From: Entrophospora sp. SA101
Lineage: Eukaryota > Glomeromycota > Glomeromycetes > Entrophosporales > Entrophosporaceae
Assembly: GCA_958430865.1 (NCBI GenBank)
Contig: CAUDNR010000069.1
Span: 3,598-67,597 of the forward strand
DNA length: 64,000 bases
Direction: 5' to 3'
A model generated the notes under the pieces. That model had not been told where the DNA came from, did no database searches, and was given only the letters and a program-made list of their open reading frames with translations. The position numbers and the translations under genes were made by a program. This document shows positions 1 to 64,000 of this stretch, piece by piece; position 1 is the first letter of the stretch, and each line of letters starts with the position of its first letter.

Positions 1-620
1 GACCAAACCTCCAAATGCAAAACTCTAATAAACAATTAATGTATAACCTGACGAAACTCTGTCAACTGATTTCTGGAGGAATTTCACCCACAACCTTAAA
101 ATTAAAAGTTAACTGATTAACCAGTTAGAAATGGTTAATATTAACTTTATAATTTAGTCACGTGAAATTTTTAACTGATAAATTCAATCGTTTGTTATTT
201 ATAGTTAAGAATATTTGAACCCATTAAGAATCCGGGTAATCCATTCAATTATGATGATCAGTGCAGGCCTCTACATCACATCATAACTGGAACAACATAT
301 ATTATTTATTATTTTTAGATACGTTCTAAAAGGCATATAGAAGACAAAATGTATATAGATACTTTTTAAATAATATTTTTTGTTTAATTTATGTTGTTCT
401 TATGCAATATAAATATTAAAAAAACATTGCTTATTAATCTAATGATAAAATAATAAATATAAATAATGAAGTAAAGGAATATGAAAGTAAAAAAGAATAT
501 AATCTATATTACCAAAAATTTATAAGAGAATTTACTATTTAAAATAAAATGAAAATCAACAGTTGATATTTTTCAAAACAATGAAATGATATTGACTGTA
601 GTAATAATAATGATGAAAAT
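1..620. other. Downstream flank of micro-exon gene A
   Basis: AT-rich sequence with no gene that I can support. It lies 3' of the minus-strand micro-exon gene A. A last acceptor-like TAG is followed on the minus strand near 535 by a terminal segment starting TAAATTCTC, which would be 3' UTR if an intron is removed there. The whole block recurs at 7272-7891 and again at 33993-34612 as part of larger duplications. Confidence 0.6.
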
Positions 621-3040
621 ACTCACATGCTATTTCAGTATTTATTATTTAAAGTAATAATGATGAAAATATTTATTGGCTATTTATTATTTAAAATAAA
701 ATGAAAATCGACAGTTAATATTTTTCAAAAATAATTATATTGACTGTAGTAATAATAATGATGATGAAAATACTTACGGACTATTTATTATTTAAAATAA
801 AATGAAAATAAACAATTAATATTTTTCAAAAACAATGATATTGATTGTAGTAATAATAATAATGATGAAAATACTTACTTGCTATTATTTGAAATAAAAT
901 GAAAATCAACAGTTAATATTTTTCAAAAACAATGATATTGACTGCAATAATAATATTGATGATGAAAATACTTACGGGCTACTTATTATTAAATAAAATG
1001 AAAATTAACAGTTAATTAATATTTTCAAAAACAATGATATTGGCTGCAATAAATAATGATGATGAAAATACTTACGGACTATTTATTATTTAAAATAAAA
1101 TGAAAATCAACAGTTAATATTTTCAAAACAATGATATTGATTGTAGTAATAATAATGATGAAAACACTTACGGACTATTTATTATTTAAATAAAATAAAA
1201 ATTAACAGTTAATTAATATTTTCAAAAACAATGATATTGACTGTAGTAATAGTAATGATGATGAAAATACTTACGGACTATTTATTATTTAAAATAAAAT
1301 GAAAATCAACAGTTAATATTTTCAAAAACAATGATATTGACTGCAATAATAATATTGATGGTGAAAATACTTACGTGCTGTTTATTATTTAAAATAAAAT
1401 GAAAATTAACAGTTAATTAATATTTTCAAAAATAATGATATTGACTGTAATAATAATATTGATGGTGATAAAGACTAGTGCCGTAAATTATGATGATGGT
1501 AGTAATTGTATTTACAGCATATAAAAAGTGGTTGCAATTACTTTTGCGACCACTTTTGCAACCATACTTTTTCCTTTTTTGGATTACGGCACTAGTCTTT
1601 AGATGGTGAAGATACTTACGTGCTATTTATTATTTAAAATAAAATGAAAATTAACAGTTAATTAATATTTTCAAAAATAATGATATTGACTGTAGTAATA
1701 ATAATGATGATGAAAATACTTACAAGACACTTTATTATTTAAAATAAAACGAAAATCAACAATTAATATTTTTCAAAAATAATGATATTGACTGTAGTAA
1801 TAATAATGATGATGAAAATACTTACGGACTATTTATTATTTAAAATGAAATGAAAATCAACAGTTAATATATTTCAAAAACAATGATATTGACTGCAATA
1901 ATAATAATGATGGTGAAAATACTTACCAACTATTAAATATTTAAAATAAAATGAAAATCAACAGTTAATATTTTTCAAAAACAATGATATTGACTATAGT
2001 GATATAATGATGATGAAAATACTTACGGACTATTTATTATTTAAAATAAATGAAAATCAACAGTTAATATGTTTTCAAAAACAATGATATTGACTGTAGT
2101 AATAGTAATGATGATGAAAATACTTACTCACTATTTATTATTTAAAATAAAACAAAAATCAACAGTTAATATGTTTTCAAAAACAATGATATTGACTGTA
2201 GTAATAATAATGATGAAAATACTTACATCCTATGTTTATTATTTAGGATAAAACGAAAATCAACAATTAATATTTTTCAAAAAATTTGATATTGACTGTA
2301 GTAATAATAATGATGATGAAATACTTACGAACTATTTATTATTTAAAATAAAACAAAAATCAACAGTTAATATTTTTTTAAAAAATGATATTGGCTGCAA
2401 TAATAATAATGATGATGAAAATACTTACTGACTATTTTATTATTTAAAATAAAACAAAAATCAACAGTTAATATTTTTCAAAAACAATGATATTGACTGT
2501 AGTAATAGTAATGATGAAAATACTTACGGACTATTTATTATTTAAAATAAAACAAAAATCAATAGTTAATATTTTTCAAAAACAATGATATTGGATGCAA
2601 TAATAATAATGATAATGAAATACTTACTCTCTATTTAATTATTTAAAATAAATGAAAATCAACAGTTAATATCTTTCAAAAAACAATGATATTGATTGTA
2701 GTAATAATAATTATGAAAACACTTACGGACTATTTATTATTTAAATAAAATGAAAATTAACAGTTAATTAATATTTTCAAAACAATGATATTGACTGTAG
2801 TAATAGTAATGATGATGAAAATACTTACTCGCTATTTATTATTTAAAATAAAAATGAAAATCAACAGTTAATATTTTCCAAAAACAAAGATATTGACTGT
2901 AGTAATAGTAATTATGATGAAAATACTTACCAGCTATTTGTTATTGAAAATAAAATGAAATCAACAGTTAATAATTTTTTAAAAACAATGATATTGACTG
3001 TAGTAATAGTAATGATGAAAATACTTACTCCCCTATTATG
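573..3040 (-). repeat. Tandem array of about 100-bp intron/micro-exon units (array A)
   Basis: About 24 head-to-tail units. Read on the minus strand each is GTAAGTATTTTCATC, a run of ATT/ACT triplets, CAGTCAATATCATTG, a TTAAC branch-like site, a T-rich stretch, AAATAATAAATAG, then a variable triplet and the next GTAAGT. Introns are about 95-99 nt; the one holding the hAT-like MITE is 242 nt. Splice-site hexamers are nearly invariant, while the triplets between them are the most variable positions in the unit. On the plus strand the same array appears as ACTTAC, triplet, CTATTTATT. Confidence 0.95.
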
Positions 3041-3307
3041 ATTTAAAATAAAATAAAATGAAAATCAACAATTAATATATGTTTTTTTAAAAAGAAATGA
3101 TATTTATTGTAATAAATGATATATTGATTGTATCCAATTAATAATTATCAAAAAATAAAATGGGAATTTGGTGATGGACAAATTAGTAAGTCCGTTACAG
3201 CACATCATAATGAAATACTCACGTTTCTTCAAACTATGATCAAATGGTATTGCTAAAGCAACAACAGCAAAGATGATCAAGAATAGGAGGAAAATATTGA
3301 ATTTCAT
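673..3307 (-). CDS. Micro-exon gene A: secreted Pro-rich peptide precursor encoded by 22 micro-exons
   Basis: Not a family I recognise. Exon 1 (3307-3223, 85 nt) encodes a signal peptide, MKFNIFLLFLIIFAVVALA, then IPFDHSLKK, and stops after the first base of an Arg codon at a GTGAGT donor. About 100-bp units follow, each an intron ending TAG, a micro-exon, and a new GTAAGT donor. Micro-exons in gene order are GGGA (3032-3029), CTG, CGA, TCC, AGA, TCC, TCA, TTC, GAT, TGA, TCC, TTG, TCC, TGTCTT (1729-1724), CAC, CAC, TCC, TCC, TCC, CCC, CAA, TCC (780-778). The unit at 679 has lost its donor, so translation runs into TAA at 675-673. The joined frame is open: KKR, then DCDPDPHSIDPCPVFTTP, then PPPNPQ, stop (53 residues in total). 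Triplets sit in phase 2, so the TGA micro-exon is harmless. Inference: signal cleavage after ALA, Kex2 cleavage after KKR, and a 24-residue mature peptide made wholly from micro-exons. Splicing itself is predicted, not observed. Confidence 0.75.
1469..1601. mobile_element. hAT-like MITE in an array intron (copy 1)
   Basis: A 133-bp element with perfect 18-bp terminal inverted repeats (TAAAGACTAGTGCCGTAA). It is flanked by an exact 8-bp direct duplication, GATGGTGA (1461-1468 and 1602-1609). An 8-bp target duplication is typical of hAT elements. It has no coding capacity. It lies within the intron between two CAC micro-exons of gene A, so it lengthens the intron without touching the frame. Confidence 0.9.
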
Positions 3308-3394
3308 TTTGATTGATTGTTCAGTTAATTCTTGTCAGTTTTCAATTTTTTTCTTATGAGAAAATTTTCTTGGCCTTTTCAAATTGTATGAAGG

Positions 3395-3410
3395 ATATTT
3401 ATAAAAAAAG
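3395..3410 (-). promoter_or_regulatory. Putative TATA box of gene A
   Basis: The minus strand reads TTTATAAATATCC about 90-100 nt upstream of the signal-peptide ATG at 3307. The same block precedes exon 1 of genes B and C. Position and composition fit a TATA element; the transcription start is not visible. Confidence 0.35.
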
Positions 3411-3893
3411 AATCAAGGAAGAGTCGTTGTTTATAAAAAAAAAGAATTAAGGAAGAGTCGGTATTTATAAAAATTTATAATGATGAAATTTTTTTTACAG
3501 ATAAATGAATCCTTTAAATATTCAATATCATCTATCGGAATTTAACGGTTTAAGCTCAAATAAACTTTTGAAGCCAGACACCAATGATAAAGATTTTTGT
3601 CTAAAAAAAAACATTTTTTTAAAAAAAAAGCCCAATTACGAGATGAATTAATAAATACTATGGATGTGCGAGTACAAACTTTTTAAAAAAAACCTTTATG
3701 GAATAAAAATAAAATTGAACGAATATAATATACTAACGTACCATACATACTATGAGTTAGAAAGAAATGTTAAAGATTCGTTTCAGGATTTTATGCTATT
3801 ATTTATTTATCATTATGAGCCGTTAATATTAAAAGGTTTTTCAATAGCAAATATTATTGGATAATATTAATATATTAATTATTTAATTGAAGG

Positions 3894-4100
3894 ATGAATT
3901 GTTTCAAGTTGTGATTTATTGATTTCCAATAGAGCTACCATCAGCAAAAAACAGTATCACATTCTTTACCAGCTTCATTTAACACTTACTGGTTCTTCTT
4001 GATCGTTGTGATCACTTTTGAAATAAGTCCATGTCCAATTACGTTTTTGTCTGTTTGGTCTTAAATGATGGTGATTGTTTATTTGAAGACAAACTAGCCA
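3894..4100 (-). pseudogene. BED-type zinc finger remnant (hAT transposase-like)
   Basis: The minus strand reads RPNRQKRNWTWTYFKSDHND, then after a frameshift CLNEAGKECDTVF, then ADGSSIGN. This resembles the aromatic WTWTYF, Cys and LxxH pattern of BED fingers fused to hAT transposases. Stops and at least one frameshift break it. It lies upstream of micro-exon gene A on the same strand. The duplicated block ends exactly here (at 4100). Confidence 0.5.
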
Positions 4101-4903
4101 CAAGGAAAGGAGTAAATAACAACAAGTAATATTTATTTATTTTTGATTCAACTGAGAGAAAATACATAGATTTTAATTTATATATATAAATGTTAAATAT
4201 TAAAAAACACTTGAACCCAAAGCAAAGGAAATTAATATATTAATTTTTAAAACTAGTTTCACACTTGATAAATTTAAGAATGGCTATTCCTTTGATATAA
4301 ATAAAGAAATTGATTATGCGAATAGCAATTAATCGAAATATTTCCATTTACCATTACTATTATTATGGCGTCATCTAAATACTGCAATGACTGCGCCATG
4401 ACCCGAACTTTTGGAAAAAAATAAAACTTGTAGTATTGCATATTAATATCTATTTCATACAGATTCAGGTATGCGATTTATATTTTCAAATTACAAATGG
4501 CCTTTTCTGTAAGCATCCGTATATCTAAAGGATTTCTTGGTTTTGTAATAATTTTTTCCTATATATTACTGTTATATATATAATAATAACATTATTACAA
4601 CTACACTAATATTTTTAGTGATCGGCAAAAAATTATCTACTGTATCATAGTAAAATTTGTGTTACCTATACCCTTAAAAATTTAGCCAGATCCATAATTT
4701 TCGCTGGCACTTTACTAACAAAACAATCATCATGATGTCGTCAGTTTTTTTTTTTTTCATATTAATCATGCTTAGCGTGGTAATAGGATACGCGATAATG
4801 TTAATGTAAATAAGAAACTTTTTAAAAAAAGTTTTTTACAATTACTAAAATATTAATAAACAAACATCTAAACTAATTTCAAAATATTATATACTTCTGT
4901 TCA
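4101..4903. other. Intergenic, nothing recognised
   Basis: Unique AT-rich DNA between the end of the duplicated block and the RING gene. No convincing frame, RNA gene or terminal repeats were seen. Confidence 0.5.
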
Positions 4904-5275
4904 ATGAGAAACGGTAATCAAACTACTCGTATCGAGCCAAATCGTCGTATAACAAGATCTGTTACATCAGCTCTTAACAATCAAATACTAGCTCATAGTA
5001 CAACACGAACTACGAGTGTTAAAAAAAAGCAACAACAACCAAAACAACGACATCGACCGGCACGAGTTAATCGACCAGAAGGATATGCCAAGAACATTGA
5101 AAAAGACACAATTTTAATATGTATGAACTGTGAAGTTAAACTGAAGGATAAGCTGTTTGCTTTAGATTGTGGACATGTAAGTTGTGGAGAGTGTCAAAGC
5201 CAATTCAAAGCACACAAAAAATCATGTCCTGGTTGTGGGAAAAAAACAAAACAGGCTTTACAATTATTTGCATGA
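4904..5275 (+). CDS. Small RING-type zinc finger protein
   Basis: Single exon, 123 residues. The N-terminal two thirds is basic and low-complexity (RRITRSVTSALNN, QQQPKQRHRPARVNRPEG), with no membrane segment. Residues of about 75-117 form a RING-like zinc site: CMNC, then CGHVSCGEC, then CPGC, that is C-x2-C, C-x-H-x2-C-x2-C, C-x2-C spacing. Such C-terminal RINGs are usually E3 ubiquitin or SUMO-targeted ligase modules. No SIM motif was verified, so the substrate is unknown. The start is the first ATG after an AT-rich leader. This is the only intact gene between the duplicated micro-exon loci. Confidence 0.8.
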   Translation: MRNGNQTTRIEPNRRITRSVTSALNNQILAHSTTRTTSVKKKQQQPKQRHRPARVNRPEGYAKNIEKDTILICMNCEVKLKDKLFALDCGHVSCGECQSQFKAHKKSCPGCGKKTKQALQLFA

Positions 5276-5484
5276 ACAATAACATAGCAACAACAGTGTA
5301 ATTATTTAATAGAAAAATGCATTTTTATTAGAGATTTAATTAATATTCTACACAGATTAAAAAAAAATCACGTAATTTTTTCTTTCCTTCATTCAAACCA
5401 TTAAAACAATTAAATATGTTATACTTTGTGCTTTCTTTGCATCATTAAATAATTATAAAAAAAAAAAAGAAAATTTTATTATTA

Positions 5485-6356
5485 TTAATTTTGTCCCAAT
5501 ATATTTTTAAATAATCCATCAAATATAACCGATTCTTTTGTCGGTTTATGATCAGCTCTTTGTGATGGATTAGATGGAAAATCTAAATAGTTATACGCTA
5601 TATCAAAAATAATGGTTTTGCTGGAATGGGTGAAAATTCTGGAGGGAATTTGATTAATCGTGCATTTGTTTTTGAAAAATTAATAGGATATTGATTAAGA
5701 TTTTCCAACAAATAAGACTTTAAAAAAAACATATAATTAATAATAAATTCATAAAATATAAAATATAATATTTATAATGTATAGTTTATACAATTACCTC
5801 TTTATCCTTATTTTCAAATTTAGACTCTTCAGTTTTATTATTTTATTTTTATCTTCAATTTTCATTTCACTAAACCTTTTACTTAATTCCGAATTCTCTG
5901 AAACAGTACCATGTTGAAGACATCGTTATGCATGTACTTTACATTTATGAGCCCTTAATACTGTATGTAGATTTTCTAATTCACCAACATTTTTGTGTAA
6001 CAACTCAACTAGAATTTCATCATTATTTTTGATAATGATGTTTTTGCTTGCGCATTATATTCTCTAGCACGCTCATATAATAAAATAGCTTCTAATTCTT
6101 TGTTTAGAACAGTATATGCTGATGCTACATATAGAACTCTATAAAGAAAATATTATTGTTGTTATAATAATTATTATCAGCTTTGAGTTAATCACCAATC
6201 CATGTTCTGTTTGAAGTTTTCCATATTTCTGAACAGGATTTGTAATCGACTTGAAAGTAATGTACAGTATTAAATTAGACTAGAAATTTTTTTAAAAAAT
6301 TGAAAGCATAAATAAATAGAAATCTTACTGCAGGCTGATTTGCATGTTCCCTTTCT
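5485..6356 (-). pseudogene. SRP68: SRP68 C-terminal pseudogene
   Basis: Minus-strand exon remnants match the C-terminus of signal recognition particle subunit SRP68. They read LNQYPINFSKTNARLIKF, then PPEFSPIPAKPLF, then in another frame FDIAYNYLDFPSNPS and GLFKNILGQN-stop. An upstream segment reads YVASAYTVLNKELEAILLYE. In SRP68 the region PIPxKPLFFDLA is strongly conserved. Here one T is missing from the T run after KPLF (frameshift), another segment has CAT-GCA-TAA (in-frame stop), and a further shift follows TSLSK. Only about the last quarter of the gene is visible; no SRP68 N-terminus lies upstream. SRP68 assignment is good; pseudogene status assumes the assembly is correct at homopolymers. 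Confidence 0.75.
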
Positions 6357-6693
6357 AAAATATATAGAAAAAATTAAAAATTAATGATTGAAAAGAATAA
6401 TAGTAGTCACATATAACAATAATATAAATAATATAATAATAATAACTAATTTGATTGTCACATAACAATTCTTTCTGATCGTACACCACCAGATCTAAAA
6501 AAGTGATTAATAATTAATGGTATATCATAATTAATAATAAATAAAAATATGGCGCGTAACAGTTCCTTTAACCATTAACCTTTGGATGTAAATACCTTTT
6601 AATTTAATCATTACATTCCTATATATATATAAAATATTAATTAATAATAATGTAAAAATAGATAAGAAGTAAATATTGAACAAAACGTATTAC

Positions 6694-8545
6694 CATTACT
6701 GTTTTCAATATACTTGGGTTCATAAAACTGTTTTTCTGTGAATCTCTCTAAAACTAATTAACTAACACTAGACAAGACCTACAAAACTTGGAAAGCAAGT
6801 TTTGTAAAATATACTTGATGAATGTTTTATCTAGTTGTGTGATAGGCGGGTTGATTATGATACTTATTTGAAAATGCCATACAAGTATTTAAAATTCAAA
6901 AAAACGCAATAGTTCTTTACCTATTACCATATATTTTTGTATCTCACTAAATACTTGATCGAATTGAGTAATCTTAGATTCAAAAGAAAGCCTTAATCGT
7001 ATTGTACATCGTATTCGAAACTTATTTATAGTAAATATGAAACAATGTGACTTAATATTGATTTCAAATCACAATTCGTTAATGCATTTTAATAATAATA
7101 TTAAATATCTCTTTACAATTCTCTTCTCTTTTTTGACAATTTGCACATTATTGTTGCTTGCTCATAGAGGTTGGCACTAAGGTTGCTTGCCGAAACCTCT
7201 TTGTGACTGTCAAAACTCTGGCGAAACTCTAATGAACAATTAGTATATATCTTGTCAAAACCCTGACGATTGACCAAACCTCCAAATGCAAAACTCTAAT
7301 AAACAATTAATGTATAACCTGACGAAACTCTGTCAACTGATTTCTGGAGGAATTTCACCCACAACCTTAAAATTAAAAGTTAACTGATTAACCAGTTAGA
7401 AATGGTTAATATTAACTTTATAATTTAGTCACGTGAAATTTTTAACTGATAAATTCAATCGTTTGTTATTTATAGTTAAGAATATTTGAACCCATTAAGA
7501 ATCCGGGTAATCCATTCAATTATGATGATCAGTGCAGGCCTCTACATCACATCATAACTGGAACAACATATATTATTTATTATTTTTAGATACGTTCTAA
7601 AAGGCATATAGAAGACAAAATGTATATAGATACTTTTTAAATAATATTTTTTGTTTAATTTATGTTGTTCTTATGCAATATAAATATTAAAAAAACATTG
7701 CTTATTAATCTAATGATAAAATAATAAATATAAATAATGAAGTAAAGGAATATGAAAGTAAAAAAGAATATAATCTATATTACCAAAAATTTATAAGAGA
7801 ATTTACTATTTAAAATAAAATGAAAATCAACAGTTGATATTTTTCAAAACAATGAAATGATATTGACTGTAGTAATAATAATGATGAAAATACTCACATG
7901 CTATTTCAGTATTTATTATTTAAAGTAATAATGATGAAAATATTTATTGGCTATTTATTATTTAAAATAAAATGAAAATCGACAGTTAATATTTTTCAAA
8001 AATAATTATATTGACTGTAGTAATAATAATGATGATGAAAATACTTACGGACTATTTATTATTTAAAATAAAATGAAAATAAACAATTAATATTTTTCAA
8101 AAACAATGATATTGATTGTAGTAATAATAATAATGATGAAAATACTTACTTGCTATTATTTGAAATAAAATGAAAATCAACAGTTAATATTTTTCAAAAA
8201 CAATGATATTGACTGCAATAATAATATTGATGATGAAAATACTTACGGGCTACTTATTATTAAATAAAATGAAAATTAACAGTTAATTAATATTTTCAAA
8301 AACAATGATATTGGCTGCAATAAATAATGATGATGAAAATACTTACGGACTATTTATTATTTAAAATAAAATGAAAATCAACAGTTAATATTTTCAAAAC
8401 AATGATATTGATTGTAGTAATAATAATGATGAAAACACTTACGGACTATTTATTATTTAAATAAAATAAAAATTAACAGTTAATTAATATTTTCAAAAAC
8501 AATGATATTGACTGTAGTAATAGTAATGATGATGAAAATACTTAC
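6694..8545. repeat. Direct repeat, copy also at 33415-35266
   Basis: The block from CATTACTGTTTTC onward is repeated 26,721 bp downstream with one seen difference (A at 6970, G at 33691). It contains the 3' end of a micro-exon array. The match ends exactly at a micro-exon, where GGA here corresponds to AGA at 35267. 6357-7271 itself holds no supported gene. Confidence 0.9.
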
Positions 8546-9849
8546 GGACTATTTATTATTTAAAATAAAATGAAAATCAACAGTTAATATTTTCAAAAAC
8601 AATGATATTGACTGCAATAATAATATTGATGGTGAAAATACTTACGTGCTGTTTATTATTTAAAATAAAATGAAAATTAACAGTTAATTAATATTTTCAA
8701 AAATAATGATATTGACTGTAATAATAATATTGATGGTGATAAAGACTAGTGCCGTAAATTATGATGATGGTAGTAATTGTATTTACAGCATATAAAAAGT
8801 GGTTGCAATTACTTTTGCGACCACTTTTGCAACCATACTTTTTCCTTTTTTGGATTACGGCACTAGTCTTTAGATGGTGAAGATACTTACGTGCTATTTA
8901 TTATTTAAAATAAAATGAAAATTAACAGTTAATTAATATTTTCAAAAATAATGATATTGACTGTAGTAATAATAATGATGATGAAAATACTTACAAGACA
9001 CTTTATTATTTAAAATAAAACGAAAATCAACAATTAATATTTTTCAAAAATAATGATATTGACTGTAGTAATAATAATGATGATGAAAATACTTACGGAC
9101 TATTTATTATTTAAAATGAAATGAAAATCAACAGTTAATATATTTCAAAAACAATGATATTGACTGCAATAATAATAATGATGGTGAAAATACTTACCAA
9201 CTATTAAATATTTAAAATAAAATGAAAATCAACAGTTAATATTTTTCAAAAACAATGATATTGACTATAGTGATATAATGATGATGAAAATACTTACGGA
9301 CTATTTATTATTTAAAATAAATGAAAATCAACAGTTAATATGTTTTCAAAAACAATGATATTGACTGTAGTAATAGTAATGATGATGAAAATACTTACTC
9401 ACTATTTATTATTTAAAATAAAACAAAAATCAACAGTTAATATGTTTTCAAAAACAATGATATTGACTGTAGTAATAATAATGATGAAAATACTTACATC
9501 CTATGTTTATTATTTAGGATAAAACGAAAATCAACAATTAATATTTTTCAAAAAATTTGATATTGACTGTAGTAATAATAATGATGATGAAATACTTACG
9601 AACTATTTATTATTTAAAATAAAACAAAAATCAACAGTTAATATTTTTTTAAAAAATGATATTGGCTGCAATAATAATAATGATGATGAAAATACTTACT
9701 GACTATTTTATTATTTAAAATAAAACAAAAATCAACAGTTAATATTTTTCAAAAACAATGATATTGACTGTAGTAATAGTAATGATGAAAATACTTACGG
9801 ACTATTTATTATTTAAAATAAAACAAAAATCAATAGTTAATATTTTTCA
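7272..9849. repeat. Tandem duplicate of 1-2578
   Basis: Offset 7,271 bp; I saw no difference over the compared stretches. It carries the 3' two thirds of the micro-exon array, its hAT-like MITE and the 3' flank. It lacks exon 1 and instead runs into a second array, so together they form gene B. Confidence 0.93.
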
Positions 9850-12421
9850 AAACAATGATATTGACTGCAATAATAATAATGATGAAAATACTTGCATCCT
9901 ATTTATTTTTAAAATAAAATGAAAATCAACAGTTAATATTTTTCAAAAACAATGATATTGACTGTAGTAATAATATTGATGAAAACACTTACTCTCTATT
10001 TATTTTTTAAAATAAAATGAAAATAAACAGTTAATATTTTCAAAAACAATGATATTGACTGTAGTAATAATAGTGATGAAGATACTTACCCACTATTTAT
10101 TATTTAAAATAAAATGAAAATCAACAGTTAATATTTTTCAAAAACAATGATATTGACTGTAGTAATAATGATGATGAAAATACTTACTGGCTATTTATTA
10201 TTAAAATAAAATGAAAATTAACAGTTAATGTTTTTCAAAAATAATGATATTGATTGTAGTAATAATAATGATGAAAAATACTTACTTTCTATTTATTATT
10301 TAAATAAAATAAAAATTAACAGTTAATTAATATTTTCAAAAACAATGATATTGACTGTAGTAATAGTAATGATGATGAAAATACTTACGGACTATTTATT
10401 ATTTAAAATAAAATGAAAATCAACAGTTAATATTTTCAAAAACAATGATATTGACTGCAATAATAATATTGATGGTGAAAATACTTACGTGCTGTTTATT
10501 ATTTAAAATAAAATGAAAATTAACAGTTAATTAATATTTTCAAAAATAATGATATTGACTGTAATAATAATATTGATGGTGATAAAGACTAGTGCCGTAA
10601 ATTATGATGATGGTAGTAATTGTATTTACAGCATATAAAAAGTGGTTGCAATTACTTTTGCGACCACTTTTGCAACCATACTTTTTCCTTTTTTGGATTA
10701 CGGCACTAGTCTTTAGATGGTGAAGATACTTACGTGCTATTTATTATTTAAAATAAAATGAAAATTAACAGTTAATTAATATTTTCAAAAATAATGATAT
10801 TGACTGTAGTAATAATAATGATGATGAAAATACTTACAAGACACTTTATTATTTAAAATAAAACGAAAATCAACAATTAATATTTTTCAAAAATAATGAT
10901 ATTGACTGTAGTAATAATAATGATGATGAAAATACTTACGGACTATTTATTATTTAAAATGAAATGAAAATCAACAGTTAATATATTTCAAAAACAATGA
11001 TATTGACTGCAATAATAATAATGATGGTGAAAATACTTACCAACTATTAAATATTTAAAATAAAATGAAAATCAACAGTTAATATTTTTCAAAAACAATG
11101 ATATTGACTATAGTGATATAATGATGATGAAAATACTTACGGACTATTTATTATTTAAAATAAATGAAAATCAACAGTTAATATGTTTTCAAAAACAATG
11201 ATATTGACTGTAGTAATAGTAATGATGATGAAAATACTTACTCACTATTTATTATTTAAAATAAAACAAAAATCAACAGTTAATATGTTTTCAAAAACAA
11301 TGATATTGACTGTAGTAATAATAATGATGAAAATACTTACATCCTATGTTTATTATTTAGGATAAAACGAAAATCAACAATTAATATTTTTCAAAAAATT
11401 TGATATTGACTGTAGTAATAATAATGATGATGAAATACTTACGAACTATTTATTATTTAAAATAAAACAAAAATCAACAGTTAATATTTTTTTAAAAAAT
11501 GATATTGGCTGCAATAATAATAATGATGATGAAAATACTTACTGACTATTTTATTATTTAAAATAAAACAAAAATCAACAGTTAATATTTTTCAAAAACA
11601 ATGATATTGACTGTAGTAATAGTAATGATGAAAATACTTACGGACTATTTATTATTTAAAATAAAACAAAAATCAATAGTTAATATTTTTCAAAAACAAT
11701 GATATTGGATGCAATAATAATAATGATAATGAAATACTTACTCTCTATTTAATTATTTAAAATAAATGAAAATCAACAGTTAATATCTTTCAAAAAACAA
11801 TGATATTGATTGTAGTAATAATAATTATGAAAACACTTACGGACTATTTATTATTTAAATAAAATGAAAATTAACAGTTAATTAATATTTTCAAAACAAT
11901 GATATTGACTGTAGTAATAGTAATGATGATGAAAATACTTACTCGCTATTTATTATTTAAAATAAAAATGAAAATCAACAGTTAATATTTTCCAAAAACA
12001 AAGATATTGACTGTAGTAATAGTAATTATGATGAAAATACTTACCAGCTATTTGTTATTGAAAATAAAATGAAATCAACAGTTAATAATTTTTTAAAAAC
12101 AATGATATTGACTGTAGTAATAGTAATGATGAAAATACTTACTCCCCTATTATGATTTAAAATAAAATAAAATGAAAATCAACAATTAATATATGTTTTT
12201 TTAAAAAGAAATGATATTTATTGTAATAAATGATATATTGATTGTATCCAATTAATAATTATCAAAAAATAAAATGGGAATTTGGTGATGGACAAATTAG
12301 TAAGTCCGTTACAGCACATCATAATGAAATACTCACGTTTCTTCAAACTATGATCAAATGGTATTGCTAAAGCAACAACAGCAAAGATGATCAAGAATAG
12401 GAGGAAAATATTGAATTTCAT
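7944..12421 (-). CDS. Micro-exon gene B: two-module peptide precursor with 39 micro-exons
   Basis: Exon 1 (12421-12337) is identical to gene A's. Micro-exons 1-17 repeat gene A's order (GGGA at 12146-12143 to TCC at 10391-10389). Five private ones follow: AAA (10288-10286), CCA (10190-10188), TGG (10092-10090), AGA (9995-9993), GAT (9898-9896, with a GC-type donor GCAAGT). The series then re-enters gene A's order at TCC (9801-9799) and ends at the same donor-less unit, with stop TAA at 7946-7944. The joined frame has no stop: after KKR it reads DCDPDPHSIDPCPVFTT, PNHGEI, PHSIDPCPVFTT, PPPPNPQ (precursor 71 residues, predicted mature part 42). The doubled PHSIDPCPVFTT module follows directly from array duplication. 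The gene spans 4.5 kb for a 216-nt coding sequence. Function unknown; secreted signal or effector peptide by inference. Confidence 0.72.
8740..8872. mobile_element. hAT-like MITE (copy 2)
   Basis: Same element, TIRs and GATGGTGA target duplication as at 1469-1601, carried along by the 7,271-bp duplication. It is intronic in gene B. Confidence 0.9.
10583..10715. mobile_element. hAT-like MITE (copy 3)
   Basis: Third identical copy of the 133-bp element with its 8-bp target duplication, again between the two CAC micro-exons, here in the upstream half of gene B. Confidence 0.9.
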
Positions 12422-13007
12422 TTTGATTGATTGTTCAGTTAATTCTTGTCAGTTTTCAATTTTTTTCTTATGAGAAAATTTTCTTGGCCTTTTCAAATTG
12501 TATGAAGGATATTTATAAAAAAAGAATCAAGGAAGAGTCGTTGTTTATAAAAAAAAAGAATTAAGGAAGAGTCGGTATTTATAAAAATTTATAATGATGA
12601 AATTTTTTTTACAGATAAATGAATCCTTTAAATATTCAATATCATCTATCGGAATTTAACGGTTTAAGCTCAAATAAACTTTTGAAGCCAGACACCAATG
12701 ATAAAGATTTTTGTCTAAAAAAAAACATTTTTTTAAAAAAAAAGCCCAATTACGAGATGAATTAATAAATACTATGGATGTGCGAGTACAAACTTTTTAA
12801 AAAAAACCTTTATGGAATAAAAATAAAATTGAACGAATATAATATACTAACGTACCATACATACTATGAGTTAGAAAGAAATGTTAAAGATTCGTTTCAG
12901 GATTTTATGCTATTATTTATTTATCATTATGAGCCGTTAATATTAAAAGGTTTTTCAATAGCAAATATTATTGGATAATATTAATATATTAATTATTTAA
13001 TTGAAGG

Positions 13008-13214
13008 ATGAATTGTTTCAAGTTGTGATTTATTGATTTCCAATAGAGCTACCATCAGCAAAAAACAGTATCACATTCTTTACCAGCTTCATTTAACACT
13101 TACTGGTTCTTCTTGATCGTTGTGATCACTTTTGAAATAAGTCCATGTCCAATTACGTTTTTGTCTGTTTGGTCTTAAATGATGGTGATTGTTTATTTGA
13201 AGACAAACTAGCCA
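13008..13214 (-). pseudogene. BED-type zinc finger remnant (copy 2)
   Basis: Same broken frame as at 3894-4100. In this copy the base after the duplication edge restores an ATG (minus strand ATGGCTAGTTTG), but the downstream frame is still interrupted. Confidence 0.45.
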
Positions 13215-13746
13215 TGTTTCTCAGTGAAAAAAGACGCCAGTTTTCTTGAAAGGATTGAAAGATTGCGTAAATCTTTTTATGTGATTGCTGTATGACTTCC
13301 TAATTTGGTAAATTTTTATGTATTGACAGCTGCTGCGCACAACTTTAGTATTTATTAGTACTTGTATATAATATTTGACAGGACCCGCAATCTTCATAGA
13401 CAGGGTTTGATCCGGACCAAAATTAAGTTTAATATTAATGTATAACTTGACAGGACCCCGCAAACTTCATAGATAAGTTGCTGCAGCAGACGGCACTACG
13501 ATAAAATTGTTAAATTAGTGGAACGTAACATAACATAAAAATCATCATAATCTTTTGAGTATGAACTATGAACTATCTATTATTAACTAGTACATTTCAG
13601 AGCCTTGCTCATAAGAACAGAGGCAGAAATTGTTAATTCATTCATTTCTGTAACACGAATTAATTCTTTAATAAAAACACTTTGTAGTCGGAAATCAAAC
13701 ATTAGAGTTTAATTGTCCATTTTGTTATCAGAGTGGTGTAGAACTA

Positions 13747-13851
13747 GAGTTTCTATTCGTGATACAAATTCTTATTCGTTTTATTCGAACAAACTTTCAA
13801 TGTAATTAATAAAACAAATAATTGAATAAAACCCTATTCGAATAGAAACTC
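13747..13851. mobile_element. Mariner-like MITE, TA target site
   Basis: 105 bp with terminal inverted repeats GAGTTTCTATTCG / CGAATAGAAACTC flanked by TA on both sides. The TA duplication and short palindromic ends suggest a Tc1/mariner-type MITE. A diverged relative of its interior (AAACTTTCAATGTAATT, AATAAAACAAATAA) lies near 63060-63120. Confidence 0.65.
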
Positions 13852-14603
13852 TATATGGAATTCTGAGGTTTTGTAAACTCGGGTTTGATTATTTGCTTTG
13901 GTAGAAAGCAAAGTTTTAATTTTTGGTTTTTGCTAAGCGTAAACCTTTTTGTGTAAACATAATGTGTTAAGATTGTTCGGCCAGATATAAAATGCTAACA
14001 TTTATTAACCAAAGTCGTTATCGCATATCACTTTGTTGTATTGTGTTAAAGTATTTTGAAAACGTACTGCTGAATTTAATCAGTCAAAGAAAAGTAAATA
14101 AACAGGAAACTTCACTAAAGCATTTGTTGCTTTATAATAAAGCTATATTTTATTTGTTGTTAATTATACCATAAAATTAAGTATTGCTTACAGATTTGCC
14201 GAAGCTTTCTAGGTACAAGAAAGAGGCAGTAAATTCATAATACAAGTTAATTGATGAGTATTGCATGCGATTAATTGATGAGTGCAGTTCAAAGGTTAAT
14301 GGTAGTTATATGGCCATTTAATTGATGATTATATCTGGTCTATATTATGACATTACAATCTAATTATGACATTACGACCTAATCACGCCATTACGGCTTT
14401 TGATTAAGGCTATCACTCAGATGCCGTAATATTAATACATTCACAAATCAATTTGGGTCGCATGTATAGTTTCAAATTATACCTGCAGTGCTAGATTCTG
14501 CTGGAGTTTCTATTCTTTGCATTTGGTCAATAACTAGTTGTGTTATTTTCCAATCATTACTTTTTAGTTAAATTAATTCCAATAAGTATATTTATTCGTT
14601 GTA

Positions 14604-14753
14604 CAGCTCACTCTCTCTATAACGACCACTAAGTAAAATTTCTCTATAACGAACTTCCCTGTTTCAATTTTTTATAATTTCTTTCTCTATAACGACCAAA
14701 AGCAGAGAAATTACATATAGGGGCAGAGGGTTCGTTATAGAGAGAGTGAACTG
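14604..14753. mobile_element. Pogo-like MITE, TA target site
   Basis: 150 bp with ends CAGCTCACTCTCTCTATAACGA and, inverted, CAGTTCACTCTCTCTATAACGA (shown in part), flanked by TA. CAGT-starting ends with a TATAACGA core are typical of pogo/Fot1-type elements. Internal repeats of CTCTATAACGA occur. No transposase. Confidence 0.8.
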
Positions 14754-15564
14754 TAATCGGAAAAAATTTTTTTTTGCTGGTTGGTTTTATCTTTGGACTA
14801 ATAAAAGTTAATTTCTCTGCTAAATTTGGAATTTGTCATCCAAAATCCTACACCCGATTCCTGTACCATAACTACTTCTATTATTATCTTTTTATTTATC
14901 TAATCATCAAGTAAGTGAAATGCTTGTTTTGAATTTCTAATTGTTCTATTGCTATTAAAATTTTCCTCATAAATTTTAAGTTTGTTCAATTTCCTGTCAA
15001 TTATTTTTTTATTTTTCAATTGGAGAAAAATTCTGATTATATCATCTCTTACAATGTCATTATCATCTAATTCCTCAAGAGGTCCTGCGCCATAATAGAT
15101 AACAATTTATCAAATATTTATTGGCCTTCATTATTTTATAAGATTTTTTTGTCAAATAAGTATATTATGGAATGAGTAGCTTTAATTAGAAAATGAATTG
15201 GTGCTTACTATAGAATGAGTTGGTGTTTACTGTGGAGGATGTTACGTTTATTTTGAAATGAGTTAAGTTTTTTGAAGAAATTTGCAAATTATTATTAAGA
15301 AATTTTACTTAAAATACTTTCAAATAGTAATGACACACTAAAGTTACATATAAAATAATTTTGATGTTGTTTCAACGCGTTTTGCCGTAATAATCATCAA
15401 GTATAATTGGTATGATTTGATGAAAAATTAAATGTAAATTTTTATTAGAAGAATATTATTGTTACCTAAATCCTATTTAAACATAACGTTCACCTTATTG
15501 CATTGCATATTGTCTCATTTACTCTACCATCTACAATTTTTATTTCCTTCTACATCTCCTCCGC

Positions 15565-16660
15565 TAGGTATGCCAAAAGTTCGGTTGCAACCGGTTATAA
15601 CCGGTTTTTATCAGTTTCGGTCACGGTTCGGTTTTGGTCTTAAACTGACCGGTTAACCGTCGGTTTTATATGATAAAAAACCGATAGAAAACCGATCAAC
15701 TAATCGTTCTGCTTGATATAAGTTTAAGTTTGATAAAATAAAATAGCTAAACCCCCTATTTTTTTAACGAATTTCTTCACACCTGTAGAATTTAGATGTT
15801 TTCCTGCTATTATTTAAAGTGACGTTACATTGAGTTACCCCAACGTTACATGAATTATTCTGTCAATTAATTACTTTTTGATAGGATAATTTTTATTAAT
15901 TAGTTAGAAATTAATTGGAATCTGTCAGTATTACACTTCACTATTCTTTTTTGTTTAGTGTGTTTTAGAAGCAATAATCATTTGCTAAAAAATTTTGAAA
16001 AAATCACTTTTTGGAAAATCTGAGGCTCTACAATTCCAAACCGATTATAAACAATAATATCTTTCTCTTTTCTGCAGAGCTCAAGAATTGAGAAGAGGGA
16101 TGGATATGAGCAAGCTTGAAAATAATCATTGTTTTTTTAAATTTGATTTTTAGGAAGGAATTTTCTGTTTTTCTTGGGTAACAAATTTAAAAAAGAATTA
16201 TTTTTTTTTTTCTGAATCGAACCACTAAACTTCTCCATGTGATAATAATAAATAATAAAATGAACTATTTGTTCGATTTTTAGTATTTGGTTAGTGTGAT
16301 AAATATCACTATCTTTAATGTGTTTAAATTATTATTAGTAAAAATTTCATAATTTAAGAAAAGCATTCATTATTTTTTATCGTTATCTTGATTAGCGCCA
16401 GTAAAAGAATTTTTTTTAATGTAAATATTTGGTTAGCGCGACGAAGATCATAGAATAATAACGAATAATTCAAATAGAAACCCTAGCCTAAAGTACTATT
16501 AATTAATACAAAAAATCATTCACAACCTGAATCGTAAATTAACTTATGTTATTTATGTAGTTTTGTGATTCGGATTTTTTTCATATAGCATCGATCGGTT
16601 TTGGTTGAAAACCGCGACTTTAAAACTGAAACCGAACCGGACCGACCGTTCGCATCCCTG
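15565..16660. mobile_element. Non-autonomous DNA transposon rich in CCGGTT/AACCGG
   Basis: About 1.1 kb bounded by imperfect inverted ends, TAGGTATGCCAAAAGTTCGG on the left and CAGGGATGCGAACGGTCGG on the right (read inward). Both ends have dense CGGTT/AACCG repeats just inside. The CAGGGATGCGAAC end resembles hAT termini. I could not identify a clean target duplication. No coding capacity. Confidence 0.55.
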
Positions 16661-16981
16661 ATTTGAATAAATACAGCTTCATGACAAACTAGAACAAATT
16701 TCATCCATCCTCTTCTATTATTTTTGTAATAGTAAGAACTCCAAATACCATATATAATTTCATAATCATGTTGACACAGATTGCATTTATAATTCGATTC
16801 TAATTTAAAAATAAAAAATAAAACTATTAGATTAAGAAGTTAGACTATCTCTATAGTATTTTTGTCGTATATACTATGTATGGCGTGCCGAACAGGTCAA
16901 AATAAATAATAATAATTAATAAATCAAGGGGCAAAAACAAAAATCCGTTGGAACGAGAGTTCGACTGTAGTCCTTTTATCA

Positions 16982-18234
16982 CTATCTCTTAAACGGTCAA
17001 AGTATTCTTTAATGGTAACGCGAAATGATTTTTGATCACGATATTGCATTCTTATTGGCCAATTTAATGATCTCAAAGTAAAAATAGTCAATCGACCAAC
17101 TTTTAAGGAAGATTTTACGAAAACCACAAGGACAACAACCGAATTTTTATTCACATATCAAACAGCTGAATCTCAAAGATCATTTTCGCATTAGGAAGTA
17201 ATACCTTCAGAAAAAGTTTTTTATAACAGAAAAAAAATTTCGGCTATCAATAGCCGAAAAACCGTTCAAGGGATACTATGTATATAAAAAACTTTATCAC
17301 AAAATCTATTGTTTATTGTTCTTCTTCTGACTAAATTTGTATTTTATTTGGCAAAATTATATACGAATTACTCAAAAATTTTCTACACTAATATACAAAT
17401 ACGTGATGAATTAGTATTAAAAAAAAGAATTTCATCGACCAACAACAACCTCATATTATTTTACACTATTATAAAGGTAATCTATGCGGGGAAGAAGGAA
17501 ATAAATTTTTTTTGTAATAATTTAAATAATAAAATAAATATTATTAAAACTAAAGGTTCGCCATTTTCACGAAAAATTGTATGGGCTTTAACAATTAAAC
17601 GTTTAAAATGGATTTCGGCGATTGTACTACTAGTCATGTCAAGACCGTAAATAACAAATAAAAGTATTCAATAAAAGGGGCCTGGGACACTTTACCGACA
17701 GGATATTTTACCGACGGGACACTTTATCGACAATCAAAGTAAAATCGAACTTGACGTAGAAATGGTCTTGCGAGGAACACCACGACCCCCACAAAAACTA
17801 CAAAATCGTAATCGTGAAATATGGATTCAAACAGTATTAAATGACCGTAACATTAGATCAACCATAAAGTTTCTTCGGGCATTGTCCATAATATTTCATT
17901 TAAAATTTTTTTTTGTTATTTTTTTTAAAAAAAATTTTTGTGTATAAAAATAATAATAATTAATGTATCACAATAAAAGTTTTTTGTAAATAAAATAAAT
18001 GAATATGCAATTTTTATCAATTTCGTCAGACAAAAAAATACATTACACATGTATCTATCTATATTGTATTTTTTATGAACTGGTTTTTGATGCAAAATAA
18101 GGATAATAAGTGGTGTTATTAGTTAATTAACGGTTGATTTAACTTGTTGTAAAATACCAAACTTTTAGCTAGTTATCCAGGTCTTCACACAGTCCTTGGC
18201 AAATTGTTAACACAATACTTGTCGGTAAAGTGTC
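16982..18234 (+). repeat. Direct repeat, copy at 24354-25607
   Basis: Offset about 7,373 bp. The first about 120 bp differ by several substitutions and indels, the rest looks near-identical. It carries a decayed GST exon pair followed by a MITE-like element. Confidence 0.85.
17420..17650 (+). pseudogene. GST-like exon 1-2 remnant
   Basis: Two exon-like segments parallel the GST gene at 40170. The first reads NFIDQQQPHIILHYYKG up to GTAATC, its start ATG replaced by AAG. The second reads GSPFSRKIVWALTIKRLKW after an AAAG acceptor. A transposon-like element begins 30 bp later and the rest of the gene is absent here. Not functional as it stands. Confidence 0.65.
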
Positions 18235-18242
18235 CCAGACCC
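17678..18242. mobile_element. MITE-like element with GGGACACTTTACCGACA ends (copy A)
   Basis: 565 bp between GGGCCTGGGACACTTTACC and the inverted GGGTCTGGGACACTTTACC, both continuing CGACA. Further ACCGACAGG/ACCGACGGG repeats lie just inside the left end. It contains an open stretch (RGTPRPPQKLQNRNREIW) that I cannot assign. No transposase. Target duplication not evident. Confidence 0.7.
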
Positions 18243-19434
18243 GTGAGCTTGTTTTATAATAGAAATTATTTGAAATTTTAGTCTCAAGATTAGATTAAAG
18301 TTATTATCCAAAGTAGAACTTTAAAATATAAGGAATGGAGATTAAGCAGAACGTGAGGGGAGGATAGTGGTTAAGATGAAGGAAAGAATAACGAGAAATG
18401 GAGAAATTACATTCCTTCATTTTATTAATAAACAATTTCTATCTTCTGAAACTACCACAACATATAAATAGGGTACTTTATAAAGCGGCATTAATAGATT
18501 TTTGGACAAGATTAGAAATAAGTCGAAAGCAAATCAAAGGCAGAAATTGCTTCGATACAAAGAGATGTTTCATTCATCACTAGGATAATAACTCCAAGAT
18601 GGTATAGCAAATATGAATAATAATATTCAAAATGATATTAATACATGTAAAGATGAAGCAAGATTTCAAGAGAATAGAATGACGATAGATATTCAATAAT
18701 AAATTTATTATTGCATCTGGCGATATAAGGTTTGAGTGCGTAACCCTAATGATATACTTGACCAAACTACTAGTCATGTGTTGAGTCAAGTCATTCGTTA
18801 CTAAATTATGGTTTTACCCTTTTTGAATAATATTTCGAGGCTTGCTAGCATAATTCATTAAAATTTCAATTCAACACCAATAATCACAAAAGTCCTATTT
18901 AATAAACTACAAAAGAAGTAATTCGAAAATAAAGAAGTAATTTAAATAAATTACATATTTTATTTATTTCATTACAACTCGACAACAAAAAAAAATAACA
19001 TTAGAAAGTACAGTTATAATATTAATATACAACTAGAAAAATATTTTATCATTCTAAATAATGTAAAGGACTCAGCATACTCAAGTCTACTGAAAAGAAA
19101 GTATGAATATTATTACGCTTCACCATAATGGTGTGTTATTATTAGTCAATGACGAGCGTTGACTGGACGAATATCATATTAACAAAGATTTTTAGTCGTG
19201 TGAAATATGGCAAGTAATATAAAATAATAATAATAATAATGCATTATTAATAATATTATGCAACACAATTCCGCACAAAAAACTCAATTTTGTTATTTGT
19301 TATGGAGATCCTTTATCAATCAAACGTTTGTTTTGTTTGTTTGTAATACTTTTTTAATTAACAATCACATATAAATTATGAAAACACTATTGTTTAATAA
19401 AATCCAACATTAAATAATTACGAACTCTCCAGGA
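18243..19434. other. Intergenic, upstream of the GT5 gene
   Basis: AT-rich, no supported gene. Short frames near 18398 and 18580 have no recognisable domain. It presumably contains the promoter of the glycosyltransferase gene; no clear element was singled out. Confidence 0.45.
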
Positions 19435-21710
19435 ATGCGTCCAAGATCAAGATCACCAAATTTTCAAACCGAAACCACTACTAGTTACAATAACGCTAAT
19501 ATGTTGTCTGATCAACTTTTAGGAAATTTAGAAGCCAAAGTTCCATGTGAAAAAAATGATAATTCTTTTATTAATAATAATAATAATCAATTTATTATTA
19601 TGACAAAACATAGAATGAATCATATGCCGTTAATTGGACCATATATAGAAAGAAAACGTTGGAGATGTGTATCATATTTAATAGTGGTTATGATTATTTT
19701 AGCTTTGCTTCCAGGTGTTTTAATGTTTATGAACTTCTTATTATCTTCGAGGAATGGTCATCCCAAAATAGGTGCGTTAAAATATTTTTCAATCATAATT
19801 TATAAAATGGATGTTTTCATCATAATATTAACAATAATAAAAAAATTTTTGTATGTTTTTAAAAAAAAGAAAAACAAAATTACCAACCAGTAAAATATAT
19901 TGGTATACCTTCTAATGTAACAACTGAGTTAAATCAAGTTACCAATATTTTTCATGTCACAAAAGAATTCGGATTAGCATCAATGGGTGGATTAGGTCAT
20001 ATAGTTACAGGATTGTCACAAGCTCAAACTGCTAATAGTGCATTGGAAGTGAATGTAATCATGCCTTACTATTCTTTCTTGAAGTCACATCATGACATTC
20101 ATAGTTTTGCTCAAATGTCAATTGATATTCAAGATAAATATGGGAATCCAGAACAGGTGGTGTTTACAGTATATCAATTTTTTTGGAATGTAACTCAAGA
20201 TGACGATGTATTGAATGACGAATCACCACCAGAGCCAAAAGCTATAAGGGTTTTTGCAATAGGTCATAGTAAAGATGCGGCGCCTTTTAATTTAGCCTTT
20301 AAATCAAAACGTGTCACTGATATATATTCATCACCACCAAGTTTACCTCAAGAATGGAGGGATTTATATTTTTGCAAAGCTGTAGCTGAATTAATAGCGT
20401 ATATAACCAATATTGTTGATACTCCTTTATTTGATACTCGAGAAGAACATGGTGTTGATATCATACATATTCATGGTGCTACAAATGCATTGGTGATTGA
20501 ATTCCTTAAGGATTTAAATAAAGAAAACAACAGATTTAGTAAACCACCACCTGCTATTGTTTATACTTTACATGATTATTTGGAAGAACAATTGTACTCA
20601 AATGAAGTTGTAAATATTTTAAAATTTATGGATTTAAAAGATTACACAACTGAAAAGCCAAATTATTTTCATGGTTCAAGAATGTACACATCATCATTAG
20701 CAATTGATCAAGCAGATTATGTCACATTTGTTTCATATACAATGGCTAAAGAAATGGTGGAAGGACCGATGGATTTCTATCTTAAAGAATTGATTATGCC
20801 TAGTATACTGGAACGTGCTAGAACAGGAAATTGGATTGGCATAACTAGTGGTATTGATCTTATAAGTTCTAATCCGTTTAATGACATATTATTAATTGAA
20901 ACCAATTCAAACTTTCCAAAAAACATTAATACATTCAATCCAAATACCCTTGTTCATGGAAATATTGAAGAACATTATAATGACCTGGTAATTTATTCAA
21001 AATATAGTGCAAAGAAACATTTGATTAGAGAAGGTCTTTTGAGAGAAGAAGATTTGAATCGTGTGATTGTGTTGTTTGTAGGTAGATTCCAATATAATAA
21101 AGGTGTACAATTTTTACGTGATGCTGCTCAAATTATTTCACAATTAAATGCTAAATTTATAATAATGGGACAATGTAATAGTTATCCTGTGGAAAAAGTT
21201 ATTAGCATAAGTGAAGAGTACCCAGATAATGTTGTAGTTATTAGTGATTTTGAATTTCAACAAAATTGGGGTGTTTTGTATAGGGCTGCTGCTGATATAT
21301 TATTTGTACCTAGCATAACAGAAAGCTTTGGATTAGTGGCAGTTGAAGGTTTATTATTTGGAACTCCAGTGGTTAGTACAGGTGTTGGTGGATTAAAGGA
21401 ATTTTTGAAAAATAAAACACATGATATACCATCATCACCATCAGATGATTTGGATTTCAACTATAATTCATATTTGTTTAATATATACACAACTGATATG
21501 CTTGATTTATCAATTGAGGAAATGAGATTGGCTTTAAGTACAGCCATCAATGATATAAAAGAATTGTCACATGATATTAGAGGCAAAGAAATATTTTTGA
21601 GGAAATTGATTAAGGATGCCTTAAGTTTAGATTGGAATAAAGTTGGTGGAGCTGTTGATCAATACACTACAATTTATAAGATGGCAATTCAAAAACATGA
21701 AACATCATAA
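19435..21710 (+). CDS. Membrane-anchored GT5 (starch/glycogen synthase-type) glycosyltransferase
   Basis: Two exons, 19435-19771 and 19891-21710. The GTGCGT donor and CAACCAG acceptor join GHPKI to VKYIGIPSNVTTE, giving 718 residues. Residues 1-75 are polar. A single hydrophobic helix at about 79-104 (SYLIVVMIILALLPGVLMF) predicts a type II membrane protein. The catalytic part starts with the GT5 donor loop EFGLASMGGLGH (about 139-149). Its C-terminal GT-B half has VGRFQYNKGVQFLRDA and the E-x7-E type ITESFGLVAVEG (about 586-597). The family transfers glucose from ADP- or UDP-glucose into alpha-glucans. In fungi, GT5 domains are best known as part of alpha-1,3-glucan synthases, but this protein lacks the large multi-TM architecture. 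Substrate uncertain; fold assignment strong. Confidence 0.82.
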
Positions 21711-22597
21711 TGATTTAGCATATATAGATTAATAACATTATATATTAATATACTCACAATCTATTATTATTATTCCTTAAATGGTTTGTCCATTTTTGTC
21801 ATTATTTCGCCTTCTTCATTCTTATTTGTCAATTTAATGATCGGTGAAATAAAATATATTTATTTATTAAAAATGTTATCAACATTTATTTGTATAATAT
21901 TGTTGTTTTAAAAATGTATTAATTTTATATTTAGAAAATTTAGAAAAAATTTTTAAATAAATTGTTCATCATTATTACAACGTTTCACCAGTTTCTATTA
22001 CTTCCAATTAAAAAAAATATATATTTCAAAATAGAAGTGTTTGATAATAAATAATAATGTAACTAATATTCAATTTAGAAGATTTCTATGAAGTATCATC
22101 ATTATTGGATAAAATTACAACCAGTGAATTTAATTTTCTTTATGAAAAAATCTCAATCCCAGATATTGATGAAGAAGTTTTAAGGCAATCCGAAGTTTGC
22201 AGTAAGGGCTGTTTCTATTTTTCCATGCCCCAAATAATAACCACCCCTAATTCTATCCAATTAAATTCAATTAAAACTTTGAATATATTGTAAAACTAAA
22301 GCTAATATATACATACATATGAGAACGGCTGATTTTTTATGCAAGATACCTCCTTATTTGTATTTCTTTGGCCAAGATTGACAAGGTTTTTTATAGCAAA
22401 CTGAACACAGATTTTCCATCCAAACTTAATGTTAAAGTAAGAACCTTGTTTTTTTTGGATAACGATTTAAATATTGTACCACATTAAGAATGGTTGACGA
22501 AATTCATATTATTACCAAGGATCTTTTGACGAAATTGATTTAGCCAATCAAATCAGATACTTGCGATACTTGCTGATCACTAAATAATAAATTTTAG
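21711..22597. other. Intergenic with a possible exon fragment
   Basis: 3' flank of the GT5 gene. A short open stretch near 22077-22210 (LEDFYEVSSLLDKITTSEF) looks coding-like but has no start, no recognised domain and no partner exon. Treated as a fragment. Confidence 0.3.
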
Positions 22598-22984
22598 TGA
22601 CGGGACGTTTTACCGACAAGTCATTTTCTAATATTAACATATTCTATCAATTTAGCATAATATTTCTTTGTTTTCCTACCATGACCATGTCAGTTCATTA
22701 CCACTATCCGCTAATATTAAGAAATGACATATATAATATTAATATATCTAATGATGTTAGCCGGCTAAGCTGTTTAAGTCTTTAAACCATTTATTAGACG
22801 GCTAGGTTGTTAAGTGATTAAGCCATTTATTAGACGGCTAGATTTATTAATTGCACTATGAAATGATTTGTCGGTAAAACGTCCTGTTGGTATAATGTCT
22901 TGTCGGTAAAACGTCCTGTCGGTATAACGGAGTCGGTATAACGGCTGTTGGCATAATGTCTGCCGGTAGATCAGGTGGGACCCC
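22597..22984. mobile_element. MITE-like element with GACGTTTTACCGACA ends (copy C)
   Basis: The left end is GTGACGGGACGTTTTACCGA. The right end holds at least four tandem GTCGGTAAAACGTCC / GTCGGTATAACGG-like repeats in inverse orientation, then GGTGGGACCCC. The motif is clearly related to the GGGACACTTTACCGACA elements at 17678 and 25051, so it is the same superfamily with subterminal tandem repeats. Confidence 0.55.
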
Positions 22985-23079
22985 TTTCGAGACTTTATGG
23001 TAACGACTTTCTAATTTCCAGTAAATTTAACTTTTAATAATAATAATATCTTTTTTCATTTACTAAAGAAGAGAACTAG

Positions 23080-23345
23080 TGCCTGGATTCAATTAAAAGA
23101 TGAAAATGTCAAAATATCTTTTTCTTGTTCATTGACATTCTTTCCCTCTTCAACAAGAGCAGAATTAATGGCAATTATGACTGCTCTTATAACTTGTCCA
23201 TAACATTGTTTGGTGTCAATTTATACAGACAGTCAATCATCTATTCAACTACTTGACAACAACGCCACACCCAACACTACTTGCAATAAATTTAAAATCA
23301 AAAATTACTCTATAATATCCTCAATCCACCACATAAAAAAATCAT
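23080..23345 (+). pseudogene. LINE reverse-transcriptase polyprotein remnant (RNase H domain)
   Basis: The frame reads SFSCSLTFFPSSTRAELMA and IMTALITCP, then after a stop VSIYTDSQSSIQLLDN. AELxAIxxAL and IYTDSQSSI are the hallmark E and D segments of the RNase H domain in non-LTR retrotransposons. It is broken by a stop and ends near a 10-N gap (23350-23359). Only a short fragment remains. Confidence 0.65.
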
Positions 23346-23649
23346 TATCNNNNNNNNNNTATTTGTACTGCCCCAAGAGATATAAATACATTTGGCTTTA
23401 GACCAAGTTAATAAAAATCATTAATCAATTGTTAATATTGTTGATAACAACCTTAACAACATAATAATAACTCTTAATAAATATATAACCTTACATAAAA
23501 TAGTCTTTGACTGTAAGATTGACCCCCAGCCCTTCTAATGGTTAATGGTCTGGCCAACCTTTAATCATTAGTTGGGAACCCTTTTAATTATTCAGTTACA
23601 TCTCAAGGGGACGCCTTTGGGATATAATTATTTAAATAGAACCTAGTGA

Positions 23650-23822
23650 CCATAAGTCAGTGGGTAGGCTGTGTGTCATATATATAAATAAAGGAAACTT
23701 GACTGTAAGTCAGCAGGTAGGCTGTGTGTCATATATATAAATAAAGGAAACTTGACTGTAAGTCAGCAGGTAGGCTGTGTGTCAAACAATAGAATCAACT
23801 GTAAGTCAGTGGGTAGGCTGTA
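23650..23822 (+). repeat. Tandem repeat, about 53-bp period
   Basis: About 3.3 copies of a unit containing AAGTCAGCAGGTAGGCTGTG and then ATATATATAAATAAAGGAAA. The last copy has diverged. Non-coding. Confidence 0.85.
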
Positions 23823-24353
23823 TGTTGAGCTTTAAATAACCAATTAATTAGGAAACTTGGATTGCACACTCACAATATAAATAAATAACATATATATAAA
23901 ATTTTGGGTTAAAATCATATCAATTGACCAGAAGATGAGAATTGTTTCAAGATTATAAGCACTGATGTTACTGCTATTGTTAAAGGTATGTGTGATTATA
24001 TTAATATATTAATTTCTTTTTCCAAAGGTTGAATGATCTGATGATCTGACAGTGTACAATCTGTTATGCAATCATATTTTATTTATTATTAATTGTTTAT
24101 TTTTAGAAAATAAAATTATTTATATTTGGTAGAAAATTCAACATCAAAATATTTTAATTAATATTCCTATAGTAACAATATACTAATAATAATAAATTAT
24201 TAAAAGGGTATGTATGCAATGTTGCATCAACTATTAATTATTGATTACTTTTTATTTGTTTATTTTTTCAAAGAAAAAAAATGGAACAATCTGTTGGTGT
24301 ACAATCAGAAATGATTGTTACACATAATTATTATTATCATTTATTATTATTAT

Positions 24354-25607
24354 TATCTCTTAAATGGTCAAAGTATTCTTTAATGGTAACGCGAAATTTT
24401 TTTTTGATCACGAACTTGCATTCTTATTGGCCAATTTAACGATCTGCAAAGTAAAAATAGTCAATGGACCAACTTTTAAGGAAGATTTTACGAAAACCAC
24501 AAGGACAACAACCGAATTTTTATTCACATATCAAACAGCTGAATCTCAAAGATCATTTTCGCATTAGGAAGTAATACCTTCAGAAAAAGTTTTTTATAAC
24601 AGAAAAAAAATTTCGGCTATCAATAGCCGAAAAACCGTTCAAGGGATACTATGTATATAAAAAACTTTATCACAAAATCTATTGTTTATTGTTCTTCTTC
24701 TGACTAAATTTGTATTTTATTTGGCAAAATTATATACGAATTACTCAAAAATTTTCTACACTAATATACAAATACGTGATGAATTAGTATTAAAAAAAAG
24801 AATTTCATCGACCAACAACAACCTCATATTATTTTACACTATTATAAAGGTAATCTATGCGGGGAAGAAGGAAATAAATTTTTTTTGTAATAATTTAAAT
24901 AATAAAATAAATATTATTAAAACTAAAGGTTCGCCATTTTCACGAAAAATTGTATGGGCTTTAACAATTAAACGTTTAAAATGGATTTCGGCGATTGTAC
25001 TACTAGTCATGTCAAGACCGTAAATAACAAATAAAAGTATTCAATAAAAGGGGCCTGGGACACTTTACCGACAGGATATTTTACCGACGGGACACTTTAT
25101 CGACAATCAAAGTAAAATCGAACTTGACGTAGAAATGGTCTTGCGAGGAACACCACGACCCCCACAAAAACTACAAAATCGTAATCGTGAAATATGGATT
25201 CAAACAGTATTAAATGACCGTAACATTAGATCAACCATAAAGTTTCTTCGGGCATTGTCCATAATATTTCATTTAAAATTTTTTTTTGTTATTTTTTTTA
25301 AAAAAAATTTTTGTGTATAAAAATAATAATAATTAATGTATCACAATAAAAGTTTTTTGTAAATAAAATAAATGAATATGCAATTTTTATCAATTTCGTC
25401 AGACAAAAAAATACATTACACATGTATCTATCTATATTGTATTTTTTATGAACTGGTTTTTGATGCAAAATAAGGATAATAAGTGGTGTTATTAGTTAAT
25501 TAACGGTTGATTTAACTTGTTGTAAAATACCAAACTTTTAGCTAGTTATCCAGGTCTTCACACAGTCCTTGGCAAATTGTTAACACAATACTTGTCGGTA
25601 AAGTGTC
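24354..25607 (+). repeat. Direct repeat, copy of 16982-18234
   Basis: Second copy, which continues beyond the shared part into more transposon end repeats and then into GST exon sequence. It therefore shows the fuller arrangement: GST exons 1-2, transposon, GST last exon. Confidence 0.85.
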
Positions 25608-26311
25608 CTGTCGGTAAAGTGTCCTGTCGGTAAAATGTCTTGTCGGTAAAGTGGGTGTCGGTAAAGTGTCCGGGTCCGAAATGAGATATTTTTTCCAAGC
25701 AAATTTTACCATATCACTAATTCCTGAAGATCCAAATGCATGACCGATCTTTATTGATGAATAAGAAAATCGAACCCGATAAATTAAAATCGCTTCGATC
25801 ATTTATTCTTGATACATTGAAATCAAATTATGAATGGATTGAATTACAATTATCAGATGATTGGCAATGGCTTTTAGATGCAAATACACCAAGTATTGGT
25901 GATATTCATGTTGCAATGAATATTTGGTTTTTAAATACTACTAAAGATGCCACCAAAGAATTTGGAAATATTTCTGAATTGTATCCTAAAATTCATCAAT
26001 GGTTTGGTAGATTTATCAAATTTATTAAAGAAAATCAACAACATAAACCTTTAAAAATTTCTAGTGAGGAAGCATTGGAAATTGCTAAAAATTTTAAACC
26101 ATCATCATATTATTATAATAATGGTAATAAGAAATTAGGCAATAAAAAAATTGGTGATAAAGTTATTATTTCACCTGATGATTATGGTAAAGTATCTGTT
26201 AAGGGTACCATTTTGAATATTAGCGATAGAAATATTGCTATAAGACCAATTGATGTTGATAAAAAAACTGGTATTGATATAGTTATTTGGTTTCCTATAA
26301 TGTTAAATTAG
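24790..26311 (+). pseudogene. GST-like pseudogene interrupted by a transposon
   Basis: Exons 1-2 (about 24790-25020, start ATG changed to AAG) are followed by the MITE-like element at 25051-25677. From 25681 comes the last exon of the same GST family (FILDTLKSNYEWIELQLSDD, KKLGNKKIGDKVIISPDDYG). Compared with the gene at 40170-41492 the two middle exons are missing. A deletion after EDPNA gives an in-frame TGA at the join, and a 10-bp deletion near the end changes WFPIAGYNVKLD to WFPIMLN-stop. So several independent lesions mark it as a pseudogene. Confidence 0.8.
25051..25677. mobile_element. MITE-like element with GGGACACTTTACCGACA ends (copy B)
   Basis: Same element as at 17678, but its right end keeps five tandem GTCGGTAAAGTG-like repeats before the terminal CGGGTCC, where copy A has one. 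This suggests the subterminal repeat number varies by deletion or slippage. Confidence 0.7.
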
Positions 26312-26349
26312 ACAGCAACAATAATCATAATTCAAATATTGAAAGATCA

Positions 26350-27531
26350 AAATTATAAATTATCATTATCATCATCATTGTTACTATTATTATAATTCAC
26401 AATTTAAGCAGTAAAGATTTTTAATTTTCTTTTTTGGAAGTATTATTCTTTATTGGTTTTATCGAAAAGTATAACTCAACACTACAAATGAATTCACTGG
26501 TCAAAATTGTAGAGGCAACAGTGTAACCCGAAACTATATAGATACTGCAGCAGCTGGAACAATTCTTACTATGATGCGGAACCTTTAAAGACCTTCTAAA
26601 ATTTGTATTATCTCTAAAAGTATATATAGAACTCAAGAACTAGTTAAAATTTTAATAGGTCTCTCTCTAGCTTTAATGTAATGGAAAGATTTTTCAAAAA
26701 AAATATTTGTTGTTCCTTTATATGTATTTCACTATGGTGCGTGAAGTCTATTATTAAAACCAAAACGACAAGGAAATTCTTTTTTTTTTTGAAGTCATGT
26801 AATTTTTGAAATTTTCTTAATTACTTGGAATTTTGCAATGAGATTTATATCTATATAGTAATGGACGGCTTGTTATAAAAATCTTATATAATAATTATAT
26901 GATTTCAAGTAATATTTGTTATATTGTTTGTTATAAAAAATTTATAACGGTCAAATACCCATATCTTTTACTGCATATAAAGCTGTTAATCCATTCTATA
27001 AGCATCCAGAAACCTACAAGACTTGAGAGCCAATTTTCTAAAACAGAATTAGCGATGTCAGCCGGCTAAGGGATTTAGCCGATTGATAAATGTATTGTTT
27101 CTTTTTTTTTTTGTTATATAATAAATTTATTTGATAAAAATTTACCCAAGTTCTCTCGTTCATGAGCCTCAACCTTATTATTATGCAATTACAGAGTTAT
27201 CTTTTGAAGTATATACCAAAATGGACTTCAATTCTTTTAATTTAATTGTATGTCTTGCGTATTGTTTTTGGGGTTGGAGCCATTATTTCTTGGACTATTT
27301 AGAGGCCCTTAACCGGTTAATAACCGATTAATTATATAAATTTTTAAATAATATTAAAATCAAAAATTAAAACCAAAATCGTACAGATTATAATTTTAAT
27401 AATGCCCCATGAATAGTAATAGTGGGTATATCCGTCGGATATTCGGATATTTGCCGATCATCCTTTCACAGAATTTTTGATATCCGAATATCCGTCAGTA
27501 TCCGTCAGTATTAATATTAATATTAAATATA
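26350..27531. other. Non-coding flank of the GST pseudogene
   Basis: It contains the former 3' UTR of the GST copy. No supported gene; the antisense frame at 26421-26636 mirrors that UTR. Confidence 0.45.
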
Positions 27532-27647
27532 CAGTCAAACTTCGTTTCAAGCATTACAACGAATTTTTGCTTCGCATATAAAATTTGTTGAAACGCGATT
27601 AATAAGTTTGTGTGTCCCCGTAGATTCGTTGAACCGAGGTTTGACTG
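27532..27647. mobile_element. Pogo-like MITE, TA target site
   Basis: 116 bp with ends CAGTCAAACTTCGTTTCAA and, inverted, CAGTCAAACCTCGGTTCAA, flanked by TA. The CAGTCAAACCTCG end is typical of pogo/Tc1-type elements. The same element appears at 37836-37951 within the direct repeat. Confidence 0.75.
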
Positions 27648-27777
27648 TAGTCAGATAAAAAAATTATCAATATTTTATAGCAACAATAAAAGATAATTTC
27701 TACCTTATTTTACTTATAAAAACTATTCATGCAAAGAATTAGATTGAGCTTTGTCATGAAGCTGTATTTATTCAAAT

Positions 27778-28873
27778 CAGGGATGCGAACGGTCGGTCCG
27801 GTTCGGTTTCAGTTTTAAAGTCGCGGTTTTCAACCAAAACCGATCGATGCTATATGAAAAAAATCCGAATCACAAAACTACATAAATAACATAAGTTAAT
27901 TTACGATTCAGGTTGTGAATGATTTTTTGTATTAATTAATAGTACTTTAGGCTAGGGTTTCTATTTGAATTATTCGTTATTATTCTATGATCTTCGTCGC
28001 GCTAACCAAATATTTACATTAAAAAAAATTCTTTTACTGGCGCTAATCAAGATAACGATAAAAAATAATGAATGCTTTTCTTAAATTATGAAATTTTTAC
28101 TAATAATAATTTAAACACATTAAAGATAGTGATATTTATCACACTAACCAAATACTAAAAATCGAACAAATAGTTCATTTTATTATTTATTATTATCACA
28201 TGGAGAAGTTTAGTGGTTCGATTCAGAAAAAAAAAAATAATTCTTTTTTAAATTTGTTACCCAAGAAAAACAGAAAATTCCTTCCTAAAAATCAAATTTA
28301 AAAAAACAATGATTATTTTCAAGCTTGCTCATATCCATCCCTCTTCTCAATTCTTGAGCTCTGCAGAAAAGAGAAAGATATTATTGTTTATAATCGGTTT
28401 GGAATTGTAGAGCCTCAGATTTTCCAAAAAGTGATTTTTTCAAAATTTTTTAGCAAATGATTATTGCTTCTAAAACACACTAAACAAAAAAGAATAGTGA
28501 AGTGTAATACTGACAGATTCCAATTAATTTCTAACTAATTAATAAAAATTATCCTATCAAAAAGTAATTAATTGACAGAATAATTCATGTAACGTTGGGG
28601 TAACTCAATGTAACGTCACTTTAAATAATAGCAGGAAAACATCTAAATTCTACAGGTGTGAAGAAATTCGTTAAAAAAATAGGGGGTTTAGCTATTTTAT
28701 TTTATCAAACTTAAACTTATATCAAGCAGAACGATTAGTTGATCGGTTTTCTATCGGTTTTTTATCATATAAAACCGACGGTTAACCGGTCAGTTTAAGA
28801 CCAAAACCGAACCGTGACCGAAACTGATAAAAACCGGTTATAACCGGTTGCAACCGAACTTTTGGCATACCTA
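27778..28873. mobile_element. Non-autonomous DNA transposon (inverted copy of 15565-16660)
   Basis: Mirror copy within the right arm. CAGGGATGCGAACGGTCGG here lies on the plus strand, directly inside the arm's inner edge. Confidence 0.55.
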
Positions 28874-29684
28874 GCGGAGGAGATGTAGAAGGAAATAAAA
28901 ATTGTAGATGGTAGAGTAAATGAGACAATATGCAATGCAATAAGGTGAACGTTATGTTTAAATAGGATTTAGGTAACAATAATATTCTTCTAATAAAAAT
29001 TTACATTTAATTTTTCATCAAATCATACCAATTATACTTGATGATTATTACGGCAAAACGCGTTGAAACAACATCAAAATTATTTTATATGTAACTTTAG
29101 TGTGTCATTACTATTTGAAAGTATTTTAAGTAAAATTTCTTAATAATAATTTGCAAATTTCTTCAAAAAACTTAACTCATTTCAAAATAAACGTAACATC
29201 CTCCACAGTAAACACCAACTCATTCTATAGTAAGCACCAATTCATTTTCTAATTAAAGCTACTCATTCCATAATATACTTATTTGACAAAAAAATCTTAT
29301 AAAATAATGAAGGCCAATAAATATTTGATAAATTGTTATCTATTATGGCGCAGGACCTCTTGAGGAATTAGATGATAATGACATTGTAAGAGATGATATA
29401 ATCAGAATTTTTCTCCAATTGAAAAATAAAAAAATAATTGACAGGAAATTGAACAAACTTAAAATTTATGAGGAAAATTTTAATAGCAATAGAACAATTA
29501 GAAATTCAAAACAAGCATTTCACTTACTTGATGATTAGATAAATAAAAAGATAATAATAGAAGTAGTTATGGTACAGGAATCGGGTGTAGGATTTTGGAT
29601 GACAAATTCCAAATTTAGCAGAGAAATTAACTTTTATTAGTCCAAAGATAAAACCAACCAGCAAAAAAAAATTTTTTCCGATTA

Positions 29685-29834
29685 CAGTTCACTCTCTCTA
29701 TAACGAACCCTCTGCCCCTATATGTAATTTCTCTGCTTTTGGTCGTTATAGAGAAAGAAATTATAAAAAATTGAAACAGGGAAGTTCGTTATAGAGAAAT
29801 TTTACTTAGTGGTCGTTATAGAGAGAGTGAGCTG
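29685..29834. mobile_element. Pogo-like MITE (inverted copy of 14604-14753)
   Basis: Same ends and TA flanks, in reverse orientation in the right arm. Confidence 0.8.
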
Positions 29835-30586
29835 TACAACGAATAAATATACTTATTGGAATTAATTTAACTAAAAAGTAATGATTGGAAAATAACACAA
29901 CTAGTTATTGACCAAATGCAAAGAATAGAAACTCCAGCAGAATCTAGCACTGCAGGTATAATTTGAAACTATACATGCGACCCAAATTGATTTGTGAATG
30001 TATTAATATTACGGCATCTGAGTGATAGCCTTAATCAAAAGCCGTAATGGCGTGATTAGGTCGTAATGTCATAATTAGATTGTAATGTCATAATATAGAC
30101 CAGATATAATCATCAATTAAATGGCCATATAACTACCATTAACCTTTGAACTGCACTCATCAATTAATCGCATGCAATACTCATCAATTAACTTGTATTA
30201 TGAATTTACTGCCTCTTTCTTGTACCTAGAAAGCTTCGGCAAATCTGTAAGCAATACTTAATTTTATGGTATAATTAACAACAAATAAAATATAGCTTTA
30301 TTATAAAGCAACAAATGCTTTAGTGAAGTTTCCTGTTTATTTACTTTTCTTTGACTGATTAAATTCAGCAGTACGTTTTCAAAATACTTTAACACAATAC
30401 AACAAAGTGATATGCGATAACGACTTTGGTTAATAAATGTTAGCATTTTATATCTGGCCGAACAATCTTAACACATTATGTTTACACAAAAAGGTTTACG
30501 CTTAGCAAAAACCAAAAATTAAAACTTTGCTTTCTACCAAAGCAAATAATCAAACCCGAGTTTACAAAACCTCAGAATTCCATATA

Positions 30587-30691
30587 GAGTTTCTATTCGA
30601 ATAGGGTTTTATTCAATTATTTGTTTTATTAATTACATTGAAAGTTTGTTCGAATAAAACGAATAAGAATTTGTATCACGAATAGAAACTC
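30587..30691. mobile_element. Mariner-like MITE (inverted copy of 13747-13851)
   Basis: Same terminal inverted repeats and TA flanks, carried by the right arm. Confidence 0.65.
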
Positions 30692-31223
30692 TAGTTCTAC
30701 ACCACTCTGATAACAAAATGGACAATTAAACTCTAATGTTTGATTTCCGACTACAAAGTGTTTTTATTAAAGAATTAATTCGTGTTACAGAAATGAATGA
30801 ATTAACAATTTCTGCCTCTGTTCTTATGAGCAAGGCTCTGAAATGTACTAGTTAATAATAGATAGTTCATAGTTCATACTCAAAAGATTATGATGATTTT
30901 TATGTTATGTTACGTTCCACTAATTTAACAATTTTATCGTAGTGCCGTCTGCTGCAGCAACTTATCTATGAAGTTTGCGGGGTCCTGTCAAGTTATACAT
31001 TAATATTAAACTTAATTTTGGTCCGGATCAAACCCTGTCTATGAAGATTGCGGGTCCTGTCAAATATTATATACAAGTACTAATAAATACTAAAGTTGTG
31101 CGCAGCAGCTGTCAATACATAAAAATTTACCAAATTAGGAAGTCATACAGCAATCACATAAAAAGATTTACGCAATCTTTCAATCCTTTCAAGAAAACTG
31201 GCGTCTTTTTTCACTGAGAAACA

Positions 31224-31430
31224 TGGCTAGTTTGTCTTCAAATAAACAATCACCATCATTTAAGACCAAACAGACAAAAACGTAATTGGACATGGACTTA
31301 TTTCAAAAGTGATCACAACGATCAAGAAGAACCAGTAAGTGTTAAATGAAGCTGGTAAAGAATGTGATACTGTTTTTTGCTGATGGTAGCTCTATTGGAA
31401 ATCAATAAATCACAACTTGAAACAATTCAT
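31224..31430 (+). pseudogene. BED-type zinc finger remnant (copy 3)
   Basis: Plus-strand mirror of the copy at 13008-13214, starting ATGGCTAGTTTGTC and broken by the same stops. It lies upstream of micro-exon gene C, in the same orientation. Confidence 0.45.
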
Positions 31431-32016
31431 CCTTCAATTAAATAATTAATATATTAATATTATCCAATAATATTTGCTATTGAAAAACCTTTTAATATTA
31501 ACGGCTCATAATGATAAATAAATAATAGCATAAAATCCTGAAACGAATCTTTAACATTTCTTTCTAACTCATAGTATGTATGGTACGTTAGTATATTATA
31601 TTCGTTCAATTTTATTTTTATTCCATAAAGGTTTTTTTTAAAAAGTTTGTACTCGCACATCCATAGTATTTATTAATTCATCTCGTAATTGGGCTTTTTT
31701 TTTAAAAAAATGTTTTTTTTTAGACAAAAATCTTTATCATTGGTGTCTGGCTTCAAAAGTTTATTTGAGCTTAAACCGTTAAATTCCGATAGATGATATT
31801 GAATATTTAAAGGATTCATTTATCTGTAAAAAAAATTTCATCATTATAAATTTTTATAAATACCGACTCTTCCTTAATTCTTTTTTTTTATAAACAACGA
31901 CTCTTCCTTGATTCTTTTTTTATAAATATCCTTCATACAATTTGAAAAGGCCAAGAAAATTTTCTCATAAGAAAAAAATTGAAAACTGACAAGAATTAAC
32001 TGAACAATCAATCAAA

Positions 32017-33419
32017 ATGAAATTCAATATTTTCCTCCTATTCTTGATCATCTTTGCTGTTGTTGCTTTAGCAATACCATTTGATCATAGTTTGAAGAAA
32101 CGTGAGTATTTCATTATGATGTGCTGTAACGGACTTACTAATTTGTCCATCACCAAATTCCCATTTTATTTTTTGATAATTATTAATTGGATACAATCAA
32201 TATATCATTTATTACAATAAATATCATTTCTTTTTAAAAAAACATATATTAATTGTTGATTTTCATTTTATTTTATTTTAAATCATAATAGGGGAGTAAG
32301 TATTTTCATCATTACTATTACTACAGTCAATATCATTGTTTTTAAAAAATTATTAACTGTTGATTTCATTTTATTTTCAATAACAAATAGCTGGTAAGTA
32401 TTTTCATCATAATTACTATTACTACAGTCAATATCTTTGTTTTTGGAAAATATTAACTGTTGATTTTCATTTTTATTTTAAATAATAAATAGCGAGTAAG
32501 TATTTTCATCATCATTACTATTACTACAGTCAATATCATTGTTTTGAAAATATTAATTAACTGTTAATTTTCATTTTATTTAAATAATAAATAGTCCGTA
32601 AGTGTTTTCATAATTATTATTACTACAATCAATATCATTGTTTTTTGAAAGATATTAACTGTTGATTTTCATTTATTTTAAATAATTAAATAGAGAGTAA
32701 GTATTTCATTATCATTATTATTATTGCATCCAATATCATTGTTTTTGAAAAATATTAACTATTGATTTTTGTTTTATTTTAAATAATAAATAGTCCGTAA
32801 GTATTTTCATCATTACTATTACTACAGTCAATATCATTGTTTTTGAAAAATATTAACTGTTGATTTTTGTTTTATTTTAAATAATAAAATAGTCAGTAAG
32901 TATTTTCATCATCATTATTATTATTGCAGCCAATATCATTTTTTAAAAAAATATTAACTGTTGATTTTTGTTTTATTTTAAATAATAAATAGTTCGTAAG
33001 TATTTCATCATCATTATTATTACTACAGTCAATATCAAATTTTTTGAAAAATATTAATTGTTGATTTTCGTTTTATCCTAAATAATAAACATAGGATGTA
33101 AGTATTTTCATCATTATTATTACTACAGTCAATATCATTGTTTTTGAAAACATATTAACTGTTGATTTTTGTTTTATTTTAAATAATAAATAGTGAGTAA
33201 GTATTTTCATCATCATTACTATTACTACAGTCAATATCATTGTTTTTGAAAACATATTAACTGTTGATTTTCATTTATTTTAAATAATAAATAGTCCGTA
33301 AGTATTTTCATCATCATTATATCACTATAGTCAATATCATTGTTTTTGAAAAATATTAACTGTTGATTTTCATTTTATTTTAAATATTTAATAGTTGGTA
33401 AGTATTTTCACCATCATTA
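32017..33419 (+). CDS. Micro-exon gene C, truncated at the inversion breakpoint
   Basis: Plus-strand copy of gene B's 5' part: exon 1 at 32017-32101, then GGGA (32292-32295) and eleven triplets to TTG (33395-33397). The intron after TTG begins GTAAGTATTTTCACC and crosses the breakpoint at 33415-33420 into unrelated sequence. The remaining micro-exons are missing. The spliced part gives KKR then DCDPDPHSIDP. If the nearest plausible downstream acceptor (CTAACACTAG, 33484-33493) were used, the next codon would be TGA, leaving an 11-residue mature peptide; this is speculation. The promoter region upstream is intact, so it may be transcribed. Confidence 0.55.
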
Positions 33420-35266
33420 CTGTTTTCAATATACTTGGGTTCATAAAACTGTTTTTCTGTGAATCTCTCTAAAACTAATTAACTAACACTAGACAAGACC
33501 TACAAAACTTGGAAAGCAAGTTTTGTAAAATATACTTGATGAATGTTTTATCTAGTTGTGTGATAGGCGGGTTGATTATGATACTTATTTGAAAATGCCA
33601 TACAAGTATTTAAAATTCAAAAAAACGCAATAGTTCTTTACCTATTACCATATATTTTTGTATCTCACTAAATACTTGATCGAATTGAGTGATCTTAGAT
33701 TCAAAAGAAAGCCTTAATCGTATTGTACATCGTATTCGAAACTTATTTATAGTAAATATGAAACAATGTGACTTAATATTGATTTCAAATCACAATTCGT
33801 TAATGCATTTTAATAATAATATTAAATATCTCTTTACAATTCTCTTCTCTTTTTTGACAATTTGCACATTATTGTTGCTTGCTCATAGAGGTTGGCACTA
33901 AGGTTGCTTGCCGAAACCTCTTTGTGACTGTCAAAACTCTGGCGAAACTCTAATGAACAATTAGTATATATCTTGTCAAAACCCTGACGATTGACCAAAC
34001 CTCCAAATGCAAAACTCTAATAAACAATTAATGTATAACCTGACGAAACTCTGTCAACTGATTTCTGGAGGAATTTCACCCACAACCTTAAAATTAAAAG
34101 TTAACTGATTAACCAGTTAGAAATGGTTAATATTAACTTTATAATTTAGTCACGTGAAATTTTTAACTGATAAATTCAATCGTTTGTTATTTATAGTTAA
34201 GAATATTTGAACCCATTAAGAATCCGGGTAATCCATTCAATTATGATGATCAGTGCAGGCCTCTACATCACATCATAACTGGAACAACATATATTATTTA
34301 TTATTTTTAGATACGTTCTAAAAGGCATATAGAAGACAAAATGTATATAGATACTTTTTAAATAATATTTTTTGTTTAATTTATGTTGTTCTTATGCAAT
34401 ATAAATATTAAAAAAACATTGCTTATTAATCTAATGATAAAATAATAAATATAAATAATGAAGTAAAGGAATATGAAAGTAAAAAAGAATATAATCTATA
34501 TTACCAAAAATTTATAAGAGAATTTACTATTTAAAATAAAATGAAAATCAACAGTTGATATTTTTCAAAACAATGAAATGATATTGACTGTAGTAATAAT
34601 AATGATGAAAATACTCACATGCTATTTCAGTATTTATTATTTAAAGTAATAATGATGAAAATATTTATTGGCTATTTATTATTTAAAATAAAATGAAAAT
34701 CGACAGTTAATATTTTTCAAAAATAATTATATTGACTGTAGTAATAATAATGATGATGAAAATACTTACGGACTATTTATTATTTAAAATAAAATGAAAA
34801 TAAACAATTAATATTTTTCAAAAACAATGATATTGATTGTAGTAATAATAATAATGATGAAAATACTTACTTGCTATTATTTGAAATAAAATGAAAATCA
34901 ACAGTTAATATTTTTCAAAAACAATGATATTGACTGCAATAATAATATTGATGATGAAAATACTTACGGGCTACTTATTATTAAATAAAATGAAAATTAA
35001 CAGTTAATTAATATTTTCAAAAACAATGATATTGGCTGCAATAAATAATGATGATGAAAATACTTACGGACTATTTATTATTTAAAATAAAATGAAAATC
35101 AACAGTTAATATTTTCAAAACAATGATATTGATTGTAGTAATAATAATGATGAAAACACTTACGGACTATTTATTATTTAAATAAAATAAAAATTAACAG
35201 TTAATTAATATTTTCAAAAACAATGATATTGACTGTAGTAATAGTAATGATGATGAAAATACTTAC
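33415..35266. repeat. Direct repeat copy of 6694-8545
   Basis: It joins the right arm at a short shared CATTAC. It carries the flank and the 3' end of an array in minus orientation. Thus arrays C (plus) and D (minus) face each other across this block. Confidence 0.9.
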
Positions 35267-35491
35267 AGACTATTTATTATTTAAAATAAAACAAAAATCA
35301 ATAGTTAATATTTTTAAAAAAAAATGATATTGGCTGCAATAATAATAATGATGATGAAAATACTTACTGACTATTTTGTTATTTAAAATAAAATGAAAAT
35401 TAACAGTTAATATCTTTCAAAAACAATGATATTGACTGTAGTAATAGTAATGATGAAAATACTTACGGACTATTTATTATTTAAAATAAAA
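34665..35491 (-). CDS. Micro-exon gene D, 3' part only (5' in gap)
   Basis: Minus-strand micro-exons readable from the gap edge: TCC (35469-35467), TCA (35370-35368), TCT (35269-35267), TCC, TCC, CCC, CAA, TCC, then the donor-less CCA unit and TAA at 34667-34665. In the same phase as gene A this reads PHLPPPNPQ-stop, a C-terminus that differs from A and B by micro-exon content. Donors and acceptors are intact. Exon 1 and most of the array are not sequenced. Confidence 0.55.
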
Positions 35492-36491
35492 NNNNNNNNN
35501 NNNNNNNNNNNNNNNNNNNNNNNNNNNNNNNNNNNNNNNNNNNNNNNNNNNNNNNNNNNNNNNNNNNNNNNNNNNNNNNNNNNNNNNNNNNNNNNNNNNN
35601 NNNNNNNNNNNNNNNNNNNNNNNNNNNNNNNNNNNNNNNNNNNNNNNNNNNNNNNNNNNNNNNNNNNNNNNNNNNNNNNNNNNNNNNNNNNNNNNNNNNN
35701 NNNNNNNNNNNNNNNNNNNNNNNNNNNNNNNNNNNNNNNNNNNNNNNNNNNNNNNNNNNNNNNNNNNNNNNNNNNNNNNNNNNNNNNNNNNNNNNNNNNN
35801 NNNNNNNNNNNNNNNNNNNNNNNNNNNNNNNNNNNNNNNNNNNNNNNNNNNNNNNNNNNNNNNNNNNNNNNNNNNNNNNNNNNNNNNNNNNNNNNNNNNN
35901 NNNNNNNNNNNNNNNNNNNNNNNNNNNNNNNNNNNNNNNNNNNNNNNNNNNNNNNNNNNNNNNNNNNNNNNNNNNNNNNNNNNNNNNNNNNNNNNNNNNN
36001 NNNNNNNNNNNNNNNNNNNNNNNNNNNNNNNNNNNNNNNNNNNNNNNNNNNNNNNNNNNNNNNNNNNNNNNNNNNNNNNNNNNNNNNNNNNNNNNNNNNN
36101 NNNNNNNNNNNNNNNNNNNNNNNNNNNNNNNNNNNNNNNNNNNNNNNNNNNNNNNNNNNNNNNNNNNNNNNNNNNNNNNNNNNNNNNNNNNNNNNNNNNN
36201 NNNNNNNNNNNNNNNNNNNNNNNNNNNNNNNNNNNNNNNNNNNNNNNNNNNNNNNNNNNNNNNNNNNNNNNNNNNNNNNNNNNNNNNNNNNNNNNNNNNN
36301 NNNNNNNNNNNNNNNNNNNNNNNNNNNNNNNNNNNNNNNNNNNNNNNNNNNNNNNNNNNNNNNNNNNNNNNNNNNNNNNNNNNNNNNNNNNNNNNNNNNN
36401 NNNNNNNNNNNNNNNNNNNNNNNNNNNNNNNNNNNNNNNNNNNNNNNNNNNNNNNNNNNNNNNNNNNNNNNNNNNNNNNNNNNNNNNNNNN
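35492..36491. other. Assembly gap (1000 N)
   Basis: Exactly 1000 N, probably a fixed-size scaffold gap. It starts inside array D and ends inside a GST pseudogene copy, so true size and adjacency are unknown. Confidence 0.95.
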
Positions 36492-38059
36492 TAAAGTATC
36501 TGTTAAGGGTACCATTTTGAATATTAGCGATAGAAATATTGCTATAAGACCAATTGATGTTGATAAAAAAACTGGTATTGATATAGTTATTTGGTTTCCT
36601 ATAATGTTAAATTAGACAGCAACAATAATCATAATTCAAATATTGAAAGATCAAAATTATAAATTATCATTATCATCATCATTGTTACTATTATTATAAT
36701 TCACAATTTAAGCAGTAAAGATTTTTAATTTTCTTTTTTGGAAGTATTATTCTTTATTGGTTTTATCGAAAAGTATAACTCAACACTACAAATGAATTCA
36801 CTGGTCAAAATTGTAGAGGCAACAGTGTAACCCGAAACTATATAGATACTGCAGCAGCTGGAACAATTCTTACTATGATGCGGAACCTTTAAAGACCTTC
36901 TAAAATTTGTATTATCTCTAAAAGTATATATAGAACTCAAGAACTAGTTAAAATTTTAATAGGTCTCTCTCTAGCTTTAATGTAATGGAAAGATTTTTCA
37001 AAAAAAATATTTGTTGTTCCTTTATATGTATTTCACTATGGTGCGTGAAGTCTATTATTAAAACCAAAACGACAAGGAAATTCTTTTTTTTTTTGAAGTC
37101 ATGTAATTTTTGAAATTTTCTTAATTACTTGGAATTTTGCAATGAGATTTATATCTATATAGTAATGGACGGCTTGTTATAAAAATCTTATATAATAATT
37201 ATATGATTTCAAGTAATATTTGTTATATTGTTTGTTATAAAAAATTTATAACGGTCAAATACCCATATCTTTTACTGCATATAAAGCTGTTAATCCATTC
37301 TATAAGCATCCAGAAACCTACAAGACTTGAGAGCCAATTTTCTAAAACAGAATTAGCGATGTCAGCCGGCTAAGGGATTTAGCCGATTGATAAATGTATT
37401 GTTTCTTTTTTTTTTTGTTATATAATAAATTTATTTGATAAAAATTTACCCAAGTTCTCTCGTTCATGAGCCTCAACCTTATTATTATGCAATTACAGAG
37501 TTATCTTTTGAAGTATATACCAAAATGGACTTCAATTCTTTTAATTTAATTGTATGTCTTGCGTATTGTTTTTGGGGTTGGAGCCATTATTTCTTGGACT
37601 ATTTAGAGGCCCTTAACCGGTTAATAACCGATTAATTATATAAATTTTTAAATAATATTAAAATCAAAAATTAAAACCAAAATCGTACAGATTATAATTT
37701 TAATAATGCCCCATGAATAGTAATAGTGGGTATATCCGTCGGATATTCGGATATTTGCCGATCATCCTTTCACAGAATTTTTGATATCCGAATATCCGTC
37801 AGTATCCGTCAGTATTAATATTAATATTAAATATACAGTCAAACTTCGTTTCAAGCATTACAACGAATTTTTGCTTCGCATATAAAATTTGTTGAAACGC
37901 GATTAATAAGTTTGTGTGTCCCCGTAGATTCGTTGAACCGAGGTTTGACTGTAGTCAGATAAAAAAATTATCAATATTTTATAGCAACAATAAAAGATAA
38001 TTTCTACCTTATTTTACTTATAAAAACTATTCATGCAAAGAATTAGATTGAGCTTTGTC
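36492..38059 (+). repeat. Direct repeat copy of 26188-27755
   Basis: It contains the end of a GST-like pseudogene (36492-36615, ending WFPIMLN-stop), its flank, and the pogo-like MITE at 37836-37951. This copy reads on into the unique sequence at 38060, so it may represent the unrearranged arrangement. Confidence 0.9.
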
Positions 38060-38480
38060 CTTTTAACTGTCAATGTGTTACCAGTCTCACTGGATAACCG
38101 TTTACTTGGTGTAGAAGTGGCAGATACACATAAATACTTTCTTGTAATTTTATCTAATGTGGGAAAAATTATTTTTTTGTTTCTCCACCAGATAAATGGA
38201 TCCCATTCTAATTCGTCTAACTTGAAGTAGGATGATAACTAAATAATTAATTTAATTTTAATTTATTATACTAATACATACTTCATCTTTTGTTAATTTT
38301 TTTGTATAGTCGCGGATATTCATATATTAATATTAATATTTTAATATTCGATCAACCGTAATATTAATATGATGATGGTGGTGGTGGTGGTGGTGGTGAT
38401 AATGATGATATTAATACTAATACCCGAATAATCACGGATATTAATATTCACGGATACCAATACTATCTAACGGATATAAC
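37731..38480. mobile_element. Possible transposon with ATATCCG/CGGATAT ends
   Basis: Left end TATATCCGTCGGATATTCGG, right end inverted TATATCCGTTAGATAG, with several further CGGATATT repeats inside both ends. A (GGT)n tract lies at about 38373-38397. No coding capacity. The left end with its MITE insertion is duplicated at 27427. Weak boundaries. Confidence 0.35.
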
Positions 38481-38485
38481 TTTCT

Positions 38486-40169
38486 AATCATGAATATTAA
38501 TATATTATTAAAAAATTTTAAATAATGGACAATTCTAATTGTAACAATTATTATTATATCTCGCTTTTACTTTCATTCTCTTGCATGTGGGACGTTTTTT
38601 CTTATTATTAATATTATTAATATTAACTTTATGTATGTCGATCCTTTCCGTTTATCACGAATTAAAAAATGAATCAAAAAGGAAATTACCTTGCCATTTT
38701 AGTAAGATATTCTGTGGGTACAACTTTTTATATTAATATCTTACATACCAATTCAATTATAATTATCCGAGGGGGTCCTAATTATTATATAAGAGCGATC
38801 TACATACATTAATTAAACCCTAGGATTATTTTGATGCATTTTTAGTTGAGGGGATAACGAATGACATTAATATATATTGAATGTAATGTACTGGTATATA
38901 AACTTTAATGATTTTAAAATTTCCTGACATAAACTATCCCCTTTAACAGTTTTTCAGGAAAACCATGTACAACATTGAATTCCATTGAATTGTTGTTTCT
39001 TTGGTCATATTAAACCGTAATTTCTTAATGTTAGATTTTATCTAGTGGGTAAAAACATAAATAAATCGTCAAACTGATTTACTGCAGTACAATATGTATG
39101 TAACTTATGCTTTGTTAATATCAGCGTCAAATACAAAAGGCTCGTTAATGAGATAATTTTCATCAATTAATGGTGATTCAGAATATAGTAGTGGTCCGGT
39201 TTATGGGGATTTAGGACATGGATGTAAAGATCGATTCCCCATTTCTTGCTTTTCTTTGTTGGTGCATCCTGCACTGAAGTTATATGGATATGGTTATTTC
39301 CGGTCGTAGCCTTATTTATTGCTTTGATTGTTGACAAAACATCCATCTGTGATAACAAAAAGTCAATTATTGGTAACAATGAATGTTTACGAATATTAAT
39401 TATCAATCTATACCTGAAACTCCATTAAATGTCATGTACAACATATTATGCGGTTTCTATTAATTGTGTAATTATTCAATTAAAAAAATAAAAATAAATA
39501 AAATTCAAATAAAAACTAATTCCAAAATGTCTGATAAATAATGATGATGATACTAATAGTGTTAATATATATAATAAATTCAAAATATCATTATTAATCA
39601 AAATAAAACTGTACCATTATAGCTTTCTAACGAAAAGTCTCCCATATTGATAGAGGCTCTCAATGTAAAGCTATACTTACTTATTCAAAACTACGAGTTG
39701 TTGAGAAGATAGAAAACGTTATAAGCTTTTGTATGGATATAATTTTATGTTAATTGTTGTTGGCAAAAAAAAAAGGTATAAAATTGTATCAATTCACAAA
39801 TAGAAAAGGAAATCGTCCGCATATGGTGTCGTAATTACAAAAAAGAAATGATTAAGTTTCAAATGCAGCAATTTGGCTGATAAACCCGCCAAAAAACAGC
39901 TTTGCGCGTTAAATATTGTTTTTTAAGGAAAGGAAGGAGTGAAAACTTGGCTAATCAATTAAATTAGGAAATATGTACTATTTATGGAAAGTACCTGACT
40001 AAAATCATTGCGCAGTAGGTGTTTTTATCAAGTATTATCTGCAGTCTTTCTCACGCTTCCCAAATAATGAATTAGGTTTATAGAAAAAATAATTCCTTTT
40101 CAAGAAGGGGGTTTTCATAAGAATATCTATTCCGAAATTGGAACTTACTGATTTTTTATTTGAAAAAAA
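38486..40169. other. Intergenic with a possible minus-strand exon
   Basis: Mostly featureless AT-rich DNA. On the minus strand about 39360-39180 a segment after a TATCACAG acceptor reads NNHIHITSVQDAPTKKSKKW and GIDLYIHVLNPHKP. It is less AT-rich than its surroundings and may be a gene fragment, but I recognise no family. Confidence 0.35.
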
Positions 40170-41492
40170 ATGAATTTCATCAATCAACAGCAACTTCCTA
40201 TTATTTTACACCATTATGAAGGTAATCTACATGGGAAGAAGAAAAAAGTTTTTTTTGTAATAATAATAAATTAAAATTTAAAATTTAAAATTAAAGGTTC
40301 ACCATATTCACAAAAAATTGTATGGGCTTTAACAATTAAACATTTAAAATGGATTTCAGTGAATGTACCAATAATTATGCCAAGGCCGTAAATAAATATA
40401 AATATAAATATTTTTAATAATCCATTCATTAACAAGCAATTATTTTAGATTGTTGCAACCTTTAACTCATGGATATCGACGTATACCAGTTCTTCAGATT
40501 GGATCAGATATATTTGTTGATACACTTTTAATTATAGAAGAATTGGAAAGAAGATAGGTAATGAATAAAACAAACAACTATTTGAAGAATAAAATTAATT
40601 TATTTGTAAAAATAATAAAAATTTAGGTATCCTGAACCATCATTATTTCCTAAAAGAATTAAATCAAATAAAAGTGATAAAGGACTTGGATATGCCATGG
40701 CAATGTGGACAGATGTATTTATTTATTTCAATTTATTTTCTCCAAGTTATTATGATAACTAATTTTGTTTTAATGTAATAGATATATTTTTTCCGAGCAA
40801 GTTCTACCACAATGCTAATTCCTGAAGATCCAAACGCATCAACAATTTTCAAATCTCAAGGATTTTTAAATGACCGATCTTTATTGATGAATAAGAAAAT
40901 TGAACCCAATAAATTAAAATCACTTCGACCATTTATTATTGATACACTGAAATCAAATTATGAATGGATTGAATTACAATTATCAGATGATCGACAATGG
41001 TTTTTAGATACAAATACACCAAGTATTGGTGATATTCATGTTGCAATGAATATTTGGTTTTTAAATTTTACTAAAAATGCAAAAGAATTTAAAAATATTT
41101 CTGAATTGTATCCTAAAACTCATCAATGGTTTAATAGATTTATCAAATTTATTAAAGAAAATCAACAACATAAACCTTTAAAAATTTCTGGTGAGGAAGC
41201 ACTGGAAATTGCTAAAAATTTTAAACCATCATCATATTATTATAATAATGGTAATAAGAAATTAGGCAATAAAAAAATTGGTGATAGAGTTATTATTTCA
41301 CCTGATGATTATGGTAAAGTATCTGTTAAGGGTACCATTTTGAATATTAGCGATAGAAATATTGCTATAAGACCAATTGATGTTGATAAAACTGGCATTG
41401 ATGTAGTTATTTGGTTTCCTATAGCTGGCTATAATGTTAAATTAGACAGCAACAATAATCATAATTCAAATATTGAAAAATCAAAATTATAA
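40170..41492 (+). CDS. Glutathione S-transferase-like protein (fungal two-domain GST)
   Basis: Five exons: 40170-40221, 40297-40387, 40449-40553, 40627-40714, 40782-41492. The N-terminal thioredoxin-like half reads ILHHYEGSPYSQKIVWALTI and later GYRRIPVLQIGSDIFVDT, the classical GST N-terminal pattern. The C-terminal helical half begins near RASSTTMLIPEDPNA. After it, about 80 residues (KIGDRVIISPDDYGKVSVKG) form an unusual extra tail. Odd point: after exon 3 (ELERR) the expected donor reads ATAGGT, not GT. The next GT, four bases on, would place an in-frame TAG before the intron, so the gene may be splice-defective. All other joins are in frame. Related broken copies lie at 17420 and 24790. 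Confidence 0.7.
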
Positions 41493-43448
41493 CCATAATA
41501 ATCATCATCATTGTTGTTATTATTATTATTCATAATTTATGTAACAAGTTTTATGTTTACAAGCAGTAAAGATTTTAATTTCTTTTTGGAAGTATTATTC
41601 TTTATTGGTTTTTACCAAAAAGTATAACTCAATACTACAAAAGCAATAGTAACCTAATTTAGGACATGGCAATGATTAAGCAGGACCAGTAAAAACCATA
41701 ATAATAATTTCTTTTGTATAGGGAACAATATACAGATGAAAATGAACAGGCCATTCAAAGAGAAAGAGCCAAATAAAATTTTAATGAAATTCAAAACTCC
41801 CCAATATATTGTATCATATCATTAGGGAAAGGATCAGATTAACCTTTTCTGATGAAGATAATTGAATGAGTATACTATGGTACCATGGAGTAAATGAGTT
41901 TTGATTTTTTCCTAGAATTTTATTTTTTTTCCTAGACAACTTGGATGGATAAATAAAAGAATAAGATTAGAAATCTTTCTTCTATAACATAATCTATCCA
42001 GGTTACTTTTTTTATTTAGACGAAACTTGGATGGATTTTTACTTTGGGCATGTCCAAATCCATTTTATTCCTGGCATTTTGAATTATCTCATTGATATGA
42101 TGAAAAGCAAACACTGGTTGAAAGTTCTAACTGAAATTTACCAATGAAAAACTTTTGATATGCCTTTTTAGTTCCCTAGACAAATTCTTGGATGGTATGT
42201 CTCGTCATTAATAGACTTGATTATATTAGGCAACTAATGTTTGCCAAGACAAATTATTGCTTCTATCCCTTCATTCTACACTTGAAATTATAATGCTGGT
42301 TGTTAATATACTTGGTTAGATCAGATAACTAATGTTTGCAGATTCAATTCATTGCTTGCTCTGTGGTACTACTTACAATTTCGGATCTGTAAACGCAGTC
42401 ATTGGGTGTACCAATTAATATTAAGTGGTAGATTGCATAATAGGTTGTCACACAAGGAAATGCAAGTTTCCTGTTGATCTCTAGCAAAACTTAGATGTCT
42501 GAAATTTGGTCAAAATTAAACATCTTAGTGTTGGGAAAATTTTATGGTCTTTTTTTTTGCCAGAAATTTGACGCGATTCCATAAAAATAAGTTAATAATA
42601 AAAAAGAATAAAATTTTTTTGCTTGCGTAATAAATTAATAAATTAGGTAAATTGCGTCAAATTTTTTATTACGTAGATCCTCTAATTCTTATCTGATAGA
42701 TTCATATACAGTATGACAATTTTTGCCAATCATTTTTTCAATAGTAAAAACTAACTCTTTGAAGAATAGGGAGATAAAGGCAGGCTCCGATGCTTAACTT
42801 TATTTATTATGTCTTTTTGTTGAATGGTAGATTGCGTTATTTGTTTAATAAACAATAAAATATTTCCTGGAAATCAACTTTTCAATTTTTAAACTTGTAA
42901 CTTTTTTCTTTTTTATTGAAATTTTTCATTCATAGATCCTTGACATTTTAAACCTTGACTATTTTTTTAGATAACATATATAGATGCACCATATGACCTC
43001 TGTATGTGATGGATGTGCAGGGTCCTCTAATATTAAAAGATGATGAGAATCAAAGAATAAAAGTAGTAAAAGGCTTAACGCGAATAACCAATGCCAAGCC
43101 AGATCGTTAGCTGAAACAATGAGAAGAAAGCCAAAGGAGATGAAAGCTGAAAATAAAGAAACAAAGGATCAGACTGAAAAATAAAAAAATTTATTTTAAT
43201 ATCAAAGCGAGACCAGTGAAAAAGAAGGATAGTACGAACTTATTACAACACCAATTAATGTTCACTTAAATTTCTAATTCACATGATCAAAATCAGATTT
43301 TTTAATTTAATTAAATAAATAAGTTTAATAAATTTATAAAATTGAAAAAAACCTGATTTTTATTTTTGTGATTATACTTTACCCCACTTTTTTTCATGCT
43401 TTTTTTGTACTAGATGTTGATCAGGTCATACGCATCTTTTAATTTTTT

Positions 43449-43496
43449 TATTCTCACAAATATTTATTATTATTTATTATTTTATTTGTGAGAATA
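43449..43496. repeat. Perfect 14-bp inverted repeat (hairpin)
   Basis: TATTCTCACAAATA and its exact reverse complement TATTTGTGAGAATA separated by 20 bases of TTA-type sequence. It could be a foldback element or simply a stable hairpin; no target duplication was noted. Confidence 0.6.
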
Positions 43497-44440
43497 AATA
43501 ATATAATAAAATAAATAAAACGTATTATGTGATGATGAAAGTGTACAGTTTAAAAGTTCTTGAGAAAACTTTATTGGTAATAGTAGTAGTAAACTATTCT
43601 AAAGTGATTGATGAAGAGAAAGTGACATGATGTTATGATGATGTTATGATGATGTGTTTTTATCATAATTAATTTAAAAGCCTTATTATTAAAGTTTTAA
43701 ACAATCTGATGATTATAATAAAGCATTCGCATGTATGTGCATGTAAATATAGATTGAATGAATATATATGAATGAATGGACAGGGTCTATGATGTAAATC
43801 AGAACATAATAAAAAATAGAGGTGACACTATTTCCGCGTTCCCACATAAAAAAAAACAAATACACGAAATTGGTTAAACGTTAATATTTGCCAAAGCCTC
43901 AAAGAAAATTTTTTTTTTGTACGATATAATAAATGAAAAATTCTTTTTTTCTCGAAAATATTTATAGCAATAATAGTCATCATACATATTTAAATATGTG
44001 TGTATGTTTGTATGTGTGTGTATGTGTAAACGCACACGAAAGATATTTTATTTTAAATAATATATTTACCCCACATTTTTTTATAAATGAATTTCATATA
44101 ACACAAATAAACATAAATAATAAATAACAAATATAAAACAACAATCACTGAATTGTTTTTCCTAAATACCATCACGACATCATTATCGACAAATAAATCA
44201 AAACATTTAATTCTTCTTCCCCGCAAAATTACATAACCTCCACATTTATCACTCAACAACAAATAATAAATAGTCATCTCGTTTCAATGGTTGTTAATAA
44301 TAAAAAGAAACAAACAGTGTTTTGTTTGTATCAATGTCATCATACTTAGGGCAGTAACGAACGACACTTTAAAGAGAACAATACGTGTATAGTCTTATAG
44401 TCTTTAAGGTATTTACGCATTATTATTTTTATCGACCATT

Positions 44441-44441
44441 A

Positions 44442-44501
<60 letters not shown>
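44441..44501. repeat. (TTA)n microsatellite
   Basis: About 20 uninterrupted TTA repeats in non-coding DNA. Confidence 0.95.
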
Positions 44502-46016
44502 TGATTTTTTATGTGTGGATAAATCAAAATCTAGAAAATCAATTGATTTGATCTCCGTCCGCCATCATCACATCACTATCACGAAACTAAAATCTTCAGA
44601 AATTGTTGTCATATCTATGATGTCTTTTGCCCACAAACCACTTTCACTAATTGGTCTCCAAAGTAAATTAGTATAATGCTCTTGTACGTACAAGTCGATT
44701 GATATTGTTAATTATTATAATTATTAATGATATTTATCATATTAAGAGAAGAAAATATGATGTCGAAGATTTTTTACCTTACCTCTGATTTCTATTTACC
44801 CAAAAAAAGAATGTTCTTGAAGATCTTTTTAGTAATACAAATTTTAGATAAAAAAGATTCATTCATATCATCTAATAAATCATTTACTTGAATAATACAA
44901 GATCTTTGGGAATAGTTATCATAAATTATCATAATGTGATTGTTAAAAAAATATGCAAGTAAAAAAAAAAGATAAAAAAAGCCAATTGTTAAAATTTTTT
45001 TTTGTTATTATTACAAATGAATTTGTGGAATGACAAAAGCAATAAAGTTCAGGGCATTTTATTTATATTACACTTAAATTGAAACTAGAATCTTCTTACA
45101 CTAAATATTTGTGTGTAAAAAAATAAGGTCTAGAAGGAATTAATACTACCAAGAATATAATTGGGGTTTAAAATTCAGTCACTTTAGAACTGAAAAAAAT
45201 ATATGCCACTTGAAATCATATCATTATCAACGTTATTAACATATAAATGCACCCCAAAAAACCATGTGGAAAATAAGCATAACGTTCTTTTTTTTTTTAT
45301 AATGATACAATCTCATTTATACATTTAACTAAATTTAGAACTTAAAATAAATACCATTTCAATAATTGGTTAGGAAAAAAAAGAACAAGTTTCATATTAT
45401 ATTTATATATTAAGTGAAACCTTCCATTCAAGGACACTAAATAAACCGATATAATAACTCTTGCTATTCCTTAAATGAAATATTATTTATTTCTTTGTTA
45501 ATGTTGTGGTTTGTATAGACAAAGTTTGTGATTGTTGTTGTTTGTTCGTTGTACGTAACACATAGTCAGTTCTCTTAGTTCTTTTTTCAGTCAATTTAAT
45601 CACTAACTGTAATACTGCAATACTCAGGCAACTCTGCATCACCCCACCTTGTTCAAATGGATTGCCAAGAAGGACAATATTATTTATTGTTTATTTAAAA
45701 AAAAAATCTATTATTATTTTTTATATTTATTTATATTGTGTAATATATATTAATTAGCGACGTTTTTATATAAATATCTTGCGTTTCCCATTAAAAATTT
45801 AATTTTTTTTTTCCCAACCACTCGAAATATTATTTAATAAATACAAAAAAAAAAAAAATTTAATTTCGAAGTGTTTTTTAGAAAAAAAATTAAATTAAAA
45901 ACTAAATTTAATTTAGAAAATTAAATTTAATAAAAACATAATAATTATAATATATACTACGAATAACAATAACAATAACAATAATAATAATAAAAAATAA
46001 TAATAAAATAATAAAA

Positions 46017-46712
46017 ATGATGATAAATAACAAACCAACTCTTATGGATGTTCTTAAAAATGAAACTTCATATCCTTATTCATTGGATGACTTTGCTACA
46101 TTTCTTGACCAAACTTATTGTTTAGAAAATTTGGAATTCTGGTTAGCAGTTCAACGATACAAATTTTATGCCGATAGCTTTTACAATTCTTCAAATAACA
46201 GTTCATCAGAATTATTCGATTATGATATACCTTCTTCCTTACCTTTAACATCAGACGCAACAATCAATAATTATTTAGAAAGTGTCGTGGCTTTACGTGG
46301 TGATGCTCCAGCACATCTCAATTTCTTAAAACAAAAACTTCATGAGCTCATAACAACCTACATCCTCCCTAACTCATCAAAAGAAATTAATATTATTGCT
46401 TCTTCACGAGAAGATTTACTCACCAATGTGTTCCAATATAACAACTATCATCCATCCATACTCGAAACCATTAGCCATCAAGTTTATGAGTTGATGCAAG
46501 GTTCAAGTTTCTCACAATTTTTGATTGAGGCTGGTAATGTGGAATTAAGAATGTCAAGCGAAGAAAGCCAAGATGATAGTGATAATTCTTCACCAATAAT
46601 ATCTCGTCGTAAAAGTATTATATCAAAATCAATTAAAAAACAAAAATTTGGTGGTTTGAAATTAAAAGAAAAATATAAAAAATTAATTTCTACCACTTCA
46701 AAAAAATATTAA
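46017..46712 (+). CDS. RGS domain protein
   Basis: Single exon, 231 residues. An RGS (regulator of G-protein signalling) domain spans about residues 20-175: LDDFATFLDQTYCLENLEFW at the start matches the F-x-x-F-L-x-x-x-x-x-x-E-N-L-x-F-W signature, and the end reads LETISHQVYELMQGSSFSQF. RGS proteins speed GTP hydrolysis on G-alpha subunits. The domain is interrupted by a polar insert (NSSNNSSSELFD). The C-terminus is basic (RRKSIISKSIKKQKFGG), possibly for membrane contact. No DEP or membrane segment. Two adjacent ATGs start the frame. Probably a small soluble regulator in a pheromone- or nutrient-sensing G-protein path (inference). Confidence 0.88.
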   Translation: MMINNKPTLMDVLKNETSYPYSLDDFATFLDQTYCLENLEFWLAVQRYKFYADSFYNSSNNSSSELFDYDIPSSLPLTSDATINNYLESVVALRGDAPAHLNFLKQKLHELITTYILPNSSKEINIIASSREDLLTNVFQYNNYHPSILETISHQVYELMQGSSFSQFLIEAGNVELRMSSEESQDDSDNSSPIISRRKSIISKSIKKQKFGGLKLKEKYKKLISTTSKKY

Positions 46713-47722
46713 TTATCTTTACATTTTTTTTTTTTACATCTTTATTTTATTTGCATTTTTCAATTTGTAATATACGCATTTTTTTTTCTTATATATAGAC
46801 ATTATTAATATTTATAATTAATAATAATCGTAAATAATTTTTTCTTTTTGTACATTTTTTTTTTTTTAAAAAAAAATAGAATTTTATATAAAAATAGAAT
46901 TTTTAACAAATAATTAATATTAAAACAAAGCTTCCCTTTTCTCCTCACTAATAATAATCAAGTTTTTCCTAAATATCATAAAACACTCATGCATTAATAA
47001 TAATGAATATATATATATTCATTATTATAATCAACAATAAAAAAGATAATTTTTTTTATAATTCAGTGTCTCTGTTTTCTGGTGTAACATAAATTACTAT
47101 ATAAAAAATTTGTGTGATCCTTTACCATTTGCGTTGTTTGTTTTCTTTTATTTCTTTTCCAAAATAAAATTTTCCCGATGGATGGCGTCTTTCTAAAAAA
47201 GTAAAATCATCAAAGTATACAAAAAACGACTTTCTTCAAAGAAAGAAACAAATCTAGATTGGGATTCAATGAAAGAACACTTTTTATTATAATATATTAT
47301 GAATAACTGGTTATTATTAATATACATACATATACAGAATATAAAAAAAACAAATATTATTATAAATAATATGTTTACCATTCATTTATTTTTTACTAAT
47401 TCAATAAATTTGTTTCAAAAGATCAAAAATTAGATAACTAAAAATTTGGAATAAAGTCTTACATGTATGCAAATATTTTTTGTTTGAATTGCATTTTTGT
47501 TCTTAGTATATTCTCCTCCGTTTCCTCTAATTCACCATTATTCAGTCGAATTTTCTTTTTCTAGTGAAATATTCTTTTGCGTGTTAACTTGCATATTCAA
47601 TGATTGATTTGTAAATTATAATTGTTATATATATATATACACGTTAAAAAATACATCTCAGGTTAAACAAGTTTTTGTGCGCAGTCACACGACTTTTTTC
47701 TATTCTAAAACGAATATCCACT
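46713..47722. other. Intergenic
   Basis: T-rich 3' flank of the RGS gene and the upstream region of the next gene. An ATATATATAT run lies near 47625-47640. No supported gene. Confidence 0.5.
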
Positions 47723-48513
47723 ATGCTACTTGAAAACAATAGTGTTATTAAACGATTAAAGGAACTCTTTATTCCTGGAAGCGATAAAAATAAAGATACT
47801 GATATTGGTGACACTAATAATAGTAGTGATGATGGTGATAATATTAAGGATGATGAAATTGACTGGGATTATTATAAAAGAATATACAACGTTGCATATA
47901 AAAAATATATAGAATCAAACCCAGTAGCGACTCAAGAAGACAAAGAAGACGAAGATGCAAAGAAAATGAATAAAATTGTGGGCGAACGATGGGAGAGAAT
48001 TAAGAATCTTACTCACCGATCAAATAAAAGATCATCACCATCCAGTTCTAATAACAATGGTGCAGTCGATGATGAGAAAAAGGATGAAAACTCACAATCA
48101 CCACCATTAAAGAAATTTAAAACAGATTTAATCCCATCTGCTAGCTGGTTCGCTTATACATCACCACAGGTAAATAAAAAATATGATTTTCAAGGATATT
48201 CTTTCTGAGGATGATTCTCTTGCTGATTATTTCTTTTTTCCCACCTCTCTCATCTTTTTCTAAGCCCAACGATCACAGTGATAATAATAATGTTATTATT
48301 AACAATAGCAGTAGCAGCTACAAACCTAAAGTCTTTAGAATTAATGGTAAATACGTTTTAAAGGATAGAGCTTATTATAATAAATTAAAGCAAAAAAGGA
48401 AGGAAATGAAACATCACCAAAAAACAATTAATTTCATAAACAGCCATCTTCCAGAAGCTTATTGGATTAAATCTGATGATAATAATAATAATAATCAAAT
48501 AAATATATTATAG
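47723..48513 (+). CDS. Acidic/basic low-complexity protein, possibly HMG-box related
   Basis: Two exons, 47723-48169 and 48265-48513, joined in phase 0 (CACAG/GTAAAT donor, TTCTAAG acceptor), giving 231 residues. The start is the ATG at 47723 (MLLENNSVIKRLKELF), since the upstream open stretch lacks an ATG. An acidic segment is followed at about 57-100 by DWDYYKRIYNVAYKKYIESN and KKMNKIVGERWERI, whose spacing recalls the last two helices of an HMG box, but the match is weak. Later come PPLKKFK (nuclear-localisation-like) and a basic tract GKYVLKDRAYYNKLKQKRKE. No certain family. Probably nuclear. Confidence 0.6.
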
Positions 48514-48655
48514 TGTTTTAAATTTTTTATCCATAAATAAAATTAATATAATAAAAATGATGGCGTAGTTGATTTGAAATTTAGGGTGGATGGTTTTTGT
48601 CATAAATTTTTATCCCCAAAAAAAATAATTTAATTTAAAATCGATATAATTGATA

Positions 48656-49189
48656 ATGGGAAAGAAGAAAGGTGGCGGTGGTGGTGAACCATCATCACGT
48701 CAAATACAACATCGTGAACTTTATCAACGTATGAATTTTCTATATCAGGCAGCAACACTTATGACCACTACATCAACTTCCAATAATTCTTCAATAGTTT
48801 CAAATGATAATAATAAATTGGCATCGGTTGGTAGATTTTATATTAATACAATGAAAACTATTGGTAAAAAACAAGTTATAAGAATGGATCCATCCGTAAA
48901 AAGAACACTATGTAAAAAGTGTGAAACCTTACTTTTGCCAAGCATCACTTCACATGTAAGAATTAAATGTAAGTGACATTTTAAATTTTTTTTTGGGAGT
49001 GAGAGAATATATTCTTTAGATTAATATTTAAAGCAATCTTTTAAATAAGCTTGTCCAGAACCAGGACTACAGATAACATGTAAATATTGTAATGCCAAGA
49101 AAAAATTCCCAGCACATAAAGACCTCAAATTAGATTCAGAAAAGCCTGAAAATATTATTGAAACAGCAACTAAGAAGGACAATGAATAA
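48656..49189 (+). CDS. RPR2: RNase P / MRP subunit of the Rpr2/Rpp21/Snm1 family
   Basis: Two exons, 48656-48968 and 49050-49189, give 150 residues. A Gly/Lys-rich start (GKKKGGGGG) precedes helices typical of the family (RELYQRMNFLYQAATLM). The zinc site uses CKKCETLLLPSITSHVRIK in exon 1 and CPEPGLQITCKYC in exon 2: four Cys, C-x2-C and C-x2-C, plus the conserved L-P-S/G-x-T-x-x-V-R-I-K. The intron splits the codon before SCPEP. The family is a protein part of RNase P, which trims the 5' leader of precursor tRNAs; the Snm1 branch serves RNase MRP. Length and zinc site suit Rpr2/Rpp21. It converges with the ZIP gene, with a 126-bp gap. Confidence 0.88.
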
Positions 49190-49315
49190 AGGTATTTATG
49201 AAGCAATAAAACCTCCTGTAATAATGGAAAATAATTATATTTGTTTATTTATATATTTATATTATTTAGATACAAATTTTTAAAAAAAATTTTAAAATCA
49301 GTCAACTTTTAAATT

Positions 49316-50632
49316 CTATACTTCATTCCAAGAAATAATTGCCATCATCATAACACCAATAAACATTGTAGAAAATTCTTTTAAAGATTGCTTAAGATCT
49401 TTTGTAAAATTTCCAGAAACATTTAATAATTCAGGTATAACACCAACAGTAGCAATATATAGAAATCCACCTGCAGTAAAAGGTATAACCAAATCACCTA
49501 TTAATACACCTGTGCCAAAAATACCAAAACTATTATTATCATAATCAAGATTGTTGCTTTGATGATGTTCTTGCTGCTGTTTACTATATTCTTCTATTAT
49601 TATTCCAGTTAATGTACCAAGAAATGCACCAATTGCAGTGATAAATTGGGAAAACATTGCACGTTTTTTGGTGAAACCACTTTGTATTAATATTGCATAA
49701 TCACCTATTTCATGTGGTATTTCATGGAAAAATACAGCAACTGTTGTAGTAGCTCCAATGCTTGGTGATGTATAAAATGACGCTGCCATTGCAAGTCCAT
49801 CAGTAAAGTTGTGAGTTGCATCTGCTATAAGATTTAGATAAGCTGATAATTTAATGCTTGTAGATTTGTTTTTCGCAACAATATCATCATTACTATTATT
49901 ATCATTGACTACTTTTTCTAATTTATTTACATTTCTTTGACGTAAAGAAATTTCATCTTGATTATTATTATCAAATGCTGTAGTTGAAGAAGATATTTTT
50001 TCATCCGGACCTGAGTTTTTCTCTTCTTTATGATTATGATGATGATGGTGATGATGGTTCCCTGAATTACTTTCCGAGTTATCATCACCACCATTTAACA
50101 CACGCATTGATTTGTCGATTATAAAAAATGCAACAAACCCAATGAATATTGCTAAACCAATTATGATATTTTTTTGTTCATCAACTTTAACAAAATGTAC
50201 TTGATCATCATTATCTTCACCCAAGAATGAATGAGGAATTAAATGTAAAAATACATCGCCAAGCAATCCACCAACTGCAAAACTTACAAGCGAATTCAAT
50301 GAAGATGTGTCAATATCAGGTGGAACAAAATATAATATGAAATTTGGAACTGACGAAATATAAAATGTTCCCAACAAAGAATTAACAAGTGGACCGCCAG
50401 GAAATAAGGAATTAAAGATTTGTTTTGTCAAATTACTTTTCTCATGGTCATGTTTTTCTTTTTTTTGTTTATTTAATCGTTGAATATATGGACAACTATT
50501 TTGATCTAGTTTTGAATTATGATTCTTATCAACATTTGAATTTTCTTCTGTTTTTGTGTATGTAAAAAAATAAAATGAAATAAAAATAATTAATAAAAAA
50601 TATTTTGTGTATTTCATCTTTATCGCATTCAA
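49316..50632 (-). CDS. YKE4: ZIP zinc transporter, KE4/ZIP7 (LIV-1) type
   Basis: Single exon, 438 residues. An N-terminal hydrophobic segment (KYFLLIIFISFYFFTYTKTE) serves as signal or anchor. TM segments follow, including FAVGGLLGDVFLHLIPHSF, then a His-rich cytosolic-type loop (GNHHHHHHHNHKEEK, about 185-200). The metal-binding TM4 and TM5 motifs are HNFTDGLAMAAS and HEIPHEIGDYAILIQSG, diagnostic of the LIV-1/KE4 branch. C-terminal TMs read GVLIGDLVIPFTAGGFLYIA and MFIGVMMMAIISWNEV. ZIP7/Yke4 proteins move zinc out of the ER/Golgi toward the cytosol; that role is by homology. Start: ATG at 50632, with a second in-frame ATG five codons on. The symbol denotes family, not proven orthology. 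Confidence 0.88.
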   Translation of the reverse strand: MNAIKMKYTKYFLLIIFISFYFFTYTKTEENSNVDKNHNSKLDQNSCPYIQRLNKQKKEKHDHEKSNLTKQIFNSLFPGGPLVNSLLGTFYISSVPNFILYFVPPDIDTSSLNSLVSFAVGGLLGDVFLHLIPHSFLGEDNDDQVHFVKVDEQKNIIIGLAIFIGFVAFFIIDKSMRVLNGGDDNSESNSGNHHHHHHHNHKEEKNSGPDEKISSSTTAFDNNNQDEISLRQRNVNKLEKVVNDNNSNDDIVAKNKSTSIKLSAYLNLIADATHNFTDGLAMAASFYTSPSIGATTTVAVFFHEIPHEIGDYAILIQSGFTKKRAMFSQFITAIGAFLGTLTGIIIEEYSKQQQEHHQSNNLDYDNNSFGIFGTGVLIGDLVIPFTAGGFLYIATVGVIPELLNVSGNFTKDLKQSLKEFSTMFIGVMMMAIISWNEV

Positions 50633-51093
50633 CTATTATTTTGAAAAAAAAAATTTATATGTACAATGTTCGAAATTCAATCGGTGGAATCGGCGCGCTA
50701 ACCAAATCTGAAAATCTTATGCAGATATTTTCTAAAATTAGACTAGATTTATGATAAGGCGCAGTTGAATTTAGAACACACCATCAAGAAAACAACATCA
50801 ACATCAACAACTAATGGGCAATAATAATTCTATTTTTCATTGTGAAAATAAATTCTAAATCGTAATCCATAAATTAAATAAATTTTTTTGAATGGTGAGA
50901 TATCAATTTTATTTGGTTCTTTTGATTCTTGGACGTGTATGATTTTTAGGCCAATCAAAATTTAATTTTTACGTGTATCTTGGTGACAATTCTTAACCAA
51001 TCAAATATGATCGAGTAACACGATTTTCCAGATATTTTTCAAAAAAAAAAATAATAACTCGCTTTTCTTTACACTCTTCCCTTTAAAAAAGAG
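50633..51093. other. Divergent promoter region ZIP/RFC1
   Basis: 460 bp between two divergently transcribed genes, so probably a shared promoter region. It has several CCAATCAAA-like boxes (near 50951-50960 and 50997-51005). No gene. Confidence 0.45.
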
Positions 51094-54000
51094 ATGGATT
51101 TACCTAGGGAAAAAAACATCAACAAGAATCTAAAATCAAAATCAAAATCAAAACGAAGTAAAGATGATGACGAAGATGATTTTATATCTGAAGACGATAA
51201 CAAAAAAAAGACTGTTAAAAAGATAAAAAAAGATAATAATGACAAAAATGACGCGAAAAAAAACTTAAAATCTGGAAAACCTGAACAAAAGAAACTCACG
51301 TAAATATATTTACATTTCTCTTGATGGTTACACATAAAACATCCAAATTAACATATATTCTTTTATTTTTTAAATCAGATTTTTTAAAGGATTCTTAAAT
51401 AGACCTAGTCCTTCTGCGCTTGGATCGAAAGAATTACCCAAAGGGGAAAAAAATTGTCTTCAAGTATTATTTTATTTACATTTATTTAAAAGTGCCCCTT
51501 TCTTTTAACGAAATAAATAATATCATGATCGTCATCAAAATTTTATTTTTATTACTTGAAGGATAAAACGTTTGCCTTTACTGGGGAATTAACATCGATT
51601 ACTAAGGAAAAAGCACAAGATCTTGTGAAACAACATGGAGGGTAATAAATCAAGTGAAAATATTATATATATATATATGTACATGTTATTTTAGATGTGA
51701 TTTTTAATGAAAATAAATTATAACTTAGAAGAGTTACAACTTCAATGAATAATACAACTAGTTTTGTCGTCCTTGGAGATGATCCTGGACCAAAGAAATT
51801 GAATAAGATTGAAGAACTCAACATCCCAACATTGGATGAAGATGGACTTTTCAACCTAATCAAGGAATCACGTGGAAATAGTGAACCAAGATATGCTGAA
51901 AGTCCTACTAACATCACTACTACTAGTAATATCATTAATGGTAGTAGTAATAGAAAAGGCAAAGCAATTGCAAGTTTTGTTCGAGAGCCCATCAGACAAT
52001 CAGCTCCACCTGAAATAATGTATGTAATAAATCAATAGATATATATTTATTATTTGTTTTTAATGTTAATCTTAACCATTGCGCTCTCTGTTACAACAAA
52101 CATATATCTTAGTGATCCAAAACACCTAATATGGGTAGACAGGTATCGGCCTAATTCGCTTAAAGAATTATGTGGAAATAAAACTTCTATAGGAGCTTTG
52201 AAAACGTGGTTGCATGACTGGTATTTTAACAAAAAAATTTGGATTACTCATTTTTGATCTTTTATAATTTAATTTATGTAAAATGAAATTCAAAAATGAC
52301 AGGGAAACAAACTTCAAAACAGGCTTTAAATGTAAAGCTAATGGTAAATATCCTGCTGTGTTAATATCTGGTCCACCAGGAATCGGAAAGGTGTTTATTT
52401 TTAAAGAGTAATCTTTTTTCCTTTTCGATTTGTGTTGTGAATTATTGATTTATATAATAAATTCGTAAACAAATAGACAACTGCCGCTCATCTTGTTGGT
52501 AAAGATGAAGGCTATGATATTAAAGAATTCAATGCTAGTGACGTTCGTAATAAAAAGACTCTGGACGTAAGGATAGGTTTTTTTTATTTATTATCAATAT
52601 CATATCATATTATCATGTCATCATCATTTTTGGTATTAATGATTTATAAATTATAAAATTCTAGTTGGCTATCAAGATTGCCACCGGCAACATGTCTATT
52701 ACCAGTTTTTATAATTCAAATGCTACAAATGTTGCTGCCGTAACTGCTAGCTCGTTATCAAAAGATAAAGAGAAATCTGAACCATCACATACTGATCGAA
52801 CATTAATAATCATGGATGAAGTTGATGGAATGTCAACTGGTGATAGGGGTGGCACTCAAGAGTTAATTCAAATAATCAAAAAATCAAAAGTATATTATTA
52901 TTATTACATAAATAAATTAAATAAATTATTAATACTAATTTCTATATTTTATGTCCATAATCATTTTCATTGAAGGTACCAATAATCTGTATTTGTAATG
53001 ATAATAAATCACAAAAAATGAAATCTTTTACTAATTTATGCCAGGAAATTAAATTTCAAAGGTAAATAATTAATTCGATCATCTTAATTTGGAAGATTAA
53101 TGTATTTATATGTAATATTTAAAACAGGCCACGTGTTGAGCACATACGATCAAGAATTTTATCAATCGCTTTCAAGTAATTAAATCTTTTTTTTGAAATG
53201 ACGTTGAAAGTCATATTTTGCTTTTACAATAACTCGTGCCACTCAAATCATTTTTTTTTTTTGGTTTGCCTATGTTTAGAGAGAACTTGAAAATAAGTGG
53301 TAATGTAGTTGATGCAATTATCAAAGGAACAAACACCGATATACGTCAAGTCATGAATTTATTATCATGTTGGAAGCTTTCAGAAAATAGTATCGATTTT
53401 GATCAAGGAAAACAATTGTATGGATTGAATTGGTTCATATTTATTATTGTCTATATATTTTTATTATTTTAATAAACCTTTATTTTACGTTATAGAATAA
53501 AGAACTCGGAAAAGGATATAGTCTTGAATGTTTGGGATGCATCAGCAAAATTATTTAATCCGATCACCTGGTTGCCTAACAACAATATCTCATTAAACGA
53601 GAAGCTGGGTCTTTATTTCCACGATCCGGATTTGGCCCCCTTGATGATACAGGTTTTTTTTTTATAAAAGTTTATTTATGAGATAAATTAATAGGCTGAA
53701 TTTTTTATTTTAATATATATGCAGGAAAATTATATTACCAAGCCTTGCGAAGTTGCTAGTAAAGAATTCGTTTATAAAAATATGAATAGAAATGTTGACC
53801 CAAAACTTATCAAAGAACTTGCAGTGATAGGTTGTTTAAGCAAGGCCGCTGACTTCATATCTAAAGGAGATTTAATTAGTGGAATGATACACGGGTAAAA
53901 TACATAGAATCATTCTTTTTTTTCAATTAAACATTAAATTATTTGTTTATTTATTTATTTGTCTGTCTGTCTGCTTGTTAGATCTCAACAACAATGGTCT

Positions 54001-54852
54001 TTAATGCCTTTTCATGGTATGGTATCGACTGTAATACCTAGTTATTATTCTTGTGGTAGAGGCCAATATCATTTCCCTAGGTAATTTATTTTTGGAAATA
54101 TGTAAATTGGGGTCTTTAACAAAAATATTTATTGAAAAATCAATGATGATGACTTTGGTTTTTTCATTTGTTTTTAGTTGGTTGGGACAAAATAGCAAAG
54201 CAATGAGAAATAAAAGAGCATTGAGTAAAATTCAAAGCAAGTTAAGATTAAAATGTAACGCTAATAAAGATGAGATTTTAATGGACTATATTCCTGCCTT
54301 GCTTACAAAACTATACCATCCGTTAATTGGTGATAACGTGGTATTTACTATTTATTAATTTTTTTATTCTATGGCATACATTTAGTAATAAAGATTTATT
54401 GATATATATATTTATTTATTCCTTCATTTGTATTGGTTTAGAACATGACGAATATTCAAAAGGTGATTGATTGTTTAGATGAATATGGTTTAACAAAAGA
54501 AGATTGGGAAACCATTATTGAATTGGGTATGGGAAGCAAATTTGAAGCCGCAATGAAAAAAATTAATTCGAAAACTAAAACCAATCTTACAAAAAGGTTT
54601 GTATTGCATTATTTTATTAAATGAATATTTTTAATAAGTATATGACACAGTATGACTAATAAAAACCTTTTTATTAAAAAAAAAAGGTACAATGTTACTC
54701 ATCAACCTATGATTTCTGTAAAAAAAGGAAAACATGGTTCAAAAGCAACTATATTGTCACATATTATTATTGATAAAGAAGATGAAGAGATTGATGGTGA
54801 TGAATTTAACGGTAATATTGAGGATGAAGAAGAAACATTAGTTGATTTTTAA
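51094..54852 (+). CDS. RFC1: Replication factor C large subunit
   Basis: Seventeen exons, all joins in frame, 783 residues: 51094-51299, 51379-51463, 51562-51641, 51729-52019, 52113-52220, 52303-52390, 52477-52566, 52665-52889, 52976-53061, 53128-53175, 53280-53417, 53496-53652, 53725-53894, 53982-54080, 54178-54337, 54442-54596, 54687-54852. The N-terminus is a Lys/Asp-rich tail. A BRCT domain (about 98-175) reads KTFAFTGELTSITKEKAQDL, then RVTTSMNNTTSFVVLGDDPG. The AAA+ core starts at WVDRYRPNSLKELCGN, with Walker A GPPGIGKTT (about 279-288), Walker B LIIMDEVD and sensor ICICND. The RFC1-specific C-terminal domain follows, with an acidic end. RFC loads PCNA on primed DNA. Shorter than the human protein, near yeast length. 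Confidence 0.92.
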
Positions 54853-55904
54853 AAATTTATAGATGATAATTTACCCTCAAATTTTAGAATAATTTTCTAT
54901 ATATTCATTAAAAACAAATAGTTAAATACTAAATATTTTCAAAATAATGTGAAATTGGCTACAATACAGATTTGTTTGAACTGACCATTATTTTTTTTAT
55001 GAAATATGATTCTTTTGACTTTATCAAAAAATATTTTGCAGATCAGTTGAATGATCGGCAAAGTTAGTCTCTCTCGGATGATAAAGAATTTATTATTGAT
55101 GTTTTAATATTTATGACTCTGCCTAAAATCTACGACACCTTCATCATCCTACCAAATGGCTCCACGTAGTGTTGTCAGCTTTGCTTTGTGTCTTTGTCTC
55201 TTACCCACCCATCATAGCAACAGCACACAGATAAATTTAGCTCATTCAAAATATTAGCGTTGAAGGATTAATAATCGAAGGAAAGGAAGTAATAATATTT
55301 AAACATAAAATATCAAAACTACTCATTGAAATATTATTTTACTTCTAAGATGACAACAACAACAAGGCACGGTATTAGCTTTGAAAACTTTTCATCAAAA
55401 GACGCGTTTTGTGGTTGGCCAACAACTTTATTAAATAATTGAAAGAATATTTTGCTTACAAAAATCGAACTTAAATCATTGATAGTAATTGACACTAATA
55501 TTAGGACATGGTTGATAAGGCAAATAAAAAAAAATTGTTTCCTTTTTTTTCCTTCGTTTAAATTTTATGTTATAATATGATTAAAAATCCGATCTTTTAC
55601 CCTTATTAAATTATATATTGTTTTGGCATATAAACCTGTGCACGCCCTTTTCAAAAATGGTTTCATGGCACATATTTTAAGAATCAATCAATATTAAAAT
55701 CAAAATTACAACATTCTTCCTCCTGCCTTTTCTGTTCTCGCATTCTGAAATAACTGAAAAATTTAATATATGATTAAATTTTTTAATACAATAATTGCGT
55801 CTTCGCTCGTTACCGACCACCCAAAAATTGGTTTGAGAAAATAAAATCCTAAACATAAACGAACCTAAATACATACTTCTACCAAAATATATTTCTATCA
55901 TAAA
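54853..55904. other. Intergenic between RFC1 and the F-box gene
   Basis: 3' flanks of two convergent genes. Frames here are short and without domains. A scrap near 55677-55901 (minus) directly follows the F-box gene and is not supported as coding. Confidence 0.5.
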
Positions 55905-57293
55905 TTATGGTACTCTATTAATAAATCCTAGATCCTGATATTTTTTTAATATTTTATCCAGTTGTTCTATTTCTGGTGTATAAATTGGTGGTAATTTATA
56001 TTCCAGCGGTTTAGGTCCTTTCCAATTTTTCATTAAAACATCCAAAGAATTGACAAGATCAACATTATCAGAGATGGAAATCCTTTGTCCTAAATCAATA
56101 CAACTTAAATTTTTTGGTAATGTTTGATTCAATATTTGGAATATATTGTTAACATCTATTCGAATTTTAGGAAATGCTGGAAGTGCAATATGTTCCAATT
56201 TTATACAACTCTTTAATAATTCCATTAATTGTTGATCAAATTCATTTTTATATACTATTGATATGTATTTTAAACCTTTGCAATTTTCCCCAATTGAATG
56301 AAAAAGATTTGCTAGATTCAATTCATCATTACCCCTAATTGCCAAGTGTTTAAGATTTTTTCCATTGAATTTAATAATTTTTACCAATTCTATTAGACAT
56401 AGTCCCCTGAAAAAAGTCAAATCTACAGTTTCTAAATTTGGAAATAAAACAGATTTTAAAATTTTAAAATCTTTTTTATAACTATAATGGAGGGCTAGCT
56501 TGTTTAAATTTCGAAATGTTGAAATCAAAGAACTTAAATTATTTTTTTTGTCACTTTTATAACAAGTTATTGAATTAGAATGCTTTGAAATTGCATGTAA
56601 TAATTTAGCTGATAAAATTATATAGTTGCTTGATTGAATGGTTAATTCTTTGATTTGATTTTGCGCTTCAATTAGTTGAGCTATACTGTCATTAACAATT
56701 GTAGCACCATCATCCAAATTATCATAAAAATTATTTATTATTAAAGATTGGATTGTTTTACAATTCTTTGCTAATTTTAAAAAAAATTTACGGTTATCAG
56801 AAAAATCACATTCTAATTTACTAAGATCTCTAAAACAAATATCAAATCTGCGATGATTAATCAACCATCCATTACATTCTAATTCAAAAGTAGAACATAC
56901 ATTGATAGCATTTGAATAATCTAAAACAAATTCTATTAATCTTCTGTTTAACAAATAAATTTTCCCATATCCATATAGCAGAGTTTCATCTTCAGTAGAC
57001 GGGATTTCTAGTATGGTAACAAACTTTGCATAATTGTACAATGTTGGTCTGTCCAATAGTTTAAAAGTCAATTCAATATTATTTCTTGATAAAAAGTCCC
57101 TGTCTTCTAATAACAAACAATTGATTAATATTTTGATGCTGCCATCAGAATGGAATGGATCTCTCCATAATGTTGGAATATTGATGTTGCACCATTGTCT
57201 ATTAACTAGAATGCATGAGTATAAAGTTTTATAATCTTTAATATATTTGGATATTTGTATTAAAACCTCTGTCGGTAAACTTTTTACGTGCAT
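55905..57293 (-). CDS. F-box protein with leucine-rich C-terminal part
   Basis: Single exon, 462 residues. The F-box (about residues 3-45) reads LPTEVLIQISKYIKDYKTLY, then SCILVNRQWCNINIPTLWRDPF; the L-P-x-E-I/V and C-x-L-V-N-R-x-W elements are typical. The rest has irregular leucine-rich repeats (NLETVDLTFFRGLCLIELVK, KNLKHLAIRGNDELNLANLF, IKLEHIALPAFPKIRIDV). F-box proteins bind Skp1 and bring substrates to SCF ubiquitin ligases. Mycorrhizal-type fungi carry large families of this single-exon layout, which fits the proposed host. Substrate unknown. Confidence 0.88.
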   Translation of the reverse strand: MHVKSLPTEVLIQISKYIKDYKTLYSCILVNRQWCNINIPTLWRDPFHSDGSIKILINCLLLEDRDFLSRNNIELTFKLLDRPTLYNYAKFVTILEIPSTEDETLLYGYGKIYLLNRRLIEFVLDYSNAINVCSTFELECNGWLINHRRFDICFRDLSKLECDFSDNRKFFLKLAKNCKTIQSLIINNFYDNLDDGATIVNDSIAQLIEAQNQIKELTIQSSNYIILSAKLLHAISKHSNSITCYKSDKKNNLSSLISTFRNLNKLALHYSYKKDFKILKSVLFPNLETVDLTFFRGLCLIELVKIIKFNGKNLKHLAIRGNDELNLANLFHSIGENCKGLKYISIVYKNEFDQQLMELLKSCIKLEHIALPAFPKIRIDVNNIFQILNQTLPKNLSCIDLGQRISISDNVDLVNSLDVLMKNWKGPKPLEYKLPPIYTPEIEQLDKILKKYQDLGFINRVP

Positions 57294-57589
57294 TTTTTTT
57301 TTATTTTTTTATTTTTTTATGTAGACTTGAATAAGTTACACAAAGGAAGATTCCGGCTAAAGCTTATTATTATGGAATGCATAAAAGTTACACGTTTGGA
57401 CAAATTAATAAAATTAGTTACGATAAAATCTTTATATATTTTTTTTAAGGTTAACAATTTGACAATTTTAATTAAAATTTTTTTAAAAAAAATATCAATC
57501 AATCAATATATATATTTATATATATTCAAAAATCAAATTAAATCCATATAACATATACACTTTCTTTTTTTTCTGGGATTTTTTTATAA

Positions 57590-60119
57590 ATGGACCAGCC
57601 AGTTACAAGTTGGGATGTCAATAAAGTGAATTATTGGCTTTCTTCACTTGGATATTCTGCATATGAATCACAAATAAAAGGTATTTAATAGAGAAGGCTT
57701 TTATGATTATTGGTTTTAATATTATATATATCAATGTTTTGAACAATTAAAAAAATGTGAATTTTTCTTTTTTTTATTCAATCTATAACAAATTTCAATT
57801 GTGTTTATAGAACAAGATATAAGCGGAGAAATATTAGTTCATTTAGATCACGAGGCACTCAAGGATCTTGGTGTTCGTTCAGTTGGTCAACGAGTTACAA
57901 TACTTAAAGCAATATACAATCTAAAAATACAACATAATATCCCTGTAGAAACAGGAGAATATGTTCCACCATGTATGTAAGAATAATTGAAAAAGAATGA
58001 ATTATTATCAGATTTATTGTTATCATCATCATCATCAATTGGTTAACAATTTGAATTTGAATTTGAATTTGAATTTTGAATTGAATTGAAGAAATAATAA
58101 TCTAATTCATTATTATTATTTTTATTTTTTTACAAAAAATTCAATAATAATAACAATAGCCGTAGAATTTGAAAACGTATGTTTAATATAATTGATTAAA
58201 TTATTATCTTTCTTAATTTATATCTCATTAAAATTAAAATTAATTGTTAATTCAAATTCAAAATTCTAATATTAGGAAATATATAATATGAATGGTGTTC
58301 CGGATATTAGAAAAATAGAAAAATCAATTCATGAAAAAGGTTGATCTCAATTTCACATATTAAATATTTATAATTTATAAATTTTTTTTTAAATAATTGT
58401 GATTATAATAATTATTATACAGATGCAAAAATTAATCAATTATCAAAAGAATTACAAAGGTTATCAACAGATGTTTCAAAATTAAGAGAAGAGTTGACAC
58501 CTATTTGGAAAATGGCAAAAGAAAATAAGGTTCATTATTGTTATTATTATTATTATTATATTATTTATAACCTATCTATAAATTGTAGACGATGATCAAT
58601 TGAACTTGCTACCGTTACCATTATTGTTACCATTACTAATTACTATTATTATAATTATTTATTTATTTAATTAAAAATATTCATCCAATTATTATTATTT
58701 TTCTTTTAGCCATTACCAGAACCAGAATCAAATAGTAATAATTCTGGTAAAAAATCAACACAAAAAAACAATCTTCAAGTTACAGTTCCTGACATTAATG
58801 TTACAAATTGTTCAAAATCTCCATCTCATACCAACTCTCCTTTTGATGCTTTAAGTGCCCCTTCTTCACCTCGATCACCTCAAGAAGGTCGAAATCGTCT
58901 CCATGATTTAGATGTATGTATATATTTACATATTATATATAAATAATAAAAACAACAACAATAACAATCAATTTCTTCTTTAAATAATAGCCAAGGACAC
59001 ACATTCATCTATCGTCTAGTAATAATAATAACGAGTCACCACACTTGAATGCTAATGTTGGATTAAATACTGGTAGATTTAGAGTGTCACTTGAAGATCC
59101 ATGTTATAAAGTATTACCATCAGCTCTTAAAAAATATAAAGTACATGATGATTGGAGAAAATACGCTTTATTTATTTGTTTTGGAAGTCAAGGTAATGTA
59201 AATATATGAATAAATAATAAATAATATATTTATTCGCACACACATGTACACAGGGAAATATTTATATTTCATATCAAAAAAATTAACAGATAATCCGGTA
59301 GAACGTTGTCTAAGTTATGATGAGAAACCATTACTTTTATTTCAAAAATTAAAAGAAGCAAATCAAAATCCAGTTTTCATGTTAAAAAATATTAAAGAAA
59401 TTAAATCGCCAGTTGCAACTGCTGAAGAAATACTTAATTCCTTGAAAGCTAATAAATCTAAAAGACGTACCACACAATTCCTAAATAAAGAGTTGCCTCC
59501 TCCCCCTCCACCAGCTGAAACTTATCCATTAAACAACAGCAATAATCATAGTAATCATAGTAATAGTAATAGTCATAATAGTAGTAATAATAATAATAAT
59601 TCAAAAAATGAAACACCATCATCATCGTCATCAAGTAATACATATGAATATCTAAATAATAACAATAGCGGTAACGAAGAAGATCAAGATGAAGAAATGA
59701 TAGTTGAGGGCGATTGTACAGCTGTTGCGATATACCCGTATGTGCCGGAACTTGATGATGAGCTTAATGTAGTCGTTGGCGATATTTTTAAAATCAGAAG
59801 CAAGTCAGGCGGTTGGTGTTATTGTGAAAAAAATGGTCAGTATGGTTGGGTACCAGCAAATTTCTTGCTTGAAACAAATGTCAATGGTGGTGATATTATG
59901 GATGATGATAATCCATATGTTGGTAGAGGTATAGCATTGATAGACTATCAACGAAATACGGATGATGAATTGAGTATGAATAAAGATGATACATTACGTA
60001 TTTATAAAAAACAAGATTATTGGTATTATTGTGAGTTGAATGATGATCGTGGTTGGGTCCCAAGTTGGTACGTCAAGATTGAAAAAGATCTTATCGATTA
60101 TGAACACGAGGTAATCTGA
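57590..60119 (+). CDS. STE50: Ste50/Ubc2-type MAPK adaptor (SAM, RA, two SH3)
   Basis: Eight exons: 57590-57680, 57811-57972, 58160-58176 (only 17 nt), 58276-58339, 58423-58529, 58710-58913, 58991-59192, 59254-60119; 570 residues, all joins in frame. The SAM domain (about 7-72) reads WDVNKVNYWLSSLGYSAYES and GVRSVGQRVTILKAI. A coiled coil (INQLSKELQRLSTDVSKLRE) and a Ser/Pro linker follow. The Ras-association domain (about 246-335) has CYKVLPSALKKYKVHDDWRK and YDEKPLLLFQKLKEANQNPV, very Ste50-like. After an Asn/Ser tract come two SH3 domains (about 435-492, AVAIYPYVPELDDELNVVVG; about 508-560, ALIDYQRNTDDELSMNKDD). Ste50 links the Ste11 MAPKKK to Ras-type inputs; Ubc2-type homologues add C-terminal SH3s, as here. 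An in-frame proline run (PPPPPPAE) could bind SH3. Confidence 0.88.
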
Positions 60120-60342
60120 ACCAAAAAAAAATATATATATATATATATCATCATTTAACGACGTACTGTACAATTGAACGATTGAATTATTGTATGGATG
60201 ATTGAAATTTTACTTAATATCTAATTATTTAATATTATTATATCATGACCATTAATTAAATTAAATTAATCAAATATATTTTTCATATATAGAATTCCTT
60301 TTTTTTTTATAATTAATTAATTATTTAATATATTTATAGATT

Positions 60343-60377
<35 letters not shown>

Positions 60378-60651
60378 AATCATTACATTATTATTTATTA
60401 TTGTGTACATACATATATTAAAAAAAAAAACAATTTTGGAACTTATTTACTTATTAATATTATAAATTTCATATTTTTATTATTACTTTTTCTTTGTATA
60501 ATATTTTTTGTTTTTTAATTAATTGACTTATTTATAAATAGGCTAATCATATATACAAAGTTAAATAATAATAATAATGCGAGATTTTGATAATTTAATA
60601 AATGAATTTTTTTAATTTATTTTGTTAATATTATTTATTATATGGGCAAAG
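60120..60651. other. Intergenic with microsatellites
   Basis: 3' flank of the STE50-like gene. It contains (AT)n near 60130-60148 and an (ATC)n tract at about 60343-60376. No gene. Confidence 0.6.
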
Positions 60652-61163
60652 TTATCTATCACTATTAATGCGCTGAGAAATCACCATCTTCGCCGGCTTA
60701 CTACGTGGCAGACGTTCCTGATCAACCGGGAGTTGGATAGCACCAGGCATAGTTTCGAGGACGTAGTTCAATTGATCATCGCTATATTCCTTTCCATAAT
60801 CTACTACCTTCTGGTTGTGTACCGTCACCCACTCGTTTTCATGTCCTGTAAACCCACCTCTATCGAATGTGTTGTAGAAAAATATGAAGTTAAACCCGAT
60901 TTCGTCATCAAATTCGAACTCAACGTCTGAAGGCATGCCTTCTGAGATATTCTGGCAATGGAGGAGGGCCACCTGAAATTCTTTCCCACGCGATCTACAA
61001 ATAGGTTAAACAAACATCAAAATTCTACTACATGTATTGCCACTATGCCTTTCATGTGCTTAAAGAAAAATTTGAACTGTACCGAGAAAACTTTGTGCCT
61101 GACCAGATTGTGCTCAAATTTGTGGAGGCTCTGAAGCGTTTCGGGTGGATTTTGTTCCTTCAT
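60652..61163 (-). CDS. Unrecognised two-exon gene, less AT-rich than neighbours
   Basis: Exons 61163-61032 and 60972-60652 join in phase 0 (CAT/GTAGTA donor, AATTTCAG acceptor) to a 150-residue protein. Exon 1 reads MKEQNPPETLQSLHKFEHNL and HKVFSVQFKFFFKHMKGIVA. Exon 2 reads EFEFDDEIGFNFIFFYNTFD, WVTVHNQKVVDYGKEYSDDQ and QLPVDQERLPRSKPAKMV. No signal peptide, membrane helix or known motif seen. Codon use includes many C/G third positions, unlike the A/T-ending codons of neighbours; this could mean recent arrival or another selective regime. Exon 2 alone is the strongest coding evidence. I do not assign a function. Confidence 0.55.
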
Positions 61164-63139
61164 TATTTTAAATAAAATAAAAAGTCTAACAAGGGAATAC
61201 TCAATATTAATATCTATATATGGTTTTCGTAAATACATATTCATTCCATTCATTAAAGAATATAAATATGCCCAGCAAGCAGAGAAGTTGCACCAATTAT
61301 ACCAATTATAAAAAGGAAAGCAACGAATATAAATAGAAATATAAGAGGAAAAAAGAAAATACAACACATTGATTTTTCAATTGAGTATATCAGATTCAAT
61401 TTTAGTGAGGTTCAGTTTTGTGTATAAATCATTGATTACATATCCACAAACAGAAATCAGTGTTGAAATTTCGTCGTGTAACTATATAGTACAAATTTAG
61501 AAACTATCTCCAAAAATTAAAAATTTGATTGGCGTGTAATGTTATACCCGAACATTCCAAACATTGAATTTTCTACATTGTTCAGAATAATATATTGTAG
61601 CCTATATTATGGGTGAAATTATTATGACCGAGAATCGATATTTAATGGGGCTGTGCATGCGTTATCTTTCCGCACAGCCCCATTAAATACGTATATGCAC
61701 TATAGATAATTCAAGTAATAATAAACAAATAACGTTTCTAACTATCATTTATCTTTAATAAAATGAATAAAGGTGTAAAGCCGAATAATTTTTGGTCCTT
61801 GTATAGCATGTGGTAATCAAGATATATATTATATTATTGTGTTAAATATATCAATATAATTGGGTTTTGCGAAAAATAAGCCGTGAAATCAATCCTCTTG
61901 CCAATCTAATCAGTCCTGACGAAAGAAAAAAAATTTCTAGAAGAAATTTTCTTTGAATTTAGACAAGTAATGAAAATAAACGAATTATTATTTCAAAATA
62001 AAAAATTTAATAATAACCAATGATCAGACTTTTTATCTATGCTGCCCAATTCTAATTGACAAAAAGGCACGTAATAATTTTTTTTGAAGTAAAGCAATAT
62101 CGCTATTAAGGATTAACCGTGTCACATGAAAAGAAAAACAGTAATCCGTTGGTCCAAACGACCTAATTTATTATATAAAGGAAAGTATTTGTTATTTAAA
62201 TAGGATTATTTTATTTCTTATTTGTAATTAATTGAAAATTTGTAACAGCAATAATCAATAATCAATAAATATAACATTATATTATATGACATCGCTAAAA
62301 TAAAATAAAAATATAAAAATAAAAATGTTTATTATTTAAATCATTAGAGTTAAATTGTTATATTTTAATTGATTGTATGGATGTTTACAGAAAAGGCCTG
62401 ACAGGATATTTGGCAGATATAAAGTTCGAAAATATAAGTCTCATAGGTGAATGAATACTTGAATCTGTATTTAATGAATTAGATAATACGGATAAATGGA
62501 TTTATGTTTTTTTTATTTCATTTTAATAAAAGTTATCTGATAATGTTTTTTTTTTTGGGTGGTGAATTTGAAATATGCATTTTTGGTTAAAAGTTATTTC
62601 TCAACACAATGATGACTTTTCACATTCCTTTTCATTCGTGTCCAAAAAATAGACGCTGGACAAAATATAGAGTATTATTTGGAAAGATAATAATGATACG
62701 GAGGAAGGTCAAAAAAATGAAAATCACAACAGCTGATCAATAATTACAAGTAGGCAATTTCTGTAGTTGGAAATGCAGAAAATAAGTAGTGATATGTAGG
62801 GAACATCTATTGAGTCAACTCCATCCTACGAGCTTGTCTGATGTTAATCTTCATGGGATCATGGGATAAAAGTCAGACAAGGAATTAAAGCATGCTAGTT
62901 AATGATATTGCTAATTCCCAAATGTTATTATGAAACGGGCAATGAAAATAAAACACTGAAATTAGTCACATGATTTACCTATTTTTTACTGCGGATTAAA
63001 AAATTTTGTGTTTGTTCGAATCATTAATTTTATTTGAATTAAAAAAATTTATTTAAATAAACTTTCAATGTAATTTGAATACTCAAATTCATAATGAATA
63101 AAACAAATAATTTGAATAAACCTTAATGATAACAACAAC
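61164..63139. other. Intergenic
   Basis: 2 kb without a supported gene. It holds the hairpin at 61639-61689 and a diverged relative of the mariner-like MITE near 63020-63125. Confidence 0.5.
61639..61689. repeat. Perfect 18-bp GC-rich foldback
   Basis: TATTTAATGGGGCTGTGC and its exact reverse complement (61672-61689) separated by 15 bases. The stem core GGGGCTGTGC is conspicuously GC-rich in an AT-rich region. It could be a tiny foldback MITE or a structured RNA element; no target duplication was recognised. Confidence 0.75.
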
Positions 63140-63860
63140 AATAAACTTAGTAATAATAATAATAATAATAATAATTGTTACAGCAACAATAATAATGAGG
63201 ATGGTCGATTAAGAAGGAAACGCATACTCAAAGAACTTGATTATTTTCAAATACCATATTCTCCATCAACAGGGAGACCAGTTTTCCGATGCTATATATA
63301 GTATTAGCAGAAATTCATTATGACATTGATCGAGTACATTGCTATTATTCGAAATATTTTTTTTATGGAAGCATTGCTAAATTTCGAAGGTTAAATGTAT
63401 ATATTTAAAAAACAATGGTTATAACAGTTATAACATGACGAGTCACTTTAAAAATGAGATAAAAATTTTTTAGAAAAGGATGAAGAGGAATTATTCAGTT
63501 TTTTACAAAGAATAACACACCGGTAAAACATTTATACAGTTTATCAAAAATTTTGACTAAAATTCTACATTTAATAACCCAAGTGAATTAGATTTTTTTT
63601 TTACCAGCAACCAAAATTACAGTCTGATGAGTTATGTATGAAAATAAATAAATTAATTTAGTATGGAAATTTTGAAGGAATTTTGGAGAAAATAAATTAG
63701 CGTTAATACAGCTCATTTGTAAAAGATATCTATGTAGACGATGGAGGAGAATTTTTGGATCAAAAATTGATGGTTATGAATACTTTTGAATCTGATTATG
63801 TGCATACTACTTTCTTTGCAGTCAAGAAGTATAGATCACATAAAAGGGTTCCAGAATCAG
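63140..63860 (+). pseudogene. Gene fragments of uncertain family (KCTD/BTB-like scrap)
   Basis: Coding-like pieces in changing frames: EDGRLRRKRILKELDYFQIP and YSPSTGRPVFRCYI at about 63195-63302, and ESDYVHTTFFAVKKYRSHKR at about 63790-63850. The first has the KELDYFQIP-type helix seen near the end of T1/BTB domains. Stops separate the pieces and no start is visible. Treated as a decayed gene or edge fragment. Confidence 0.3.
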
Positions 63861-64000
63861 TGTAGATATTTTAAATTTTATTGATTTCCTTTAAGTACAA
63901 ATAGAAATTTCTTAACATTATATCGTTTGTCTTTATTTATAAATAATTCACCATATTAAATGTAGTTTTATTCAATTATTTGATGTAATAAAAACTTTTT

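Follow-up and report, generated by a model that had tools for sequence, protein, structure and literature searches.

The closest described systems share parts of the architecture reported here. In the micro-exon genes (MEGs) of Schistosoma, which encode secreted, variable proteins, about 80% of the coding region lies in short symmetric exons of 6-36 bp (PMC5825161). Aphid bicycle genes, fast-evolving putative effector genes whose numerous small internal exons share one phase, have about 17 exons on average, while megacycle genes have more than 100 microexons (PMC9168663). Near-identical introns multiplied in one genome are described for fungal introner-like elements and for intron gain by tandem duplication (PMC4457414, PMC4974935, PMC9860276), and an AG directly before a donor is described for recursive splice sites (PMC5126111, PMC2773006). 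In arbuscular mycorrhizal fungi, the SP7-like and AGL genes encode variable secreted proteins, and an intron lies close to the leader or ahead of the repeats (PMC11333574, PMC8786786). The open-licence PubMed Central literature, as judged from titles and the starts of abstracts, yielded at most such analogues of single-codon-exon arrays, and the letters of the leader peptide had no match in it.

The window, that is, the whole 64-kb stretch of DNA analysed, contains a gene (gene 1, minus strand, 3307→673) that appears to be built mainly of 3-nt exons. Exon 1 (3223..3307) encodes a signal peptide and a short pro-region, MKFNIFLLFLIIFAVVALAIPFDHSLKK, plus 1 nt, and ends at the donor GTGAGT. A Kex2-like K-K-R motif, begun in exon 1, is finished by exon 2, a 4-nt exon (GGGA, 3029..3032) that fixes phase 2 for every later exon. 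The array proper (778..2933) consists of 20 three-nt exons and one 6-nt exon. Read along the minus strand and given with their start positions, these are CTG (2933), CGA (2831), TCC (2729), AGA (2630), TCC (2530), TCA (2431), TTC (2331), GAT (2229), TGA (2130), TCC (2029), TTG (1929), TCC (1828), TGTCTT (1729-1724), CAC (1622), CAC (1377), TCC (1277), TCC (1174), TCC (1078), CCC (978), CAA (881), and TCC (780). GTAAGT follows all 22 micro-exons (GGGA, the 20 three-nt exons, and the 6-nt exon), and the array introns are near-identical and about 100 bp long, forming a tandem repeat with a period of about 100. The terminal exon begins with CCAATAA (673..679), which completes a proline codon and adds glutamine and the stop codon at 675-673 (C CAA TAA). 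It is an array unit with ATAAAT at the donor position, so that the terminal exon would continue into the 3' UTR. The joined exons translate as ...KK R DCDPDPHSIDPCPVFTTPPPPNPQ stop. To our knowledge, no other gene with so many spliced 3-nt exons is known. Additionally, one array intron carries a MITE-like inverted-repeat insertion of 131 bp (1470..1600, unstranded; ends AAAGACTAGTGCCGTAA / TTACGGCACTAGTCTTT), which brings this intron to 242 nt and apparently leaves its splice sites unharmed.

The original prediction had described 22 tandem units, each with TAG before a triplet and a TTAAC branch-like site, joined into an uninterrupted frame from KKR to a stop. The number 22 holds for the micro-exons, but their composition is one of 4 nt, 20 of 3 nt, and one of 6 nt. 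TAG precedes 19 of the 20 three-nt exons, while CAG stands at 1377 and AAG before the 6-nt exon; some introns have TTAAT in place of TTAAC. Re-reading the joined exons confirmed the open frame, and the proposed end at 673 is indeed the last base of the stop. The proposed codon-by-codon assembly of the peptide agrees with the frame, the phase, the wobble position, the avoidance of stops, the terminal stops, and a database protein (P0002), all described below, but an exon of gene 1 is not a codon: being in phase 2, it supplies the third base of one codon and bases 1 and 2 of the codon after it. Exons that each equal one codon occur in relatives of gene 1.

The motif TAGNNNGTAAGT (TAG-NNN-GTAAGT) occurs at 71 sites in the window, of which 19 belong to gene 1, against 0.29 expected, and none of 100 shuffles reached 71. 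Three more array copies, one longer gene and two truncated ones, are present besides gene 1. Gene 2 (7944..12421, minus strand; low end, about 7944, inferred from its 7271-bp offset to gene 1) has an exon 1 identical to that of gene 1 (12421-12337) and GGGA at 12146-12143. Its array is longer, with a partial duplication and the extra triplets AAA CCA TGG AGA GAT, the last of which has a GCAAGT donor, and its frame is open. Gene 3 (32017..33403, plus strand) is an inverted copy with exon 1 at 32017, GGGA at 32292, and the first eleven 3-nt exons; it is truncated near 33424, at the end of an inverted duplication. Gene 4 (34764..35472, minus strand) is a partial array of eight TAGNNNGTAAGT units that adjoins an assembly gap. 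The inverted duplication is perfect over 5.7 kb (11014-16688 and 27750-33424), and the gap lies at about 35480-36510; the copy number in the window may therefore partly reflect recent duplication or an assembly artefact. The Pfam domains found (RGS, ZIP, SH3, and F-box) mark ordinary genes; the source is probably a fungus, perhaps akin to the arbuscular mycorrhizal fungi.

We read these loci as genes for small secreted, probably Kex2-processed peptides, whose mature part would be encoded in mostly 3-nt exons and joined by serial splicing of homologous introns of about 97 nt; judging from the DNA and a single database protein, we give this reading a probability of roughly 0.85. The signal peptide and the pro-region would come from one ordinary exon. 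Each short intron would then be recognized by intron definition, through its GTAAGT donor, TTAAC branch-like site, and TAG acceptor, and the introns would be removed successively until all codons are joined. The phase would depend on lead exons of 1, 4, or 7 nt, and the stop would lie in a degenerate or final unit. From the leader, the peptide is predicted to be cut by a Kex2-like protease at KR/KKR and secreted. The median intron length is 97.5 nt (n=328), and a TTAAC-like motif lies 15-65 nt from the acceptor in 316 introns, a raw count in AT-rich sequence; in 233 of these, the last such motif before the acceptor is TTAAC itself. Short introns of this kind suit intron definition; it is difficult to see how exon definition could act on 3 nt. 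The micro-exon donors in the models are mostly GTAAGT. Some units near array ends have no exon base (AG|GCAAGT or AG|GTAAGT) and thus resemble recursive splice sites.

Such arrays are not confined to the window. Across the 101 Mb of the assembly, GTAAGT-N(68-96)-AG-NNN-GTRAGT gave 1177 matches against 148 for a reversed-pattern control, and a leader-exon pattern with at most 3 mismatches gave 54 against 0. We inspected 27 of the 54 leader sites: 17 are followed by at least 7 three-nt exons, 6 carry a short, irregular, or cut-off array (L014, L018, L025, L029, L044, and L047), 3 have exon 1 without an array (L032, L033, and L037), and one (L039) hits the contig end. Exon 1 encodes a hydrophobic N-terminal leader in 23 models. 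In L043 a stop within exon 1 follows the leader; at L026/L034, the frame tried for the leader of the two C1 genes is interrupted by stops, although a protein match there is open over residues 4-33. The 346 exons parsed in 18 models comprise 285 of 3 nt, 27 of 4 nt, 11 of 1 nt, 11 of zero length, and 12 of 6-10 nt, a tally that takes in doubtful units at array ends and comes from a parser favouring 3 nt. The models were built by a dynamic programme whose scoring prefers 3-nt exons and demands listed donors, and a plain regular expression recovers the same exon lengths. The donor GTGGGT was admitted after a first run in which four units with this donor had been parsed as 7-nt exons and the frame had slipped; if it is left out, L020, L021, and L028 each lose the frame at a single unit, and L020 and L021 acquire stops. 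L015, L018, L025, and L026 were modelled at first and left out of the later set, which likewise excludes the C1 genes of L026/L034.

The assembly also contains a second, different-looking intron family, AGNNNGTAAGTATTATATTATAA, with 271 exact sites against 0 for the control. At the C24 locus, about eighteen three-nt-exon units belong to this family; a first exon was sought at this locus and not found. Arrays of the family (GTAAGTATTATATTATAATTTAAC...) lie on contigs C24, C69, C129, C166, C262, C312, C363, C513, and others (L027, 2138-3640). Among the C24 acceptors, CATAG stands mostly before AGN exons and AACCAG before most others. Downstream of the C410 gene, L038 contains a tandem repeat (4063-4685, reverse-complement) in which TTTGTACAA-GTAAGT or similar follows CAATAG with a spacing of about 57-86 bp, possibly another micro-exon-like array. 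A long insertion in the C1488 leader intron (L017, 2830-3380) has apparently left the splice sites intact.

The exon lengths follow a simple phase logic. Exon 1 is 70, 85, 91, or 94 nt long, always 1 mod 3 (23/23 models). In the window-type genes (the window gene itself, L012, L031, and L014), a 4- or 7-nt exon follows exon 1 and phase 2 is kept. Most other models have lead exons of 4+7, 4+1, 1+1, or 4+4 nt, which lead to phase 0, so that each 3-nt exon is then a codon. Specifically, the C1182 array reads AAC TGT GAA GCT GAT TGT AAT TTT CCC GGT ... and gives VKR SVNCEADCNFPGCYPGCDELCPQASLKFLAEL. Apparent 1-nt lead exons (AATAG|T|GTAAGT), which the frame requires, occur in L021, L024, L035, and L047. 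The array exons within one gene share one phase, 0 in most models and 2 in the window type. Three exceptions were seen: L036 has one lead exon missing from its model and was assigned phase 0 by likeness to its relatives; L029 has a different lead; and in L017 (C1488) a later 4-nt exon moves the phase once, from 2 to 0, with the sequence still open. A stop is reached at once or at most 2 codons into the terminal exon in L012, L017, L028, L030, L038, L041, and L043, and L024 and L035 have a stop codon split across two exons. In several genes, e.g. L020, L021, L040, and L046, the last exon is ambiguous. An unspliced donor in a phase-2 gene is read as xxG-TAA and carries its own stop, as GTAAGT and the phase directly show.

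Over the 297 codons of 14 models, with array ends set by hand, the predicted frame has 2 stops, each at the end of an array, against 5 and 45 in the other frames. Within-gene nucleotide shuffles (2000) gave a mean of 15.6 stops and a minimum of 3. Outside this test stood L014 (contig end), L017 and L029 (irregular), L036, the short L044, and the near-copies, namely the second window gene, L031, L042, and L045. The 18 untrimmed models have 4 stops in the predicted frame, confined to the last units, and 9 and 45 in the others. Stop triplets are absent from the 212 three-nt exons of 13 phase-0 genes, where 9.6 would be expected from column composition. The composition of the triplets also differs with phase: TGA, not read as a codon in phase 2, makes up 3/47 phase-2 triplets (Fisher 0.006), while T enrichment, as at a wobble base, falls on exon base 3 in phase 0 (137/212 vs 6/47; Fisher 6e-11) and on base 1 in phase 2 (25/47 vs 53/212; Fisher 3e-4), all P values being optimistic because the phase-2 triplets come from only three related genes. 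Triplet entropy is 1.95/1.94/1.65 bits, compared with 0.13-0.33 at intron bases +7 to +9; the low entropy at the AG and the donor is partly built in, since the models are scored in favour of 3-nt exons and donors on the list.

Even where the flanking introns differ by only about 5%, differences between triplets are close to saturation. Where flanks of 140 bases are 3-6% apart, triplet sites differ in 49% of cases between genes (44 pairs) and in 59% within a gene (25 pairs), a ratio overstated by the choice of pairs with low flank divergence. Among 85 close phase-0 unit pairs, 53/58 codon differences are non-synonymous, which on its own is no sign of selection since random codon pairs reach about 99%. 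Certain codons go with their own splice-site variants. TGT units have the donor GTGAGT or GTGGGT in 19/29 cases against 4/183 of the others, TGG units a G-rich acceptor in 8/8 against 9/204, likewise seen in CGG units, and GCT units ATATAG in 13/16 against 58/196; these features were chosen after a nearest-neighbour comparison of units. In that comparison, the nearest neighbour in another gene bears the same codon for 56/212 units (18 expected, maximum 33 in 200 permutations), while the mean similarity over ~60 nt of intron between same-codon units of different genes is not clearly higher (66 and 165 of 1000 permutations as large). The codon choice of the arrays is narrow and partly unlike that of six window ORFs: alanine is GCT in 16/16 (ORFs 41%), leucine CTG in 7/11 (2%), arginine CGG in 5/9 (0%), and proline CCT in 19/23 (31%). 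Synonymous choice correlates about equally with the window ORFs (0.70) and with intron trinucleotides (0.66), and the narrowness is not universal, as C139 has GCT, GCA, and GCG and C1488 has GGA.

Near-identical genes differ by whole units. C860 has RRR where C1507 has RR, and C514 differs from C1507 at 20.7 kb by TGG TGG CTT CCT. As each repeat consists of an intron and one codon, gain or loss of a repeat would change the peptide by one amino acid without a frameshift. Together, these patterns suggest that codon cassettes are copied and shuffled, and duplicated and reshuffled cassettes could yield new peptides; diversification may then be what the architecture serves. We lean, with some reserve, towards a broader picture in which the genome holds an alphabet of amino-acid cassettes, each a preferred codon with its own splice-site variant, and peptides would be written by duplicating, deleting, and reshuffling them, with unequal crossing-over editing residue by residue and splicing reading out the result.

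Two database proteins bear on the predicted product. P0002 (56 aa, from a 1,024-nt JGI contig) has the family leader followed by an unbroken mature peptide of 25 residues, RLPTVWCWDEQWAQWYDCRDPYVSE, which matches none of the array-gene models. An array gene for a protein of this length, with about 100 bp to each codon, would exceed 1,024 nt, so P0002 should represent a spliced transcript or an intronless copy; its contig may be a cDNA, or else may come from another organism in which the gene lacks introns. An intronless copy was sought in the assembly and none was found, as 56/56 matches end by residue 45 and cover exon 1 only. P0001 (ENA, 654-nt contig; a predicted protein) corresponds to exon 1 with read-through into the first intron, and its tail, rich in I, F, T, and N, is unlike that of P0002. 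A 13-sequence profile, applied to 316 candidates, retrieved P0001 and P0002 and no others. A database search with fragments of four joined mature peptides gave no candidate, and a scan of viral contigs with P0002 gave 29 pattern matches, none of which was confirmed.

The same observations can be set against other readings. Each array might be a tandem repeat within one long intron, its sites acting as decoys or recursive splice sites, with exon 1 spliced to a 3' exon and the triplets never present in mRNA. The zero-length units near some array ends fit this, as recursive splicing would produce them, and 3-nt exons are mechanistically hard. However, triplets that lie outside exons would not be expected to avoid stops in the predicted frame or to place their T-rich base according to reading phase, and neither the lead exons of 1, 4, or 7 nt nor the mature peptide that follows the leader in P0002 would be explained; we therefore consider a single long intron unlikely. 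Retention of the introns, by which translation would run from exon 1 straight into the first intron, with the array serving as 3' UTR or leading to decay, is barely credible in our judgement. P0001 is exactly such a reading, though a predicted and not an observed protein, and its tail does not resemble that of P0002; moreover, the frame, the phase, the wobble pattern, and the codon-linked splice sites would all be left unexplained.

It is also conceivable that the triplets once were exons and that most arrays are now decaying pseudogenes. Some loci do look damaged: L043 has its stop in exon 1, the leader of L026/L034 is apparently disrupted, L037, L032, and L033 lack arrays, and the window itself contains near-identical duplicated copies and a gap. 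General decay is nevertheless very improbable given that the two stops in 297 codons both lie at array ends and that the micro-exon donors are still mostly GTAAGT. The reading as spliced single-codon-sized exons accommodates the stop avoidance, the phase-dependent composition, and P0002 together, and we infer that splicing joins all the triplets.

If this reading is correct, the array genes represent an extreme gene architecture, in which the tandem repeat unit is 'one intron plus one codon', the routine exon size is at its limit, and purely intron-defined splicing is needed. They would also allow peptides to diversify by simple genetic means that avoid frameshifts. ORF callers and spliced-read aligners would miss such genes, and whole secretomes could therefore be absent from annotations.

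Compared with the known systems, the array genes resemble the Schistosoma MEGs in architecture, with a coding region of mostly short symmetric exons, and their variable predicted peptides may likewise be secreted, but their modal exon is 3 nt rather than 6-36 bp (PMC5825161), lengths of 1, 4, and 7 nt also occur, and their introns are near-identical and in tandem. Many small internal exons of one phase are shared with the aphid bicycle genes, for which the accessible part of the source describes no tandem single-codon exons with homologous introns (PMC9168663). The SP7-like genes with their conserved intron and the AGL genes with one to two introns share the placement of an intron near the leader or before repeats, and the excerpts available describe no micro-exon array in them (PMC11333574, PMC8786786). 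The zero-length units near some array ends recall recursive splice sites (PMC5126111, PMC2773006), whereas most array units carry 3 nt (285 against 11 zero-length units in 18 models) and the triplets behave as codons. Finally, as in introner-like elements and tandem-duplication intron gain (PMC4457414, PMC4974935, PMC9860276), near-identical introns have multiplied within one genome, but in the array genes each intron is multiplied along with a codon at a single locus, which gives rise to arrays.
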